From Acidimicrobiales bacterium (lineage in GTDB: Bacteria; Actinomycetota; Acidimicrobiia; Acidimicrobiales; RAAP-2): a DNA stretch of 61,756 bases. Location of the stretch: positions 1 to 61,756 of the forward strand of contig JADGOE010000011.1 in the NCBI GenBank assembly GCA_017883135.1. The letters run 5' to 3'. This document shows, piece by piece, positions 1-61,756 of this stretch; position 1 is the first letter of the stretch, and each line of letters opens with the position of its first letter. A program made the translations under genes and the position numbers. The notes under the pieces are model-generated. The model did not search any database. It was not told where the DNA came from and saw only the letters and a list, made by a program, of their open reading frames with translations.

Positions 1-99
1 TTCACCCTGGTCACGAGGCCGAATCGTCGCCTTGATGCGTCGCCGGTATCCATGCGGGCCCGCCTATCCGCTGAAGCTCTAAGAGCGCGCGCCATTAGG

Positions 100-384
100 C
101 GACCGCCGACCGACACGTCGGTGAGGTCCAGGCCGATCACCTTGTCGAATGCGTTGATGGATTCTTCGACCAGGTGTTGGAATGCACCGGCTGCCATCCA
201 CTTGTCGCGTCGGCGACGCAGGGTCGTCTCGCCCCCCTTGCCTAGCCTGCCAGCCACGTCCCAGGAGCACCCGGTGACCAGCCGGAAGAGGATGGCCTCG
301 AAGCAGTCTCGGTCCGAGATCCGGGGTCGGTGACAGCCCAGCGGGTGGGTGGTTTCACCCCGTTTGGGCAGGTAGGCATCCGGG
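100..384 (-). mobile_element. IS5-family-like transposase N-terminal fragment
   Basis: Read on the minus strand, an open stretch without a good start gives HPLGCHRPRISDRDCFEAIL, then a TGCSWD segment, an RRRRDKW stretch and LDLTDVSV. This is the usual order in the N-terminal half of IS5-type DDE transposases: the HPLGCHRxRI entry, a small helical DNA-binding part, and the first catalytic Asp in DLTD. Similarity is lost after DVSVGG, toward position 100, so the second half with the remaining catalytic residues is absent. The fragment abuts an IS21 IstA fragment in another frame. It is a dead remnant; the family call is from motif memory only. Confidence 0.6.
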
Positions 385-615
385 AGATCAGGTTCACGTC
401 CACCGCCTCGGCGTCAAGGGCGCGCTGGCACGCCTCTTCCACGCGACCCGCCCCCCACTTCTTCACCAGCCCCAGGAGCCGGTAGACCTGGCGCATCTTG
501 GTCCATGGCAGTGGCGTGTCGAGCAGTGCGGTCGCGTAGCGCCCGACGGCCTCACCGTGCTCGGCGGCCATGCGCTGGAGTCGGTTGCCTTGATCACCGA
601 CTTCCTCGGCGGTCG
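376..615 (-). mobile_element. IS21-family IstA transposase C-terminal fragment
   Basis: The minus strand encodes a segment containing YATALLDTPLPWTKMRQVY, then RLLGLVKKWGAGRVEEAC and RALDAEAVDVNLISRM. This matches the C-terminal helical region of IstA proteins (PW..MR..yrLLgLv..G..rVe.AC.rAL). The catalytic DDE core and the partner ATPase IstB are missing. The reading frame runs into the IS5-like fragment near 380, so one element has cut the other or a deletion joined them. Bases 616-876, between this remnant and the nuclease gene, hold nothing else I can recognise. Confidence 0.55.
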
Positions 616-876
616 CACCGACTCCTTCGGGCATGTCGAGTTGCGCATCTTCATCGTCGGAATCGCTGTGCTGGCGTCGGTCGGCTTGTACCGCGAGGCG
701 TATCGGGAACGGCCTCGGCGTCGCAAGCACCGAACGTAGCAGTGTGTGCAGTCTTCAACGGTTTGCTGGTCGTGGCCGGCAGTGGTCAGAAGCCCAGCTT
801 CGTGTCGCTGACCTTCGGGTCGATTTCGCGAAGGTCACCCGATGGCAGGTCGATCAAAGTGCTGAGACGGCACCAA

Positions 877-2343
877 TCAGGCGCGACTGCCGGAAGGCTT
901 GTTATCGGAGCGTGCGTCGATGAGCACGATGGATGGATCGTCAGAGAGGCCAAGCTCTCGGAGTATCCGCTGAACTCGTCGTTCGTCGTTAGCTGTGTAG
1001 TTAACGATCACCTTGACTGACTTCGGCGTGCGGTTCGCGGCCTCGTAGACGGCGACCTGGTTCCGTAGGTTCCGGCTGAGTTGGGAGTTGCTACCCAATT
1101 TGAACTCGATGAGCGCCTTGTCGTACGCACCACGGGATACGGCGAAGTCAACGGGGCCTCTTCCATTGTCCGGTTCTCGATTGACGTCGAAGGCGGTACC
1201 GGTGAATGCCAGGCCGAAGTACAGCTGGACATCCTTCTCATTGCTGAAGGGTTGGCCCCGCTTGTTAACTAGCTTGTAGCCATCCTGGTTCTCGACGTAT
1301 TGCTTGAACGCCAGGACGCGCGAAAGGGCTTCGTCATAAGACGTGACCGGCTGCTGGTAGAAGTTGTCGAGGGATCCGAGCTTGCCGATCAAGGTTCGAA
1401 GTTGCTCGACGAACACCTCTTCCGTTTCTTCGACTCGCCGGTAGCTCACGTTTGCGGCCTGATCTCCCGCCATCTCCTTTAGCGCGATGTAGAAGTCCAG
1501 AAGTTCGGGGAATTGGGCGATGGTCGCTCCTGCCGCTGCCTTCTTCTCCTTCTGGGTGGGTGGTCTGCTTGGGCGAGGGCGCGAGCGCAGCTGCCGATTG
1601 AAGTAGTTCGATACTTGTTCGCGAAGAGCCGCGTCGGTGATCGCGCGAGGAACCGTACTGAAGTGATTGAGAAGATCCTGTCGATTGATCCAAGTTTCAT
1701 CACCTGTGAGCATGTCTTCCGGTGTGAGGAGTACGAACTTTCCATCCTTTGCCGGAAGGGTGTAGCTGCGGTCGATCCACGATTCGGTGTCGTAGTTGAA
1801 GCTAACCCTGCGAATCGTGAAGTTCTTCCGCTTCTTGGCGGGCACGTGGGTCAGCGCGAAGGTCTGAGAGTACTCAAGCAGAAACTCTTTTATGAGGTTC
1901 GTTGTGAAGTCACTGATGCTGTCCCTACCGACACCGTCTTGAATCAGGGAGACCTTCTCCATGTGATGGCTTTCGGCAATCGGCATGTCAGTATCGGCGA
2001 ACAGGGTCGTCAGGCTGCCATTGAGGGACCGTGCAAACTCCATACCCAGGCCGCGGCCGCCGTTGCCGAGAATGGTGAAGCCGAACCAGTTCTCCTTGAC
2101 CTCCTTGAAACAGAACCATGCACGCAGCAATCCATCAGAGAGCGGTCCCTCCGAGGACTTGTCTCTGAGAAACGTGAGGTATTTCAGAATCGACTCGTGC
2201 AGAGCTTGATATTCAGGCTTTGAGCTGTTGAACAGAAGGAAGGGGTCAATGAAGAGGGGGAGATCAGAGATCAGCGAGACGTCGAACGCCCCATAGCCTG
2301 CCAACGTCGCAGGGGGTACCTCGAAGAAGTCGCTGAAGTTCAC
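877..2343 (-). CDS. PD-(D/E)XK-like nuclease-domain protein, 488 aa, unknown role
   Basis: I do not recognise a named family. The protein is soluble, with an N-terminal region (FSDFFEVPPATLAGYGAFDV, then a hydrophobic LPLFIDPFLLF patch) typical of an intact start. Near the C terminus, D399, E413 and K415 (GPVDF then ALIEFK) fit a PD-(D/E)XK nuclease core, followed by a helix with Q and Y and a VKVIVNY strand. The open frame extends to a TTG at 2379. I prefer the GTG at 2343, which has AAAGGCGG about 7 bases ahead, whereas the TTG has no ribosome site. It follows a small sigma-4-like gene by 36 bases on the same strand, probably as one operon. Base composition is more AT-rich than the chromosome to the right, and IS debris lies downstream, so it looks acquired. 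A restriction or anti-phage effector is possible but unproven. Confidence 0.75.
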   Translation of the reverse strand: MNFSDFFEVPPATLAGYGAFDVSLISDLPLFIDPFLLFNSSKPEYQALHESILKYLTFLRDKSSEGPLSDGLLRAWFCFKEVKENWFGFTILGNGGRGLGMEFARSLNGSLTTLFADTDMPIAESHHMEKVSLIQDGVGRDSISDFTTNLIKEFLLEYSQTFALTHVPAKKRKNFTIRRVSFNYDTESWIDRSYTLPAKDGKFVLLTPEDMLTGDETWINRQDLLNHFSTVPRAITDAALREQVSNYFNRQLRSRPRPSRPPTQKEKKAAAGATIAQFPELLDFYIALKEMAGDQAANVSYRRVEETEEVFVEQLRTLIGKLGSLDNFYQQPVTSYDEALSRVLAFKQYVENQDGYKLVNKRGQPFSNEKDVQLYFGLAFTGTAFDVNREPDNGRGPVDFAVSRGAYDKALIEFKLGSNSQLSRNLRNQVAVYEAANRTPKSVKVIVNYTANDERRVQRILRELGLSDDPSIVLIDARSDNKPSGSRA

Positions 2344-2379
2344 GCCAAATCCGCCTTTGAGTTGTCCTGCGTGGAACAA

Positions 2380-2604
2380 TCATGATTCACGATTGGTGAT
2401 CCTCATGAATCTGAGGATCTCGGCCTCTTCGGCTCTCAGCTCGGAATCAGATAGTCCCAGTCGCTGGCGCACCTCTTCAGCCGACAATGTGGTACCGCCG
2501 CCTGCGCCGAAGCGTAGCCGAGCCACGTCCGCCTGGACCGGCGAGAGTTCATCAAGATGCCTTTCGAGCCAGACTCGAAGCTGGTCAGAATTGATTTCGA
2601 GCAT
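2380..2604 (-). CDS. Small sigma-70 region 4-like DNA-binding protein, 74 aa
   Basis: The ATG at 2604 has GAGG 9 bases upstream. The 74-residue product is almost entirely a region-4-type helix-turn-helix: LSPVQADVARLRFGAG, then LSAEEVRQRLGLSDSELRAE and a closing ILRFMR, the same order as in sigma-70 region 4 (L..re..vl.lRfg, ..eva..lg.s...vr..e..al..lR). There is no region 2, so it cannot act as a full sigma factor. It ends 36 bases before the preferred start of the nuclease gene, which suggests a dedicated regulator or a DNA-targeting partner for that protein. The promoter probably lies in the 115-bp divergent gap shared with the acidic small gene. Confidence 0.65.
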   Translation of the reverse strand: MLEINSDQLRVWLERHLDELSPVQADVARLRFGAGGGTTLSAEEVRQRLGLSDSELRAEEAEILRFMRITNRES

Positions 2605-2719
2605 CGATTCGTGCCTCGTTGAATACACAACTAACTGTACGCCGACCCCAATAGCCGTCAAGCATGAGGGGAATGGGCTCGCTAGCGTTGTGGGTGACCC
2701 AACAACCGGAGGTGACACC

Positions 2720-2875
2720 GTGTCCAACTTCGTTCCCGAGACACCCGAAGAGTTCGAGATGGCCTGGCAGGCCCAGAACCCGGACGGTGATATCCATCAT
2801 GTAGAGGTCGACGGCGAGATGAACATCGAGTCTGTCGATACCGATCCCTACGGCGACGACGAGGACGACGACTAG
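2720..2875 (+). CDS. Acidic small protein, 51 aa, unknown
   Basis: A GTG start at 2720 has a strong GGAGGTGA ribosome site 5-6 bases upstream. The product begins SNFVPETPEEFEMAWQAQ and ends in a run of acidic residues (DPYGDDEDDD), giving a very low predicted pI. It is transcribed away from the sigma-4-like/nuclease pair across a short gap. Small acidic proteins beside nucleases can be DNA mimics, inhibitors or antitoxins, but nothing in the sequence proves this. It is called as a gene because of its ribosome site and protein-like composition. Confidence 0.55.
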   Translation: MSNFVPETPEEFEMAWQAQNPDGDIHHVEVDGEMNIESVDTDPYGDDEDDD

Positions 2876-3008
2876 CAACACCCCGCGGTCGTCGTTCAAT
2901 CCAATCGCTGGTGAGAAGTTCGGTCGGCACTGGAATCTTCACGCTCACGCTTGCCTCGTTGACGCCCTGGGCGGACAATCAGAGGAGTAAGTAACGGGTA
3001 CCTGCGGC

Positions 3009-3680
3009 ATGGAACCCCTGAGCGTCAACCACCCCCAGCTTGAAGATCTCACGATCACCCTCTGCTACCTGTGCAGGCGGCCACTGGGGGATGATCGGAC
3101 TCGGATCGATGTGATCCCAGCCGACCTCTTCCTGGTCGGATCGATGAACCGTCCCACCCTCTACGTCCACCCGGACTGCAAACAGACCAAGGCCAAGAGT
3201 GAGCCCTTCTTCACCCGACAGCTCCTCCGACTGTGTGACACAGACCGATCGGCCAAGGCGCAGCTCCAGGGCTTCGCCGAGACGGCCCGGGCGGTGAGGC
3301 GATTCAACTACGCCGGTGGCCAGCGTGATCCCGAGAACAAAGTTCGGGGTATGCACGTCGAGGTGGCGCCCGAAACGGTAGAGCGCATGATGGGTTTCGG
3401 AGAGCAGATCTGCAGTGGCCTCTTCCTCAGCAACCTCGCCAAACCGCCCAAGCGCAACATCGAGGCGATCTGGTGTGACTACCTCACCGGTGGGATGGAT
3501 CAGATCCTCTATGACGTGGGCCGACTCCTCGGAGTAGCCGGCAAGCGTGGCATCTTCCGCCAGGAGTGGGGCGATCGGCTGCGTTACTGCGGAACGTCTG
3601 TCAGGCGGCAGCCCGGCGTGGGCTTCGTCTACCTCGAGTTCTTCGGCAAGATCGGCATCCTGTCCTTCTTCAATCCGTAG
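3009..3680 (+). CDS. Zinc-ribbon/HNH-like protein, 223 aa, unknown
   Basis: Near the N terminus C19-x2-C22 (CYLCRRPL) and H54-x2-C57 (HPDCKQTKAK) could bind one zinc ion. Between them IDVIPADLF sits where HNH nucleases often carry the DHVxP-like catalytic histidine, and that histidine is absent here. The remainder is helical, with a segment NIEAIWCDYLTGGMDQILYD and a C-terminal aromatic tail (FVYLEFFGKIGILSFFNP). I do not recognise a named family; a degenerate HNH nuclease or a zinc-binding helper is my best guess. It is the last gene before the tRNA fragment, so it belongs to the probable island. Bases 3681-3952 hold no gene I can support. Confidence 0.6.
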   Translation: MEPLSVNHPQLEDLTITLCYLCRRPLGDDRTRIDVIPADLFLVGSMNRPTLYVHPDCKQTKAKSEPFFTRQLLRLCDTDRSAKAQLQGFAETARAVRRFNYAGGQRDPENKVRGMHVEVAPETVERMMGFGEQICSGLFLSNLAKPPKRNIEAIWCDYLTGGMDQILYDVGRLLGVAGKRGIFRQEWGDRLRYCGTSVRRQPGVGFVYLEFFGKIGILSFFNP

Positions 3681-3952
3681 TCTTGCCAGTTCACCCGATT
3701 GCGCGCATAATCATGCCGTCCGACCGACCGCCTAACTGGTGCGACGGGTATCCCGGTCCGCGTGACCGTCGGGTTATCGGAGAACCTTCCCAGCCTCAGA
3801 ATTCGCGGGAATCCTTGTCATCTGGGTGTCATCAGGTCCACCTCCGACCGGTTCCCACCGGGTCGCACGGAATACCGCCCCCAAGCCAAAAAAGGGCGAT
3901 TTACGTGGACCTACGCACTTCCGCCCCGACCGTCCCGCGCAGATCGCGATCC

Positions 3953-3998
3953 GCTCATAACCCGAAGGTCGCAGGTTCAAATCCTGCCCCCGCCACTA
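3953..3998 (+). other. 3' half of a tRNA-Met gene, probable attachment-site remnant
   Basis: GCTCATAACCCG reads as an anticodon loop with CAT. It is followed by a variable loop, a perfect T arm (GCAGG TTCAAAT CCTGC) and the acceptor strand CCCCGCC with ACTA. The 5' half is missing: no GGCGGGG acceptor strand or D arm occurs upstream, and the bases before the loop do not pair with the CCCG after it. A 3'-end-only tRNA copy is what integrative elements leave at one attachment end. A complete copy would be expected to the left, outside this window. Confidence 0.75.
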
Positions 3999-4037
3999 AC
4001 AGGCGTTACCGGAAGGTGCGCCTACGGAGTAACGGAA

Positions 4038-4069
4038 GTCCCGGTTTCCCTTGCGGAGGCCGGGATTTT
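4038..4069 (+). terminator. Rho-independent terminator after the tRNA fragment
   Basis: TCCCGG (4039-4044) pairs with CCGGGA (4060-4065) and is followed by TTTT. It lies about 40 bases after the tRNA 3' end, as expected if the native tRNA terminator stayed on the chromosomal side of the integration site. Bases 4070-4181 show nothing else. Confidence 0.55.
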
Positions 4070-4181
4070 CCGCGTCTGGGGGCCAGGATCGCGCCAGGTG
4101 GGGCGACGAAGGTGGATGGCTGGCTCGAAAGGCCGGGTCAGGACGCGACAGAACGGAGCCCGGAGGTCGGGCTCGGCCAGG

Positions 4182-4736
4182 TCATTCCTCGATGTGGCGC
4201 ATGTGTCGGCGCGCTTTCTCGACGAGCCGGTTGAAGTCGGATGGCCGCATCACACGCAGATGCGATTCCCCATGGCAAGGCACACCGGGAGGTGTCCACT
4301 CGTCGAGCTTGGAAGCGACCTCGTCATCCGTGACAATCAGCACAACTCGCGGATCTCTGAGATCACTGGTCGTTGCGCAACGGATCGCTGCATTCGCTGC
4401 GGCTCCGATCCCTGGCGGAACCTGCGTGCGTTGGTTGGGTCGGACAACGTCCCCGGAGCTCAGATTGAGGAGTCGGTTGAGCTCCTGGCCGAGCCGGTCC
4501 CGTTGTTCGAAGCTGAAGTCGTGGGTCGTGGACAGGGTTTGTAGAGCTTGCTCGGCGATCTCTTCGCTTAGGAGCAAGTGGAAGTCGTCGAAGCTTCCTC
4601 GGATGAACGTCCCCAGGACGTCGAGAGAGTGCTCACCTGTCGGAGGAGGGACTTGAGGAAACTCGAGAAGGTCTGCATCAATCCGTGTTGCGCCAGCGAC
4701 AATCACCTCGGCCGAGACAACCACGTAGACGCCCAC
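4182..4736 (-). CDS. PIN-domain-like toxin, 184 aa
   Basis: The product has the strand and helix pattern of a PIN nuclease: VYVVVSAEVIVAG at the N terminus, LLLSEEIAEQALQTL in the first third, and VVLIVTDDEVASKL followed by a late SDFNRLVEKAR. PIN proteins cleave RNA with a cluster of acidic residues and Mg2+. The first motif normally reads (D)xNV; here it is S8-A-E10-V, so the leading aspartate is replaced by serine. The GTG at 4736 lies just after the stop of the upstream RHH gene, with no clear ribosome site, which fits translational coupling in a toxin-antitoxin operon. The substituted acid makes activity uncertain. Confidence 0.6.
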   Translation of the reverse strand: MGVYVVVSAEVIVAGATRIDADLLEFPQVPPPTGEHSLDVLGTFIRGSFDDFHLLLSEEIAEQALQTLSTTHDFSFEQRDRLGQELNRLLNLSSGDVVRPNQRTQVPPGIGAAANAAIRCATTSDLRDPRVVLIVTDDEVASKLDEWTPPGVPCHGESHLRVMRPSDFNRLVEKARRHMRHIEE

Positions 4737-4743
4737 TGGCGAG

Positions 4744-5139
4744 TCAGGCGCTGGCTGACGTGGGAGTTCCGCGCACGAAGCGCTCGACGTCGCTGAGCTC
4801 TCCCCCCCCAGACTCGCTCGAGCGCCGTGCGGGCCTGCTGGAGAAGCTCGACGCGCAGATGAGCTTCGCCTCAGCAACGGCCCTTTGGTCCGGACTTGTA
4901 AGGGCGGCCTCAACGAGCGCAGGGATGTCCTTGGGATCGACTCCCTGCCGCTCTCCCTGCCGTTGCCCGTATGCCTGGATCCTGACGAGCGTGTCGGCAG
5001 CCTCCATCCGCTCCATGACACTCATCGCCTTGCGGAGGAACTCGCTGCGATTCCCACTACCGAACACCTCAGTCAGGTGTTCGAGGCGGCTGCGATCCCT
5101 AGTGTCGATGGAGAAACCAACCGTCTGCGCGCTCCTCAT
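4744..5139 (-). CDS. Ribbon-helix-helix antitoxin, 131 aa
   Basis: From the ATG at 5139 the first 50 residues give TVGFSIDTRDRSRLEHL, then FGSGNRSEFLRKAMSVMERM. This is a beta strand followed by two helices, as in RHH DNA-binding proteins (the NRSEFLRKA turn is characteristic). The C-terminal part is charged and probably wraps the toxin. It is the first gene of the pair and ends 7 bases before the PIN start. RHH antitoxins usually repress their own promoter; imperfect repeats around TTGTACGGCGTTGCCTACGG (about 5149-5168) could be the operator. Bases 5140-5394 contain no other gene. Confidence 0.65.
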   Translation of the reverse strand: MRSAQTVGFSIDTRDRSRLEHLTEVFGSGNRSEFLRKAMSVMERMEAADTLVRIQAYGQRQGERQGVDPKDIPALVEAALTSPDQRAVAEAKLICASSFSSRPARRSSESGGGELSDVERFVRGTPTSASA

Positions 5140-5249
5140 GGCGTCTATTGTACGGCGTTGCCTACGGTAAGCAACCACGATCCGAGACCACGTGCCGACC
5201 ACCCAGCCCGATCCGGGGCATAACCCGCACTGAGCTGGACTTTTGTCCC

Positions 5250-5282
5250 AGCGTATGAAAATCGGGCCCCGAGCGTATGAAA
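5250..5282 (+). repeat. Two direct copies of AGCGTATGAAA, 22 bp apart
   Basis: AGCGTATGAAA occurs at 5250-5260 and again at 5272-5282, exactly 22 bp (about two helical turns) apart, in the gap between the toxin-antitoxin pair and the kinase operon. It could be an operator for the kinase operon or an IS21-type terminal repeat left by an element. The sequence alone does not decide. Confidence 0.4.
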
Positions 5283-5394
5283 CGGGTGCACACCGGGGTG
5301 GATGGCCGGCCAGCGCACCGGTGGCAGCCGAGCGCCGCCACATGCATGCCATGATTGACCATGGTCGGACGCTCGCCACGGGCCCGCTGACGCC

Positions 5395-6834
5395 GTGAAC
5401 GTCTTGGCCATCGACCAGGGGACCTCTGCCACAAAGGCGCTGGTGGTGAGCGGCACCGGCGAGGTCCTCGGCAGTGCGGAGCGACCGGTCAGCCCGGACG
5501 CTCGGGCCGGGGGTGCAGTCGAGCAGGACCCCGAGGAGTTGCTCTCCTCGGTCCTCGAGGCGGGCCGGGCCGCGCTCGAAGCATCCGGAGCCACTGTCGG
5601 GGCGATCGGACTTGCCAACCAGGGTGAGACGGTGCTCGCCTGGGACCCGGCGACAGGACGGCCTCTCACCACCGCGATCTCCTGGCAGGACCGCCGGGCC
5701 ATCGGAGTAGCAGAGCGCCTCGCCCCGCATGGGGCTCGGCTGACCGAACTGACGGGGCTGCCCCTCGACCCGTACTTCTCGGCGCCGAAGATGACGTGGT
5801 TGCGCGAAGAGCTGACCACCGGTGGGATCGTGACGACAACCGACAGCTGGTTGGTCCGTCAGCTCGCCGGGGTTACGGTGACCGACGCCACCACCGCGTC
5901 GCGTTCGCTGCTGCTCGACCTCGACCGTCGTGAGTGGTCCGAGGAGGCCTGCGAGCTCTTCGGCCTCGACCTGGCATCGCTTCCCGAGGTGGTCGACTGT
6001 GCCGGGGTGGTCGGGGAGTCGACAGCCTTCGGCAGCATGTTGCCGATCACCGGACTGGCTGTCGACCAGCAGGCGGCACTGGTAGGGGAGCGCTGCCTGC
6101 AACCCGGCGAGGCCAAGTGCACCTTTGGCACGGGCGCCTTTCTGCTGGTCACCGCGGGTTCGCTCCCACGCCGCAGCTCCCACGGTCTGTCAGCCTCGGT
6201 GGCATGGCAGGTACCGGGTTCGGTCGGCTACTGCCTCGACGGCCAGAGCTACACCGCTGGTGCAGCCATCGGGTGGCTGACCCGGATGGGCGTCCTCGAC
6301 GCGCCGGAGCACCTCGACGCGGTTGCCTCGAGCGTTCCTGACGCCGGTGGCCTGGTATTGGTGCCGGCATTGGCCGGCCTCGGCGCCCCGTGGTGGCGGC
6401 CCGCCGCCACCGGCACCATCGAGGGACTGGGTCTCCACACCGAGCCGGCACACCTGGTCCGGGCGATGCTCGAGGGCCTGGCCGCCCAGGTGGCGCTGCT
6501 GGCCCGCGCCGCGGCCGACGACCTCGGCCGTCCACTGACGACCCTGCGGGTCGACGGGGGCCTGACCCGTTCGGCGGTGCTCATGCAGCACCAGGCTGAC
6601 CTACTCCGGATCCCCGTCGAGGTCTTCTCCTCTCCGGACGCCACTGCTCTGGGTATCGCTGCGTCGGCTCGGCTCGGCGCCGGAGACCGCGACGGACTGG
6701 ACGGTTCGCCGTTGGCCCCGGCGGCCCGTTTCGAGCCGATCATGCCGGCCGACGAGGCGGCCGAGCGCCTGGCCCGGTTCGGTGGCGCGGCCCGACGGGC
6801 CATCGAAGCAAGCGAGGAAGGGGCCCGGGGGTGA
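5395..6834 (+). CDS. FGGY-family kinase, probable glycerol kinase
   Basis: The 479-aa product starts with the phosphate-binding VLAIDQGTSATKALVV loop and carries ISWQDRRA, DSWLVRQL and the second ATP motif around CTFGTGAFLL. It ends with the FGGY-type segment near RVDGGLTRSAVLMQHQAD. These are features of the FGGY sugar/polyol kinases, close to glycerol kinase (ATP + glycerol to sn-glycerol 3-phosphate). The length is slightly short for GlpK (about 500 aa). GTG at 5395 is used. The stop overlaps the next gene by 4 bases, and that gene is glycerol-3-phosphate dehydrogenase-like, which supports glycerol as substrate. A related polyol is not excluded. Confidence 0.8.
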   Translation: MNVLAIDQGTSATKALVVSGTGEVLGSAERPVSPDARAGGAVEQDPEELLSSVLEAGRAALEASGATVGAIGLANQGETVLAWDPATGRPLTTAISWQDRRAIGVAERLAPHGARLTELTGLPLDPYFSAPKMTWLREELTTGGIVTTTDSWLVRQLAGVTVTDATTASRSLLLDLDRREWSEEACELFGLDLASLPEVVDCAGVVGESTAFGSMLPITGLAVDQQAALVGERCLQPGEAKCTFGTGAFLLVTAGSLPRRSSHGLSASVAWQVPGSVGYCLDGQSYTAGAAIGWLTRMGVLDAPEHLDAVASSVPDAGGLVLVPALAGLGAPWWRPAATGTIEGLGLHTEPAHLVRAMLEGLAAQVALLARAAADDLGRPLTTLRVDGGLTRSAVLMQHQADLLRIPVEVFSSPDATALGIAASARLGAGDRDGLDGSPLAPAARFEPIMPADEAAERLARFGGAARRAIEASEEGARG

Positions 6835-8240
6835 CCGACACGGTCGACGCGGTCGTTGTCGGCGCCGGGGTGGTCGGCTGCGCGATTGCTCGTGAGCTCG
6901 CCCGCCACGGGCTCTCGGTGACCGTGGTCGACCGTGCCGCCGACGTCGGTGAGGGGACCTCCAAGGCCAACACGGCGATCCTCCACACCGGCTTCGACAC
7001 CGCCCCCGGGTCGCTCGAGTCGCGGCTCGTGTCCCAGGGCTACCACCTCCTCGTCGCCTATGCCGAGGCCGCGGGGATCGCGGTCGAGCCGACCGGAGCG
7101 CTGCTGGTGGCGTGGGACGACGAGCAAGAGGCAGCACTTCCCGGTCTTTTGGACAAGGCCCGTGCCAACGGATACGAGGCCGCCCGGTTCATCGACGCCG
7201 CAGAGGTGCGGCGCCGCGAACCGCATCTCGGGCCTGGTGCCCGGGCCGGTCTCGAGGTGCCGGGCGAGTCGATCATCGATCCGTGGTCGGTGACCCTTGC
7301 GCTCGCCACCGAAGCAACCAGGGCGCGGGCAATGCTCCGCCTGGGTACCTCGGTCGAGGGGATCGCCGAGGGGGCCGACGAGCACCTGGTCACGCTGTCG
7401 GACGGCCGGGTGCGGGCGCGCTGGGTGATCAACGCTGCCGGGCTCTTCTCCGACCGGATCGATCGGATGCTCGGCCACGACGGCTTCACCATCACGCCAC
7501 GCCGAGGTCAGCTCATCGTCTTCGACAAGCTGGCGAGAGGACTGGTCAGTGGGATCGTGCTGCCCGTTCCGACGGAGCGGTCCAAGGGGGTACTGGTGTT
7601 GCCGACGGTCTGGGGCAACGTGCTGCTCGGCCCCACTGCGGAGGACCTCGAGGACCGAGGAGACACAGCGACCACCGAGGGCGGCATCGATCAGCTGTTG
7701 GCTGCCGGCCGGGCGATCCTGCCGCCGCTCCTCGATGAAGAGGTCACTGCCCTCTACGCCGGCATCCGCGCTGCCACCGAGCACCGCGACTACCAGATCA
7801 GCCTGCACGCCTCGCAGCGTTACGTCTGCGTCGGAGGCATCCGTTCGACCGGCCTCACCGCCGCGCTGGCCATCGCTGAGCACGTCGCCGACCTGCTCCG
7901 GTCCACCGGGCTCAAGCTGGCCGTGCGCGACGACCTCGGGCCGCCGCTTGTGATGCCGGCACTGGGCGAGGCCCAGCAGCGTCCCTACCAGCGGGCCGAC
8001 CTCATCGAGGAGGACCCGGAGTACGGCCGCGTGCTGTGCCACTGCGAACAGGTCACCGCCGGCGAGGTACGCGACGCCTGTCGGTCCGAGGTGCCGGCCA
8101 CCGACCTGGCCGGGGTCCGCCGGCGGACCCGGGCGATGAACGGCCGGTGCAACGGCTTCTTCTGCGGCGCCGAAGTGGTCGCCCTCAGCGCAGCCCGGAC
8201 CGGCCGCACGGCCGGCCAGCTCACCATGGTCGATCGGTGA
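6831..8240 (+). CDS. FAD-dependent glycerol-3-phosphate dehydrogenase-like protein with C-terminal [2Fe-2S] domain
   Basis: 469 aa. The N terminus has the FAD dinucleotide fold (VVVGAGVVGCAIARELA), then GTSKANTAILHTGFD and INAAGLFSDRIDRM, as in DAO-type GlpA/LhgO oxidases. After about residue 390 comes a BFD-like [2Fe-2S] domain with CHC and a later CNGFFC pair, four cysteines in all. This layout is found in GlpA-type subunits that pass electrons to a partner flavoprotein. It overlaps the kinase by 4 bases (GTGA) and the next gene by 4 bases, so the three form a translationally coupled operon. Probable reaction: oxidation of sn-glycerol 3-phosphate to dihydroxyacetone phosphate at the membrane or through the partner. 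Confidence 0.75.
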   Translation: MTDTVDAVVVGAGVVGCAIARELARHGLSVTVVDRAADVGEGTSKANTAILHTGFDTAPGSLESRLVSQGYHLLVAYAEAAGIAVEPTGALLVAWDDEQEAALPGLLDKARANGYEAARFIDAAEVRRREPHLGPGARAGLEVPGESIIDPWSVTLALATEATRARAMLRLGTSVEGIAEGADEHLVTLSDGRVRARWVINAAGLFSDRIDRMLGHDGFTITPRRGQLIVFDKLARGLVSGIVLPVPTERSKGVLVLPTVWGNVLLGPTAEDLEDRGDTATTEGGIDQLLAAGRAILPPLLDEEVTALYAGIRAATEHRDYQISLHASQRYVCVGGIRSTGLTAALAIAEHVADLLRSTGLKLAVRDDLGPPLVMPALGEAQQRPYQRADLIEEDPEYGRVLCHCEQVTAGEVRDACRSEVPATDLAGVRRRTRAMNGRCNGFFCGAEVVALSAARTGRTAGQLTMVDR

Positions 8241-9497
8241 ACGCCACCACCCCGGGGACCTCTGGCACGATCGCTCCCGAGGTGGTGATCGTGGGGGCCG
8301 GCCCGACGGGCCTGAGTGCTGCAGCCGAACTCCGTCGGCTCGGTGTCGCCTCAGTGCTGGTCGTCGATCGCGAGCGCGAGCCCGGCGGTGTCCCCCGTCA
8401 CTGCGACCACACCGGGTTCGGCCTCCAGGACCTCCATCGCTGCATGGGAGGCCCCCTCCTACGCCAGGAGCATGACCCGGCTAGCCACCGATAGCGGTGC
8501 GGAGCTCTCGCTGGAGACGACCGTCACCGGGATCGACCCCTCCGGTGTGGTGTCGCTGGTCAGCCCCGCCGGACTCGCGGAGCTGCGGCCACGAGCGGTG
8601 CTGGTCGCCACCGGTGCAAGGGAGCGGCCGAGGTCGGCACGTCTCATCCCCGGGGACCGGCCGGCGGGGGTGTTCACCACCGGCCTGCTCCAGCAGTGGG
8701 TCCACGTGCACCACCTGCCCGTCGGCCGCCGGGCGATCGTCGAAGGTGCCGAGCACGTCTCGTTCTCCGCGGCGATGACACTCCGTGATGCCGGGGTCGA
8801 GACCGTTGCCATGGTGACGGAGCTGCCCCGGCACCAGACCCTCGGCGGGTTCGCGCTGGCGAGCCGATTCCTGATGGGTATCCCCCTTCTCACCTCGACC
8901 AGGGTCGCCGCCGTCCATGGCAGAGGAAGGGTGTCCTCGGTCGAGCTGGCGGACCTCACCTCGGGTCGGCGCCGCACCGTCGAGGTGGACACCGTGGTGT
9001 TCACGGGCGAGTGGGTGCCGGACCACGAGCTGGCCCGGCGAGCCGGTGTCCGGATCGATCCGGCCACGAAGGGGCCGATGACCGACGGGGGAGGGCAGAC
9101 CTCGGTCGTGGGAATTCTGGCCGCAGGGAATGTCGTCCACCCAGGTGAAACGGCCGGTATGGCCGCCCTGGGCGGCCGGCGCGTGGCGCAACGCCTCGCC
9201 GAACGCCTCCGCCGCGGAGACTTCGACCGGCCGGTCGGTGGAGTCGAGGTGCGGGTCGTCGAGCCGTTGGCGTGGGCGTGGCCCAACGTCGTCAGGCCTG
9301 ACGACGTGCCCGATCGGATCCTGTTGCGCACCCGCACTTTCACCGGCCGGCGCACCGTCAGCGTCGAGCAGGACGGGCGGGTCCTCGGCCAGGCCCGCCT
9401 GCGCCACGCCACGCCGAACCGATCGCTGAGCATCGGAGGTGGTTGGGTCGCAGATGTCGACGCAGCGGCGGGACCGGTCGGGCTCCGCCTGGTGTGA
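8237..9497 (+). pseudogene. FAD/NAD(P)-dependent oxidoreductase (GlpB/HcnA-like partner), frameshifted
   Basis: The first frame starts at GTG 8237 and reads VVIVGAGPTGLSAAAELRRL, then GGVPRHCDHTGFGLQDLHR, a conserved entry in these disulphide-type oxidoreductases. The natural continuation (SYARSMTRLATDSGAELSLE, then VLVATGARERP and GILAAGNV) is in the next frame. The switch lies at a run of five C (8452-8456); with four C the reading GGPSYARS is restored. With that base removed the product is 419 aa and full length. The gene overlaps the upstream dehydrogenase by GTGA and would be its electron-accepting partner. The single-base change may be a real inactivation or a homopolymer sequencing error. 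Confidence 0.75.
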
Positions 9498-9589
9498 GCG
9501 CTGGATCGGGGCACCCGGCACCCCCGGGGAGGCGCCGATCAGGGCCCGGGTCGGATGCCGCGCCAGAGGGCGGCCGACAACACACACCA

Positions 9590-9849
9590 GGGTCACGGTG
9601 CAACCGGTCGCTCTTCGTGACCACAACGACAGCAACCTTGCCCGCTTCGATGTCCCTCATCATCCGCTCGTAGTCTTCCCGGTATGCGGCATCGGCAGCC
9701 GTTCGGTCGTTATCCTCGTAGACCTCTACGACTTGCCACTTCTGTTGGGCGCAGCACTTGGCCGTCTTCTTCTTCTGAAGACTGATGCCTTCTTCCTTCT
9801 TCTTCGGGTCACGACTAATGCGGACGTAGCAAGCGGCACGTGTAGTCAT
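9590..9849 (-). pseudogene. Serine recombinase N-terminal fragment
   Basis: From the ATG at 9849 the product reads TTRAACYVRISRDPKKK, then EGISLQKKKTAKCCAQ, WQVVEVYEDNDRTAAD and VVVVTKSDRLHRD. This is the catalytic N-terminal domain of large serine recombinases, with the nucleophile Ser in YVRISRD. Similarity stops near 9590, so most of the catalytic domain end and the whole recombinase/zinc part are gone. Lysine-rich AAG codons set it apart from its GC-rich neighbours. Its 5' end abuts the truncated MFS gene, so an integrated element probably removed the MFS start and was itself later deleted. Confidence 0.7.
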
Positions 9850-9873
9850 CCATACCAGGCTAGCCATCAACTC

Positions 9874-11346
9874 CTATGTATTGCGAGACTCGCCCTGCCC
9901 AGCTTGAGCCGCGACCTCGGCGCGTCGACCACGTCGTTGCAGTGGATCGTGGACGCCTACAGCCTGGCCTTCGCCGGCCTGCTCCTTGCTGGTGGCGGCA
10001 TCGGCGACCGCCTCGGACGCAAGGGTGTGATGCAGGTCGGTATGGTCTTCTTCGGCCTCTTCTCCGCCGCCGCAGCGGCCAGCCACACGACCGGCGCGTT
10101 GATCGCCACTCGGGCGCTCATGGGTGTGGCAGCAGCCTTCATCTTTCCGGCCTCACTGGCCATCCTCACCAGGGTCTTCACCGATCCCTCCGAGCGCCAG
10201 AAGGCTCTCAGCATCTGGGGGGCGACCGCAGGGATCGCGGTGGCCTTCGGGCCGATCACCGGCGGTGCCCTCCTGGAGAACTTCTGGTACGGATCGATCT
10301 TTCTGGTCAATGTGCCCATCGTGATCGTCACGCTCGTCGGCGCCCAGTTGCTGATCCCGAAGTCGCGGCCCGAGTTGCCGAATCGGTTCGACACCCGCGG
10401 CGTGTTGATCTCCACCGCCGGGGTGACCCTGCTCGTGCTGGCCATCATCCAGGGCCCCCAGTGGGGCTGGGCCTCGGCGCGGACCCTGGCGTGCTTCGCG
10501 GTGGCGGTCACGCTGCTGGCGCTGTTCACCGTGGTCGAGCTGCGCACGGAGAAGCCCCTGCTCGACATGCGCGTCTTCACCATCCCGCGCTTCAGCTCAG
10601 GGGCGCTCTCGATCGCGGTGGCGTTCTTCTGCCTCTTCGGCTTCATCTTCCTGGTCACCCAGTACTTCCAGTTCGTGAAGGGCTACTCCACCCTCTCCGC
10701 AGGCGTGCACACGCTCCCCTTTGCCATCGTGGCGGCAATCTTCACGCCGATCGGGGCCGTGGTGGCGATCAAGGTGGGCTCGCGCCTCGTGGTGGGAGTC
10801 GGGCTGTTGTCGATGGCGGCGGGACTGCTGATGGCCGGCTTCACTTCGACGCCGACCGCTGCGTTCTTCGGTCCGATCATCGTGTCGATGGTCCTCCTCG
10901 CCCTGGGCCTCTCGTTGATGACCGCGCCGTCGGTGGAGGCGGTGATGGGCTCGTTGGCCGCCGACCAGGTCGGCGCCGGTGCAGCGGTGAACAGCACCAC
11001 CCGCGAGCTCGGTGGCACACTCGGCGTCGCCGTGCTGGGCTCGGTCTTCGCCTCGGCGTATGCGCCGCGGATCACCCGGGCCTTCGATCACTATCCGATA
11101 CCCACCGGCGCCAAACAGGCGGCTCATGAGTCGATGGCCGCCGCGCTCGCCGTCGCCGGCCACGCACCGGCCGGAGTGCAGCCAGTGCTGCAGGCAGCGG
11201 CCTTCTCGGCCTTCGGCGCCGGGCTCAAGATCGCCTGCATCGTGGGCGCCGGCGTCGCCCTCCTCGGAGCGACGGTCGCGTTCAGGTTCCTACCCGGGCG
11301 GAGAGGGGTCGCGGAGATCGCGGCGCCGGAGCTGCTCGCAGCCTGA
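9874..11346 (+). pseudogene. DHA2-type MFS drug transporter, 5' end missing
   Basis: The product has the usual 14-helix EmrB/QacA layout: SLQWIVDAYSLAFAGLLLAG, GDRLGRKG (motif A), a long central loop and late helices through FRFLPGRRG. Family members begin with a first helix and LDxTIVNVALPSL; here the sequence begins inside that motif (IARLALPSLSRDLGAS), so helix 1 and the start codon are absent. The frame stays open upstream but reads through the antisense of the recombinase fragment. About 30-40 residues are lost, and it is probably not functional. It converges on the WS/DGAT gene. Confidence 0.7.
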
Positions 11347-11386
11347 GCTCGATGGCGGGCCCTCCGCTGGGGTCTCCGCGGGCCGG

Positions 11387-11409
11387 ACCCCGACATCCCG
11401 TATCGGGGG
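11387..11409. terminator. Hairpin between convergent MFS and WS/DGAT genes
   Basis: CCCCGA (11388-11393) pairs with TCGGGG (11403-11408) around a 9-base loop in the 65-bp gap between two convergent genes. There is no T tract, so it is a weak bidirectional terminator candidate. Confidence 0.4.
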
Positions 11410-11411
11410 CC

Positions 11412-12833
11412 CTACCGGGATGGGATGGTTCGAACCTGGCAGGCCAGAAGGTCGAGTTCGTCGATGGCATCGACGAACTCGATCCCGATCTCCCCGACAT
11501 CGGGTACCAGGTCGGGGCAGGCCATCACTCCCACATTGAGGTGGTGGCCTTGGCTGAGCACCGTCATGTTCAGCCCGGTGCCGTCCATGACCGGTCCCAT
11601 CAGGAAGATGCCGGTGACCTTGGCCCCGGCGCAGTACAGGTCGAGTGGCGGCCCGGGCACATTGGAGATGACCAGGTTGAACACCGGGGGGTGGAATCGG
11701 GCCAACTTGAGGCCGGAGTACAGGCGGGCGCCGGCCACCATCATCGATGGCGCGGTGATTCCGGTCAGTTCCTGGAGCGACTCGGCACCGAACGCTGACT
11801 GCAGGGCCTTGGAGCTGAGCGAATTGGCGTGCACGATCGACAACCGCCGCACCGGATCGTCAGGTTGGAGGGGAACCTCAACCATCATGTTGGAGACGCG
11901 GTTGGCAAACTCTCCCTCGTCGCTCCCGGTCCGAAGGCTGACCGGCACCGCGGCGACCAGGCTGCGAGTGGGGAGCGGGCCACGGGCCTCGAGGTAGTGG
12001 CGCAACGCGGTGCCCGATGCCGCCAGCACCACGTCGTTGACCGTGGTCCCGAAGGCCCGCGCGATTCGGCGAACGGTGTCGAGTTCGACCCGGGTGAGCA
12101 CCACCGATCGGTTGGAGGTGATCGCTCCGTTGAGCCGGGTGCGGGGAGCAGTCAGCGGGGTGTTGGCGCCTGTGGCCCGCTGGGACAGCCAGGTGCGGGT
12201 GGTGCCGGCCAGGCCCGAGAAGGTGCGGGCGACGGCGCCGGGTAACTCCCTCTGCCGGGCGACGAGCGACGACACCGAGCTCGCGACCTGGGTGCGTGTC
12301 GAGGGGATCTTGTCGGGGGCCCACGGCTCGGCGGGGGGATCGATCGGTCCGGCGTCGGCGGACGGGTCGAAAATCGAAGCCATCAGGTTCGCTCCCGCTC
12401 CACCGTCCATCAGCGAATGGTGGAACTTGGTGACCAGGGCGACGTTGCCACCCTCGAGTGAGTCGACCACCCACATCTCCCACAGGGGACGCTTGCGGTC
12501 GAGTGGTCGGCCGGTGACATCGCCGACGAACTGCTCGAGCCGGCCCCAGCTCACCGGCCCCTCCATCGGTGTCTCCTTGATGTGGGCGGTGAGGTCGAAT
12601 GCAGGATCTTCGATCCACAGTGGATGGTCGATTCCGGCGGGTGGCGACAACACCCGACGGCGCAGTGGCGGGATGAGGTGGATCCGGTCGGCAATGGCCC
12701 GGGTCACCTCGTCGATGCCGAATCCGCTCGCGAGCCCGGTCGGGTCGAGTACCAGGACCCCGACGGCGTGCATGTGCATGGCCGGCGTCTCGATGTACAA
12801 GAACGCTGCGTCCATGCCGGTCATGCGCTGCAT
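11412..12833 (-). CDS. WS/DGAT-family acyltransferase (wax ester / triacylglycerol synthase)
   Basis: 473 aa from the ATG at 12833. The active-site motif HHSLMDG is at residues 138-144, preceded by RPLWEMWVVD, and later come TTVNDVVLAA, FNLVISNVPGP and NMTVLSQ. All are standard WS/DGAT blocks. These enzymes join an acyl-CoA to a fatty alcohol or diacylglycerol and supply storage lipid. In mycobacteria one member (Tgs1) belongs to the DosR regulon; I see no clear box in front of this copy, because upstream lies an acyl-CoA synthetase remnant with the same orientation. The first residues MQRMTGMDAAFLYIET are typical of the family, so the start is secure. Confidence 0.88.
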   Translation of the reverse strand: MQRMTGMDAAFLYIETPAMHMHAVGVLVLDPTGLASGFGIDEVTRAIADRIHLIPPLRRRVLSPPAGIDHPLWIEDPAFDLTAHIKETPMEGPVSWGRLEQFVGDVTGRPLDRKRPLWEMWVVDSLEGGNVALVTKFHHSLMDGGAGANLMASIFDPSADAGPIDPPAEPWAPDKIPSTRTQVASSVSSLVARQRELPGAVARTFSGLAGTTRTWLSQRATGANTPLTAPRTRLNGAITSNRSVVLTRVELDTVRRIARAFGTTVNDVVLAASGTALRHYLEARGPLPTRSLVAAVPVSLRTGSDEGEFANRVSNMMVEVPLQPDDPVRRLSIVHANSLSSKALQSAFGAESLQELTGITAPSMMVAGARLYSGLKLARFHPPVFNLVISNVPGPPLDLYCAGAKVTGIFLMGPVMDGTGLNMTVLSQGHHLNVGVMACPDLVPDVGEIGIEFVDAIDELDLLACQVRTIPSR

Positions 12834-12843
12834 CGGAACCACC

Positions 12844-13340
12844 TCAGTCCGCAGTCTCGCGCCCGGTCGCCGATATGGCCACCGACCGTGCCCAGGGGTA
12901 GTCCGGTTTGCCGTTCGGCGAACGGACGATCTCGCTGGCGGGGACGACCACCCGTGGCACCTTGTAGCCGGTCAGTTGCTCGCGAGCGTGAGCACGGAGC
13001 GCCTCCGGATCGACAGGGCGTCCGGGCATGGGCTGCACCAGGGCGACGACTCGCTCGCCGAAGCGGGCGTCGGGCACGCCGACCACGAGGGCGTCGCGGA
13101 CGTCGCGGTGCGTCTTCAACACCCCCTCCACCTCGTCCGGGAAGACCTTCTCCCCCCCGGTATTGATGCACAACGAGCTCCGACCGAGCACGATGATGGT
13201 CCCGTCGGCCTCCACGGTGGCCAGATCCCCCGGGAGCGCCAAGCGCCGCCCGCGGTGTTCGACGAAGGTTGTGGCCGACTTGACCGGGTCACCCAGGTAG
13301 CCGATGGCGACGCGGCCACCTCTGGCCAGGCGCCCGATCG
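12844..13340 (-). pseudogene. Acyl-CoA synthetase C-terminal fragment
   Basis: The minus strand encodes VAIGYLGDPVKSATTF, LPGDLATVEADGTI, GRSSLCINTGGEKVFPDEVE and SPNGKPDYPWAR, the adenylate-forming enzyme C-terminal lid with its catalytic Lys near the end. About 165 residues remain of an expected 520-550. The AMP-binding core is missing; family similarity ends near 13340, where a WS/DGAT fragment on the other strand begins. The stop lies 10 bases before the intact WS/DGAT start, so both genes were probably one operon before the deletion. Confidence 0.75.
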
Positions 13341-13579
13341 AACTCGAGGCTCTGTACTCGGTGGGCCCCATCCTCGAAGGCATCGGCCTCAACATCACGG
13401 CGTGGAGGTACGAGGACACCTTGGGTGTCTCGCTACTCGGCTGCCCGGCGAGCATCGCCGATCCGTGGCTGATAGTGGACGCGCTGCATGAGTCGCTCGA
13501 CGAATTGCGTTGCGTGACCGAGGACCGCCGGCCTGCCGTTCCTGACGAACCCCGACGTTCGACCGCACCGACCGACTAG
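13337..13579 (+). pseudogene. WS/DGAT C-terminal fragment
   Basis: The plus strand reads VGPILEGIGLNITAWRYED, LGVSLLGCPASIADPW and LIVDALHESLDELR, the C-terminal block of a WS/DGAT acyltransferase. Everything before it, including the HHxxxDG site, is missing, and an ATG further up (13304) only reads into the antisense of the synthetase fragment. The two fragments meet head to head near 13340, so both 5' ends were lost, consistent with one deletion or inversion across a former divergent promoter region. Confidence 0.7.
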
Positions 13580-13665
13580 CGCACGGGGAAGAACGCGGGC
13601 GACCGGCGCTCTGCCGAGTGCAGGGAATCGGCGTAACGTTGCTTCGGCATGGGTACCGAACAGTC

Positions 13666-14205
13666 ATGACCATCTCTCGACGTGTGGCCCGTCCCCTGTT
13701 GGCGGCCATGTTCATCGCCGGAGGAATCGACGCGATCCGCAGCCCCGAAGGCAAGGTCGATGCCGCTTCGGCGGTGACCCGACCACTCGCCCGGCGGATA
13801 CCTGCACTCCCCCAGGACGCCGAGACGCTGGTCAAGCTCAACGGGGTGGTTCAGGCGGGAGCGGGGATCCTGATGGCGACGGGCAGATTCCGGCGGCTCG
13901 CCGCTCTGGCCCTCATCGCTTCGATCATTCCGACCACCTACGCCGGGCACCGCTTCTGGGAGGAGAGCGACGACGCCGTTCGCGCCCAGCAGCTCACGCA
14001 CCTGCTCAAGAACCTGGGGCTGTTGGGTGGCCTGATTCTCGCCGCAGTGGACACAGAGGGTGCACCTTCGCTGGAGTGGCGGGCCAAACGGCGTGCCCAC
14101 CAGGTCGGCACAGCAGTGGCGATGGGTCGCGCGGTCGGCGGATCGGAGAACCATCGGATCGGCGAGCTGCTGGCGGTCGCACACCATCACCTGCCGGCGG
14201 GGTAG
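13666..14205 (+). CDS. DoxX-family membrane protein, 179 aa
   Basis: From ATG 13666 the protein reads RRVARPLLAAMFIAGGIDAI, then KLNGVVQAGAGILMATGRF and LALIASIIPTTYAGHRFW, and a last hydrophobic helix LLKNLGLLGGLILAAVDTE. Four membrane segments in this order with the R..A...F..GG entry are typical of DoxX/SURF4-like proteins. In mycobacteria DoxX works with SseA and SodA in redox defence, but no such partners are seen here. A soluble tail of about 40 residues follows. It is convergent with the M50 protease gene; 33 bp separate the stops. Confidence 0.75.
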   Translation: MTISRRVARPLLAAMFIAGGIDAIRSPEGKVDAASAVTRPLARRIPALPQDAETLVKLNGVVQAGAGILMATGRFRRLAALALIASIIPTTYAGHRFWEESDDAVRAQQLTHLLKNLGLLGGLILAAVDTEGAPSLEWRAKRRAHQVGTAVAMGRAVGGSENHRIGELLAVAHHHLPAG

Positions 14206-14237
14206 CTCGAACTTCTGTGGGATCGGGACCCGGCGCG

Positions 14238-15053
14238 TCAGGTTCTGGGGCCCGGTGCCTCGTGGCCGTGGTGGTCGCTGTGGTCGGGAGGGTGCCGGGC
14301 CGCTTCCTCCTCGGCTCTGGCACCCATCAGCACGAACATGCCGATCAATATGAGCCAGATGTCGTAGACGAACCCCACCACCACCATTGCCACCCCGATA
14401 TACCGTGCGATGCGCCCGGCCAGAAGGGTTGCCTCCAGGTTGGTCCGGTGGCGGGCCAGCGAGGCACGCAGAACCCGCCCACCGTCCATGGGCAGGGCGG
14501 GCAGGAGGTTGAACGCCCCGAGGAGCATGTTCAACCACCCGAGTCGGGCCCACCAGCCGCCGGTGAACAAGGTCGGAGGCCACACATGCTGTCCCGACAA
14601 CAGCGCCACACCGATCAGGACGGCGCCCAGGGCGATGCTGGTGAGAGGTCCGGCAATGGCCACGGCGAGCTCGTCGTCGGGCTCCGTGGGCATGGATTCC
14701 AATCGGGACAGTCCCCCGAGGGGAATCAGGACGATGCCCAGCACCCGTGCACCGCGCTGCCGGGCCACCAGGCAGTGGGCGATCTCATGGGCGACGACGG
14801 AAGCAAACAGCGCGACGATCCACGCCAGGCCGGCGGCAACAGCCCTCCGGCCGGCGCTCCAGTCGACGATCACCACGAGCGCCACCAGGAACCAGAATGT
14901 CCAGTGCAGGCGGATGGGGATCCCCGCTATCCGACCGATCGGGATGCTGTGCCCGTGACCGGCTACTGGGGTATGGGGGCTGGTCGGGCGCGTCCGCTGG
15001 TCGCTTGGCTGGCCGCTGAGCGGCTTCCTTTCGTCAGAGCTCACCACGACCAC
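14238..15053 (-). CDS. Site-2 (M50) family membrane metalloprotease
   Basis: The zinc motif HEIAH is at residues 89-93 (VVAHEIAHCLVARQRGARV) within membrane segments, and a second motif NLLPALPMDGGR follows about 90 residues later, as in M50 proteases where the Asp is the third zinc ligand. The length is about 271 aa with no CBS domain. The start is unsure: GTG 15053, 15047 and 15044 are all possible, none with a good ribosome site. A palindromic DosR-like box lies about 25 bases upstream of the first. In M. tuberculosis an M50 protein (Rv2625c) is a DosR-regulon member beside universal stress genes. A similar grouping occurs here, with an alcohol dehydrogenase and a USP gene directly upstream on the same strand. 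Confidence 0.8.
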   Translation of the reverse strand: MVVVSSDERKPLSGQPSDQRTRPTSPHTPVAGHGHSIPIGRIAGIPIRLHWTFWFLVALVVIVDWSAGRRAVAAGLAWIVALFASVVAHEIAHCLVARQRGARVLGIVLIPLGGLSRLESMPTEPDDELAVAIAGPLTSIALGAVLIGVALLSGQHVWPPTLFTGGWWARLGWLNMLLGAFNLLPALPMDGGRVLRASLARHRTNLEATLLAGRIARYIGVAMVVVGFVYDIWLILIGMFVLMGARAEEEAARHPPDHSDHHGHEAPGPRT

Positions 15054-15072
15054 TATGGCCCGATGATGGCGA

Positions 15073-16131
15073 TCAGGCCAGGGTAGAACGTCCCTGGTCA
15101 TTGCCGGATGCGCTGCGCGACTGCGGGTCCGACGGGCTTACCAGAACCGCGGCCCCGTTCACCCGGTCGTGGGCCAGGTCGGCAAGCGCCTGATCGGCCT
15201 GGTCGAATGGGTAGGCCGTGGTCGACACCCGCAGGGGGATGCGGGCAGCAACCTCCAGAAACTCCTTGCCGTCGAGGCGGGTGTTTGCGGTCACGCTGCG
15301 CAACGTCCGCTCCTCGAACAGGTGCCGTCGGTAGTTGAGGGTCGGGATGTCGGACAGGTGGATCCCGGCGATGGCCAGCGTCCCACCGCGATCGAGGGCC
15401 TCGAGGGCGGGCGGGACGAGGCTGCCCACCGGGGCGAAGAGAATGGCCGCGTCAAGCGGTTCGGGAGGCGGGTCTGCCGCGTCGCCGGCACTCGCCGCGC
15501 CGAGCTCGAGTGCGAGCTCTCGCGCCTCGGGTGACCGAGTGAGCACGTGCACCCTGGCCCCTTCGGCCATCGCGATCTGGGCGGTCAGGTGCGCCGAACC
15601 ACCGAAGCCGTAGATCCCCAACCGACCGCCCGGGGGCAGCTCGGACCGGCGCAGGGCGCGGTACCCGATGATCCCCGCGCAGAGCAACGGTGCCGCCTCT
15701 TCATCGCTGAACGCCTCGGGGATGGGGTACGCGAACCCCTCGTCGACGACCGCGAACTCCGCGAAGCCGCCGTCGACGTCCCAACCGGTGAAGAGGGGTG
15801 CGGTGCACAGGTTCTCGCGCCCGTCGAGACAGAACAGGCACGTCCCGCAGGTGCGGCCCAGCCAGGGCACACCCACCCGGTCGCCGAGAGCGAAGCCGAG
15901 GCAGCCGTCACCGAGCCGATCGACCACCCCGACCACTTCGTGACCCAGTATGACCAGAGGATGCCGGGGTGCCAGATCACCCTCGGCAAGGTGCAGATCG
16001 GTGCGGCACACGCCGCAGACGTTGACCCGCACCCGCACTTGTCCCGGGCCCGGTGTAGGGACTGGCCGCTCGATGCGGCACAGCGGTCCGCCATCGATCG
16101 GTCCTGGTCTGGCGACCGCCCATGCCTGCAT
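15073..16131 (-). CDS. Zinc-dependent alcohol dehydrogenase (AdhP/AdhA-like)
   Basis: 352 aa from ATG 16131 (a GTG 5 codons earlier is possible). The protein shows the medium-chain dehydrogenase layout: [14 protein letters not shown] with the catalytic Cys, GHEVVGVV, the structural zinc loop [15 protein letters not shown], and a Rossmann nucleotide motif near [16 protein letters not shown]. It probably interconverts alcohols and aldehydes with NAD(P)(H). It follows the universal stress protein by 45 bases on the same strand, downstream of a DosR-like box, so it may serve NAD(P)H recycling under low oxygen. The next gene on this strand is the M50 protease, whose box overlaps the end of this reading frame. 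Confidence 0.85.
15078..15097. promoter_or_regulatory. DosR-like box variant upstream of the M50 protease
   Basis: The 20 bases CCAGGGTAGAACGTCCCTGG form an imperfect palindrome (CCAGGG/CCCTGG) and keep GAACGTCCC of the other boxes, but carry TA where they have CC. It sits about 25 bases before the possible M50 start and inside the 3' end of the alcohol dehydrogenase gene. Confidence 0.5.
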
Positions 16132-16176
16132 ATTCCGGGGAGTCACGACCGGGCCTCGCGCCCTGTGGTCTTCAGG

Positions 16177-16614
16177 CTAGGAGCGGTCACGGATCACGAG
16201 TACTGGGCAGTGGGCATGGAGTGTGCAGTACTCGCTCACCGAACCGATCAGCATGCCGGCAAACTCCCCGTGCCCGCGACTCCCCACTGCCAGCAGATCG
16301 GCATCTCGGGATGCTCGGGTCAACACCGGGGCCGGGTGGCCCTCGACCACCACCGGCAGGAATGCCACGCCCGGATGGGCATCCTGTGCGATCTTCACCG
16401 CATCGCGGAGCATGGTGTCGGCAGCGGCGGCCGGGTCGTACTCGGTGGGCAGGAAGAGTGCGATCCCGTAGCTGGCCGGCCACTCCCAGGTGGTGATCGC
16501 CTCGACGGTCGACCATGTCAGGTCGGCGAGGTGCGCCACCCATTCGAGGGCGGCCATCGAGCCGGCAGAGCCATCCACCCCGACGACCATCCTGTGGCTG
16601 CTGTTGGCGCTCAT
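16177..16614 (-). CDS. Universal stress protein (single UspA domain), 145 aa
   Basis: From ATG 16614: HRMVVGVDGSAGSMAALEW at the N terminus and VGSRGHGEFAGMLIGSVSEY near the C terminus, the G-x2-G-x9-GS ATP-binding motif of the ATP-binding USP class. It is close in sequence to the second domain of the tandem USP at 30.3 kb (both share TTWEWP and YDPAAA). A DosR-like box starts 108 bp upstream of the start codon. In mycobacteria several USP genes are DosR-controlled and some slow growth through ATP binding. The alcohol dehydrogenase gene follows on the same strand. Confidence 0.88.
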   Translation of the reverse strand: MSANSSHRMVVGVDGSAGSMAALEWVAHLADLTWSTVEAITTWEWPASYGIALFLPTEYDPAAAADTMLRDAVKIAQDAHPGVAFLPVVVEGHPAPVLTRASRDADLLAVGSRGHGEFAGMLIGSVSEYCTLHAHCPVLVIRDRS

Positions 16615-16721
16615 CAGTGCCACTCCGTCCTCCTTGGAAGGCCATCCGACCCGCGGCAGCCGCCGACGCCGTGCGGGGTGGGTTCCCAGTCCCAACTCTG
16701 TGCCGGCCAGGTCGATCGTGG

Positions 16722-16739
16722 TAGGGCCGAACGTCCCGA
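16722..16739 (-). promoter_or_regulatory. DosR-like box upstream of usp-adh
   Basis: On the minus strand it reads TCGGGACGTTCGGCCCTA, the same 18 bases as the box at 34320. It precedes the USP gene by 108 bp. The identity of two distant copies argues against chance. Confidence 0.75.
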
Positions 16740-16841
16740 CGGAACCCGAGCGCCGACACGGTCGGACCCGCGGCCATCTCGACCACCCAGGACGGCCCGA
16801 CCTTGGAGACTCGGCCGTCCCAGGTGACCGGTGGGTGCACG

Positions 16842-16859
16842 GGATGACTTTCGGCCCTA
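16842..16859 (+). promoter_or_regulatory. DosR-like box upstream of the MFS gene
   Basis: GGATGACTTTCGGCCCTA lies 34 bp before the GTG start of the MFS transporter and 103 bp from the box that faces the USP gene, so the divergent gap carries one box per direction. Confidence 0.7.
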
Positions 16860-16892
16860 CTCGCTGGAAGTAGCCCGTGGTGTGATGTCGCA

Positions 16893-18482
16893 GTGAGGGT
16901 CGGGCAATCGGCGGCATCATCGGTGACGTCGGTCGCCGCCCGCCGCCGCTGGGCCGTGCTTGCGGTTCTCTGCGTCTCCCTGTTGGTCATCTCACTCGAC
17001 AGCACCATCTTGAACATCGCCCTGCCGTCGTTGATCAAGAACCTGCACGCGACCGAGGCCCAGCTCCAGTGGATGGTCGATGTCTACGCCTGTGTGTTCG
17101 CCGGGCTCCTGTTGGTGGCGGGGAGCGTCGGCGACAGGCTGGGGCGCAAGAAGCTTCTTTGCGCGGGACTTGCGATCTTCGGGGCCGGATCGGCCGCTTC
17201 CGCCTTTTCGAACTCACCGATGACGCTGGACATGGCCCGGGCGTCCATGGGCTTGGGGGCGGCCTGCATCATGCCGGCCACCTTGTCGATCATCACTGAC
17301 GTGTTTCGGGATCCGGATGATCAGGCGCGGGCCATCGGCATCTGGTCGGGGACGACCGGTCTGGGTATCGCCATCGGCCCCATTGCCGGTGGCTGGCTTC
17401 TTGCTCACTTCTGGTGGGGATCGATATTCCTCGTCAACGTGCCGGTGACCGTGTTCGGGCTGGGGGCGGCGCTGTGGTTGGTGCCCGACTCGCGCGATCC
17501 GCGCCGCCGCCCGATCGATGCGTTCGGGGCACTGTTGTCCACGTCGGGCCTGACCTTGCTCGTGTGGTCGATCATCGACGTGTCCGAGCGAGGGTGGCGC
17601 TCGCCCTGGGTGCTGGGGACGGGGGCCTGTGCCGTGGCAATCCTCCTCGGATTCGTGGCATGGGAGCGCCACACCGCCCACCCGATGTTGGTCCTCGAGT
17701 CCTTCGGGAACCGCCGATTCTCGGTTGCCATGGCTGCTGTGGCTCTGGCCGTGTTCGCCCTGATGGGCTCTCTCTTCGTCCTCACCCAGTATCTCCAGTT
17801 CTCCCTCGGGTTCTCCCCCTTGGCCACCGGCGTGCGCATCCTGCCGATCGCCGTGGTGCTGGCGGTCGCGGCAACGACGTCGACCATCCTCGACCGATGG
17901 CTCGGGACGAAGGTGGTGGTGGCGTCGGGCCTGCTCATCGTGGCTGCAGGTCTTTGGCAACTGACCACGACGACGACCGCCGAACAGTTCGGTCATGCGC
18001 TGGTGGGCATGGTGCTGCTCGGTCTGGGGGCCGGCTTGATCATCGCCCCCTCGGTGGCCTCGGTGATGGACTCGCTGCCGCGCGAGCGGGCCGGGGTGGG
18101 CTCGGCCACGAACAGCACCGCCCTACAGATCGGCGGTGCGCTGGGAGTCGCCGTCATGGGCTCGGTGCTGTCGGTGAGGTATCAGCAGAAGATGATCCCC
18201 TTGCTGGCTGGACACGCTGTCCCCGCGGCTGCCACCCACGCCATTCTGGGTTCCATCGGCGGAGCATTGGCGGTGGCCCGGATCGCGGGAGGCGCACTCG
18301 GGGCTGCCTTGGTGGCCGGTGCACGCACCGCGTACGTCGACGCCATGGACCAGGCGTTGCTGGTGGGGGCCGTGGTGGTGGCGGTGAGCGCGGTACTGGT
18401 GGTGGTGGCACTGCCGGCGAGGCGCCGAGGGGATCGGGAGCCGGCAGCAGGAGCTCGCGCTCGAAAGGGTGATGGCGGGTGA
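16893..18482 (+). CDS. MFS transporter, DHA2 (EmrB/QacA) type, 14 helices
   Basis: 529 aa from GTG 16893. The first helix and motif SLDSTILNIALPSL are present, followed by QLQWMVDVYACVFAGLLLVAG, GDRLGRKK (motif A) and late motif-C-like segments; about 14 hydrophobic segments in all. This is a proton-driven exporter type used for drugs or small metabolites; substrate unknown. A DosR-like box 34 bp upstream ties it to the same control as the divergent USP gene. It is a different gene from the truncated DHA2 pseudogene at 9.9 kb, which lacks this N-terminal motif. Its stop overlaps the frame leading into the next small gene. Confidence 0.88.
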   Translation: MRVGQSAASSVTSVAARRRWAVLAVLCVSLLVISLDSTILNIALPSLIKNLHATEAQLQWMVDVYACVFAGLLLVAGSVGDRLGRKKLLCAGLAIFGAGSAASAFSNSPMTLDMARASMGLGAACIMPATLSIITDVFRDPDDQARAIGIWSGTTGLGIAIGPIAGGWLLAHFWWGSIFLVNVPVTVFGLGAALWLVPDSRDPRRRPIDAFGALLSTSGLTLLVWSIIDVSERGWRSPWVLGTGACAVAILLGFVAWERHTAHPMLVLESFGNRRFSVAMAAVALAVFALMGSLFVLTQYLQFSLGFSPLATGVRILPIAVVLAVAATTSTILDRWLGTKVVVASGLLIVAAGLWQLTTTTTAEQFGHALVGMVLLGLGAGLIIAPSVASVMDSLPRERAGVGSATNSTALQIGGALGVAVMGSVLSVRYQQKMIPLLAGHAVPAAATHAILGSIGGALAVARIAGGALGAALVAGARTAYVDAMDQALLVGAVVVAVSAVLVVVALPARRRGDREPAAGARARKGDGG

Positions 18483-18500
18483 CCGGCATGCGACGTCCGC

Positions 18501-18518
18501 TGTGGACTTTCGGCCCTG
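18501..18518 (+). promoter_or_regulatory. DosR-like box upstream of a small gene
   Basis: TGTGGACTTTCGGCCCTG ends 47 bp before the GTG start at 18566, just after the MFS stop. Confidence 0.7.
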
Positions 18519-18565
18519 CCGTTCCGCCGCGGCCGAGCGTAGGGTTGTACCCGGAGGTGGTTGGG

Positions 18566-18796
18566 GTGGAGCACGACTTGGTGCTGGCCAGAGCGGTGAG
18601 GGAGTGGGTCGAGCACGAGCTTCCGGGTGACCGGTGCGCGGCGAGGGGCGCAGTAGAGGTCGCACTCGCAAGCTACTCGGGAGGAGCGTCTGTCTCCGAG
18701 GCGTCGGAGGTGGCCCGCCGGTTCGTTTCGAGTTGGCTCCATCACCCGGCCCGCGCCACGGTCGAACCGCAGACCCGGTTGCGCCTGGTCTCCTGA
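18566..18796 (+). CDS. Small protein of unknown function, 76 aa
   Basis: The GTG at 18566 has GGAGG 8 bases upstream, and a DosR-like box lies 47 bp before it. This is why I start here rather than at the in-frame GTG at 18479, which would place the box inside the coding region. The product (EHDLVLARAVREWVEHELPG, then CAARGAVEVALASYSGGASV) is helical with no cysteine pair or membrane segment and no family I recognise. It converges on the acyl-CoA hydrolase/transferase gene; 97 bp separate the stops. Confidence 0.55.
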   Translation: MEHDLVLARAVREWVEHELPGDRCAARGAVEVALASYSGGASVSEASEVARRFVSSWLHHPARATVEPQTRLRLVS

Positions 18797-18892
18797 GGCG
18801 ACGCCGGCCCTGCCGCACTGCGACGCGGCGGCCGGGTAGTGGCTGTGCATCGCACGGATCGTCGGTAGTTGGTCGGTCCCCACCGCGTGGCG

Positions 18893-20176
18893 TCATCCTC
18901 CAGGTGGGAGTTCCGTGCGGACGGGGGCAGTGGGAGCCCGAGGCTTGTTCGGCGGAAGCCGGACCGAAGAGGCTCCTTCGAGTTGGTCGCGTGCCCGGGG
19001 ATCGGCCACGTGGTCGATGATCAGTCGGGCCTGGGCCCGTTGGGAGCGTCCGAAGATGACCGCGCTCCCGTGCTCGCTCACGATCGCCGAGTGCTGGAAG
19101 GAGGTGGCCGGATCGGTGAGAATCGGCAACACTCCTGACGTGTTGGTCTTGTCGTGCCACGAGCGTAGGGCGACCACTGCGTGCCCACCCGGTGAGTGGA
19201 GGGCCCCGGTGACGAAGTCGGGCTGGCCCCCGAAGCCCGAGTAGATCATCCCGTGAACGAAGCTGGCGTTTGCCTGGGCGAACAGGTCGACCTGCATGGC
19301 TGTGTTGATCGAAAGCATGGCCCTGTTGGAGGAAATGAGCGCCGGATCGTTGATGACCTCGGTCCGGGTCATTTGGATGCGGGGGTTGGCATGAGCCCAT
19401 TGGTAGAGCTCGGGCGAGCCGTAGAGGAACGAGGCCCGAATGGGCCGGTCCGGGTCGAGCGAACCGGCCTGCTCGAGAGCGAACACGCCGTCGCCGATCA
19501 TCTCGGACCAGATACCGAGGTGACGGCGTCGGGCCATCTCACCGGCGGCGACATCGGGGATCTGCCCGATGCCGAACTGCAGCGTTGCCCCGTCTTCGGC
19601 GAAGCGGGCGACCTGTTCGCCGATCCGGCTCTCCGCCTCTGCAGGCTGCCCGCCAGCGGGGGAGCCGAGGGGCTGGTCGCATTCGACAGCCAGGTCGATC
19701 CAGTCGGTCGGGAACTCGCCGTCACCGAAGGTGTAGGGCATGTTGTGGTTGAGCTGGGCCACCACCACCCCACCCCGGGCACGCGCCCGCTCGATCGCGG
19801 CCGGCAGGATGTTGACCTCGATCCCGAGCGAGACGTTTCCCTGACGGGGTACCGAGGTGTGGACGAGCACGGCGTCCACCGGACGTATCGAATCGAACAG
19901 CCGGGGGACGAGCGAGAGGCGCATGGGGAGGTAGTCGAGCATCGGGTCGTGGCGCATCCCCGGGCCGACGAAGGGAGTCTCGTTGATGAACTCGGGGTCG
20001 TCGGGCCAGTCGGACTGGGCATTCAACGCGAACACCCGGCACCGGGTTCGGGCCGCAGCCAGTGCTCGGACCAGCACGGTGGGTGTGGCGAAATTGCCGG
20101 ACACCACCACCCGCGGCTCGGGTCCCGGGAGCGAGCCGAGGCGGGCGGTGAGCTCTTCGGCCGAAATGGTCCGCAT
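18893..20176 (-). CDS. Acetyl-CoA hydrolase / CoA-transferase family protein
   Basis: 427 aa from ATG 20176. Motifs FGIGQIPDVAAGEM, RTEVINDPALISSNR, INTAMQVDLFAQANA and SGFGGQPDFVTGA are those of the acetyl-CoA hydrolase / 4-hydroxybutyrate CoA-transferase family (the QxDF glycine loop and the conserved INxxxQVDL). It lies 4 bases after the flavin oxidoreductase stop, as the last gene of the CO dehydrogenase operon. The role could be to move CoA between short acids, releasing acetate or another acid during fermentation-like metabolism. The substrate cannot be read from the sequence. It is not a usual partner of CO dehydrogenase. Confidence 0.8.
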   Translation of the reverse strand: MRTISAEELTARLGSLPGPEPRVVVSGNFATPTVLVRALAAARTRCRVFALNAQSDWPDDPEFINETPFVGPGMRHDPMLDYLPMRLSLVPRLFDSIRPVDAVLVHTSVPRQGNVSLGIEVNILPAAIERARARGGVVVAQLNHNMPYTFGDGEFPTDWIDLAVECDQPLGSPAGGQPAEAESRIGEQVARFAEDGATLQFGIGQIPDVAAGEMARRRHLGIWSEMIGDGVFALEQAGSLDPDRPIRASFLYGSPELYQWAHANPRIQMTRTEVINDPALISSNRAMLSINTAMQVDLFAQANASFVHGMIYSGFGGQPDFVTGALHSPGGHAVVALRSWHDKTNTSGVLPILTDPATSFQHSAIVSEHGSAVIFGRSQRAQARLIIDHVADPRARDQLEGASSVRLPPNKPRAPTAPVRTELPPGG

Positions 20177-20180
20177 TCCG

Positions 20181-21431
20181 TCAGACGACCGAAAGGCTGT
20201 GCTGGCGGTGCCCGAGAGCGTCCAAGGTGATATCGGCCAATCCGAAGCCGGGCTCCACCAGGCGGTGGCCGTAGCGACCAACCGGCAGGCGGCGCAGCAT
20301 GAGGGAGCGGTACACGCCGGCGCCTCGGATGTCTCCGGCCAGTTGGGCCCCGATCATGGTGTCATCGCGTAGGTAGACGGCGCGCAGGACCCCGTTCTCT
20401 TGCCAGCGCAGGATCTCGTCGGGTCCGTCGATGGTGCCGATCGACACGATGGGCACGCCGAGATGCTTGAGGCTGTTCATCGTGTCGGCGCCGTCGTAGC
20501 GGAGGTCTGCGCCGAGCAGGTTGGCGGCTGCGATGGGTGCCTGGGCCACGGCATTGGGGAAGATGGCATGGACGAAGCGCTTTCCGGTGAACCTGTCGGC
20601 TGCTTCGGCGACGTCGCCGGCGGCCACGATCCCGTGCACCGAGGTGCCCAGCCCCTGGTCGACGTGAACGCCCCAACCGGTCACGATCCCCGAGCCGTCC
20701 AGGAACTCGGTATGGGGCTTGACCCCGGTCGCAGCGACCACCATGTCGGCATCGAGATGGGTGCCGTCGGCAAGCCTGATGCCGGTCGCAGACGGCTCGC
20801 CGATGATGGCATCGACCTGGACCCCGAGCCTGAGGTTCACCCCCCGGGCGACCAGCGCCGCCTCGGCCACCGTCGAGGTGACCGGGTCGAGCACCCGCGG
20901 CATCACCCAGGTGCGACGGCCGATGACCGTGACATCCACTCCGAGGTCGGCCAGCAGCAGCGAGAGCTCGATGCCGATCAACCCGTTCCCTACGATGAGG
21001 GCGGTGGTGACCTCGCCCCGACGGACTCGGCCGATGAGCTCGGTGGCGGTGCGCAGTGACTTGAAATCGAGGACGCCTGGCCGGTCGGCACCCTCGAGCG
21101 GGGCGTGGAGCCGACTACCTGACGCCACTACCAGGCCCTCGTAGGGAATCCGCTCGGCATCGTCGAGCACGACCTCGCAGTTGTCGGTGTCGATCGCCCC
21201 CACCCGGACGCCACGCCGCTCATCGATACCGAGCCGCGGCCCCACGTCACGACCCTTCCAGTAGAGGGGTGCCTCCCGTCCGGTGAGGAAGTGGTCGGCC
21301 ATTGCCGGCGGTGAGTACGGCGGAAAGGGCTCGACGGACAGCGCCACCACCGAGCCTGAGGGGTCGAGGTGGCGCAGGGTCTCCGCCGCGGTGATCCCCG
21401 CCGGTCCGGTCCCGATGACGACTGCTCGCAT
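20181..21431 (-). CDS. NAD(P)/FAD-dependent oxidoreductase of the CODH operon
   Basis: 416 aa. Two dinucleotide folds are visible: VVIGTGPAGITAAETLRHL at the N terminus for FAD and LIVGNGLIGIELSLLLADLG for NAD(P)H, followed by GIVAAGDVAEAADRF, the second FAD motif of the pyridine-nucleotide oxidoreductase group. Its ATG shares one base with the cooC stop (TGATG). Flavin oxidoreductases of this type sit beside CooS and CooF in several anaerobes and are thought to pass electrons from the ferredoxin-like CooF to NAD(P)+. That would convert CO oxidation into NAD(P)H here; the pathway is an inference from gene order. Confidence 0.82.
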   Translation of the reverse strand: MRAVVIGTGPAGITAAETLRHLDPSGSVVALSVEPFPPYSPPAMADHFLTGREAPLYWKGRDVGPRLGIDERRGVRVGAIDTDNCEVVLDDAERIPYEGLVVASGSRLHAPLEGADRPGVLDFKSLRTATELIGRVRRGEVTTALIVGNGLIGIELSLLLADLGVDVTVIGRRTWVMPRVLDPVTSTVAEAALVARGVNLRLGVQVDAIIGEPSATGIRLADGTHLDADMVVAATGVKPHTEFLDGSGIVTGWGVHVDQGLGTSVHGIVAAGDVAEAADRFTGKRFVHAIFPNAVAQAPIAAANLLGADLRYDGADTMNSLKHLGVPIVSIGTIDGPDEILRWQENGVLRAVYLRDDTMIGAQLAGDIRGAGVYRSLMLRRLPVGRYGHRLVEPGFGLADITLDALGHRQHSLSVV

Positions 21432-22300
21432 CAGGTCACCGAGCCGGCCGGGCGTCGATTGCCCGCCAGGACGCCGTCCGCGAGACCGACCGTAGCGTCG
21501 GCGAGCGGAGAGCCGTCCATCAGGGTGCCGACCTCCGGCTCGCACGTGAGCACGACCTCGTCGAAGGGGAGCACGGTCGTCGAGCAGAATTGGAAGCCTC
21601 CCAGCCGATCGACGTAGGCCAGCACGCGCTCGACGTCGGCGGCCGACCTCGAACGGTTGATCGCCAGGTGGAGCGTGTCGATCCCGAGCTCGGCCGCCAT
21701 GCGGGCCGACTCCACGCCCACCTGCACCGCGTTGAATGTCGGTTCGACCACCACGATGGCAGTGTCGAAACCGCGTGCCAGGGCGCGCCCGAAGTGCTCG
21801 ACGCCGGCGTGGGTGTCCATGACCACTACGTCGTCATCGTGGAGGCGCATCCCCGCTACCGCTGCGGCGATCAGCGCGGTCTCGGGGCACAGGCAGCCTC
21901 CTCCAGAGCGGAGCACCCCTCCCATCACCACCAGGCGCACGCCGTCGGGTGCCGGCACCGACAGCCTGTCCACCAGGTCCGAGGTGTCAGGGTTGAGGCG
22001 GAGCATTCCGCTGGCGCCACCGCCCGGACGGGCCCCTGTCTTCTCTTCGACGTAGTCGGCATCCTCGGAGACGGGAACGATGGACTCCACCGTCGCCAGG
22101 TCCACCCCGAGCGTCGCCGCCAGGTTCCGTTGTTCGTCGGCGTCGACCGCCACCACGCCGAGACCTCGGCGGGAGAGTTGGCGTGCCAGCAGTGCGCTGA
22201 GGGTCGACTTCCCGACCCCGCCCTTGCCGACGACGACGATCCTCAGCCCTTCGCCAGCGGGCGGAACGGTCCGGCCATGGTCCCCGTGCGTCCCGCACAC
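21431..22300 (-). CDS. cooC: CooC-type nickel-insertion ATPase for CO dehydrogenase
   Basis: 289 aa from GTG 22300. A deviant Walker A loop (IVVVGKGGVGKSTLSALLAR) with the signature lysine begins near residue 21, and a later GGCLCPET holds the Cys-x-Cys pair that binds Ni or Zn at the dimer interface in CooC. These ATPases use ATP to help load nickel into the C-cluster of CooS. The gene starts 5 bases after the cooS stop, with GGGGGA upstream, and overlaps the next gene by one base. Position directly after cooS supports the name over other MinD/ParA-type ATPases. Confidence 0.85.
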   Translation of the reverse strand: MCGTHGDHGRTVPPAGEGLRIVVVGKGGVGKSTLSALLARQLSRRGLGVVAVDADEQRNLAATLGVDLATVESIVPVSEDADYVEEKTGARPGGGASGMLRLNPDTSDLVDRLSVPAPDGVRLVVMGGVLRSGGGCLCPETALIAAAVAGMRLHDDDVVVMDTHAGVEHFGRALARGFDTAIVVVEPTFNAVQVGVESARMAAELGIDTLHLAINRSRSAADVERVLAYVDRLGGFQFCSTTVLPFDEVVLTCEPEVGTLMDGSPLADATVGLADGVLAGNRRPAGSVT

Positions 22301-22305
22301 GGCGT

Positions 22306-24267
22306 TCAATCCCCCGAACCGGCGCCCAAGGGCTGCTCGACCGGTGCTGTCTCGATGTCCACTGCCTCGACCTCGGCGAACGGCAGGCCTAGACCCTGGC
22401 GCTTGTTCTCGATGTGTCGCCGGATCAGGTTGGCCGCCCGGACCGGGTCCGGTTCGACGGCGAACTTGGCTCCGACAACGCCGTCGAGACCACCGGCCAA
22501 CAACTCCACGACGTGGGGGCTCCCGAAGACGGCCGGTTGGACTCCGAGCACGGTGGTGATACCCGAAGCCACCACGTAGGCCCCGATGGACACCGCCTTC
22601 TCCGAATACCACTCGGGTGCCGCCCCGGCCAGGGGCAGCTGGTCGATGTCGACACCGAGGAAGTCCGCCAGGGCCGCGGCCAGCACCATGATCCGACTGT
22701 TGTCCACGCAGCTGCCCATGTGCAGGACCGGCGGGATGCCCAGCGCCTCGCAGACCGAGCGCAGCCCGGGCCCGGCCAGTGCTGCCGATTCGGGGAGCAT
22801 CTGTCCGGCCTTGCCGTTGGCAACGGCCGCGCACCCGGTGACCAGGACGAGGATGTCGTTCTCGATGAGGTGACGGGTCAGCTCGATGTGCTCGAGATCC
22901 TGGGGGAGCTTGGGGTTGTTGCAGCCGACTACCGCAACGGCGCCGCGGATGGTGCCGGCGGCGATGGCATCGACGAGCGGCTTCGGGGTACCACCGAGTG
23001 CACCGAGGATCGCCTCCACCGAAAAGCCGCCCATCATCCGGACCGGCTCGACCGGGATACGGACCCGCTCGTGGTTTCGGTCGGGGTAGGCCTCGATGGC
23101 CATGCGTACGATCTCATCGGCGATGGCGTCGGAGCGTTCCGGGTCGAACGTCACGTGGGTGGCTCCGGTGAACTTCGCTTTGTCCGAGGTCGAGATGATC
23201 TTGGTGTGGTAGCACTTGGCCACATCGACGACCGAGGGCATGATGCACTGGTAGTCGACGACCATGGCCTCGAGCGCACCGGTGATGAGCACCAGCTCCT
23301 GCATGAGGTGGTTGCCGGCCACCGGCACACCACGACGCATGAGCATCTCGTTGCCGGTGCAGCACAGTCCGACGATGTTGATGCCGGTCGCACCGACCGA
23401 CCGGGCAAGCTCGATCAGCTCGGGATCCTGTGCCGCAGTGATCACCACATCGGAGAGCATCGGGTTGTGCCCGTGCATGGCGATGTTGACCTGATCGGCC
23501 CGGAGCACTCCCAGGTTGACCTCGGACATGACCGGGGTGGGGGTCCCGAACATCACATCGGAGAGCTCGGTGGCGATCATCGATCCGCCCCAGCCATCGG
23601 AGAGCCCGGTGCGCAGGGCGTGCAGCAGGGTGTTCACGTAGTCGTTGTCCACGCCCATGTGCGTGCGGTGGAGCATCTCGACGTTCTCGCGGTCCACGCC
23701 CCTCGGGGTGATGCCGAGGGACTCCCACCTGGCCCGCCGGGCCTCGGGGACCCGCTCGACGAAGGACAGCGATCCCCGCCGGGTGCCGTAGTCGTCGAGC
23801 AGCACGTCGGCGAGGTCGATCGCCACCTCCTCGACCGGACGTCCTTCCGCGGCCACACCCACCTCGGCTGCCAGCCGGATCATCTTGGCTTGGTCGGCGA
23901 TCCGGTAGCCGGTGGACTTACCTCGGGCCACGGAGCGGAACGTCTCGAGGATGTCCCTGCCGTGGTCCGCGTGCGACGATGAGCCCGCCGCGATGGACCT
24001 GCCCAGGTTGCGGGCCACGATCACATCGGCCCCGGCCCCGCATACCCCTTTCTGGGGACCTTCTCCGAATGGATCGACGCGACAGGGGCCCATCGCGCAG
24101 TTCCTGCAACTCAACCCGAGGGCGCAGTACCCGCACTGGGGCTGCTGGGCGGCCAATCGGTCCCATACCGTGTCGATGCCTTCAGCCCTGGCCACGTCGA
24201 TCATCGCCTGGGCGTCCTCGTTGACGGTGAGCCGTCGTGCACGACAGTTCCCGCTGCTGGAACTCAT
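22306..24267 (-). CDS. cooS: Ni-dependent (anaerobic type) carbon monoxide dehydrogenase catalytic subunit
   Basis: 653 aa from ATG 24267, with GAAGGAGG upstream. It catalyses CO + H2O to CO2 + 2 e- + 2 H+. C-cluster ligands are all visible: His in MHGHNP (about 265), Cys in GLCCTGNE (302/303), DYQC (341), VVGC (449), VTGC (479) and MGSC (520); the catalytic Lys fits YSEKAVS (557). B-cluster cysteines are 54, 57, 62 and 76. For the D-cluster, C45 and C48 form Cys-x2-Cys, and the usual later Cys is Ser53, the form linked to a [2Fe-2S] D-cluster in Desulfovibrio. The start overlaps the cooF stop (ATGA). No acetyl-CoA synthase gene is nearby, so a respiratory or redox role is likelier than carbon fixation. 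Confidence 0.95.
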   Translation of the reverse strand: MSSSSGNCRARRLTVNEDAQAMIDVARAEGIDTVWDRLAAQQPQCGYCALGLSCRNCAMGPCRVDPFGEGPQKGVCGAGADVIVARNLGRSIAAGSSSHADHGRDILETFRSVARGKSTGYRIADQAKMIRLAAEVGVAAEGRPVEEVAIDLADVLLDDYGTRRGSLSFVERVPEARRARWESLGITPRGVDRENVEMLHRTHMGVDNDYVNTLLHALRTGLSDGWGGSMIATELSDVMFGTPTPVMSEVNLGVLRADQVNIAMHGHNPMLSDVVITAAQDPELIELARSVGATGINIVGLCCTGNEMLMRRGVPVAGNHLMQELVLITGALEAMVVDYQCIMPSVVDVAKCYHTKIISTSDKAKFTGATHVTFDPERSDAIADEIVRMAIEAYPDRNHERVRIPVEPVRMMGGFSVEAILGALGGTPKPLVDAIAAGTIRGAVAVVGCNNPKLPQDLEHIELTRHLIENDILVLVTGCAAVANGKAGQMLPESAALAGPGLRSVCEALGIPPVLHMGSCVDNSRIMVLAAALADFLGVDIDQLPLAGAAPEWYSEKAVSIGAYVVASGITTVLGVQPAVFGSPHVVELLAGGLDGVVGAKFAVEPDPVRAANLIRRHIENKRQGLGLPFAEVEAVDIETAPVEQPLGAGSGD

Positions 24268-24971
24268 CGTGGTCCTCCTTCGCTGTCGCCTGGAAGTCGG
24301 GCCCCGCCCCTGGTGTCCCGGTTGTCCCGCACCGCCCTGCTGTCGCCTCGCCGGGGGGGCAGTGCCGTCGCAGCTGCCGCCTCCCCCCATGCATGCCAGC
24401 CGGCGAGGGGGTCCCCGCCCGGCCGTGCCGTTGGGGTTGCGCCGGCGGCAGCGAGGACCGCGCCGGTCTCACGCAGTCGGCCTTCGGCCACCAGATCGTT
24501 CAGGTCACCGAATACCAGGGCGCCGACTTTGCAGACCTCGGTGCAGGCGGGGACCCGACCCTGACGTAGACGTTCGACGCATCCATCACACTTGACCGCG
24601 ACGGCCACTCCGGCAGCCGGACCGTCGGCCACCGGATGGAAGGTGAGCACGTCGAAGGGGCAGACCATCGCGCACATGGCGCACCCGATGCAGCGTCGCG
24701 GCTCGACCAGGACCACCCCGTGCTCGTCGTCGCGGGTGATGGCGCCGGTGGGGCACACCTGGAGGCATGGCGCCGGGTCGCAGTGCCGGCAGCGGTTGGG
24801 AAAGGCGAACGTTGCCACCGGTCCAGCCTCGACGTGCACCCGCTTGCGGGGGACCGGCGTCTCGAGGAATGCGAGCATCTCGTCCTGGCTGGCTGAGTGT
24901 TCGACGGCACAGGCGAACTCGCACTGGAGGCAGCCGATGCACCGTTCGGGATTGACGAACACAGCCAGCAC
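24264..24971 (-). CDS. cooF: CooF-like 4Fe-4S electron-transfer protein
   Basis: 235 aa from GTG 24971, with AGGAGG upstream. It carries four cysteine clusters: CIGCLQCEFAC, RCRHCDPAPCLQVCPTGAI, RCIGCAMCAMVCPF and a later CDGC...CTEVC, as in the HycB/DmsB/CooF ferredoxin group. It should take electrons from CooS and pass them on; here the probable acceptor is the flavin oxidoreductase further down. The C-terminal 60 residues are arginine- and proline-rich and may be variable. First gene of the coo operon; a DosR-like box lies 88 bp upstream. Confidence 0.88.
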   Translation of the reverse strand: MLAVFVNPERCIGCLQCEFACAVEHSASQDEMLAFLETPVPRKRVHVEAGPVATFAFPNRCRHCDPAPCLQVCPTGAITRDDEHGVVLVEPRRCIGCAMCAMVCPFDVLTFHPVADGPAAGVAVAVKCDGCVERLRQGRVPACTEVCKVGALVFGDLNDLVAEGRLRETGAVLAAAGATPTARPGGDPLAGWHAWGEAAAATALPPRRGDSRAVRDNRDTRGGARLPGDSEGGPR

Positions 24972-25058
24972 GACCTGCCTCCTCCTATCCGTCCCTCCGG
25001 CCGGGCGATGGTGCGCCCTGTCGCTGCTGCAATTGTCCCGGCAGGAGCCGTTGGCTGC

Positions 25059-25076
25059 TAGGGCCGAAGGTCACCT
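25059..25076 (-). promoter_or_regulatory. DosR-like box upstream of the coo operon
   Basis: On the minus strand AGGTGACCTTCGGCCCTA, 88 bp before the cooF start, inside the 166-bp gap between the hydrogenase protease gene and cooF. It gives the coo genes a promoter of their own even though they lie in line with the hydrogenase genes. Confidence 0.72.
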
Positions 25077-25137
25077 GGACAGCACCCGACAGACGGACGG
25101 TTCCCTCACTCCGCCGACTGCACCCGGTGGGTCCGCA

Positions 25138-25632
25138 TCAACCGGCTTCGCCGATCAGATCTGCCACCTGTTGGGCCGCGTGGGGCACCGCATGGCGTAC
25201 GGCAGGACTCAGGCCTGTGCCCTGCCCGAAGTCGTTCCCCTCGATGCCGACCACCACCACCCGCTTCGGAGCGTTCCCGACGGCCCTGGCCAGTCGGAGG
25301 ATGTCGGCAACTCCGATGCCGTGGGTACTGGTCGTACCGGCCAGCGCCCTGGCCGGTACGGGCACCGGGTCGGTGTCCAGATCGATCAGCCGGACAGTGC
25401 CCACCTCTGCGCCCGAGCGCACGGCATCGACTACCACGGCAAGATCGGTGCCGGCCCACAGGCCGAGCAGGTCGAAGGGGTCAGCAAGCGGTCCGCGGTC
25501 GGACACGCCTCCGACCAGTGCGGCCACCCGTGCGGCCACGGCCGGGCCGGCTCCGTCGTCTCGGCGGTACACGTTCCCCATCCCGACCACCACGATCCGC
25601 TGTCGGGGCACCGCCCCCCTGGTCCCACTCAT
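25138..25632 (-). CDS. [NiFe] hydrogenase maturation protease
   Basis: 164 aa from ATG 25632, overlapping the large-subunit stop by 4 bases. It opens with IVVVGMGNVYRRDDGAGP, the HyaD/HoxW motif G-N-x-x-x-x-D-D-G with an Asp that contacts nickel, and continues with VVVDAVRSGAEVG and a late Gly-rich HGIGVADILRLA segment. These proteases clip the C-terminal tail of the large subunit after nickel loading. The adjacent large subunit ends with a 9-residue tail after its last ligand motif, as such an enzyme needs. Confidence 0.88.
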   Translation of the reverse strand: MSGTRGAVPRQRIVVVGMGNVYRRDDGAGPAVAARVAALVGGVSDRGPLADPFDLLGLWAGTDLAVVVDAVRSGAEVGTVRLIDLDTDPVPVPARALAGTTSTHGIGVADILRLARAVGNAPKRVVVVGIEGNDFGQGTGLSPAVRHAVPHAAQQVADLIGEAG

Positions 25633-26942
25633 GGCGCGACCACTGTGACATCGAGGAAGTGGGCGGCGCACGAGATGCACGGGTCGTGGTTGCGCACCGC
25701 CTGTTCGCAACGCCACGTGAGCTCCTCATCGGGCAGCTCGAGGGCGTTCTGTGCGACCCGGCGGAGATCGGATTCGATGGTGGCCAGGTTCTGGGAGGTG
25801 GGCGGCACGATGCGGGCAGCCACGATGGCACCGTCCCGGTCGAGCTCGTATTGGTGGAAGAGCAGACCGCGTGGCGCCTCGGTGGCGCCGGTGCCGACCC
25901 CTGCACGCGGTGGCACCGCGACGGCAGGCGGATCAGGTGGCTCATAGGACTCGATCAGCCGCAGCGCCTCATGGCAGGCGAAGACCAGCTCCACCGCGCG
26001 CACGACGATGCTCCGGAACGGATTCACGCAGACGTTCCCGAGCCCTCCTCGGGTCGCAGCCTGGCGGGCGACTTCGGGGAGCTCGGATGCGTTGAGTGCA
26101 TAACGGGCCAGCGGTCCGGTCAGGTAGGCGAATCTGCCTTCGATCCGGGCATGGAGGGCGGTGGAGCGGGCGAGGTGCTCCTCGATCACCAGGTCGGCGA
26201 AGCCGGCTGGTGAGGCGTCGAGGCCGTCGGACGACACGATCCGGCCAGACTCCATCGGGTAGCGGCCCGGGCTGCGCAGGGCGACGAAGCGGTACTCACT
26301 CTCGAGGTCGGGGAAGTCGAAGCCCGACACCCATTCGACGGTGTCCAGGGCGAGGTCGAGCGCCCGCCGCACGGGCTCGGCCAGGGCGGCCACCTGGTGG
26401 TGGTCGGGGGAGCGGTAGAACCCGCCGATCCGCACGTTGACCGGGTGGATGGCACGCCCCCCGATGGCCTCCGTGACCAGGTTGCCGGTCCGTTTGAGCG
26501 CCATGCCGCGCTCGAAGGCCACCCGGTCCCGCGTCGCCAGTTCGACGGCGTCGGCGCATCCGAGAAAATCAGGTGCGTGCAGCAGGTGGATGTGGAGCGC
26601 GTGGCTCTGGATCCACTCGCCGCAGTAGAGGAGGCGACGCAAGTCGGTGATCGGCGCGCCGACGCTCACGTCGCACGCGTCCTCCACGGTGGCACAGGCA
26701 CTCATCTGGTAGGCAACCGGGCAGATCCCACAGATGCGCGCGGTGATGTCCGGTGTCTCGGCGGCCTTCCTCCCTTTGAGCAGGGCCTCGAAGAACCGGG
26801 GTGGTTCGAAGACGGAAAGCGCCACATCGCCCACCACCCCTCCGGTCACCTCGACGCGGAGTGAGCCTTCGCCCTCGACCCGCGAGATGCCCTCGATTGC
26901 CACCGTGCGCCGTCTGCGCCGTCTGCGCGATCCGCCGGTCAT
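25629..26942 (-). CDS. Group 3b-type [NiFe] hydrogenase large subunit (catalytic)
   Basis: 437 aa. The L1 motif RICGICP (Cys70, Cys73) and the C-terminal L5 motif DPCISCAAHF (Cys422, Cys425) hold the Ni-Fe site. After His428 a tail of FLDVTVVAP remains for the maturation protease to remove. Sequence signatures and the four-subunit layout (beta, gamma, delta, alpha) fit the NADP-linked soluble type known as sulfhydrogenase or Hyh, which couples H2 and NADP+/NADPH. In Mycobacterium smegmatis the comparable enzyme depends on DosR. It overlaps both neighbours by 4 bases (ATGA). The reaction direction in vivo is not readable from the sequence. Confidence 0.92.
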   Translation of the reverse strand: MTGGSRRRRRRRTVAIEGISRVEGEGSLRVEVTGGVVGDVALSVFEPPRFFEALLKGRKAAETPDITARICGICPVAYQMSACATVEDACDVSVGAPITDLRRLLYCGEWIQSHALHIHLLHAPDFLGCADAVELATRDRVAFERGMALKRTGNLVTEAIGGRAIHPVNVRIGGFYRSPDHHQVAALAEPVRRALDLALDTVEWVSGFDFPDLESEYRFVALRSPGRYPMESGRIVSSDGLDASPAGFADLVIEEHLARSTALHARIEGRFAYLTGPLARYALNASELPEVARQAATRGGLGNVCVNPFRSIVVRAVELVFACHEALRLIESYEPPDPPAVAVPPRAGVGTGATEAPRGLLFHQYELDRDGAIVAARIVPPTSQNLATIESDLRRVAQNALELPDEELTWRCEQAVRNHDPCISCAAHFLDVTVVAP

Positions 26943-27760
26943 GCGGGGCGGTCCTGGTCGTCCACCGGTGCCGGCTCCCCGGTCTTCGCCAGGGCCAGCG
27001 CCCGGTCACCGAAGACCGGGTCGCCGGCGTAGAAGGTGGCGAACAGCGCGGAAGCGTCCACGGGTGCCATGCCGTCGTCGAGGAGGCGACCGGCCAGGGC
27101 TCCGGTGTTGGACCCTTCGGAGGGCCCGAAACAACCGAAGCACCCACGCCCGATCGACGGGCAGAGTGCGCCGCAGCCGGCACGGGTTACCGGTCCGAGG
27201 CAGGGGGTGCCCTTGGCGACCGGCAGGCAAACGGTGCCACGGCCCTTGCACTGCTGGCAGACGGTGTGGGTCGGTAGGACCGGTCGGCGGCCCGCCAGTT
27301 CGGCAGTGATCACCTCGAGCAGTTGATGGCGGTCGATCGGGCACCCCTGGAGCTCTTGGTCCACGGCCACGTGCGCCGAGACGGGTGTGGACGTCGACAG
27401 CGTCGACACGAACTCGGGGTGGGCGTATACGGCACCGGCATACTCGCCGTCGCCGGCGAAGTTGCGGAGCGCCTGGATTCCCCCGGCGGTCGCACAGGCC
27501 CCAATTGTGATCAGGCGGTGCGAGGACCGGCGGACATCGCGGATCCGCTCGGCATCAGCGGGGGTGCTGATCGACCCTTCGACCAGTGACACGTCGTAGG
27601 GTCCGTCAACCTTGTTGCGGGTCAGCTCGTTGAAGTGGGCGATCCTCATAGCGCCGGCCAACGCCAACAACTCGTCCGTACAGTCGAGGAGGCTCAGTTG
27701 GCAGCCGTCGCAGGACGCGAACTTCCAGACGGCGAGGGTCGGCCGCTTGGTCGTCGTCAC
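26939..27760 (-). CDS. [NiFe] hydrogenase small subunit, group 3b type
   Basis: 273 aa from GTG 27760. The proximal cluster signature C17-x2-C20 (FASCDGCQLSLLDC) opens the protein, and ITIGACATAGGIQALRNF supplies the next cysteine. A Cys-rich C-terminal half (VCQQCKGRGTVCLP, RAGCGALCPSIGRGCFGCFG) should hold the medial and distal clusters. There is no twin-arginine signal, so it is cytoplasmic, in keeping with group 3. It overlaps the flavin subunit upstream (GTGA) and the large subunit downstream. Confidence 0.9.
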   Translation of the reverse strand: MTTTKRPTLAVWKFASCDGCQLSLLDCTDELLALAGAMRIAHFNELTRNKVDGPYDVSLVEGSISTPADAERIRDVRRSSHRLITIGACATAGGIQALRNFAGDGEYAGAVYAHPEFVSTLSTSTPVSAHVAVDQELQGCPIDRHQLLEVITAELAGRRPVLPTHTVCQQCKGRGTVCLPVAKGTPCLGPVTRAGCGALCPSIGRGCFGCFGPSEGSNTGALAGRLLDDGMAPVDASALFATFYAGDPVFGDRALALAKTGEPAPVDDQDRPA

Positions 27761-28626
27761 CGGTTGCGCTCCATCAACAGTTGGTCGGCGACGCCCCCGT
27801 ATGAGACGACCGGGCCGTCGCGGCACACGAGCAGTGGACCCAGTTGGCAATGGCCGCACAGTCCGATGCCGCACTGCATGTTCCGTTCGAGCGATACCTG
27901 GATCCGCCGTGGGTCGATCCCGCGGTCGACGAGGGCACGGGTGGTGAAGCGCATCATGATCTCGGGGCCACAAGCGAGGGCCACGGAACGGGCCGGCTCG
28001 AACGGTGCATCGAGGAGCAGGGAGGTGACCACGCCGACAGGCCCCTGCCACCCTTGCGCTCCGACATCGACGGTGACCGCGACGTCAGCCCCCCGCCGGC
28101 GCCAATCCTCGAGATCTGCGGCGAAGAGGATCTGATCGGGTGAGCGCATGCCGACCAGCACGTAGACCCGGCCACCCCCGTCCCGGCGGCGGGCCACGAG
28201 ATCCCGCACGGTCCCGCGGAGCGGAGCGAGCCCGATGCCCCCGGCCACCACCACGACATCGGTATCTTCCCCGATGCCGCCGATGCCCCAGTGGGTCCCG
28301 AACGGCCCCCGGACGCCGACTACGGAACCGATCCGCGCTTCGCACAACGCATGGGTCACCGCGCCGACGTCGCGAATCGAATGCTCGACCGCGCCGGCGC
28401 CCCCCGGTGCGCTGGAGATGGAGATGGCGACCTCGCCGACGCCGAAGGCCGTCAGCATGTTGAACTGGCCGGGGGCGAATGCGGGCAACTGTCCCCGGTG
28501 CGGCTCGAGGGCGAGGGTGACCACATCCGCGACCTCGACCTGTCGACCGACCACCCGGTACGGCTCCGGCACGAGCGCGCCGCGTCGTGGCGGCGGCCGG
28601 CCGGTGGGCTCAGTGGTCTCGGTCAT
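27757..28626 (-). CDS. FAD/NAD(P)-binding gamma subunit of the hydrogenase
   Basis: 289 aa from ATG 28626. It has a ferredoxin-NADP reductase-type FAD part (PGQFNMLTAFGVGEVAISIS), a nucleotide-binding GGIGLAPLRGTVRDL, a SVALACGPEIMMRF segment and a C-terminal cysteine set CGIGLCGHCQLGPLLVC for a [2Fe-2S] cluster. This is the HydG/PyrK-like subunit of group 3b hydrogenases that exchanges electrons with NADP(H). It overlaps the small subunit by GTGA, and its start lies 17 bases inside the upstream cNMP-domain gene. Confidence 0.9.
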   Translation of the reverse strand: MTETTEPTGRPPPRRGALVPEPYRVVGRQVEVADVVTLALEPHRGQLPAFAPGQFNMLTAFGVGEVAISISSAPGGAGAVEHSIRDVGAVTHALCEARIGSVVGVRGPFGTHWGIGGIGEDTDVVVVAGGIGLAPLRGTVRDLVARRRDGGGRVYVLVGMRSPDQILFAADLEDWRRRGADVAVTVDVGAQGWQGPVGVVTSLLLDAPFEPARSVALACGPEIMMRFTTRALVDRGIDPRRIQVSLERNMQCGIGLCGHCQLGPLLVCRDGPVVSYGGVADQLLMERNR

Positions 28627-29076
28627 GGCCGTAGAGGTCGAGGAGACGGACGCGGGTCGCCTGTAGCCTTCCGAGGAGCACGGACGCGAGGCGCTCGAGT
28701 AGGGCAAGGGCCACCGTCGGGTTTTCGTCGAGCCGTGTCCGCATGCACGTGCTGTCGATGGCCACCGTCGCCACCGGCCCGAGGGCACGTGCGTCGAAGT
28801 GCCAGCGGAACGGGGGCGAGACCCACGACAGGCCGACCACCTGGCCCGGCCCCACCGTGTCGACGATGTGCCGGTCGCGGCCTGGTCCGCGAACCTCGAT
28901 GGCGACCCGCCCCCGATGGACCAGGTGCAGAGTGTCCGCCACGCTGCCCTCGCTCAGCAGCAGGCTCCCGGCCTCGAAGGTCTCCAGATGGCCGCAGCCG
29001 GCCAACAACTCCACGGTGCCCTCGGGGAGCCCCGAGAGGAAGCGGTGGGAAGAGAGGATCCCGTGCATCGCCTCGG

Positions 29077-29080
<4 letters not shown>
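28610..29080 (-). CDS. Cyclic nucleotide-binding (cNMP) domain protein inside the hydrogenase operon
   Basis: 156 aa from GTG 29080. The cupin-like cNMP fold is recognisable: [20 protein letters not shown], then [11 protein letters not shown] and [14 protein letters not shown], with two further strands and a last helix ([20 protein letters not shown]). There is no HTH domain after it, so it is not a Crp-type regulator but a small sensor or adaptor. The phosphate-binding arginine of true cAMP sites is not obvious. It overlaps the beta subunit by 4 bases and the gamma subunit by 17, so it is made in step with the enzyme and may control or anchor it. Confidence 0.85.
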
Positions 29081-30228
<1,148 letters not shown>

Positions 30229-30260
30229 CAACCCAGGTTACGGGCACACCTGCTTCCACA

Positions 30261-30304
30261 AAAGGGTCCAACGGCACCTCTGGCGGCATTGGGAGCCGAA
30301 GGCA
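30261..30304 (-). promoter_or_regulatory. Weak DosR-like sites before the hydrogenase operon
   Basis: AAGGGTCCAACGGCAC (about 30261-30276) and GGGAGCCGAAGGCAG (30291-30305) each keep part of the GGGCCGAAGGTCAC core but with several mismatches. They lie 33 to 77 bp before the beta-subunit start. They are much weaker than the other boxes and are listed only as candidates. Confidence 0.25.
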
Positions 30305-30305
30305 G

Positions 30306-31325
30306 CTAACGAACCGGCCGGTCCTGTGTGGATCCCGACGGGTGAGCTGGTTCCGGCTGATCGGGGTAGCGGAGGACCACCACGGGGCAGTGGGCATGGG
30401 AGATGCAGTGCTCGCTGACCGATCCGAGCAGCGTGCCGGCGAGGTCGCCGTGGCCGCGGCTGCCGACGACCAACAGGTCTGCCCCCTTCGATGCCTCCTC
30501 CAGCGCGGGTGCGGCGTGGCCCTGGACGACGGTCGGTTGGAATGCGATGTCCGGATGGGATCGCTGCAACTTCTCGATCGCTCCGTCGAGCAGCTGGCGG
30601 GCATCGGCGGCCGGGTCGTAGAGCGGGGGCACGTAGCCCGCGATCGCGTAGCTGGTCGGCCACTCCCACGTGGTGATGGCTTCCACGGACGCCGACGTCA
30701 GCTCGGCCTGGTGGGCGGCCCAGCCAAGTGCGGTCTCTGCAGACGATGATCCGTCGAATCCGACCACGATCCGCTGGCGTCGATCTGCCCGCGCTGCCGT
30801 CTCCCTGCGCGCCACTGGGGTCGAGGCCGAACCTTGCTCGGTGCCTCGGGCCGTGGCACGACCGGATGCAGGCCCTTCAGGTCCGACGACGACTACCGGG
30901 CAGCGGGCCCGGTGCACGCACCGTCGGCCGATCGATCCGAGCAGAAGCCCGCTGAACCCGCCGCGGCCCCGCGAGCCGACGACGAGGAGATCGGCCCCCT
31001 CGCTTGCTTCGATGAGGACGACACCCGGAGCGTGCTCGCTGATAGCGGACCTGGTGATCACCTCGGGCGCGACCTGGGCGGCGCGCGCCGCTGCGCCGTC
31101 GACGATGGGCTGGAAGGCCTTCCTGACGGTGCTCGGAGCGACCAGGACAGAGCCCGGTCCAGAGGCTGCATGGATCTCGAGGACAGCGCCGGTCCGCGCT
31201 GCCTGGACGGCGGCCCACTCCAAGGCCCTCGTCGCACCGTCCGAGCCGTCGACTCCCACCACGATGCGGCCGCGCCTGGCGCCGGCCCCGGCGGCGCTCT
31301 GCTCCTTGGATGCCATCGCCCTCAT
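30306..31325 (-). CDS. Tandem universal stress protein (two UspA domains), 339 aa
   Basis: Two USP domains: IVVGVDGSDGATRALEWAAV with VGSRGRGGFSGLLLGSIGRR, then IVVGFDGSSSAETALGWAAH with VGSRGHGDLAGTLLGSVSEH. Both carry the G-x2-G-x9-GS ATP motif. Length and layout match the tandem USPs of mycobacteria (Rv2623 type), a DosR-regulon marker. The second domain is very like the single USP at 16.2 kb, so one was probably copied from the other. It lies between the sensor kinase and the hydrogenase genes, all on the minus strand. Confidence 0.9.
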   Translation of the reverse strand: MRAMASKEQSAAGAGARRGRIVVGVDGSDGATRALEWAAVQAARTGAVLEIHAASGPGSVLVAPSTVRKAFQPIVDGAAARAAQVAPEVITRSAISEHAPGVVLIEASEGADLLVVGSRGRGGFSGLLLGSIGRRCVHRARCPVVVVGPEGPASGRATARGTEQGSASTPVARRETAARADRRQRIVVGFDGSSSAETALGWAAHQAELTSASVEAITTWEWPTSYAIAGYVPPLYDPAADARQLLDGAIEKLQRSHPDIAFQPTVVQGHAAPALEEASKGADLLVVGSRGHGDLAGTLLGSVSEHCISHAHCPVVVLRYPDQPEPAHPSGSTQDRPVR

Positions 31326-31429
31326 GCCTCCCTGGTCGCCGCTGTCGTGCTGTGCTCGTCGGAGTTCGTCCGGCCCACGGGGCGGTCACCACGATCGCCC
31401 GGCCGGGCCCGTCGCGCCGGAGCGACGAA

Positions 31430-32593
31430 CTAGAGGTCGACGGGAACCTCCCAGGTGAGCCGGGTGCCTCCGCCCCGTGGGCACTCGGTGGTGAAGTGGC
31501 CGTGGAGCTTCTCCGCTCGCCTTCGGAGGTTCACCAGCCCGAGTCCGCCCTCACTGCTCGGGTTCTCGGCGATCCCCCGTCCGTTGTCGATGACCTCGAG
31601 GCGGCACGTTCCATCCTCCACGACGAGGCCGACACTGGCTTCGGTGGCGCTTGCATGGCGACCCACGTTGGTCAACGCCTCTCGGACGGTGGCCAGAAGA
31701 TGCTCGGCGACCTGGTCGGTGATGACCGAATCGATCGGTCCGTCGAATAGCACATCGATCTCGAATCCGACGACCGGGGTGAGCTCGTGGACCAACGAGA
31801 GGACAGTGGACCGGATCCCTCTGCCGATGCCGGTCGAGGCGAGCTCGAAGATGCTGGTGCGGACCTGGCGAATGCTGTCGTCGATCTCGCCGATGGCCGC
31901 GTCGAGCCGATCAAGGTTGCCCTCCGTCGAGGGCGTGGCGGCCATGCTCTGGAGGGAGAGCCCGACCGCGAAGAGGCGCTGGATGACCGTGTCGTGCAGG
32001 TCCCGGGCCAACCGGTCCCGGTCCTCGTAGATGGCCATTTCTTTGGACCGCTGATGGAGGCGGGCGTTCTCGATGGCGAAACCGGCTGCAGTGGCCAGCG
32101 CCTCGACCAGAGCCTCGTCGTCCTCGGTGAACTCCGACCCGCCGACCTTGTCGGTCAGGTAGAGGTTGCCGTAGACCCGGTCGCGCACTTTGATCGGCAC
32201 CCCCAGAAACGACTCCATCAGGGGGTGGTTCGGGGGGAAGCCGTATCGCTTGGGATGGGTGGAGAGGCTGGCCAGCCGGATCGGCCTCGGATCGGCGATG
32301 AGCAGCTCCAGAATGCCCATTCCGGTCGGCCCGGCCCCGATCAGCTCCTTCGCCGCAAGAGACAGTCCGACGGTGAGGAACTCGGCGAGGGCCGTGCCCT
32401 CTTCATTGAGGACCCCAAGCGCGCCGTATCGGGCATCGGTCATCGAACGAGCCTCGTCGACGATGTGGTGCAGCAGCGTAGGCAGGTCGAGGTCCGACTC
32501 GAGGAGCAGCGTCGCCTGCAACACCCGCCTGAGCTCGGCCGGATCCTCGATGGACCGGAGCGGTGCTTGGTCCTTCATCGAGCCGTCCGGCAT
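31430..32593 (-). CDS. DosS/DosT-like histidine kinase with a single GAF domain
   Basis: 387 aa. Residues about 35-178 form a GAF domain; HPKRYGFPPNHPLMESFLG with VYGNLYLTDK closely follows the heme-binding GAF-A of mycobacterial DosS, including the His (H123) I align from memory with the heme ligand. Next comes the dimerisation/phospho-acceptor motif RDLHDTVIQRLFAVGL (H200) of the HisKA_3 group, then an ATPase domain with NVGRHA and GGLGLVNLRRRAEKL. DosS and DosT have two GAF domains; this has one, a reduced form. ATG 32593 is chosen (alternative 32578). It is divergent from the response regulator gene, 154 bp apart, and probably its partner. Confidence 0.88.
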   Translation of the reverse strand: MPDGSMKDQAPLRSIEDPAELRRVLQATLLLESDLDLPTLLHHIVDEARSMTDARYGALGVLNEEGTALAEFLTVGLSLAAKELIGAGPTGMGILELLIADPRPIRLASLSTHPKRYGFPPNHPLMESFLGVPIKVRDRVYGNLYLTDKVGGSEFTEDDEALVEALATAAGFAIENARLHQRSKEMAIYEDRDRLARDLHDTVIQRLFAVGLSLQSMAATPSTEGNLDRLDAAIGEIDDSIRQVRTSIFELASTGIGRGIRSTVLSLVHELTPVVGFEIDVLFDGPIDSVITDQVAEHLLATVREALTNVGRHASATEASVGLVVEDGTCRLEVIDNGRGIAENPSSEGGLGLVNLRRRAEKLHGHFTTECPRGGGTRLTWEVPVDL

Positions 32594-32747
32594 CACTGTC
32601 CAGGGTACCGATCTCATCGGCCACCGTCCAAAGGCGCCCCTGGTCCACGTGAACGTGATGAAATGGAGAGCTGTGAGCGTGGGAGTCGGCGAGAGTCGGC
32701 GCCGGCTCGGAGTTGTCTCGACGACGTCCGATTGGGAGGATGGCCAG

Positions 32748-33419
32748 GTGAGTGTGCGCATATTCCTCCTCGACGATCACGAGATCGTGAGGACCGGGCT
32801 CCGGTCGCTGCTCGAGGCCGCCGAGGACCTTGTCGTGGTGGGGGAGGCGAGCACTGTCGCCGAGGCGTTGGCACGGATTCCCTCTGCCCGCCCCGACGTG
32901 GCGATCCTCGACGTACGCCTTCCCGATGGCAGTGGGATCGAGGTCTGCCGCGAGATCCGCTCGCAGTCGCCCGAAATCGGATGCGTGATGCTGACCTCCT
33001 ACGCAGATGACGAAGCGCTCTTCGCCGCGGTGATGGCCGGCGCCGCCGGGTACGTGTTGAAGCAGGTCGGTGGGACCAGCCTGGTGGAAGATGTCCGGCG
33101 GGTGGCCGCCGGCGAGTCGCTGCTCGACCCTGCGCTGGCCGAGCGGGTGATCGAACGACTGCGAGAGGGCCCCGACGAAGATCCACTGCTGGCCAATCTG
33201 ACGCCCCAGGAACGCAAGATCCTCGATCTCATCGCCGAAGGGCAGACCAACCGCCAGATCGCCGACACGATGTACCTCGCCGAGAAGACCGTGAAGAACT
33301 ACGTCTCCAATCTCTTGACCAAGCTTGGCATGCAGCGACGCACTCAGGCCGCCACCTATGCGGCCCGTCTCGCGGAACGCTCGGCGCAGGCGCACCGCAC
33401 CGACACGTCCGGAACGTGA
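32748..33419 (+). CDS. DosR/DevR-like NarL-type response regulator
   Basis: 223 aa from GTG 32748, with GGGAGGA upstream; upstream in-frame codons look non-native. The receiver domain has phospho-acceptor D55 in AILDVRLPDGSGIEVCR and GAAGYVLK near its end. The LuxR-type HTH reads LTPQERKILDLIAEGQTNRQ, then MYLAEKTVKNYVSNLLTKLG and RRTQAATYA. This follows M. tuberculosis DosR very closely through the DNA-reading helix (EKTVKNYVS..L.KLGM.RRTQAA), so the same box type is expected. It is the likely reader of the boxes in this window. Confidence 0.92.
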   Translation: MSVRIFLLDDHEIVRTGLRSLLEAAEDLVVVGEASTVAEALARIPSARPDVAILDVRLPDGSGIEVCREIRSQSPEIGCVMLTSYADDEALFAAVMAGAAGYVLKQVGGTSLVEDVRRVAAGESLLDPALAERVIERLREGPDEDPLLANLTPQERKILDLIAEGQTNRQIADTMYLAEKTVKNYVSNLLTKLGMQRRTQAATYAARLAERSAQAHRTDTSGT

Positions 33420-33425
33420 CGACTT

Positions 33426-33445
33426 CGACGCTCGGATGAGCGTCG
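33426..33445. terminator. Hairpin terminator between convergent genes
   Basis: CGACGCTC (33426-33433) pairs with GAGCGTCG (33438-33445) around a GGAT loop, 7 bases after the regulator stop. No T tract follows. Confidence 0.45.
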
Positions 33446-33458
33446 GCGGACCGCCCGG

Positions 33459-33800
33459 TCAGGTGTCGGGCTCTTCCTCGGGCTCTTCCTCGGCGGGTTC
33501 GTCCGGCAGGACCCCTCCATCCACGAGGTAACGCTCGAGCCGCTGCCGTCCCTGCTCGGGCTGGTCGAAGTCTCTGATGCTGCAGGCAAGCCCCATACGT
33601 CGTGCCAGGCGGATCAGTGCGGCGTCATACGCCAATTGGTCGGCTACCGCCTGGAGGGCCCAATCCGGGCCGCTGTGGGTGGCGTCCTCTTCCAGCAGGC
33701 GCCGGCAACGGACGAGCTCGGCCAGCGAGCCGGCGGTGGTCGGAGGGCCATCTGCTTGGCCCGGCTCACCAAACGCTGCGTCGAGGAGCTCGGAGTACAT
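33459..33800 (-). CDS. Hypothetical protein, 113 aa, acidic tail
   Basis: I do not recognise this protein. It starts MYSELLDAAFGEPGQ at 33800 (an upstream in-frame GTG at 33815, with GGGGAG ahead, is an alternative). The middle is helical (LAELVRCRRLLEED, WALQAVADQLAYDAALIRLA). The end is strongly acidic (EPAEEEPEEEPDT). It may share a transcript with the coiled-coil protein upstream at 33908, which has a DosR-like box. It has no catalytic or metal motif. Confidence 0.55.
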   Translation of the reverse strand: MYSELLDAAFGEPGQADGPPTTAGSLAELVRCRRLLEEDATHSGPDWALQAVADQLAYDAALIRLARRMGLACSIRDFDQPEQGRQRLERYLVDGGVLPDEPAEEEPEEEPDT

Positions 33801-33907
33801 GGAACGGGCGGGCACGGTGGCCGTCTCCCCTCGCGTCGTCCTCATCCTTCCTGGTGGGGAGGGCGTGGCGATCATCGTGCCGGGGAGTAGACGGCGGTGG
33901 CGCCCAG

Positions 33908-34261
33908 CTAGTCCGGTTGGCCGCGGCGCACCACAGCCTCGGCGGCCTGGTATGCCTGCCCGAGGTCGGCGAGCAGCTGTTCGAGGCCCTTGACCAGACT
34001 CCCCAAGTTCGATCCGACGCCGCTGGGGACATCGGAGAGGCGGTTCCGAGCGGCCAAGTAGGCGTTCTCGGTGACGTTGAGCCGCTTGCGGACCTCCTCG
34101 CGGATCCCGAGATCCGCCAGATCGACCTGCACGATCAGCTCGTCGATACGCGCCCGCCACTCATCGAGCGACCGACCCAGCTGCTCCAATATGACGCGGT
34201 CGACTTGGGCGTCCGCGACCGCGCTCCCCACACTGGTTCTGTTGGATGTCGTCTCCGGCAT
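33908..34261 (-). CDS. Hypothetical coiled-coil protein, 117 aa
   Basis: ATG 34261. The product is long-helical: VDRVILEQLGRSLDEWRARI, then REEVRKRLNVTENAYLAARN and LVKGLEQLLADLGQAYQAAE. It looks like a small helical bundle or coiled coil with no cysteine or membrane segment, and I do not recognise the family. A perfect copy of the 18-bp DosR-like box begins 59 bp upstream, so it is probably part of the same response. Confidence 0.6.
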   Translation of the reverse strand: MPETTSNRTSVGSAVADAQVDRVILEQLGRSLDEWRARIDELIVQVDLADLGIREEVRKRLNVTENAYLAARNRLSDVPSGVGSNLGSLVKGLEQLLADLGQAYQAAEAVVRRGQPD

Positions 34262-34319
34262 GAAGTCCCCTTTCTGCGGATTCCCTACGCCCAGAATGTG
34301 CGTTTGCCGCCATTCTCGC

Positions 34320-34337
34320 TAGGGCCGAACGTCCCGA
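34320..34337 (-). promoter_or_regulatory. DosR-like box upstream of 33908-34261
   Basis: Reads TCGGGACGTTCGGCCCTA on the minus strand, identical to the box at 16722. The gap 34338-34704 to the STAS gene has no further gene I can support. Confidence 0.75.
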
Positions 34338-34704
34338 TGGCGCACCGAGAGGTCCACCACATGCGACCCCTGGCGGAATGTGTCGCGCCGAGGCGCGGCC
34401 GGACGGCAGTCCGTGCGCCAAGCCGCCCGACTGGGTCGGTGGGAGCAAAAGGACCTTCGGCTCTATGGCTGGACCGCCAATCGTCAGATCATGAACCCAG
34501 CGCTCTTCGGACCCGAGGAATGCAAGCAAAGAAGAAGGCGAGGGCTCAGGTGCACAACAACAGCCGTGACATCAGGTGGCCGACGGTCGAGTGGCCGCTG
34601 GCCCCGGCCCCCGAACCGGGGTTGGGTCCTGTCCTGCTCGCTCCGACGGGCGCCTGCCGGGACACAACGGATTCGGCAGCCGCCGACGTCTTCGCCGCCA
34701 GGAT

Positions 34705-35094
34705 ATGAATACCGCTTTGGCATTCTGCGAGGACAGTTCGGCAACCCTCGTGACCTGTCCGTCGCAGAGCGGGTGGCGGGATGATGTGGCCCTCGAGCTG
34801 TGGATCGATGTGGGGCGCCGGCCAGCGACCATCCGGTTGGCCGGGACACTCGACGGGACGACCGCCGTTAATCTGGTGGCCGTAGTGGCGGAGCTGATCG
34901 CAGAGGGTATCCGTGAGTTCGACCTCCACACCGAGGCACTCAGCGTCCCCGGTGCTGACGGTGTCGGCACACTCAGGGAGCTCGGGCTACTGGTGCAACG
35001 GTCGGGCGGTTGTCTCACCAGGGACGGATCGGTGGTCGCCAGTCCGTGGGCGGTACCGGCCGGCCCCGGCGAAATCCGCACGACAGGCCTCTGA
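34705..35094 (+). CDS. STAS-like domain protein, 129 aa
   Basis: ATG 34705 has AGGAT just ahead. The product contains PATIRLAGTLDGTTAVNLVA, a beta-turn-helix like STAS (anti-sigma-antagonist) domains, followed by VAELIAEGIREFDLHTEALS and a helix GVGTLRELGLLVQRSGG. The usual phosphorylated Ser/Thr sits where ADGVGTL occurs and is not clear. The conserved D after the strand is replaced. It may act in a regulatory partner switch, but no anti-sigma kinase is nearby. Low-certainty assignment. Confidence 0.45.
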   Translation: MNTALAFCEDSSATLVTCPSQSGWRDDVALELWIDVGRRPATIRLAGTLDGTTAVNLVAVVAELIAEGIREFDLHTEALSVPGADGVGTLRELGLLVQRSGGCLTRDGSVVASPWAVPAGPGEIRTTGL

Positions 35095-35176
35095 CCCCTC
35101 GGCCCCACCGGAGTGCCGGCCTCACCTCACGAGGGAGCGTGGGTTGCCGTCCCTGCGGTGCAGTGCGACCAGGGAG

Positions 35177-35194
35177 GTGTGACCTTCGGCCCTA
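35177..35194 (+). promoter_or_regulatory. DosR-like box upstream of a 49-aa gene
   Basis: GTGTGACCTTCGGCCCTA ends 67 bp before the ATG at 35262. Confidence 0.72.
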
Positions 35195-35261
35195 CCTGAG
35201 GGTTTGAATGGCGCCTGTAATGGGCGAAGGCGACACACGCCCGTGAGAAGAGGAGGGTGCC

Positions 35262-35411
35262 ATGCGTGGAACCACTATCGCTCGAACGGGGGGTCACCAC
35301 CGTTCGACGAGCGCGGCACTCAGCCCGTACTTCATCGAGGAGATCGCTCTGACTCCGTACGAGTTCCGGACATCGCAGGTCAGGGATGTGACCTTCGTGG
35401 TCTTTCACTAG
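35262..35411 (+). CDS. Small protein of unknown function, 49 aa, under a DosR-like box
   Basis: ATG 35262 follows a very strong ribosome site (GAGGAGGG, about 5 bases ahead) and runs 50 codons to TAG at 35409. The product reads RGTTIARTGGHHRSTSAALS, then PYFIEEIALTPYEF and VRDVTFVVFH. It has protein-like composition, no membrane helix and no family I recognise. A DosR-like box 67 bp upstream and the ribosome site make it likely to be real. The GNAT gene follows 229 bp later on the same strand. Bases 35412-35640 show nothing else. Confidence 0.55.
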   Translation: MRGTTIARTGGHHRSTSAALSPYFIEEIALTPYEFRTSQVRDVTFVVFH

Positions 35412-35640
35412 ACACAGCGGTGCCGTACCGGACCGCCGCTGAGACGGCAGGCGAAGATTCGATCGACACTCCCGTTGTGGCCCGTACCGTCGTGACGGGA
35501 GCCAACCGAGCCGGGCGTTCGCGGGCGGCTCCGGTGTGGTCGTCGGGTATTCCTCGGGCAACCTGCCGGACCGGGTGGCAGGTTGATCGGTCAGGGTCGT
35601 ACTCGTGTGTCCCGAGCACGGAGCGAGGAGGACTTGCTTC

Positions 35641-36456
35641 ATGGAGGAGGAGTTGAAGCATGCGGGGGACTACTCCCCGTCGGCGTCGCTGCACTCGGAG
35701 GTCGCGTCGCCTTCCTATCCGGTCGATCTGATCTGTGACCAGCTCACGATGTCCGGCGCGACGGTGCACCTCCGCCCGATCCGGCCCGACGATGATGCAG
35801 GGCTCGTCGAGTTCCACCACCGCCTCTCACCACGCTCGGTCTATCGGCGCTTCTTCTTCATGCATCCGGAGCTCTCGCCTTCTGAGATCGAACGCTTCAC
35901 CCAGGTCGACTACATCGACCGGATGGCATTCGTGGCAGAGGACAGCTCCCGCCTGCTCGCCGTTGGCCGCTACGAACGGAGCCCCGGGGGGACCGAGGCC
36001 GAGGTGGCTTTTCTGGTTGCCGACGAGTACCAGCACCACGGGATCGGCACTCTGCTCCTCGAGCTCCTGGCCGAGGCCGCATGGCGCAACGGGATCACCG
36101 CCTTCGTGGCGGAGACCTTGGCCGAAAACCACGCCATGCTCGGAGTCTTCCTGGACTCGGGATTCTCGGTCGCCACCAGCTCATCGGGCGGGACAGTCGG
36201 CGTGCGGTTCCCCATCGAGCCCGACGAGGGCTACAGAGAGGCCCGCGCCGCCCGGCACTCGAAGGCCGAGCGCGCCCGCGCCGCCCGAAGTGCCCCTTCG
36301 GACCCGGAGTCCCGGGAGGCCGGAGGGCCTCACGACCCCGCTGCGCCGGTCGGACCCGGAGAGGTGTCGGTGACCCGGATGCGGGTGCCTCCATCGGGGC
36401 CCGGGTCATCGCCTCCGGCCCTGGGAGCAGAGAGTCGGGAGCGGAAGACGTGGTAG
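35641..36456 (+). CDS. GNAT-family N-acetyltransferase
   Basis: 271 aa from ATG 35641. It reads VHLRPIRPDDDAGLVEFHHR, RFFFMHPELSPSEIERFTQV, AEVAFLVADEYQHHGIGTLL (the acetyl-CoA-binding Q-x2-G-x-G loop in modified form) and VAETLAENHAMLGVFLDSGF. This is the GNAT fold as in the Pat lysine acetyltransferases, without the cNMP-binding domain of the mycobacterial enzymes. The C-terminal 70 residues are rich in Arg, Ala, Pro and Ser and may be disordered. The gene may follow the DosR-controlled small gene. Its last 127 bases overlap the 3' end of cydB on the other strand. Confidence 0.8.
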   Translation: MEEELKHAGDYSPSASLHSEVASPSYPVDLICDQLTMSGATVHLRPIRPDDDAGLVEFHHRLSPRSVYRRFFFMHPELSPSEIERFTQVDYIDRMAFVAEDSSRLLAVGRYERSPGGTEAEVAFLVADEYQHHGIGTLLLELLAEAAWRNGITAFVAETLAENHAMLGVFLDSGFSVATSSSGGTVGVRFPIEPDEGYREARAARHSKAERARAARSAPSDPESREAGGPHDPAAPVGPGEVSVTRMRVPPSGPGSSPPALGAESRERKTW

Positions 36457-37406
36457 CTCCATCCTTGGTACACGAGCACCACGGGAAAGAAGACGAGGGC
36501 CACCACGGTCATCACTTTCAGCGTGTATGACCCGCTTGCCGTGTTGGCGACGGTCAGGTCGTACGCGGCGTTGATGGTGGAAACCATGACGCGTGGATAG
36601 AGCTCTGCCAGCAGTGAGCCGACGACTCCGACAACGCCGACAGCGGCACTGGCGAACGCCCAGCCCTCCTGTTTGACGGAGGCAAGCCACGCCGACGCCA
36701 CTACGGCGAGGACGGCGAGTGCCTCCAGCGGGTTCGGTAGGAAGCCGGTTCCCAAACCCAGGTGTGTCCAGGTCACGAATCCCCAGACCACCACTGCAGC
36801 CACCCATCCGATGCCTCCGGAGAGGCGGAGCACCCGGTCGTGCAGTGAACCGGTGGTCTTGAGGGAGAGGTAGGTGGCGCCCATAAGTAGGCACATCGCC
36901 AGCATGGTCACCCCCGTCCACAGCCCGTACGGGGTGAGGAGCCCGAGGAAGTTGCCGGTGTAGTCGTGTGCCTTGTCGATCGGAAGCCCGTGCAGCATGT
37001 CGCCGAAGGCCACACCGACCAGCAGGGGGATCAACCCGCTGCCGATGGTGAGGGACCACCCGAACGCCGATCGCCAGCGCGGGTCGTCCACTTTGCGTCG
37101 GTACTCGAAGGCCACGCCGCGGACCAAGAGAGCGAGCAGCACCACCACGAGGGCCAGATAGAACGTGGAGAACATGGTTGCGTACCATGAGGGAAAGGCC
37201 GCAAAGATCACGGCACCGGCCACGATCAGCCAGACCTCGTTTCCGTCCCAGACCGGCCCGATCGAATTGATGGCGATCCTTCGCTCGGTCTCGTCCTTGG
37301 CGACGAACGAGTGCAGCATGCCCACTCCGAAATCGAATCCCTCCAGGATGAAGAAGCCGATCCAGAAGATGCTGTCGATCAGGAACCACAGAGTGCTCAG
37401 GTGCAT
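36330..37406 (-). CDS. cydB: Cytochrome bd oxidase subunit II
   Basis: 358 aa. The protein starts LSTLWFLIDSIFWIGFFILE, continues GFDFGVGMLHSFV and carries SIGPVWDGNEVWLIVAGAVI, the most conserved CydB segments, followed by further membrane helices to a proline/glycine-rich tail. It forms the bd-type quinol oxidase with CydA, reducing O2 at very low concentration. It lies 9 bases after the end of cydA. It is intact, while cydA, cydC and cydD in the same operon are interrupted. The last 127 bases overlap the GNAT gene on the other strand. Confidence 0.92.
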   Translation of the reverse strand: MHLSTLWFLIDSIFWIGFFILEGFDFGVGMLHSFVAKDETERRIAINSIGPVWDGNEVWLIVAGAVIFAAFPSWYATMFSTFYLALVVVLLALLVRGVAFEYRRKVDDPRWRSAFGWSLTIGSGLIPLLVGVAFGDMLHGLPIDKAHDYTGNFLGLLTPYGLWTGVTMLAMCLLMGATYLSLKTTGSLHDRVLRLSGGIGWVAAVVVWGFVTWTHLGLGTGFLPNPLEALAVLAVVASAWLASVKQEGWAFASAAVGVVGVVGSLLAELYPRVMVSTINAAYDLTVANTASGSYTLKVMTVVALVFFPVVLVYQGWSYHVFRSRLSAPRAGGDDPGPDGGTRIRVTDTSPGPTGAAGS

Positions 37407-37415
37407 CGTGACCTC

Positions 37416-38870
37416 CTAGTAGATGAGCGCGGGCACCCGCTCGGTCCGGCCGGATCCAGAACCATGTCCCTCGACCGAACCATCGTCCGGCGGCCCGGCG
37501 GCACCGCCGCCCTCGGGCCTCTCGTCGGAATCCCCACCGAGCTGTTTCCGGCCGTAGCGGATCATCAGATAGACATCAGCGGCACCGAGGACCAGGTAGA
37601 TCAGGACGAAGACCACCAGCGAGATCCAGATATCGGTGGCGGTCACCGACGGAGACACGCCGTCGACCGTCTTCATGAGGCCCTGGACGATCCAGGGCTA
37701 CCGGCCGTTTTCGGTCAGCATCCACCCGGCTGTGTTGGCGAGGAACGGTGCAAGCACGGCCCATGGGGCGATCCGAAGGAACCACGTCGAGTCTCCCAGC
37801 CGGCGCCTGCCGAGCAGCCACGCTCCCCACACGGCGAAGGCGAGCATCATCGCTGCCAGGTAGGCCATGACCCGCATGGACCAGTACTGGATGAACACGT
37901 TCGGCACGTAGTTGCCCGGGCCGTACTGCTTGACCGACTCGGCCTGGAGCTGGTTGATCCCCTGGACCCGGCCGTCGAGGTTGTTGGTGGCCAGCAGCGA
38001 CAGGAGGCTCGGGATCTTGAGGATCCGGGTCGGGTTCTGGTCGTTGACGCCCCCGCCGATCTGGAAGGCGGAGAAGGGGCAGTGTGAGTCACAGGTGTTC
38101 CACTCGGCTTCGGCGGCGGCGATCTTCATCGGCTGGTAGGTGTCCTCGACGACTCCGAGCTCACTTCCCACGAAGAGCGCCAGGATGAGCGAGGGAATCA
38201 GGACCACCAGCGACACGGTCGCCGTCCTGGTGAAGGCACCGCATTCGCGCTTGCGCCGGAGGTGCCACGCCGACACCGCCAGCATCACGAGTGACCCGGT
38301 GACCAACGATGCAAGCAGGGCGTGGATGTAGCTCCACAGGAACACCGGGTTGGTGAAGAGGGCCGCGATGTTGTTCAGCTGGGGCTGGTGTCGGGCATTC
38401 ATCACGTAACCGACCGGGTGCTGCATCCACGAGTTGGCGGCCATGATGAATGCCGCCGAAAGCATGGTGGCACCCGCGACCAACCAGATGCACGCCAGGT
38501 GCACCTTCTTCGACAGGCGGTCCCACCCGAAGATCCAGAGCCCGAGGAACGTGGACTCGAGGAAGAAGGCCAGCAGACCCTCCATCGCCAGGGGTCCTCC
38601 GAAGATGTTGCCGACCTCCCGCGAGTAGGAGGACCAGTTCATGCCGAACTTGAACTCCTGTACGAGACCGGTGACCACCCCGATGGCCACGTTGATCAGC
38701 AGGAGGGTCCCGAAGAACCTGGTGAGGCGCCGGTAGACGGGGTCTCCGCCGCGATACCAACTGGTCTGGAGCAGGGCCACCAGAAACGCCAAGCCGATCG
38801 TGACCGGGACGAAGAGGAAGTGGTAGATGGACGTGGTGGCGAACTGCCACCGGGCCAAGTCGGTGCTCAT
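37416..38870 (-). pseudogene. cydA: Cytochrome bd oxidase subunit I, interrupted by an in-frame TAG
   Basis: ATG 38870. ARWQFATTSIYHFLFVPVTI with the haem-ligand His, GLVQEFKFGMNWSSYSREVG and ANSWMQHPVGYVMN identify CydA. At 37698-37700 an in-frame TAG falls in GR*PWIVQGL, where the family has GRQPWIVQGL, so a CAG has become TAG. The remaining 86 residues are conserved beyond it (MKTVDGVSPSVTATDIWISL and a last helix). Read through, the product is 484 aa, normal length. Either the gene is newly broken, or translation reads through, or the base is a sequencing error. Part of the cydDCAB operon. Confidence 0.85.
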
Positions 38871-40753
38871 GGCACGAAGCTCCTTTCGCTGACGTGGTCG
38901 CCGGCGCGCGTTCCCGGAGATGCCGTGGTGCGCGATGGATCGATCGATCCCACGGTGGGAAACTGCCGCGCCTCTTGTTCTGCGCGTTCCTCGTTCCGCC
39001 AGAGCGCTGCGTAGTCGGCGCCGGATTCGAGGAGATCGGAGTGGCTGCCTCGCTCGATCACCCGACCTCCTTCGAGGAACAGGATCTCGTCGACTGCTTC
39101 GAGCCCGGCCAACCAGTGGGTGATCACGATCGTCGACCGTCCCTTGGTCACCGCGAGCAGGTCGGCGGTCAGCGCATCGGCAGCTTCGAGGTCGAGGTGC
39201 TCGGCAGGCTCGTCCAGGACGAGGACGGGGAACTCGGCCAGTAGCGCACGTGCCACGGCGATCCGTTGCCGCTGGCCACCGGAGAGCTGTGCACCGAACC
39301 TCCCGACTTCGGTGTCGAGGCCACAAGGCAGTCCTTCCAGCCAAGGACCGAGTCCCACTCGCCCGATCACCTCTGTCAGCTCGGCATCGGTTGCAGTGCA
39401 TCGGCCGAGCCGAAGGTTTTCGGAGAGCGAGGTGTCGAAGAGATGCGGGTCCTGTCCCACGAGCCCGACCAGCGTGCGCAGGTCGTCGCCGGCCAGCCGG
39501 GCGACCGGTGTCCCGTTCAGCGAGACGCGCCCAGCCTCGATGGGGAGGAACCCGGCCAGCACCCACGCGAGCGTCGACTTGCCGGCTCCGCTCGGTCCGA
39601 CGATGGCGATCCGTTTACCGGGTGGCAGGCTCAGGTCCACGCCGCGTAGCAGCGGATGCCGGTCGGCCGGATAGCCGGACCACAATGATCGGACCTCGAG
39701 GTCGACAGGCGGCAGCGGAGGCTCCACGATGGAGTCGGCGACGGGGACCGGATCCGGTGCATCGACGATCGCGAACAGGCGCGCAGCGGTCCGGCGAGCC
39801 CGCTGCAGGGTCTGGGTGGCGACCGGCAGCCCCGACACGAGCTCGAAGGCAGCGAGGGGGATGAGCGCGAGGACGGCCAGCCATACCCCGGCGAGCCGTC
39901 CCGAGTGGATGGCGGGAATGCCGACAACGAGGGTGCCTCATGCGGCGAGGCCGGCAAGCAGAGTGGTAAGACCCAGCCCGATGCCGGCGGTGGCCGCGGC
40001 CGAGGTTGCCACTGCCGTGAGCTCGCGGTCGGTCGACGAGATCCGGGCCAACTGGGTGTCCGTTGCGCCATAGACGGCGAGCTCGGATGCCCCTTCGATG
40101 AGGTCGACCACCGACGCGGTCAACTCACCCCGGAGTGCAGCCTGGTTGGACTCGTTCCGTCGGGTAAGTGTCCCCGTCAACCACGGAACGGCGGTTGCCG
40201 AAGCCAACAGGGTGGACGCGAGCACCACGGCGGCCCCGGGAAGCAGCACCCATACCAGGCCGACGGTGGATGTGCCGACGAAGATTGCAATGGCGAACGG
40301 AGGGATGACCCGGAGGATGAGGTCCTGCAGCGAGTCGACGTCGGCCACCAACCTGGCCAGCAGGTCTCCACCCCGGAATGCCGGTAGACCGGCCGGAGCG
40401 AGACGCTCGAGGTGCCGGTAGACGCGGACCCGCTGGGCGGCAAGCACACGGAACGCCGCGTCATGGCCCACCAATCGCTCGCCGTAACGGAAGAAGCCCC
40501 TGGAGAGTGCGAACAGCTGGACCGCCACGATGGCCATCGCCAGTGTGGACTCCGACGGGTGCTGGGCGGCTCGTGACAACAGCCAGGCCGAGGTACCCAT
40601 CAATCCGATGGCTGCCCCCACTGCTCCGGACCCGAGGAGTGACGCCAGGGCCAGCCGGCGTGCGGCAGGACGGGCGATCCACAAGGTGCGTCCGATGGGC
40701 GCCGGCGCTCCCGGATCGGTCGCCGTTCGGCGCGGCGTGGTCGGCACGCTCAC
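38867..40753 (-). pseudogene. cydC: ABC transporter CydC, interrupted by an in-frame TGA
   Basis: The N-terminal half is a six-helix exporter domain (ASLLGSGAVGAAIGLMGTSA, LVADVDSLQDLILRVIPPFA). The C-terminal half is an ATPase with IVGPSGAGKSTLAWVLAG, LSGGQRQRIAVARALL and VLVLDEPAEHLDLEAADAL. At 39938-39940 a TGA occurs in GLAA*GTLVVGIP; the family has Trp here, so TGG became TGA. The frame is otherwise continuous to 38867 (628 aa). CydCD exports thiols needed for bd oxidase assembly. It overlaps cydA by 4 bases. Confidence 0.85.
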
Positions 40754-42427
40754 GACGGCACCGCTTCGCGGTCCACGGAGACGATCTCGTCCGCCAGGCC
40801 GAGCAGGGAGGGTCGATGGGTCACCATGATCACTGTGCGCCCGACCACCAGCCGGCCCACAGCCTCGACGACGACTTCCTCGGTGCGTCCGTCGAGGCTT
40901 GCGGTGGGTTCGTCGAGGAGCAACAGCGGCGCATCGCGGACGAAGGCGCGGGCCAGCGCGATCCGTTGGCGTTCGCCTTGGGACAGACCGGTGCCCCGGT
41001 CACCCAGGCGAGTCTCGATCCCGTCAGGCAGCCGACCGATCACGTCGTCGAGGTTGGCGTCGGCGATCGCCGCCCGGAGCTGCTCGTCGCCGGCATCTGG
41101 ACGCCCGAGCCGAAGATTGTCGGCTATCGACGCCGCGAAGAGATGGGGCCGCTGGGGAACCCATGCCAGCATCGAGCGCCATGCGTCCGGGTCGAGGGTT
41201 GCGAGGTCGATGCCCCCCCACCCGGACGGCGCCCGTCGTGGGGGAGACCAGGCCGAGGATGACGCCGAGCAGCGTCGACTTCCCACTCCCGCTGGGTCCG
41301 ACCAGCGCGAGCACCTCTCCGGGGTCCACGGTGAAGGTCACGTCGGAGAACGCCGGAACGTGCCGTCCGGCGTGGACGACCCCCAGCGACTCGATGGACA
41401 TGGCAACTGACCGAGGATCGGGCACCGACCGATTGGTGCCTCGCGGGGCCAGTGGCCGTTCGAGGACGTCGAACACGTCCTGGGCCGCCCGCATCCCTTC
41501 GGCGCTGGCATGGAAATGGGTGCTCAACTGGCGGAGTGGGAGGTAGGCCTCGGGAGCGAGGACCAGCACGAAGAGCGCGGTGCGGTAGTCGAGACGGCCG
41601 CCCAGCAGGCGCAGGCCGACGGCAACGGCGACCAGTGCCACCGAGACGGTTGCCAGCAACTCGAGGATCAGCGAGGAGAGGAACGAGATACGGAGCGTGG
41701 CCATGGTCGTCTCGCGGTACTGACCGGTGACCGCTTCGATCGCCTCTGCCTGGAGCTTGGCCCGACCGAACACCTTGAGGGTCGGAAGACCGGTGACCAC
41801 GTCGAGGAAGTGACCCGCGAGACGCTGCAGGGTACGGAGTTGTCGTTCGGAGTGCTCCCGCGTCGTTGCCCCCACAAGAGACATGAAGAGCGGGATGAGC
41901 GGGACGGTGAGGGCGATGATGACCGCGGAGATCCAGTCGTTCCCAGCGACGATGGCGATCACGGTCACCGGCACGATCACTGCCAGAAAGAGCTGGGGAA
42001 GGTAGCGGGAGAAGTAGGCGTCGAGTGCGTCGATGCCCTTGGTGGCCAGTACGGCGAGGCCCGCGTCGCCCACTCCTTGGAGGCCGTTGTCACCCAGGTG
42101 GGCGGCGTGCTGCACCAGTGCGTTCCGAAGGTCTGACTTTGCCGACGCCGAGGCCCGGCTCGCTGCCCGTTCGGACCACCAGGCCACCACCGCCCGCCCG
42201 ACGATGGCGCACAGCAGGAGGACGAGTGGTTCGGTGAGCTCGGCGACGTCTCGGTGGTGGATGAACGTCCCGGCGACCGAGCCAGAGAGGAACCATGCCT
42301 GCATCGCCACCAGCACGGCGGTCAGCGATCCGAGGACGACGGAGGTCACCAGGTACCGGCGGGTCGCCCGGGTGTACTCCAACAGGCGAGGGTCGATCGG
42401 CCGAGCACCCTTTGACCGGTGGCTCAT
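40750..42427 (-). pseudogene. cydD: ABC transporter CydD, frameshifted in a G7 run
   Basis: ATG 42427. TMD segments (AMQAWFLSGSVAGTFIHHRD, GLQGVGDAGLAVLATKGIDA, VIVPVTVIAIVAG) and Walker A (LALVGPSGSGKSTLLGVILG) are in one frame. Then the reading shifts at a run of seven C on the plus strand (41213-41219). The rest, GIDLATLDPDAWRSMLAWV, LSQGERQRIALARAFV and LLLLDEPTASLDGRTEE, is in the next frame. With six G the product would be 558 aa. It overlaps cydC by 4 bases. A DosR-like box lies about 210 bp upstream. Confidence 0.85.
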
Positions 42428-42634
42428 GGGAACACCGCCTGAATGCATACGGAACCCGGACCCCCGTCGGCGACGGCGGCGGATTCGCACAACTCGCTTC
42501 GAGGTCCACGAACGTTCTCTCGAAGGCGTTGCGCCGCAACCCCTGGTCGGCGCCGAGCTTCTGGGACTGGCCGGCCGACCACGGGGGCTGGCTCCATTTG
42601 CCACTCATCGTACGAAGGCAGCGCCGTCGCACGG

Positions 42635-42652
42635 CAGGGCCGAAGGTCACAT
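42635..42652 (-). promoter_or_regulatory. DosR-like box upstream of cydDCAB
   Basis: Reads ATGTGACCTTCGGCCCTG on the minus strand, 208 bp before the cydD start. The gap 42428-42702 holds no other gene I can support. Confidence 0.65.
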
Positions 42653-42702
42653 TCGCAACCTGTTGCAGGGAGTTCGGCTCGCCGGCACTTCCTGAGCTCC
42701 CC

Positions 42703-43482
42703 TCAGTTTCCGCCGTGTCCGATCCGCCCGGAGCCCCTTGCGTCACGACGCATCTCCGGTGGAAGGGTCCGGGGTGCCGGCAAGCCGACGAAGGCCCCCA
42801 TCTCGAGCAGGGTCCGGTCGAAGACCGGCGCGGGGTCGGTGATCACTCCCTCGAGGTGCCCGAACAGCTCGAAGCTCACCATCCCGAACAGCTGTGTCCA
42901 GGCCGCGACGGAGCGCAGGACGACCTCCTCGGTGGTGGCGGGGAACGCCGCGTCCACCAGCCGGCGTGCCTCGACCGCCGCCTGCACCGGCAGGGGGGCC
43001 AGCCCGGGCGCTGGCGGGCTTTCGCTGAGGGCGCCCACCCTCGAGGCGTCGTTCACGATTCCGGCCAGCACCGAGGTCACCCGGCTGGCCGGCCCGATGG
43101 TGTCCTGGGGCGCCCGGTAGCCGGGTACCGGTGAGCCGTAGACCAGGGCGTACTCGTGGGGGTGGGAGCGGGCCCAGTCCCGGACCGCGTGGCCGACCGC
43201 AGACCACCGGGCGCCGAAATCGTCCTGCCCGCTACCGGCGTCCGCTTCCTCGGCCGCGGCACCGAGTGAGTCGTAGGCATCGACGATCAGGGCGGTCAGG
43301 AGGTCGTCACGGCTCGGGAAGTAGCGGTAGATGCCCGACGATGCCATTCCCAGGGCCCGGGTGATCGCCCGCAGGGAGATGCCGGAAGCTCCCTCGACGG
43401 CCATCTGGCGGCGGGCCTCGTCCTTGATCTCGGCGGTCAGTTCCGCTCGGACCCTGGCTCTCAATCCGGTGGAGGGAGGCAT
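42703..43482 (-). CDS. TetR/AcrR-family transcriptional regulator
   Basis: 259 aa. The N-terminal HTH reads ARRQMAVEGASGISLRAITR, then ALGMASSGIYRYFPSRDDLL, the standard TetR recognition helix pattern. The C-terminal part (VRDWARSHPHEYALVYGSP, WTQLFGMVSFELFGHLEGV) resembles the TetR_C_13/WHG type seen in actinobacteria. It is divergent from the epimerase gene with a short AT-richer gap that holds an inverted repeat, so it probably represses itself and the epimerase. The ligand is unknown. It ends just downstream of the cyd promoter region. Confidence 0.85.
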   Translation of the reverse strand: MPPSTGLRARVRAELTAEIKDEARRQMAVEGASGISLRAITRALGMASSGIYRYFPSRDDLLTALIVDAYDSLGAAAEEADAGSGQDDFGARWSAVGHAVRDWARSHPHEYALVYGSPVPGYRAPQDTIGPASRVTSVLAGIVNDASRVGALSESPPAPGLAPLPVQAAVEARRLVDAAFPATTEEVVLRSVAAWTQLFGMVSFELFGHLEGVITDPAPVFDRTLLEMGAFVGLPAPRTLPPEMRRDARGSGRIGHGGN

Positions 43483-43502
43483 GCCACCAGTCTGTCAGAT
43501 AG

Positions 43503-43534
43503 AGAGCGATGCATCAATAGATGAGCACCGCTCT
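43503..43534. promoter_or_regulatory. Inverted repeat, possible TetR operator
   Basis: AGAGCG (43503-43508) is mirrored by CGCTCT (43529-43534) across 20 bases that include the palindrome GATGCATC, in the gap between the TetR gene and the divergent epimerase gene. Confidence 0.4.
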
Positions 43535-43601
43535 TGATTTGGAGAGTAGAATGGTGAATACTGGTCACAGTAAAGTGCAGCGCTCACAGAAAGGGAGAGC
43601 C

Positions 43602-44555
43602 ATGGGAACCCACGTCATCGTCGGGGCCGGATCGGTCGGTACCGCCACCGCGCTCGAGCTGGTCCAGCGGGGCCATCACGTCAAGATCATCACCAGGTCG
43701 GGCTCGGGCCCCACTTGCCCGGGGGTCGAACGCCTTGCAGGGGACGCGTCCGACCCGGAGGCATTGGCCCGACTGGCCGGCGGTGCGGACGCCATCTACA
43801 ACTGTGCCAATCCCCCGTACCACCGGTGGCCCGAGCTGTGGCCCCCTATGGCCGCGTCGATGCTCTCGGTGGCCTCGGACACGGGTGCAGTGCTGGTCAC
43901 CATGGACAATCTCTACGGCTACGGTCCCGTCGATCATCCGATGGTGGAGACCGATCCGCTGGCCTCCTCGGGAACCAAGGGGATGGTGCGGGCGGAGATG
44001 TGGTCCGATGCCCTTGCTGCACACCGGGCCGGCCGGGTCCGGGCCACCGAAGCCCGGGCCTCGGACTTCTACGGCCCCGGGGTGGTGGACACCAGCCACT
44101 TCGGGAGGAACGTGGACCATCTGCTCGCGTCGAAGAAGATACGGGTGCTCGGGGACCCGGATGCACCGCACAGTTGGACCTATGTGCCGGACGCCGGCCG
44201 GGCGCTGGCCATCCTCGGGACCGACGAGCGCTGTTGGGGGAAACCGTGGCACGTTCCGACCGCACCTCCGCACAGCCAACGGGAGCTGGCCTCTCGCTTC
44301 TGCGAACTGGCCGGACTGCCCGCTCCGCGCGTGGCGGCCGTGCCGGCGCCGGTCTTTGCCTTGGCCGGACTCTTCTCTCCCCAGATGAGAGAGATGAGGG
44401 AGACCATCTACCAGTTCGAACGGTCGTTTGTCGTGGACTCCTCGGCGTTCACTCGAGAATTCGGGCTCGAGGCCACCCCTACCGACGAGGCGCTGCGGAC
44501 GATCGCGGCCCACGCCCGTGGCAGCCACGGAACCGGGGTGCGTGTGGCGAGCTGA
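43602..44555 (+). CDS. NAD-dependent epimerase/dehydratase-like protein, 317 aa
   Basis: ATG 43602 has AAGGGAGAG ahead; the longer in-frame start at 43521 lies inside the operator-like region. The Rossmann motif is VIVGAGSVGTATALELVQRG, and a variant of the short-chain dehydrogenase core follows: NCANPPYHRWPELWPPMAAS, then VTMDNLYGYGPVDHPM, and PHSWTYVPDAGRALAILG. The catalytic Y-x3-K is replaced by other residues in this atypical SDR class (NAD(P)-binding NmrA/RmlD-like group). The substrate is unknown. It is probably regulated by the divergent TetR protein. Confidence 0.8.
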   Translation: MGTHVIVGAGSVGTATALELVQRGHHVKIITRSGSGPTCPGVERLAGDASDPEALARLAGGADAIYNCANPPYHRWPELWPPMAASMLSVASDTGAVLVTMDNLYGYGPVDHPMVETDPLASSGTKGMVRAEMWSDALAAHRAGRVRATEARASDFYGPGVVDTSHFGRNVDHLLASKKIRVLGDPDAPHSWTYVPDAGRALAILGTDERCWGKPWHVPTAPPHSQRELASRFCELAGLPAPRVAAVPAPVFALAGLFSPQMREMRETIYQFERSFVVDSSAFTREFGLEATPTDEALRTIAAHARGSHGTGVRVAS

Positions 44556-44673
44556 CGGCCTGGCGAGCCGACGGCCGGGTTGCGGGCACAGGAGAACGCA
44601 TCGCCGGCTCGGTGCGGTTCCCCCGGCCGGTACCATCGGGTCCACTCCGATCGGGCCGACACGAGAGGGCGCC

Positions 44674-44973
44674 ATGACCGATGCCGAAGAGACGTGCCAC
44701 CATCTCGGCCACGTGCAGGAGGTCCAACCGTCCAGCGAAGGCTGCGTGGAGTGCCTGCGCTCCGGCAGCCAGTGGGTACACCTGCGGATGTGCATGATCT
44801 GCGGCCATGTCGGCTGTTGCGACAGCTCACCCGGGCAGCACGCCACCGCCCACTTCGATGAGACGGGGCATCCCCTGGTGCAGTCCTTCGAGCCGGGCGA
44901 GGAGTGGTGGTGGTGCCACGTCGACGAGATGGCCTTCGAGGTCGACGGCGCCCCCCGGTTCGAGCACTCCTGA
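44674..44973 (+). CDS. UBP-type zinc finger protein, 99 aa
   Basis: ATG 44674. ETCHHLGHVQEVQPSSEGCV, then ECLRSGSQWVHLRMCMICGH and VGCCDSSPGQHATAHFDETG, then GHPLVQSFEPGEEWWWCHVD. The ordered Cys/His pairs match the ZnF-UBP domain that in eukaryotes binds ubiquitin tails. Bacterial stand-alone versions are small proteins of unknown role, frequent in actinobacteria. The aromatic WWW near the end is typical. Nothing in the context suggests a function. Confidence 0.85.
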   Translation: MTDAEETCHHLGHVQEVQPSSEGCVECLRSGSQWVHLRMCMICGHVGCCDSSPGQHATAHFDETGHPLVQSFEPGEEWWWCHVDEMAFEVDGAPRFEHS

Positions 44974-45010
44974 GGCGAAGCCTGCGTGCATCGGTAGGGT
45001 CGCACCATCC

Positions 45011-46177
45011 ATGGCAGTGATCCGAGCTCCGAGAAGATCCCCGATCCGGACGGGCCGCTGGCCCCGCGCTGTGGCACCGGTCCTCGTCGCCGCGGCCCTG
45101 TCGGGCTGTTCGCTGCTCGCCACGCCGAGTGCCGCCCCGGTGCACGACTCCTCGCTGGCCCCTCCGGGCCCCGTTGGCTACGTGGTGTGCCCAACGGCGG
45201 TCACGCCGGTGGAGCTGACCACAGGGACCGCCGAGGCTCCCATCCCCCTCCCCATCTCCGGAACCCCGGTGCTCGGGAACTTCGCCATCGCCACCTCGCC
45301 CGATGGGCGGTGGGCCTATGTGGTGACGACCAGCGGGGTCGGTCGCTCATCGGCCTCGGCCGCCTCGCGGCACAATGTGGTCGTTCCCATCGACCTTGCG
45401 ACCCAGCAGGCACTTGCGCCCATCGCCATCCCCGGCCAGGGCGGCACCCATGCGGTCGTGGTCATGCCCAACGGCCGGACCGTTCTTGCGGCCAGCGGGT
45501 CCACCATCGTGCCGGTCGACGCCAGCACCCGCGAAGTCGGCATTCCGCTCGACCTCGGCGCCGGTGACACGATCTTCGGATTGGCCCTCGACCCGTTGAA
45601 CGCCATGCTGTACGCGCTGGTGCCCGGGGCCGTCGTTCCGGTGAACACCGCTGACGCAACCGCCCGCACCGCGATCCCGACCGGGTTGTCGATCTCCTCC
45701 GTCTCTTCGCCACACGGGATCGCGGTCACCGGTGACGGGAGCACCATCTACGTGGTGGGCCAGGGGGGCACCGACTTCGGTGGCCGGGTGCTCCCCATCA
45801 TGGCAGGCACCGGTGTCACCCTCCCCACCACCGGATTCGACCGGTTCGGCATATCGGACCCTGCCGCGTTGGCGTTGGCACCTGACGGGTCCGCGCTGTT
45901 GGTGGTCGACTCGGCGAACAACTGGGTCGAGCCCGTCGACCTGTCCGCCTTCGCGAGCCCCTCCCAACCGGTGCGGTTGCCGCAACGAACCGGGGGCGTC
46001 ACCGATTCGGGCACGGGACATCCGACGGACATCGTGGCGGGCCCGCTCCGGACCGGTGCCTTCGTGGTCGATGGGCACAATTCGGTGGTGCCCTATGCAC
46101 CGGCCTCACGGGCGTTCGGTCGGGCGATCCCGGTGTGCTCGGGGGCGTCGTCGATGACCGTCGTCGCGGCCCCGTGA
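45011..46177 (+). CDS. Lipoprotein with YVTN-like beta-propeller repeats, 388 aa
   Basis: ATG 45011 gives an Arg-rich N region and a lipobox LVAAALSGC with Cys33, so it is anchored on the outer face of the membrane. The body contains repeated blade-like segments (AIATSPDGRWAYVVTTSG, TIFGLALDPLNAMLYALV, HGIAVTGDGSTIYVVGQG), each with the pattern d-g-x-x-hydrophobic-Y-V of YVTN/NHL propellers. It probably binds a cell-wall or secreted partner. I do not recognise an enzyme motif. It is convergent with a WS/DGAT gene; 12 bp separate the stops. Confidence 0.8.
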   Translation: MAVIRAPRRSPIRTGRWPRAVAPVLVAAALSGCSLLATPSAAPVHDSSLAPPGPVGYVVCPTAVTPVELTTGTAEAPIPLPISGTPVLGNFAIATSPDGRWAYVVTTSGVGRSSASAASRHNVVVPIDLATQQALAPIAIPGQGGTHAVVVMPNGRTVLAASGSTIVPVDASTREVGIPLDLGAGDTIFGLALDPLNAMLYALVPGAVVPVNTADATARTAIPTGLSISSVSSPHGIAVTGDGSTIYVVGQGGTDFGGRVLPIMAGTGVTLPTTGFDRFGISDPAALALAPDGSALLVVDSANNWVEPVDLSAFASPSQPVRLPQRTGGVTDSGTGHPTDIVAGPLRTGAFVVDGHNSVVPYAPASRAFGRAIPVCSGASSMTVVAAP

Positions 46178-46189
46178 ACGGATGGCCGG

Positions 46190-47677
46190 TCAGGCACCGT
46201 CCCGGGCAGCACCGATGCCGGAGGCACAGGCCGCGGCGGCTTCCTCGGACCGATAGGTGGCCGGCTCCACCCGTGCCGCCTCGAGGAGCTCGTCGAGTGC
46301 CACCGGGATCGTCGCGGCCAGACTCCACGCCTTGGGCATGGCCTCGGGGCACGCCATGATCCCCCAGTAGAGGACGCGCCGATAGCTCATGATGGTGATG
46401 TTGACCCCCATCCCGTCGATCACGGGGCCGAGGGGAAAGCCTGCAACCAACTCAGCACCTCCCAGGTAGAGGGGGAAGTCGGGGCCGGGCACGTTGGAGA
46501 TGACCAGATTGGCAATCGGCCGGTGCCGGTCGGCCAGCCGCATCCGGCTGTAGAGCCGTGCGGCACTGGCGAAGACGTTCGGCGTGGCGTACTCCGCCCA
46601 GTTCTGCAGCAGGTCGGCTCCGAGGGCGTTGTGCTCCTCCTTGGCGCCCTTGGTCCCCTCGCGTATGGCCATCAGGCGGTCGATGGGGTCATGGAGGTTG
46701 GCGGGGAGCTGCACGAACATGGACGACACCTGGTTGGAACCCCGAGGCGCGCCCTCCTCGGGCCGCACCGACACCGGGACCACCGCCACCAGCGGCTTCT
46801 CGGGGAGCTCGTCACCGTCCAGCAGGATGGAGCGCAGGGCGCCGCTGGAAACGGCCAGGATGACGTCGTTGACAGTGGTTCCGGTGGCGTTCTTCAGTCG
46901 CTTGACATCCTCGAGCCCGATCGCGGCGAATGCCACTGTGCGCCGTCTGGTCAACGCAGCGTTGAACGACGTCCGAGGGGCCGACAGGGGTAGCGCCGCC
47001 TTGGCCTGGGCCGCACGGTGCCGGGGCTCATTGCGGACCTTGCGCACGTCGAGCAGTCGCCGGCCGGTGCGCAGGATGTCGAAGGTCATCTCGAGCGGCC
47101 GCATGGTCCGGGCGGCGATGGCCTCGCTCATCAATTCGAGCCCCGATGGAACCCGCGTGTCCAACGGGCGCTCCGGCGGAGGGGGAGGCGGAGGGGGATC
47201 GGGCTCCAGATCGAAGAGCACGGAGAGGAGCTCGGCGCCGGACACCCCGTCAACCGTCGAGTGGTGCATCTTGGCGACCAGGCCGATCCGCCCGCCCGCC
47301 AGGCCCTCGACGATCCAGATCTCCCACAGCGGCTTCGAGCGATCGAGCTGATGGCCGGTGATCTCCCCGGCCAGGTCCGCCAGCTCGCGGAGGCCCCCCG
47401 GGCTCGGCACCGCGGCCCGCCGGACGTGGTAGTCGATGTCGAAGTCGAAGTCGTCGACCCACACCGGGTGGCCGAGACGGAACGGCACCTCCACCAGCCG
47501 CCGCCGGAAGACCGGGGCGCTGAAGGTCCGGGCGGCGATCGACGACTGCATCTTCGTGAAGGAGTAGCCGCCCGGGACGGTCGACGGGTCGAAGACCGTG
47601 GTCATGGCCACATGCATGTGCAGGCTCGGGGTCTCGAGGTAGAGGAAGCTGGCGTCGAGCCCACTCAGTCGTTCCAT
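46190..47677 (-). CDS. WS/DGAT-family acyltransferase (wax ester / triacylglycerol synthase)
   Basis: 495 aa from ATG 47677 (ERLSGLDASFLYLETPSLHM). The active-site HHSTVDG motif is at residues 138-144 (AKMHHSTVDGVSGAE), with TTVNDVILAVSSGALR, NLVISNVPGPDFPLYLGG and GVNITIMSYR following. A run of eight prolines (about residues 157-170) is an unusual linker. It makes storage esters or TAG from acyl-CoA. It is divergent from the esterase gene across 116 bp, so synthesis and breakdown genes share a promoter region. Confidence 0.9.
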   Translation of the reverse strand: MERLSGLDASFLYLETPSLHMHVAMTTVFDPSTVPGGYSFTKMQSSIAARTFSAPVFRRRLVEVPFRLGHPVWVDDFDFDIDYHVRRAAVPSPGGLRELADLAGEITGHQLDRSKPLWEIWIVEGLAGGRIGLVAKMHHSTVDGVSGAELLSVLFDLEPDPPPPPPPPERPLDTRVPSGLELMSEAIAARTMRPLEMTFDILRTGRRLLDVRKVRNEPRHRAAQAKAALPLSAPRTSFNAALTRRRTVAFAAIGLEDVKRLKNATGTTVNDVILAVSSGALRSILLDGDELPEKPLVAVVPVSVRPEEGAPRGSNQVSSMFVQLPANLHDPIDRLMAIREGTKGAKEEHNALGADLLQNWAEYATPNVFASAARLYSRMRLADRHRPIANLVISNVPGPDFPLYLGGAELVAGFPLGPVIDGMGVNITIMSYRRVLYWGIMACPEAMPKAWSLAATIPVALDELLEAARVEPATYRSEEAAAACASGIGAARDGA

Positions 47678-47793
47678 GCCCGTCCTTTCGCTGGTTCACC
47701 CGCGACCGAGCGTTCCCCTCCCTCTGGCCTGCCCCGTCGGTTCCGGGCCTGCCCCGTCGGATCCGGGCCGGTTTCACGTCTCGACGCCGGACG

Positions 47794-49041
47794 GTGTTTG
47801 ATGGAGAGGTGGCGTGGGTGTTGCTTGCAGTCAGCATGGTCGGCGCGCTCCTCGTGGTCAACGTCTATCTTCCGGCCCGCCGCGAGCCCCTGACGGTGGT
47901 CAGCTTCGCCCTGGGCTGGATCGTCGCCGAACTGCCAGTTCAGGTGGGCGTGGTCGCGGTGGCGCTGACGGCGGCCCTCGCTGCGGCCGGGGCCCTGGGG
48001 AGCTGGCCCGGGTGGGTCGGTCTGGGCATCGCGGTTGCGTCCTGGGCCGGGCTGATCGGCCTGACCGTCATCGCCCACCGGTCCAAGGTCCTGGTGGACG
48101 AGGCGCTCGACCGTGCAACCGCCGGTGCGATCGGCGCTGACGATCTGGATCCGACCCCGGAGTGGACCCGGTGGTGGAGAGTGGTGATCGCCATCCCGTT
48201 CCGCCTCCGCTCCATCCGGCGGGTGCGGAACATCGACTACTGCGGCGACGGCAACTACCGGCACAAGCTCGACGTCCTCACCCGCCGCGGGGTGGTCGCC
48301 GACGGTGCGCCGGTGCTGGTCTACATCCACGGCGGGGGGTGGGTCATCGGGGACAAACGCGAGCAGGGCATTCCCATGATGCACGAGCTGGTCCGCCGCG
48401 GATGGGTCTGTGTCGCCATCAACTACCGCCTCAGTCCTCGGGCCACGTGGCCTGCCCACATCGTCGACTGCAAGCGGGCGGTGGCCTGGGTGCGGGAGAA
48501 CATCGACGAGCACGGGGGGGACCCCGGGTTCATCGCCGTGTCGGGCGGGTCGGCCGGGGGCCACCTCTCAGCGCTGCTCGCCCTCACTCCCAACGAGCCC
48601 GAATGGCAACCCGGCTTCGAGGACGCCGACACGTCAGTCGACGCGTGCCTCCCCTTGTACGGCGTCTACGACGTGACCGGCGATCCGGACGCGTCGGGGG
48701 CCTATGGGCCCGGGCTCTTGGACCTGCTCGAACGCCGGGTGATGAAGACCACGATCGCCGACAACCGGGCCGTCTTCGAACGGGCCTCGCCCGACCGTCG
48801 AATCACCGCGACCGCGCCGCCGATGTTCGTCCTGCACGGCACCAACGACACCCTGGTCCCTCCCCAGGTGGCCAGGCGGTTCGTGGAGCGCCTCCGGGCG
48901 GTGTCCCGGGAGCCGGTGGCCTACGTGGAGCTGCCGCGCGCTCAGCACGCATTCGACATCCTGGTCTCGATCCGGTCCCGCCACACGACGATGGGTGCGG
49001 TCCGCTTCCTCGAGGCCATGAGGAGCCGGGTGCCCCGGTGA
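47794..49041 (+). CDS. Alpha/beta hydrolase (HSL-type esterase/lipase) with membrane N terminus
   Basis: 415 aa. Several hydrophobic segments occupy the first 95 residues (VLLAVSMVGALLVVNVYL and others). Then the hormone-sensitive-lipase fold follows: oxyanion motif HGGGW at 179-183, nucleophile in GGSAGGH (Ser253), Asp352 in HGTNDTLVP and His385 in AQHAFD. Similar mycobacterial proteins (LipC/LipH group) cleave acylglycerols. The start is uncertain; GTG 47794 is the longest, and a GTG 5 codons on has GGAGAGG ahead. It stands next to a divergent WS/DGAT gene, which fits lipid turnover. Confidence 0.85.
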   Translation: MFDGEVAWVLLAVSMVGALLVVNVYLPARREPLTVVSFALGWIVAELPVQVGVVAVALTAALAAAGALGSWPGWVGLGIAVASWAGLIGLTVIAHRSKVLVDEALDRATAGAIGADDLDPTPEWTRWWRVVIAIPFRLRSIRRVRNIDYCGDGNYRHKLDVLTRRGVVADGAPVLVYIHGGGWVIGDKREQGIPMMHELVRRGWVCVAINYRLSPRATWPAHIVDCKRAVAWVRENIDEHGGDPGFIAVSGGSAGGHLSALLALTPNEPEWQPGFEDADTSVDACLPLYGVYDVTGDPDASGAYGPGLLDLLERRVMKTTIADNRAVFERASPDRRITATAPPMFVLHGTNDTLVPPQVARRFVERLRAVSREPVAYVELPRAQHAFDILVSIRSRHTTMGAVRFLEAMRSRVPR

Positions 49042-49239
49042 GTGGTGGCCCCCGCCGGGCAACTCCGTGCCCGCCGGAGAAGCCCGCCGCAGGGCCGGTC
49101 GCAGCCAGATCCGTGGTGGCCCGGACCTGCAGTGCTGGACACGCACACGAGTTTCTGACGTAGAGTCACATATTCGTGTTGGCCAGGGCTGGCAACGAGC
49201 GGTACCTGCAAGCATCACATACCGATACAAGGGGGAGCC

Positions 49240-50547
49240 TTGGGTTCTGCATCATGGAAGACGCGCACGGCCGTTCTGGGAGTGGTCGTGCTGTTCGGAC
49301 TGACCGCCGTCGGCTGCAGCTCCACAAGCTCGTCGTCGACCACGACAACGTCGGGGAGCGGATCGGGTGGATCGTCTGTTCCGGCCAGTGCCATGAGCGG
49401 CCACACCGGAATCACCTCGACGTCGGTGAGCGTGGCCAACGTGTCCACACTGACAGGCGGCCTGTTCAAGGGTGCCGGCATCGGGGTCCAGGCGTACGCC
49501 GACTATGTGAACTCGACCGGTGGGGTGAACGGCCGGAAGATCACGGTCGACAACGGTGACGACAGCTTCACCGGAGCAGGCAACAAGCAGGCCACCCAGA
49601 ACGCGATCACCAACGACTTCGCCCTGGTTGGCGACTTCTCGCTCGAGGACAGCTTCGGCGGCTCCCTGCTGGCCCAGAACCCGGGGATGCCCGACGTGTC
49701 CCAGGTCCTCGACAACGCCACCAATAAGCTGCCCAACGTGTACAGCCCGGTTCCTCTGGGCGCCGGGTGGCAAGAGGGTCCGCTCCAGTACTTCAAGAAG
49801 AAGTTCTCTCAGGACATCTCGGCCGTGGGCTCGCTGGTGGCCGACTCGCCATCAGCCGCTGCCACCTGGAACGGCGAGAAGTACGTGATGGAGAAGGTGG
49901 GCTACAAGGTGATCTACGACAACACCTATGCCGTCACCCAGACCGACTTCACCCAGAATGTGATCCAGATGAAGAGCGCCGGCGTCAAGATCCTCTTCAT
50001 CGACCAGATGCCGGAGAACTACGCGTCCTCGGTCCTCAAAGCCCTGGGGCAGCAGAACTTCCACCCCCAGGTGGTGCTGGGCGCCGCGACCTACTCCAGC
50101 GCCTTGGTGGCGGGTTCCGGTGGTCCCGCTGCGGTCGACGGGTCCTACCTCTCGCAGAACTCGTCGCTCTACCTGGGCCAGGACGCGTCGGCCATTCCGG
50201 CAGTCGGGACGTTCCTCCATTGGGTCAACGTGGCCTCCCCCGGGTTCAAGACGGACCTCTTCACCATGTACGGCTGGCTGTCGGCGGAGCTCTTCGCCCA
50301 GGCATTGAAGAACGCCGGTTCCAAGCCGAGTCGGGGCTCCTTGCTGCAGGCGCTGTCCAAGGTCACCGAGTTCGACGGAGGGCACATCGTCGCCCCGACC
50401 AACCCCGCGGCCAAGACGACCAGCAACTGCTATCTCGAGGCCATAGTGGTCAACGGGGACTTCCAGCGTATCGATGACCCACCGGTGAACGGCAGCACGA
50501 ATGGTTACCGTTGCGACTATTCGTACGTGAAGCAGCCGGGCACCTGA
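49240..50547 (+). CDS. ABC transporter substrate-binding lipoprotein (branched-chain amino-acid type)
   Basis: 435 aa from TTG 49240, with AAGGGGGAG ahead. The signal ends in the lipobox LTAVGC (Cys26) and is followed by a Ser/Thr-rich linker. The periplasmic-binding fold of the LivK/type I class starts near GHTGITSTSVSVANVSTLTG (the domain entry before the usual GA.N.y.d.vNa..GGvnG pattern, which is present as GVQAYADYVNSTGGVNGRKI). It probably delivers an amino acid, urea or aromatic acid to the permease genes downstream. Ligand residues cannot be read. Confidence 0.85.
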   Translation: MGSASWKTRTAVLGVVVLFGLTAVGCSSTSSSSTTTTSGSGSGGSSVPASAMSGHTGITSTSVSVANVSTLTGGLFKGAGIGVQAYADYVNSTGGVNGRKITVDNGDDSFTGAGNKQATQNAITNDFALVGDFSLEDSFGGSLLAQNPGMPDVSQVLDNATNKLPNVYSPVPLGAGWQEGPLQYFKKKFSQDISAVGSLVADSPSAAATWNGEKYVMEKVGYKVIYDNTYAVTQTDFTQNVIQMKSAGVKILFIDQMPENYASSVLKALGQQNFHPQVVLGAATYSSALVAGSGGPAAVDGSYLSQNSSLYLGQDASAIPAVGTFLHWVNVASPGFKTDLFTMYGWLSAELFAQALKNAGSKPSRGSLLQALSKVTEFDGGHIVAPTNPAAKTTSNCYLEAIVVNGDFQRIDDPPVNGSTNGYRCDYSYVKQPGT

Positions 50548-50605
50548 ACAGACCGACCGACGTCGGTGGCACGTAACCTGACCCACGGGGGATGAGGTCC
50601 AAGCG

Positions 50606-52546
50606 GTGAGCAATTTTCTCCAATACACCGTGTTCGGCATCATGCTCGGTGCCGGCTATGCGATCGCCGCCACCGGCCTAGTGGTCACCTACACCACGTC
50701 TGGGGTCTTCAACTTCGCCCAGGGTGCGGTGGGAATGATCGCTGCCTTCAGCTACTGGGAGTTGGTCACGGCGCACCACGTGCCGATCCTGGTGGCACTG
50801 GTCATCATTCTGGTACTGGGCGCATCGATCGCCGGCGCCCTTGTGGAACGTGTGCTCATGCGCCGGCTGCACGGGGCATCGGCCGAGCGGCCGGTGATGG
50901 TGACATTGGGCTTGATGGTGATCCTCACCGGCTTGGCTGCCATCGTCTGGAGCCCGAGCACCCAGCGGACCGTGGGCTACATGATCAACGGTCAGTTCGG
51001 CCTGCTGGGCATCAACATCCAATACCAGTACGTGCTCATCATCGCGGTGGCCATCGCGGTGGCCATCGGGTTGCGGGCCCTCTTCTACTCGACACGGCCC
51101 GGCTACGCGCTCCGGGCGGTGGTCGACGATCCCGAGCTGTTGGCCATGTCCGGTGCCTCGCCGAACCGGATGAGCCAGTACGGATGGATCCTCGGGTTCG
51201 TGATGGCAGCGTTGTCCGGCGTGCTGTTGGCATCGACCCAGACCACCGGCCTCAACATCGAGGCGATGACCCTGCTGGTCGTGAGCGGGTACGCGGCGGC
51301 CATCGTCGGTCGGCTGAAGAACATCCCGATCACCTTCGCCGCCGCGGTCGGGATCGGACTTGCCGAGAACTACATCGGCAACTACGTGGTGCCCCATGTC
51401 CCCCAGAACCTGGGACTCGACATCACCAACGCGCTGCCGATGGTCTTCTTGTTCATCGCCTTGGTCACGTTGCCCTCGGTGCGACTGCGGGCGGTTGGGC
51501 GTCTCACCACCTTGCGGGTGCCGAGGGTGGCAAGCGGGTGGGAGTCGCTGGTGGCCGGGGGAGTCTTCTTCGCTGTGGCGGTGACAGCTGCCCTGCTCTT
51601 CGGCAACACCGCGTTCAAGGGAACCACCCTGCTCACCCTGGGCGGCGTGGTCATGGCGCTGGGCATCGTCGGCCTCTCCTTGGTGCTGGTCACCGGTTAC
51701 TCGGGACAGGTCTCGCTGTGCCAGTTCTCCTTCATGGGGATCGGAGCCTTCGTCATGGGCAAAGTGGCCGGTGGTGGCTCGCTGCTCGGACTTCTGGCTG
51801 CGACGGCGGTCTGCGCAGGCATCGGAGCCCTCATCGCCCTCCCCACCATCCGTCTCCGCGATCTCTATCTGGCCCTGGCCACCTTCGCCTTCGCCGACGC
51901 GGTGGCCAACGCCTTCTTCACCGATCCCCACATCTACGGCAGTGGCGGGGTGGGTGTCGGGCGGATCGTGCTGCCGGGCCTCTCCTTCGGCGGTGACGCC
52001 TCCGAGTTCTTGATGGTCACGGCCTTCTTCGTCCTGGCAGCTTGGATGGTCCTCGCCATGCGCCGCAGCCTGTTCGGCCGGAGGCTGCTAGCGGTGAACG
52101 ACTCTCCGGCGGCCTACGCCACCGTCGGGCTCAACATCGGGTTTACCAAAGTGGCGGTGTTCGCCATCGCTGCCGGCATGGCCGGTCTGGCCGGCGCACT
52201 GTACGGCACCGTGCAGCAGATCGTGGGCACCTCTGACTTCGACGTCTTCCCCGGCATCATCTTCGTCCTCTTCGTCACCATCTGGAGCATCCGCACCGTG
52301 TCGGGTGCATTCCTCGCCGCACTCACCTATGTCGTGCTCAACCAGCTGTGGCCCAGTGGCCTGGGCCTCTTTGCCGGCATCGGGATCATCCTCATCGGCA
52401 GGGCCGCCGGCGGGATCTTGGGGATCGAGGCGATCCAGGTCCACCTCCCCTGGGTCAGGCGGAGGCAGACGGATCTCGCAGAAATCCCGACTGCAGCCCT
52501 GGCGGGTGCGGCCATCATCGGTGGAGGGACCCATGTCGCCGGTTGA
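50606..52546 (+). CDS. Fused LivH-LivM branched-chain amino-acid permease
   Basis: 646 aa from GTG 50606. The N-terminal half reads NFLQYTVFGIMLGAGYAIAA, then TTSGVFNFAQGAVGMIAAFS and GASIAGALVERVLMRRLHG, typical LivH. From about residue 300 the LivM pattern follows: GYSGQVSLCQFSFMGIGAF, RLRDLYLALATFAFADAVAN and VNDSPAAYATVGLNIGFTKV. Both permeases are normally separate proteins; the fusion makes a single long transmembrane unit. It overlaps livG by 14 bases. The operon order is binding protein, fused permease and two ATPases. Confidence 0.9.
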   Translation: MSNFLQYTVFGIMLGAGYAIAATGLVVTYTTSGVFNFAQGAVGMIAAFSYWELVTAHHVPILVALVIILVLGASIAGALVERVLMRRLHGASAERPVMVTLGLMVILTGLAAIVWSPSTQRTVGYMINGQFGLLGINIQYQYVLIIAVAIAVAIGLRALFYSTRPGYALRAVVDDPELLAMSGASPNRMSQYGWILGFVMAALSGVLLASTQTTGLNIEAMTLLVVSGYAAAIVGRLKNIPITFAAAVGIGLAENYIGNYVVPHVPQNLGLDITNALPMVFLFIALVTLPSVRLRAVGRLTTLRVPRVASGWESLVAGGVFFAVAVTAALLFGNTAFKGTTLLTLGGVVMALGIVGLSLVLVTGYSGQVSLCQFSFMGIGAFVMGKVAGGGSLLGLLAATAVCAGIGALIALPTIRLRDLYLALATFAFADAVANAFFTDPHIYGSGGVGVGRIVLPGLSFGGDASEFLMVTAFFVLAAWMVLAMRRSLFGRRLLAVNDSPAAYATVGLNIGFTKVAVFAIAAGMAGLAGALYGTVQQIVGTSDFDVFPGIIFVLFVTIWSIRTVSGAFLAALTYVVLNQLWPSGLGLFAGIGIILIGRAAGGILGIEAIQVHLPWVRRRQTDLAEIPTAALAGAAIIGGGTHVAG

Positions 52547-53465
52547 TGCGCATGCCCGGGGTTCCGCCGTGCTCATGGTCTCCGAAGTGGCGGTCCGATT
52601 CGGCGGGGTGGCGGCGCTCCGTGACGTCAGCCTCTCCGTGCAACCCGCAACGGTCACCGGCCTGATCGGTCCCAACGGGGCCGGCAAGACGACCTTGTTC
52701 AACGTGATCAGCGGCCTGCAGGCGCCCGACCGGGGCTCGGTGCACCTCTTCGACACCGATGTCACCGCGATGAAGCCCCACCGCCGGGCCCGACTCGGTC
52801 TGGCCCGCACGTTCCAGCGCCTCGAGCTCTTCGGCTCGTTGACGGCCGGCGAGAACGTGCAGGTCGGTCTCGAATCCGCCGTCAAGTGGTGGGAGTGGCG
52901 CCATCTGAGCCGCTCGTTCCCGTGGAAGCGCCGGGCCGCCCGACCCGGGGACGCGGCGCCTGACGGCGACGGACCCAGCGGCCTGGGGTCGGTGGCAGCG
53001 GCCACCTCGGACCGGCTCCTGGACGGTGTCGGTCTCGAAGGGCTGGGGCATCAGCAGGCCAGCGCCATGCCGACCGGCCTGGCTCGCATGGTCGAACTGG
53101 CCCGGGCGCTGGCCATCGGGCCCAAGTTGCTGTTGCTCGACGAGCCCGGCTCGGGTCTCGACGAAGCCGAGTCGAAGGCGCTGGGTGACCTGCTGGTCAA
53201 GCTTGCGGCCGGCGGGATGGCCGTGCTGTTGGTCGAGCACGACATGGAGCTGGTGATGGGCATCTCCGACTACATCTACGTGCTCGACTTCGGCGACGTC
53301 ATCGCCTCGGGCACGCCCGAGGAGATCCGGAGGGACCCGATGGTCCAGGCCGCCTATCTCGGGGCGATGCCCGACGACCCGGGTTCGGAGGGAGCGACGG
53401 TGACCGAGGGGATCGGTGCCGGCACCGGCGGGTCACCAGGGATCGAGCCAGGAGGAGACAGGTGA
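52533..53465 (+). CDS. ABC transporter ATP-binding protein (LivG-like)
   Basis: 310 aa from ATG 52533. Walker A is TGLIGPNGAGKTTLFNVISG, with the Q-loop in RTFQRLELFGSLTAGEN, Walker B LLLLDEPGSGLDEAESKALG and switch His in LLVEHDMELVM. The signature motif, normally LS-GGQ or Y-G-x-Q-R, is replaced by MPTGLARMVELARAL, an atypical form, and an insertion of about 40 residues (WKRRAARPGDAAPDGDGP) precedes it. It overlaps the permease by 14 bases and the next gene by 4 (GTGA). Confidence 0.88.
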   Translation: MSPVDAHARGSAVLMVSEVAVRFGGVAALRDVSLSVQPATVTGLIGPNGAGKTTLFNVISGLQAPDRGSVHLFDTDVTAMKPHRRARLGLARTFQRLELFGSLTAGENVQVGLESAVKWWEWRHLSRSFPWKRRAARPGDAAPDGDGPSGLGSVAAATSDRLLDGVGLEGLGHQQASAMPTGLARMVELARALAIGPKLLLLDEPGSGLDEAESKALGDLLVKLAAGGMAVLLVEHDMELVMGISDYIYVLDFGDVIASGTPEEIRRDPMVQAAYLGAMPDDPGSEGATVTEGIGAGTGGSPGIEPGGDR

Positions 53466-54214
53466 CCGGGCTGACCGCTGAGTCCGCCGGGGGCCGCCGG
53501 GGGGCGGTAGCCGGACTCCCCCCGGGCATTGCCATCACGGACCTCAGGGCCGCCTATGGCCGGATCGAGGTGCTCCACGGCGTCGAGCTACTCGTGCCGC
53601 CAGGCAGCGTGTATGCCCTGCTCGGGCCGAACGGAGCTGGAAAGTCGACCCTGCTCAAGGTGATCAGCGGTCGGCTGCGGGCGACATCGGGGCAGGTGGT
53701 CATCGGCGAGAAGCCGGTGGGGAAGGCCTCGACCGAGAAGCTGGCGCGCAGCGGGGTCTGTGCCATTCCCGAGGGTCGTGGGGTCTTTCCCAACCTGACG
53801 GTGCGCGAGAACTTGCGTATCTGGACCTACCGCGGTGGCATGGACATCAACGAGGTCGAGGACACCACGTACGAGGAGTTCCCCCGGCTGAAGGAGCGGC
53901 GCAGGCAGATGGCCGGGACGCTGTCCGGCGGGGAGCAGCAGATGTTGGCCATCTCCAGGGCCCTGGTCACCCACCCGAAGGTGCTCCTCCTCGACGAGCT
54001 GTCCATGGGCCTCGCCCCTTTGATCGTGGCCGAGCTCTACGACCTGGTCGGCAACCTGGCCCGGAAGGGGATGACCGTCCTGCTGGTCGAGCAGTTCGTC
54101 TCCACCGCTCTGTCGGTGGCCAACCGTGCGGCCATCATGGTGCACGGCCGGATCGAGCAGGAGGGATCGCCCGAAGAGATGGCGGAGGCCGCGCTCAGCG
54201 TCTACCTGGCCTGA
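53462..54214 (+). CDS. ABC transporter ATP-binding protein (LivF-like)
   Basis: 250 aa from GTG 53462. Walker A is YALLGPNGAGKSTLLKVISG, the Q-loop region contains CAIPEGRGVFPNLTVRENL (the LivF hallmark), the signature is LSGGEQQMLAISRALVTHPK and Walker B is VLLLDELSMGLAPLI. It forms the ATPase heterodimer with the LivG-like protein. It is the last gene of the transporter operon and is convergent with valS, with 60 bp between the stops. Confidence 0.9.
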   Translation: MTGLTAESAGGRRGAVAGLPPGIAITDLRAAYGRIEVLHGVELLVPPGSVYALLGPNGAGKSTLLKVISGRLRATSGQVVIGEKPVGKASTEKLARSGVCAIPEGRGVFPNLTVRENLRIWTYRGGMDINEVEDTTYEEFPRLKERRRQMAGTLSGGEQQMLAISRALVTHPKVLLLDELSMGLAPLIVAELYDLVGNLARKGMTVLLVEQFVSTALSVANRAAIMVHGRIEQEGSPEEMAEAALSVYLA

Positions 54215-54274
54215 GCCGTGCCCCGGGCCGAGGCCGGCCCCACCGGTCGGCGCGAACCGACGGCGTGGTGGCGC

Positions 54275-56896
54275 TCATCCGTCGTCGGCCAGCACCACAT
54301 CCACCGCGGGCTCGTCGGCCACCGTCGCCACCAGCGACAACACTCCACCGGCATCACGGAGATCGTCCTCGGCCGACAAGAGGGCCGTGATCCGTTCCTG
54401 TGAATCGGCGACGGTGAGGGTGGCCACCTGCGAGCGCATCGAGCGCTTCGCCGTGGCTTTGGCCCTCCGGATCAGACCGAGCAGGTCAGCGGCCACGTCG
54501 AGCGCGGATTCGCCGCCACCCGGCAGTGGTGACGCGGCTGCGCCGAACTCGGATGGCGTGGGCCAAGGAGCGGTATGGATCGAGCCAACCTGCCACCACG
54601 ACCACACCTCTTCGGTCACGAAGGGGATCACCGGGGCGAGGAGGCGAAGCTGGACGGACAGGGCGAGCGCCAGAGCAGCCCGTGCCGAGGCCGGTCCCGC
54701 TTGTCCGGCGTCTCCATAGGCGCGTGTCTTGACAAGTTCGAGGTAGTCGTCGCAGAACGACCAGAAGAACGCCTCGGTGCGCTCGAGGGCCCGCGCGTAG
54801 TCGTACCCCTCGAACGCCGCGGTGGCCTCGTCGACCACGCCGGCCAGGCGGGCCAGCATGGCGCGGTCGATGGGTGCGGTGATCTCCTCGATACCTGGAG
54901 CCACCACTGTTCCGGCGTCATCGGTCAGGCGACCGAGCGCGAACCGCGAGGCATTCAGCACCTTGATGGCCAGACGTCGCCCCACCTTCATCTGGGCTTC
55001 GTCGACGGCGGTGTCGGTGCCGGGCCGCCCGCAGGCCGCCCAGTAGCGCACCGCGTCGGCTCCATGCATCTCCAGCAGGGGGAGCGGGGTGACGACGTTG
55101 CCCTTCGACTTCGACATCTTCTTGCGATCGGGGTCGAGCACCCAGCCCGAAATGGCAGCATTCGCCCACGGCAAGGCGCTGTGCTCGAGCTCGGAGCGGA
55201 CCACTGTCGCGAACAGCCAGGTGCGGATGATGTCGTGGGCCTGGGGCCGAAGGTCCATGGGGAAGACACGGGCGAACAGGTCCGGGTCGTCCTCCCACCC
55301 ACCGGCGATCTGCGGGGTGAGGGACGAGGTCGCCCAGGTGTCCATGACGTCGGGGTCGCCGACGAATCCACCAGGTTGGCCGCGCTGGGCCTCGGTGTAA
55401 CCCTCGGGCACATCGGTGGAGGGATCGACGGGGAGTTGCTTCTCGCCAGCCATCAGCGGGGTATCGAACTCGGTCTCGCCGGATGCATCGACCGGGTACC
55501 AGACAGGGAGCGGCACCCCGAAGAAGCGCTGCCGGCTGATGTTCCAATCGGCGTTCAGTCCCTTCACCCACGCCCGGTAGCGGTGGGCCATGTAGGGAGG
55601 GTGCCACCGCAGTTCCTCACCCCGGGCCAGCAGCCGGTCCCGTTGGGGAAGCGTCTGGACGAACCACTGACGGGACGAAACGATCTCGAGGGGCCGCTCG
55701 CCCTTCTCGAAGAACTTGACGGGGTGGGTGATCGGGCGGACCTCACCGATGAGTGCGCCGGACCCGGTGAGCAGCTCGACGATGCGGGCCTGGGCCTGTT
55801 TGACCGTGCGGCCGGCCAGTTCGGCGTAGTGCGCGGTGGCCGCCTCGGGGGTGTCGGACTCCCACCCCTCCGCGCCCCAGACCACCGTTAGCAGCCGCCC
55901 GTCGCGTCCGACGATGGTCCGCGTCGGCAGCGACAGCTCGCGCCACCACACCACGTCGGTCGTATCCCCGAACGTGCAGACCATGGCGATGCCCGAGCCC
56001 TTGTCCGGATCGGCCAGCTCATGGGCCACAACGGGCACCCGCACACCGAACAGGGGGGTGAGCACCTCTGCGCCGAACAGGGGTTGGTACCGCTCGTCGT
56101 CGGGATGGGCCACCAGGGCCACGCAGGCCGCGAGCAGTTCGGGGCGAGTGGTCTCGATCTCGACCGAGCCTTCGGCGCCGACCCGGGGGAACCGGAGTCG
56201 GTGGTAGGCCCCGGGACGCTCTCTGTCCTCGAGCTCGGCCTGCGACACCGCGGTCCGGAAGTCGACGTCCCAAAGAGTGGGCGCGGTGTGCTGCACCACC
56301 TGCCCCCGAGCGGCCAAGCGAAGGAAGCCGCGCTGTGAAACCCGCTGGGCCCGCTCGGAGATGGTGGCGTAGGTGTGCGACCAGTCCACCGACAGGCCGA
56401 GGGTGCGCCACAGGTGTTCGAAGACCTGCTCGTCCTCGGCGGTGAGCCGGTGGCAGAGCGCGACGAAGTTCGGGCGTGAGATGGAGATCGGGTCCTTGCC
56501 CGGCTGGGACGGGGGCACGAAGTCGGGGTCGAAAGGGAGGCTCGGGTCACATCGGACCCCGAAGTAGTTCTGCACCCTCCGCTCGGTGGGGAGGCCGTTG
56601 TCGTCCCACCCCATCGGATAGAACACCGCCTTGCCCTGCATGCGGTGGAAGCGTGCCACCGCATCGGTGTGGGTGTAGGAGAACACGTGGCCGATGTGGA
56701 GCGACCCCGACACGGTGGGCGGCGGGGTGTCGATGGAGAACACCTCGCTGCGGGTGGCAGACCGGTCGAAGGCGTAGGTGGCGTCCTCTTCCCACCGCGC
56801 GGACCACGTCGCTTCGAGGCCATCCAGGCTGGGCTTTTCGGGGATGCCCGTGGGCCCGGCCCCCCGATTGGTGGATCCGTTCGCGTGTTCCTGCAT
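54275..56896 (-). CDS. valS: Valine-tRNA ligase
   Basis: 873 aa from ATG 56896. The class I HIGH motif is at 67-70 (PPPTVSGSLHIGHVFSYTH) and KMSKS at about residue 575 (DRKKMSKSKGNVVTPL). An editing CP1 domain lies between them (VALVAHPDDERYQPLFGAEV), and WFVQTLPQRDRLL and TWATSSLTPQIAGGWEDDPD are typical ValS blocks. The C-terminal coiled coil of many ValS is short here. The start codon lies 21 bases from the divergent cysS start, so both messages probably lack normal leaders. Confidence 0.95.
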   Translation of the reverse strand: MQEHANGSTNRGAGPTGIPEKPSLDGLEATWSARWEEDATYAFDRSATRSEVFSIDTPPPTVSGSLHIGHVFSYTHTDAVARFHRMQGKAVFYPMGWDDNGLPTERRVQNYFGVRCDPSLPFDPDFVPPSQPGKDPISISRPNFVALCHRLTAEDEQVFEHLWRTLGLSVDWSHTYATISERAQRVSQRGFLRLAARGQVVQHTAPTLWDVDFRTAVSQAELEDRERPGAYHRLRFPRVGAEGSVEIETTRPELLAACVALVAHPDDERYQPLFGAEVLTPLFGVRVPVVAHELADPDKGSGIAMVCTFGDTTDVVWWRELSLPTRTIVGRDGRLLTVVWGAEGWESDTPEAATAHYAELAGRTVKQAQARIVELLTGSGALIGEVRPITHPVKFFEKGERPLEIVSSRQWFVQTLPQRDRLLARGEELRWHPPYMAHRYRAWVKGLNADWNISRQRFFGVPLPVWYPVDASGETEFDTPLMAGEKQLPVDPSTDVPEGYTEAQRGQPGGFVGDPDVMDTWATSSLTPQIAGGWEDDPDLFARVFPMDLRPQAHDIIRTWLFATVVRSELEHSALPWANAAISGWVLDPDRKKMSKSKGNVVTPLPLLEMHGADAVRYWAACGRPGTDTAVDEAQMKVGRRLAIKVLNASRFALGRLTDDAGTVVAPGIEEITAPIDRAMLARLAGVVDEATAAFEGYDYARALERTEAFFWSFCDDYLELVKTRAYGDAGQAGPASARAALALALSVQLRLLAPVIPFVTEEVWSWWQVGSIHTAPWPTPSEFGAAASPLPGGGESALDVAADLLGLIRRAKATAKRSMRSQVATLTVADSQERITALLSAEDDLRDAGGVLSLVATVADEPAVDVVLADDG

Positions 56897-56917
56897 GATC
56901 GGGTTACCGTACCCTGC

Positions 56918-58315
56918 GTGCTCGAGCTCTACGACACCGCCACTGGTGAGGTGGCACCACTCAGCCTGCGGGAGCCCGGGCGGATCTCCATCTACGTGTG
57001 CGGCCTCACCGTCTACGACGCTCCCCACCTCGGCCACGGCCGGTTCGCGCTGGTCTTCGACGTCCTCCGCCGCTACCTGATCTTCACCGGGCTGACAGTC
57101 ACGTACGTCTCGAACATCACCGACATCGACGACAAGATCATCGAGCGGGCGGCGGAGCAGGGCATCGAGCCGTCCGAGCTGACCGCCACCTACGAGCAGG
57201 TCTGGTGGGAGGCCGTGGACGCCCTCGGCGTGCTCCGGCCCGATCAGGTCCCCCACGCCACCGCCTACGTCGACCGCATGGTCGAGCTGGTCGCCGACCT
57301 GGTGGCCCGTGGGGTGGCCTACGAGACGGCCGATGGGGTCTACCTGTCGGTGGAGGAGGTGCCGGGCTACGGGCTCTTGGCCCTGCAGCCCCTCGAGTCG
57401 TTGCGGGCCGGCGCCCGGGTCGAGAGCGACGTGGACAAGCGCTCGCCCCTCGACTTCGTGCTGTGGAAGAAGGCCAAGCCGGGCGAGCCGACCTGGCCCT
57501 CACCGTGGGGTCCGGGCCGACCCGGATGGCACACCGAGTGCGTGGTGATGTCGCTCGACCTGCTCGGAGACGGATTCGAGCTCCATGGCGGGGGGATGGA
57601 CCTGATGTTCCCCCACCACGAGAACGAGCGGGCCCAGGCGGTGGCTGCCGGCCGGCAGTTTGCCCGCCACTGGATGCACAACGGATGGGTGACCGTCGGC
57701 GGGGAGAAGATGTCCAAGTCGCTGGGCAACTTCACTTCGCTCGACGACTTGTTGGCCCGCAGCGACCCCCGCGCCTACCGGCTGCTGGTCCTGCGCTCCC
57801 ACTACCGGTCTCCCATCGAGGTGACGCCGGACACGGTCACCCAGGCCGAGGCGGGACTGGCCCGGCTCGACGAGGCGGCCCGCCGGTTCCACCTCGAAGA
57901 CGTATTGGCCTCGGGCCCGGTGATCGACCAGGGGGAAAGCGGTGACCCCGAGCTCGACGCCGACGCGGTGACCAGCTTCCGAAAGTGCATGGACGACGAC
58001 CTCGACACTGCGGGTGCATTGGCCATGGTGTTCGATCTGGTTCGTCGAGCCAACGGAGAGGCCGACGCAGGCGACGCGCCTGGGGCGCAACGGTCTGCCC
58101 GCACGGTGGGCCTGCTCTGTGCTGCCCTGGGTCTGCGGGTGGCCCACCCCACCGAGGACGAGATCGACCCGGCCAGCGCCGATCGGGTGCGCCGGCGCGA
58201 CGAGGCCCGGGCAGCGGGGAGTTGGACGGCTGCCGATGCCTTGCGCGCCGAGCTGGAGCAGTCGGGTTGGCTGGTCGAGGACGGTCCCGACGGCACCCGC
58301 ATCCGGCGTCGATGA
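56918..58315 (+). CDS. cysS: Cysteine-tRNA ligase
   Basis: 465 aa from GTG 56918. The zinc Cys28 is in RISIYVCGLTVYDAPHLGHG together with the HLGH form of HIGH. WHTECVVMSLDLLGDGFELH with GGGMDLMFPHHENE and KMSKSLGNF (about 266) are the classical CysS blocks. The start was chosen at GTG 56918, because upstream codons belong to the antisense of valS. The gap to the divergent valS start is 21 bp. The stop overlaps the next start codon (ATGA). Confidence 0.95.
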   Translation: MLELYDTATGEVAPLSLREPGRISIYVCGLTVYDAPHLGHGRFALVFDVLRRYLIFTGLTVTYVSNITDIDDKIIERAAEQGIEPSELTATYEQVWWEAVDALGVLRPDQVPHATAYVDRMVELVADLVARGVAYETADGVYLSVEEVPGYGLLALQPLESLRAGARVESDVDKRSPLDFVLWKKAKPGEPTWPSPWGPGRPGWHTECVVMSLDLLGDGFELHGGGMDLMFPHHENERAQAVAAGRQFARHWMHNGWVTVGGEKMSKSLGNFTSLDDLLARSDPRAYRLLVLRSHYRSPIEVTPDTVTQAEAGLARLDEAARRFHLEDVLASGPVIDQGESGDPELDADAVTSFRKCMDDDLDTAGALAMVFDLVRRANGEADAGDAPGAQRSARTVGLLCAALGLRVAHPTEDEIDPASADRVRRRDEARAAGSWTAADALRAELEQSGWLVEDGPDGTRIRRR

Positions 58316-58572
58316 ACGCCGTGCGGACACCGGGCGTCGAGCCCTGTCCAGGGTTGATTCGCCAGGTCGGGCTGCTGGCGCTTTTCGGCGCTGAAGAGGG
58401 ACTCAGCTCCATCTCTCAGCCGGGCGAAGGTGCCGACGTGTTCGTGCACCACACCAACGTCCAGATGAACGTTTTCCGCTCCTTCGAAGAGGGCCAGGCG
58501 GTGGAGTTCGATCTGGAGGAAGGGCCCAAGGGCCTGCAGGCTGTGGACGTGCGCTTGGCCCAGGCCGCATAG
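58312..58572 (+). CDS. Degenerate cold-shock-domain protein, 86 aa
   Basis: ATG 58312 overlaps the cysS stop. The C-terminal 55 residues match a CspA-type protein: ISQPGEGADVFVHHTNVQMN, then FRSFEEGQAVEFDLEEGPKG and LQAVDVRLAQAA. RNP2 (VFVHH) is intact, but the first strand and RNP1, normally KG(F/Y)GFI, read EGLSSI, and the usual TVKWFNAEKG is FGAEEG. Three of the aromatic residues that stack on RNA are lost. It may be a pseudogene, a protein with a new role, or a frameshifted CSP. Translation coupling to cysS is a notable context. Confidence 0.6.
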   Translation: MNAVRTPGVEPCPGLIRQVGLLALFGAEEGLSSISQPGEGADVFVHHTNVQMNVFRSFEEGQAVEFDLEEGPKGLQAVDVRLAQAA

Positions 58573-58586
58573 GGAGGGCCTTCCTT

Positions 58587-58643
58587 CGGGCCTTCGGCCC
58601 TGGTCACCGGCTCCCCCCCCATCGCGAGCGGGTCGCGATGGGG
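58587..58643 (+). terminator. Two hairpins after the CSD gene
   Basis: GGGCC TTC GGCCC (58588-58600) is a short hairpin. CCCCATCGCGA (58617-58627) pairs perfectly over 11 bases with TCGCGATGGGG (58633-58643) around GCGGG. Together they likely end the cysS/CSD transcript. No T tract follows the second stem. Confidence 0.5.
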
Positions 58644-58741
58644 TATCTCCGGGCGACCGCAGGGACATCTCGGGGCGGGCCAGGCCGGTTCAGCTCGTAG
58701 GGGCGTCGCGTGCATGGGGCTGGCATGGGCCCCGGTTGTTG

Positions 58742-58757
58742 GTTACTATTGGGTAAC
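58742..58757. promoter_or_regulatory. Inverted repeat upstream of the acyl-CoA dehydrogenase
   Basis: GTTAC (58742-58746) and GTAAC (58753-58757) flank TATTGG, an AT-rich island 110 bp before the ATG. It may be part of a promoter (-10-like TACTAT) or a regulator site. Confidence 0.3.
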
Positions 58758-58865
58758 TACGAAGTGACCGCCGCAGAACCAGGCGGTGGACGGTGCGGTC
58801 GAAGGGCCGCAACGGACTGCCGCCAGACGCGAGGGGCCCATCGGGCCGGAACGGAGCAAGGCACC

Positions 58866-60080
58866 ATGGCTGATTTCTCGTTGGACCTCAATGAGGATCA
58901 ACTGCAGATCCAAAAGTGGGTACACGACTTCGCGGAGAACGTCATCCGGCCCGCCGGGCGCGAGTGGGACGAGCGCGAAGAGACCCCCTGGCCGATCATC
59001 GAGGAGGCCGCCCGGGTGGGGCTGTACTCCTTCGACTTCATCAGCCAGGCCTTCTTCGACGAGAGCGGCCTGCTCATGCCGATCGCCAACGAGGAGATGT
59101 CCTGGGGTGACGCGGGGATCGCCCTGGCCATCTTCGGCAGCACATTGGGCCTGGCCGGGATCGCCAGCAACGGGACCCCCGAGCAGCTGATGGAGTGGGG
59201 TCCGCAATGCTTCGGCACCCCCGAGAAGCTCCAGCTGGCCGCGTTCGCCGTCTCCGAGCCCGATGCCGGCTCGGACGTGTCGTCGCTGCGAACCAGGGCG
59301 GTGTACGACGAGGCCAAGGACGAGTGGGTCCTCAACGGCACCAAGACCTGGATCACCAACGGTGGCATCGCCGACATCCATGTTGTGGTGGCCTCGGTCG
59401 AACCCGAGCTCGGCTCACGGGGTCAGGCCAGCTTCATCGTCCCGCCGAAGACCCCGGGTCTCTCGCAGGGCCAGAAGTTCCAGAAGATGGGCATCCGCGC
59501 CTCCCACACCGCCGAAGTCGTGCTGGACGACTGTCGGGTGCCGGGCCACTGCCTCCTCGGGGGCAAGGACAAGCTCGACGAGAAGCTAGCCCGTGCCCGC
59601 GAGGGGAAGCGTTCGACCAGCCAGGCGGCGATGAAGACCTTCGAGGCCTCTCGCCCGACGGTGGGTGCTCAGGCCCTCGGCATCGCGCGGGCCGCGTACG
59701 AGTACTCGCTCGACTATGCCAAGGAGCGCCAGGCCTTCGGCCGGGCCATCATCGAAAACCAGGCGATCGCCTTCAAGCTGGCCGATATGAAGACCCGCAT
59801 CGATGCCTCCCGCCTGTTGATCTGGCGGGCGTCGTGGATGGGCCGCAACGGCAAGGAGTTCACCGCAGGTGAAGGCTCTATGTCCAAGCTCTACGCCGGC
59901 GAGACGGCCGTCTACGTGACCGAGGAAGCCATCCAGATCATGGGCGGCTACGGCTACATCCGTGACCACCCGGTCGAGCGCTGGCACCGCGACTCGAAGA
60001 TCTACACCATTTTTGAAGGTACGAGTGAGATCCAAAGATTGATCATCGCACGTGCCATCTCCGGGGTGCATATCAAGTAG
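58866..60080 (+). CDS. Acyl-CoA dehydrogenase
   Basis: 404 aa from ATG 58866. Family blocks include [20 protein letters not shown] (FAD/substrate loop), [51 protein letters not shown]-like helix ([20 protein letters not shown]), [20 protein letters not shown] and [20 protein letters not shown] with the catalytic Glu. It oxidises an acyl-CoA to the 2-enoyl form, passing electrons to ETF. Chain length is not readable. It lies alone after the hairpins. A longer upstream reading frame is not used, because the family starts at [15 protein letters not shown]. Confidence 0.92.
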
Positions 60081-60554
60081 CTGAGCAGGATGTTTGTCTG
60101 AGGCACCCTGATCCAGCCGCTAGCCCGCCAAGCCGGAAATGCGCGCCACAAATGCTGCGGCTCCGCCACTAATTCGCCCATCCCCGGCCAAGATCGCCGA
60201 ACTCGAGGCTACTTCCATCTCGTGCAGAGCCTCCGGGGATCCCAACGCCGATTCAATACGTCCCTTGTGGCAGATGAATGGCGTGTCAACGCAGGTCGGA
60301 TTCAAGAACTGCTTGCTGGCGCGAACGCCCCACTGCGGCACTTCGGTGTGACCTCTGGAGTCCCGGCGGTCGGTGATTTGCGGGCAGGACCTTGACCGAG
60401 GGTCCGTAAGGGAATCTGCCCTACGCAGATGATCGGCGGCGCGGCAAGGCTGGCTAGCGGTAGTTCCGCTGACGGGGCGGTGGTAGTCCTGGCCAAATGA
60501 CATATTGCCCGTTGCTGAATTCGGTAGACACCTGGGCTGGGCCATGATGGCGGG
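60081..60554. other. Intergenic region without a recognised gene
   Basis: The 474 bases between the acyl-CoA dehydrogenase and the HAD gene hold only short or implausible reading frames. The longest (minus, about 140 codons) has no ribosome site and no motif. No tRNA or strong hairpin was noticed. Confidence 0.5.
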
Positions 60555-61373
60555 GTGAGGGCCGCCTTCTTCGACGTCGACAAGACGGTGATCGCTAAGG
60601 CATCCATCCCCGCATTCGGTCGACCGCTATATCGGGGCGGACTAATCAATCGGCGCGTGATCGCCCGCGCCTTAGTTTCCCACATCGTCTATCTTCACCT
60701 TGGTGCGAGCGAGCGGAAGCTCGAACGGCTCCGGGAGTCCATGCTGACTCTGATCAAGGGATGGGACCACGACGGGATCAAAGAAATCGTTCGCGAGGCA
60801 TTCGTAGAGACAGTCGAGCCGATCATCTACGCCGAGGCGCTCGATCTCATCGAGGCGCACCGAGCCGCTGGCTACAAGGTGTACCTGGTGTCGGCATCAC
60901 CGGATGTGATCGTCCAACCATTGGCCGAGCACCTCGGCGTGGATGGCGCCATCGCCAGTCGTCCCCTGGTCGGCGACGACGGCCGGTATACCGGGGAGAT
61001 GGAGTTCTACTCCTACGGCCCGTTCAAAGCCGAGGCGATGCGGGAGCTAGCGGAAGCCGAAGACCTCGACCTGGCCGAGTCCTCCGCCTACTCGGACTCG
61101 TACACCGACCTGCCCATGCTCGAGGCCGTCGGTCACCCGGTGGCTGTCAACCCGGACCGGGTGCTTGCCAAGGTGGCGCGCGAGCGCGAGTGGGAGGTCA
61201 TGCAGTTCACCAAGCCGGTGCGCCTGCGCGACCGGATGAGCGTGCCGAGCCTGCCGGTGACGGTCTCATTGGCAGGTTTCACAGCGGCTACATCAGTGTG
61301 TGTACTCGTGGCATGGCGGATCCTCCACGGGTGGCGACCAACCCGAGGCTTGCATAGAGCGAGACTGCAGTGA
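60555..61373 (+). CDS. HAD-superfamily IB hydrolase (SerB-like phosphatase)
   Basis: 272 aa from GTG 60555. Motif I is FFDVDKTVIAK (nucleophile Asp7), motif II is VYLVSASPDVIVQPLAEH, and motif III/IV is YSYGPFKAEAM with SSAYSDSYTDLPMLEAVGHP. This is the HAD-IB group that includes phosphoserine phosphatase and the PSP-like half of mycobacterial acyltransferase fusions. A C-terminal hydrophobic segment (VTVSLAGFTAATSVCVLVAW) suggests membrane attachment. The substrate is unknown. Confidence 0.85.
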   Translation: MRAAFFDVDKTVIAKASIPAFGRPLYRGGLINRRVIARALVSHIVYLHLGASERKLERLRESMLTLIKGWDHDGIKEIVREAFVETVEPIIYAEALDLIEAHRAAGYKVYLVSASPDVIVQPLAEHLGVDGAIASRPLVGDDGRYTGEMEFYSYGPFKAEAMRELAEAEDLDLAESSAYSDSYTDLPMLEAVGHPVAVNPDRVLAKVAREREWEVMQFTKPVRLRDRMSVPSLPVTVSLAGFTAATSVCVLVAWRILHGWRPTRGLHRARLQ

Positions 61374-61756
61374 TGAGAGACGTGTCCCTAAACGGTTAGC
61401 TGAGTGTCGCGTACTGCCCGACGCCGAAGGTGCTTGCGGACCGCGACCACTCCCGACGTGCCGTTCTGCATTGCAGCCGTTAGCGAGACGGCCGTTGTTC
61501 TGGCGCGTTGTTCGGCGCCCGAGTGGGAGCGCTCGATTGCCGAATATCTTCGCGCTCCGCGCCGCTGTCTGCCTCGAATCACTTCGCTTCCGGCGGGCGA
61601 CCTGTGTGCCGCAGGGGCCAATAGCAGGTGGCAGTGCTCGCGAAAAGTGCAGCGCCAGCAACGGCACATGGGCAGTGCATTCACATGCCGTCAGCCCGTT
61701 GAGGCTGTGCCGGTGTGAGCCAGCCGTATCTCGTTGTCCATCGCGAGCAGATAGGG
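61374..61756. other. Window end without a recognised gene
   Basis: Reading frames on both strands here (up to about 120 codons) have no motif, poor codon use and no ribosome site. A minus-strand frame ending KHLRRRAVRDTQLTV might be the tail of a transposase, but this cannot be supported. Confidence 0.4.

Follow-up and report, generated by a model that had tools for sequence, protein, structure and literature searches.

Work by Wittenborn et al. in 2020 reportedly tied the D-cluster of the Ni-containing CO dehydrogenase (Ni-CODH) of Desulfovibrio vulgaris to O2 resistance. The density of this D-cluster is consistent with a [2Fe-2S] cluster, which was ascribed to a Cys-x2-Cys motif (Wittenborn et al. 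2018, PMC6168284). In the classification of Inoue et al. (2019, PMC6344411), the type III D-cluster is Cys-x2-Cys-x5-Cys, and group E-2 comprises clade E enzymes that have a type III D-cluster and a complete active site, D. vulgaris CooS among them. A sentence in PMC13240472 touches on the O2-resistance claim; the labels type II and type III seem to be swapped there. A survival role in facultative anaerobes was shown for another Ni-CODH (PMC13077300). PMC8443593 links CooS to sulfate reducers of deep sand and presents Woeseiaceae as flexible facultative anaerobes. In soils and sediments, DePoy and King (PMC8987735) described lag-free anaerobic CO uptake down to sub-atmospheric CO, which they credit to nickel-dependent CO oxidizers with an ecology that they call little known. 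In the searched portion of the main text of PMC8776680, nothing on soil or oxygen was found.

Here, we analyzed the cooS gene of an Acidimicrobiales bacterium and its surroundings. The window, meaning the whole stretch of DNA that was analyzed, comprises 61,756 nucleotides (assembly GCA_017883135.1, contig JADGOE010000011.1). Among the literature matches listed, none describes in its title or the beginning of its abstract this combination of CooS, hydrogenase and cyd genes in an oxidase-bearing host; the nearest title concerns Actinobacteria with the Wood-Ljungdahl pathway (PMC7325909).

cooS and its D-cluster site

The gene and the D-cluster positions are as follows.

22306..24267 including the stop codon, minus strand: cooS, catalytic subunit of Ni-containing CO dehydrogenase, 653 amino acids (TIGR01702; match to 6b6v)
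24124..24135, minus strand: C45-G-Y-C48, the Cys-x2-Cys D-cluster motif (residue-derived coordinates; alignment to 6b6v)
24109..24111, minus strand: codon of S53, at the site where Cys-x7-Cys enzymes carry their second D-cluster Cys (alignment to 6t7j plus 77 further type II rows)

Shortly upstream of the start codon (ATG, 24267) lies AAGGAGGA, a good ribosome-binding site. CooS scored 702.5 bits against TIGR01702 (cut-off 478) and was the sole match to this family in the 98% complete genome G000, which is the window's own genome in all searches. Its top PDB match in a phmmer search was the D. vulgaris enzyme (6b6v, 816.8 bits; 57% identity over 623 columns). In the alignment, the C-cluster ligands (H267, C303, C341, C449, C479 and C520), the acid-base residues H99 and K557, and the B-cluster cysteines (C54, C57, C62 and C76) were all present. 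On the tree described below, the window and D. vulgaris CODH fell on one starred branch (98), apart from loci L128 and L146, a clade E placement made with fewer references than the full A-G set. The protein fits a clade E Ni-CO dehydrogenase with the full set of catalytic residues, and CO oxidation is predicted for it.

The D-site of CooS reads C45-G-Y-C48-A-L-G-L-S53-C54. The stretch CGYCALGLSCRNC of the window paired without gaps with CKFCELGTTCRNC of 6b6v (phmmer), and the availability of a solved homologue at 57% identity fixes the position of the site. First-pass annotation had seen CGYC at residues 45 and 48 and a serine, S53, where the second D-cluster cysteine usually stands; residue numbering and alignment confirmed both, with C45 and C48 inside the D-cluster site of CooS proteins of known structure and not outside it. 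Its statement that Cys-x2-Cys goes with a [2Fe-2S] cluster in D. vulgaris agrees with the density described in PMC6168284. The equivalent columns of 6t7j (Thermococcus) hold CAFGQLGVCCRNC, the Cys-x7-Cys form. The phmmer list also contained the D. vulgaris variants 6vwy and 6ons, which are altered in precisely the D-site columns. The window enzyme has no cysteine at the type II second place and two cysteines at the Cys-x2-Cys spacing, which makes its sequence of the D. vulgaris type. C45-x2-C48-x5-C54 corresponds to the type III motif and, with the complete active site, fits group E-2, and Y47 conforms to the Cys-x-Phe/Tyr-Cys pattern given in PMC10979024. A [2Fe-2S] D-cluster is likely in the window enzyme.

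Occurrence of the motif and pairing of positions 48 and 53

The CooS alignment comprised 189 rows, namely the window, two PDB references and 186 loci. The latter came from 192 loci, of which two were COX1 loci (L131, L132) and 190 gave CooS; two CooS lacking the N-terminus (L129, L130) and two that are the window itself (L001, L108) were then taken out. While C45 was invariant in all 189 rows, position 48 was split between Cys (111 rows) and Gly (78 rows). Position 53 followed it without exception: every C48 row had Ser, Thr or Arg there, and every G48 row had Cys. Zero rows had both versions of the second cysteine and zero had neither, the only 48/53 pairs being C/S (85), C/T (8), C/R (18) and G/C (78). 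Some rows are one gene fetched twice; merging at 99.5% identity left 181 rows with the same pairing (104 C48 and 77 G48; C/S 78, C/T 8, C/R 18, G/C 77). This reciprocity is a count of the present analysis; the D-cluster types themselves were already known, and single-Cys and no-Cys D-site forms are reported in other surveys, including PMC6344411. The strict pairing suggests that the D-site is in use. All 18 Arg53 rows carry Glu303 and Tyr99, which PMC6344411 gives as features of group D-1.

Among the nearest CooS loci (best 80 of 585), 70 had Cys-x2-Cys and 10 had Cys-x7-Cys; many of the 70 were in genomes without COX1. In the near group of the window, C48 (type III) was found in all 39 rows. 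Cys-x2-Cys is the usual state in this part of clade E and, because the motif is already classified, its presence in the window is ordinary. Five loci (L067, L069, L070, L071 and L075) have Cys-x7-Cys amid Cys-x2-Cys relatives. On the tree, L069 and L070 sit inside the type III rows; this looks like a reversion and offers a useful natural contrast.

The gas tunnel and other sources of oxygen resilience

In the alignment, W553 of the window occupies the site of A559, a gas-tunnel residue of Carboxydothermus CODH-II (ChCODH-II). The A559W variant of ChCODH-II has a lower O2 sensitivity (PMC12338426), and O2 resilience could come mainly from gas-tunnel residues such as W553 and not from the D-cluster. 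We consider this somewhat unlikely, given that the single A559W variant retained zero activity at 20% O2 in the same report, and that W553 was found in 80 of 82 type III enzymes (the other two have gaps) and in 60 of 73 type II enzymes. Being nearly universal in both D-types, W553 cannot separate the groups and was rejected as a distinguishing trait. ChCODH-IV, which is Cys-x7-Cys by its own sequence, had 20% activity left after 1 h of O2, and two Thermococcus clade E enzymes reacted more slowly with O2 than ChCODH-II at equal overall sensitivity (PMC13056359). The resilience of ChCODH-IV despite its Cys-x7-Cys site, together with the W553 tunnel site, makes the D-motif one O2 candidate among several.

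Terminal oxidases and the D-cluster type

Oxidase families were searched with PF00115 for COX1 and PF01654 for cytochrome bd, the bd search covering G000, the family members and those genomes of the table that were negative for COX1. PF00115 also covers nitric oxide reductases, which are not separated from COX1 in these counts. Matches above the family cut-off were scored as positive even if fragmentary; fragmentary COX1 matches of 38-50 bits (G239, G356, G029 and G389) make up 4 of the 8 COX1-positive type-II-only genomes, and a fragmentary bd match of 27.8 bits occurs in the genome of L039. The oxidase tables exclude L002-L006, L008 and L009, and six of these seven have a CooS identical to those of family genomes in the tables.

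The window's genome contained three COX1-family matches. For CoxL, none was over the TIGR02416 cut-off in this genome (best E value 2.6e-13). Oxidase data covered 155 genes with a complete active site. Of these, 48 type III genes were in COX1-positive and 34 in COX1-negative genomes, versus 11 and 62 type II genes (Fisher p 2.4e-8, related genes being counted as independent and the sample being skewed, since phylum and family searches supplied 63 of its 73 type II genes). COX1 or bd was detected in 66 of 80 type-III-only and 18 of 63 type-II-only genomes (p 7e-11); the two genomes with both D-types were COX1-positive. In the near group, 32 of 39 rows were COX1-positive. The 34 type III genes without a COX1 match are part of 82 complete genes, 14 of the 80 type-III-only genomes were without either oxidase family, and all 21 type III genes with an incomplete active site were in COX1-negative genomes.

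The order of events was addressed with a FastTree tree of 157 rows and a quick maximum-likelihood (ML) tree of 87 rows, drawn from the midpoint; the reduction to 87 rows used <80% identity and at least 560 filled columns, and the D-site columns were removed before both trees were made. The D-type changed four times on the 157-row tree and three times on the 87-row tree. Independent pairs likewise numbered four and three, most of them without an oxidase difference, and sign tests were not significant. With only three or four D-type changes, the association of motif and oxidase is inseparable from descent, and Cys-x2-Cys was rejected as an oxygen marker: the strong raw association rests on these few changes.

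The starred branch (98) of the ML tree holds 48 representatives, 46 of type III and 2 of type II, including D. vulgaris and the window. Within it, the window belongs to a starred set of 10 rows from Acidobacteriota, Chloroflexota, Pseudomonadota and Actinomycetota that are all type III and all COX1-positive. The sister starred set, comprising 5 rows (Chloroflexota, Bacillota), is also all type III; four of its rows are COX1-negative and one is COX1-positive. On the midpoint-drawn tree, the motif looks older than the oxidase-rich subclade, and the simplest reading is that it preceded this subclade, an order of events that we infer from a quick tree that leaves 27 of its 84 inner branches open.

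An alternative is that Cys-x2-Cys was selected because its hosts meet oxygen, a [2Fe-2S] cluster limiting O2 damage and speeding recovery. The raw association in genes and genomes and the uniformly COX1-positive set that includes the window speak for it. We nevertheless regard it as improbable: the D-type changes are few, the pair comparisons are not significant, the Fisher tests treat related genes as independent, and type III occurs both in genomes without either oxidase family and, with an incomplete active site, exclusively in COX1-negative ones. The motif looks inherited within clade E and, being common as well, is by itself no sign of oxygen adaptation. First-pass annotation had proposed that the motif fits an organism that meets oxygen. 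The part concerning the organism held, with three COX1 matches in the genome and cyd genes in the window; the motif as a sign of adaptation was not supported, since most of the nearest loci share it, many of them in genomes without COX1.

Gene neighborhood of cooS

The genes around cooS are listed below.

20181..21431, minus strand: FNOR, FAD/NAD(P) oxidoreductase (Pyr_redox_2; conserved downstream of cooS/cooC)
21431..22240, minus strand: CooC-like P-loop ATPase with C-x-C, start putative (CbiA, MinD-type P-loop; GGCLCPE)
24264..24971, minus strand: CooF-like ferredoxin with 4Fe-4S domains, its stop overlapping the cooS start (Fer4_11 and others)
25138..25716, minus strand: hydrogenase maturation protease ORF (HycI family), start putative (TIGR00072, 104.3 bits, cut-off 47.45)
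25629..26942, minus strand: [NiFe] hydrogenase large subunit, group-3b-like (ShyA, 235.5 bits, equivalog cut-off 700; PF00374)
26939..27760, minus strand: [NiFe] hydrogenase small (delta) subunit, GTG 27760 the likely start (ShyD, 142.6 bits, below cut-off; PF01058)
27757..28626, minus strand: hydrogenase FAD/NAD-binding (gamma) subunit, putative start ATG 28626 (PF00175, PF10418)
28610..29755, minus strand: ORF whose C-terminal part holds a cyclic-nucleotide-binding domain (Crp/Fnr-like; PF00027)
29077..30231, minus strand: Fer4_22 ORF, probably the hydrogenase beta (Fe-S) subunit (PF17179)
30306..31325, minus strand: universal stress protein with two Usp stretches (PF00582)
31430..32761, minus strand: GAF and HisKA_3 histidine kinase (PF13185, PF07730, PF02518)
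36330..37406, minus strand: cydB, cytochrome bd subunit II (PF02322, 331 bits)
37542..38870, minus strand: cydA region, cytochrome bd subunit I, with an in-frame TAG at 37698-37700 (PF01654; translation)
38867..42604, minus strand: ABC transporter ORFs, probably cydDC, a name given by position (PF00005, PF00664)

The name CooC is likewise inferred, from position and P-loop, and the group 3b call reflects the best NCBIfam matches (ShyA, ShyD), both under their cut-offs. Among the 29 loci L002-L030, 28 had a CooF match next to cooS; the exception, L017, begins too near cooS and so starts after CooF. The full order CooF-CooS-CooC-FNOR was found in L002-L011, L013-L015, L018, L019 and L021-L023. 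L012 and L016 have no CooC after cooS, none is shown in L020 and L024-L030, and FNOR is missing in the short loci L025 and L026. The window, L200 and L002-L004 have, close to the Coo genes, a hydrogenase that most resembles the NAD(P)-linked sulfhydrogenase families. Gene order as well as orientation varies between loci: L006 and L009 carry the hydrogenase in reverse orientation, and parts of it are visible in L112 and L115. The hydrogenase was absent from the flanks of L007-L030 except L009 (ten flanks of 15.8-15.9 kb, the rest shorter), and most other family loci are <5 kb. Acetyl-CoA synthase (TIGR00316) had no match in G000, which places the enzyme outside CODH/ACS; of 33 genomes searched, only those of L028 and L030 had a match to this family, the other 31 having none.

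The cyd genes lie about 12 kb from cooS. In L200, the one same-genus genome compared over 20 kb, the ABC genes, cydA, cydB, the GAF kinase, hydrogenase, CooF, CooS and CooC are all on one strand and syntenic from the cyd genes to cooC. In L201, a second stretch from this genus (16.5 kb), matches were limited to the Coo genes and a weak one for FNOR, so the island is not general. The cydA TAG follows residue 390, and the CydA profile continues in frame to 37542; no stop appears in any other cydA row listed from the 150 genomes of the family. Sequencing error, decay and recoding are candidate causes.

CooS is patchy in the family (18 of 150 genomes) and in the genus (6 of 14). Matches to bd were found in 15 of 18 CooS-positive versus 47 of 132 CooS-negative family genomes (Fisher p 1.7e-4, with genera and completeness uncontrolled and the 18 including a partial CooS in G414 and a divergent one in G536), and in 5 of 6 versus 2 of 8 within the genus (p 0.10). 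These counts are only a hint of a link between CooS and cyd in the family. The divergent gene (L128, in G536) encodes a different, Cys-x7-Cys CooS that is 43% identical and, among solved structures, nearest to ChCODH-IV. The closest CooS relatives, at 80-86% identity, are from Acidimicrobiaceae/Acidimicrobiales metagenome-assembled genomes, and a Chloroflexi CooS (L007) is 78% identical. The CooS of Acidimicrobiales bacterium Chersky.37_4 (L004) is identical to that of G431, a member of the window's genus. The names palsa and Chersky among these relatives presumably stand for permafrost soils.

The presence of Usp genes and a GAF kinase hints at control by stress. Another universal stress protein gene lies near the CO and hydrogenase genes (16180-16920, minus strand), and two wax ester synthase/diacylglycerol acyltransferase genes flank the CooS-cyd region (11415-12842 and 46193-47677, both on the minus strand). 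DosR-like boxes (motif GGGACYNNRGTCCC, at most two mismatches) were not enriched in the window, with 16 found versus 27.15 expected; a DosR-type hypoxia regulon was rejected, and this search revealed no regulatory link between the modules. FNR-like palindromes (motif TTGATN4ATCAA, at most two mismatches) numbered 18 in the window, at scattered sites, versus 5.17 expected, and 0 of 100 shuffles had as many. A search of the window for direct repeats gave nothing useful.

Proposed role

We consider it quite probable that the window encodes a clade E Ni-CODH with an inherited Cys-x2-Cys site and a likely [2Fe-2S] D-cluster, which would supply CO-derived reductant for energy or redox balance and not for acetyl-CoA; function is predicted here from sequence. 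CooC would load nickel into CooS, and CO would be oxidized at the C-cluster. Electrons would pass from the C- through the B- to the D-cluster, which, as in D. vulgaris, a homodimer would hold as [2Fe-2S] between C45/C48 of each subunit. They may then move through CooF and FNOR to NAD(P)H, with the group-3b-like [NiFe] hydrogenase as a putative redox valve that exchanges reductant with H2 when oxygen is short. Because the genome has no acetyl-CoA synthase match, the enzyme more likely serves energy or redox supply than the making of acetyl-CoA, and the gene setting suggests that CO is oxidized to yield NAD(P)H around oxygen limitation. Cys-x2-Cys may help the enzyme to survive oxygen in an oxidase-bearing host; it was probably not acquired for that purpose. 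That C45/C48 hold another cluster or none in vivo, the B-cluster exchanging electrons directly, is highly improbable: the cluster is invisible from sequence and the 6ons chain, which lacks both D-cysteines, demonstrates that such a chain can fold, but the ungapped motif match to a 57% identical enzyme with density consistent with [2Fe-2S] and the strict 48/53 pairing in all 189 rows argue against it.

Comparison with known systems

The useful point of this analysis is that a Ni-CODH group with the motif occurs largely in genomes with terminal oxidase genes. More interesting is the set CooF-CooS-CooC-FNOR beside a group-3b-like hydrogenase in an oxidase-bearing Acidimicrobiales genome without acetyl-CoA synthase. 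The window enzyme offers a place to test O2 recovery through a [2Fe-2S] D-cluster outside D. vulgaris, and with its relatives it provides testable candidates for anaerobic CO uptake in soil. As a tentative and doubtful extension, the clade E Cys-x2-Cys subclade could have become standard equipment in oxidase-bearing bacteria of soils and sediments (Acidimicrobiales, some Chloroflexota, Acidobacteriota, Woeseiaceae and other Gammaproteobacteria), recoverable through oxic spells and burning trace CO once oxygen is gone, its partners being CooF-FNOR and, in some hosts, a group-3b-like hydrogenase. If so, these hosts would be among the agents of lag-free anaerobic CO uptake in soils.

The window enzyme resembles the CooS of D. 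vulgaris (Nitratidesulfovibrio; 6b6v) in its Cys-x2-Cys D-site, its C- and B-cluster ligands, a CooC in the operon and its clade. The D. vulgaris operon is described with only a regulator and CooC close by, whereas the window has CooF, CooC, FNOR and a hydrogenase. The Cys-x2-Cys-x5-Cys motif and complete active site are shared with group E-2, for which the relevant sections of PMC6344411 count only 5 Actinobacteria genomes and hold no mention of an oxidase-bearing host or a hydrogenase/cyd neighborhood. CODH-I of Thermococcus AM4 (6t7j) has the same clade E active site at 54% identity but G48 and C53 (type II, Cys-x7-Cys) where the window has C48 and S53. The CooS-CooF-FNOR sets of Geobacter and Clostridium ljungdahlii (PMC6344411) contain the same partner genes, to which the window adds CooC, a group-3b-like hydrogenase nearby and an oxidase-bearing host. 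The Ni-CODH/ECH of Parageobacillus (PMC13077300) is likewise a Ni-CODH of facultative anaerobes with a proposed role in survival; it combines clade F with a group 4 hydrogenase, whereas the window combines clade E with FNOR and a group-3b-like hydrogenase.
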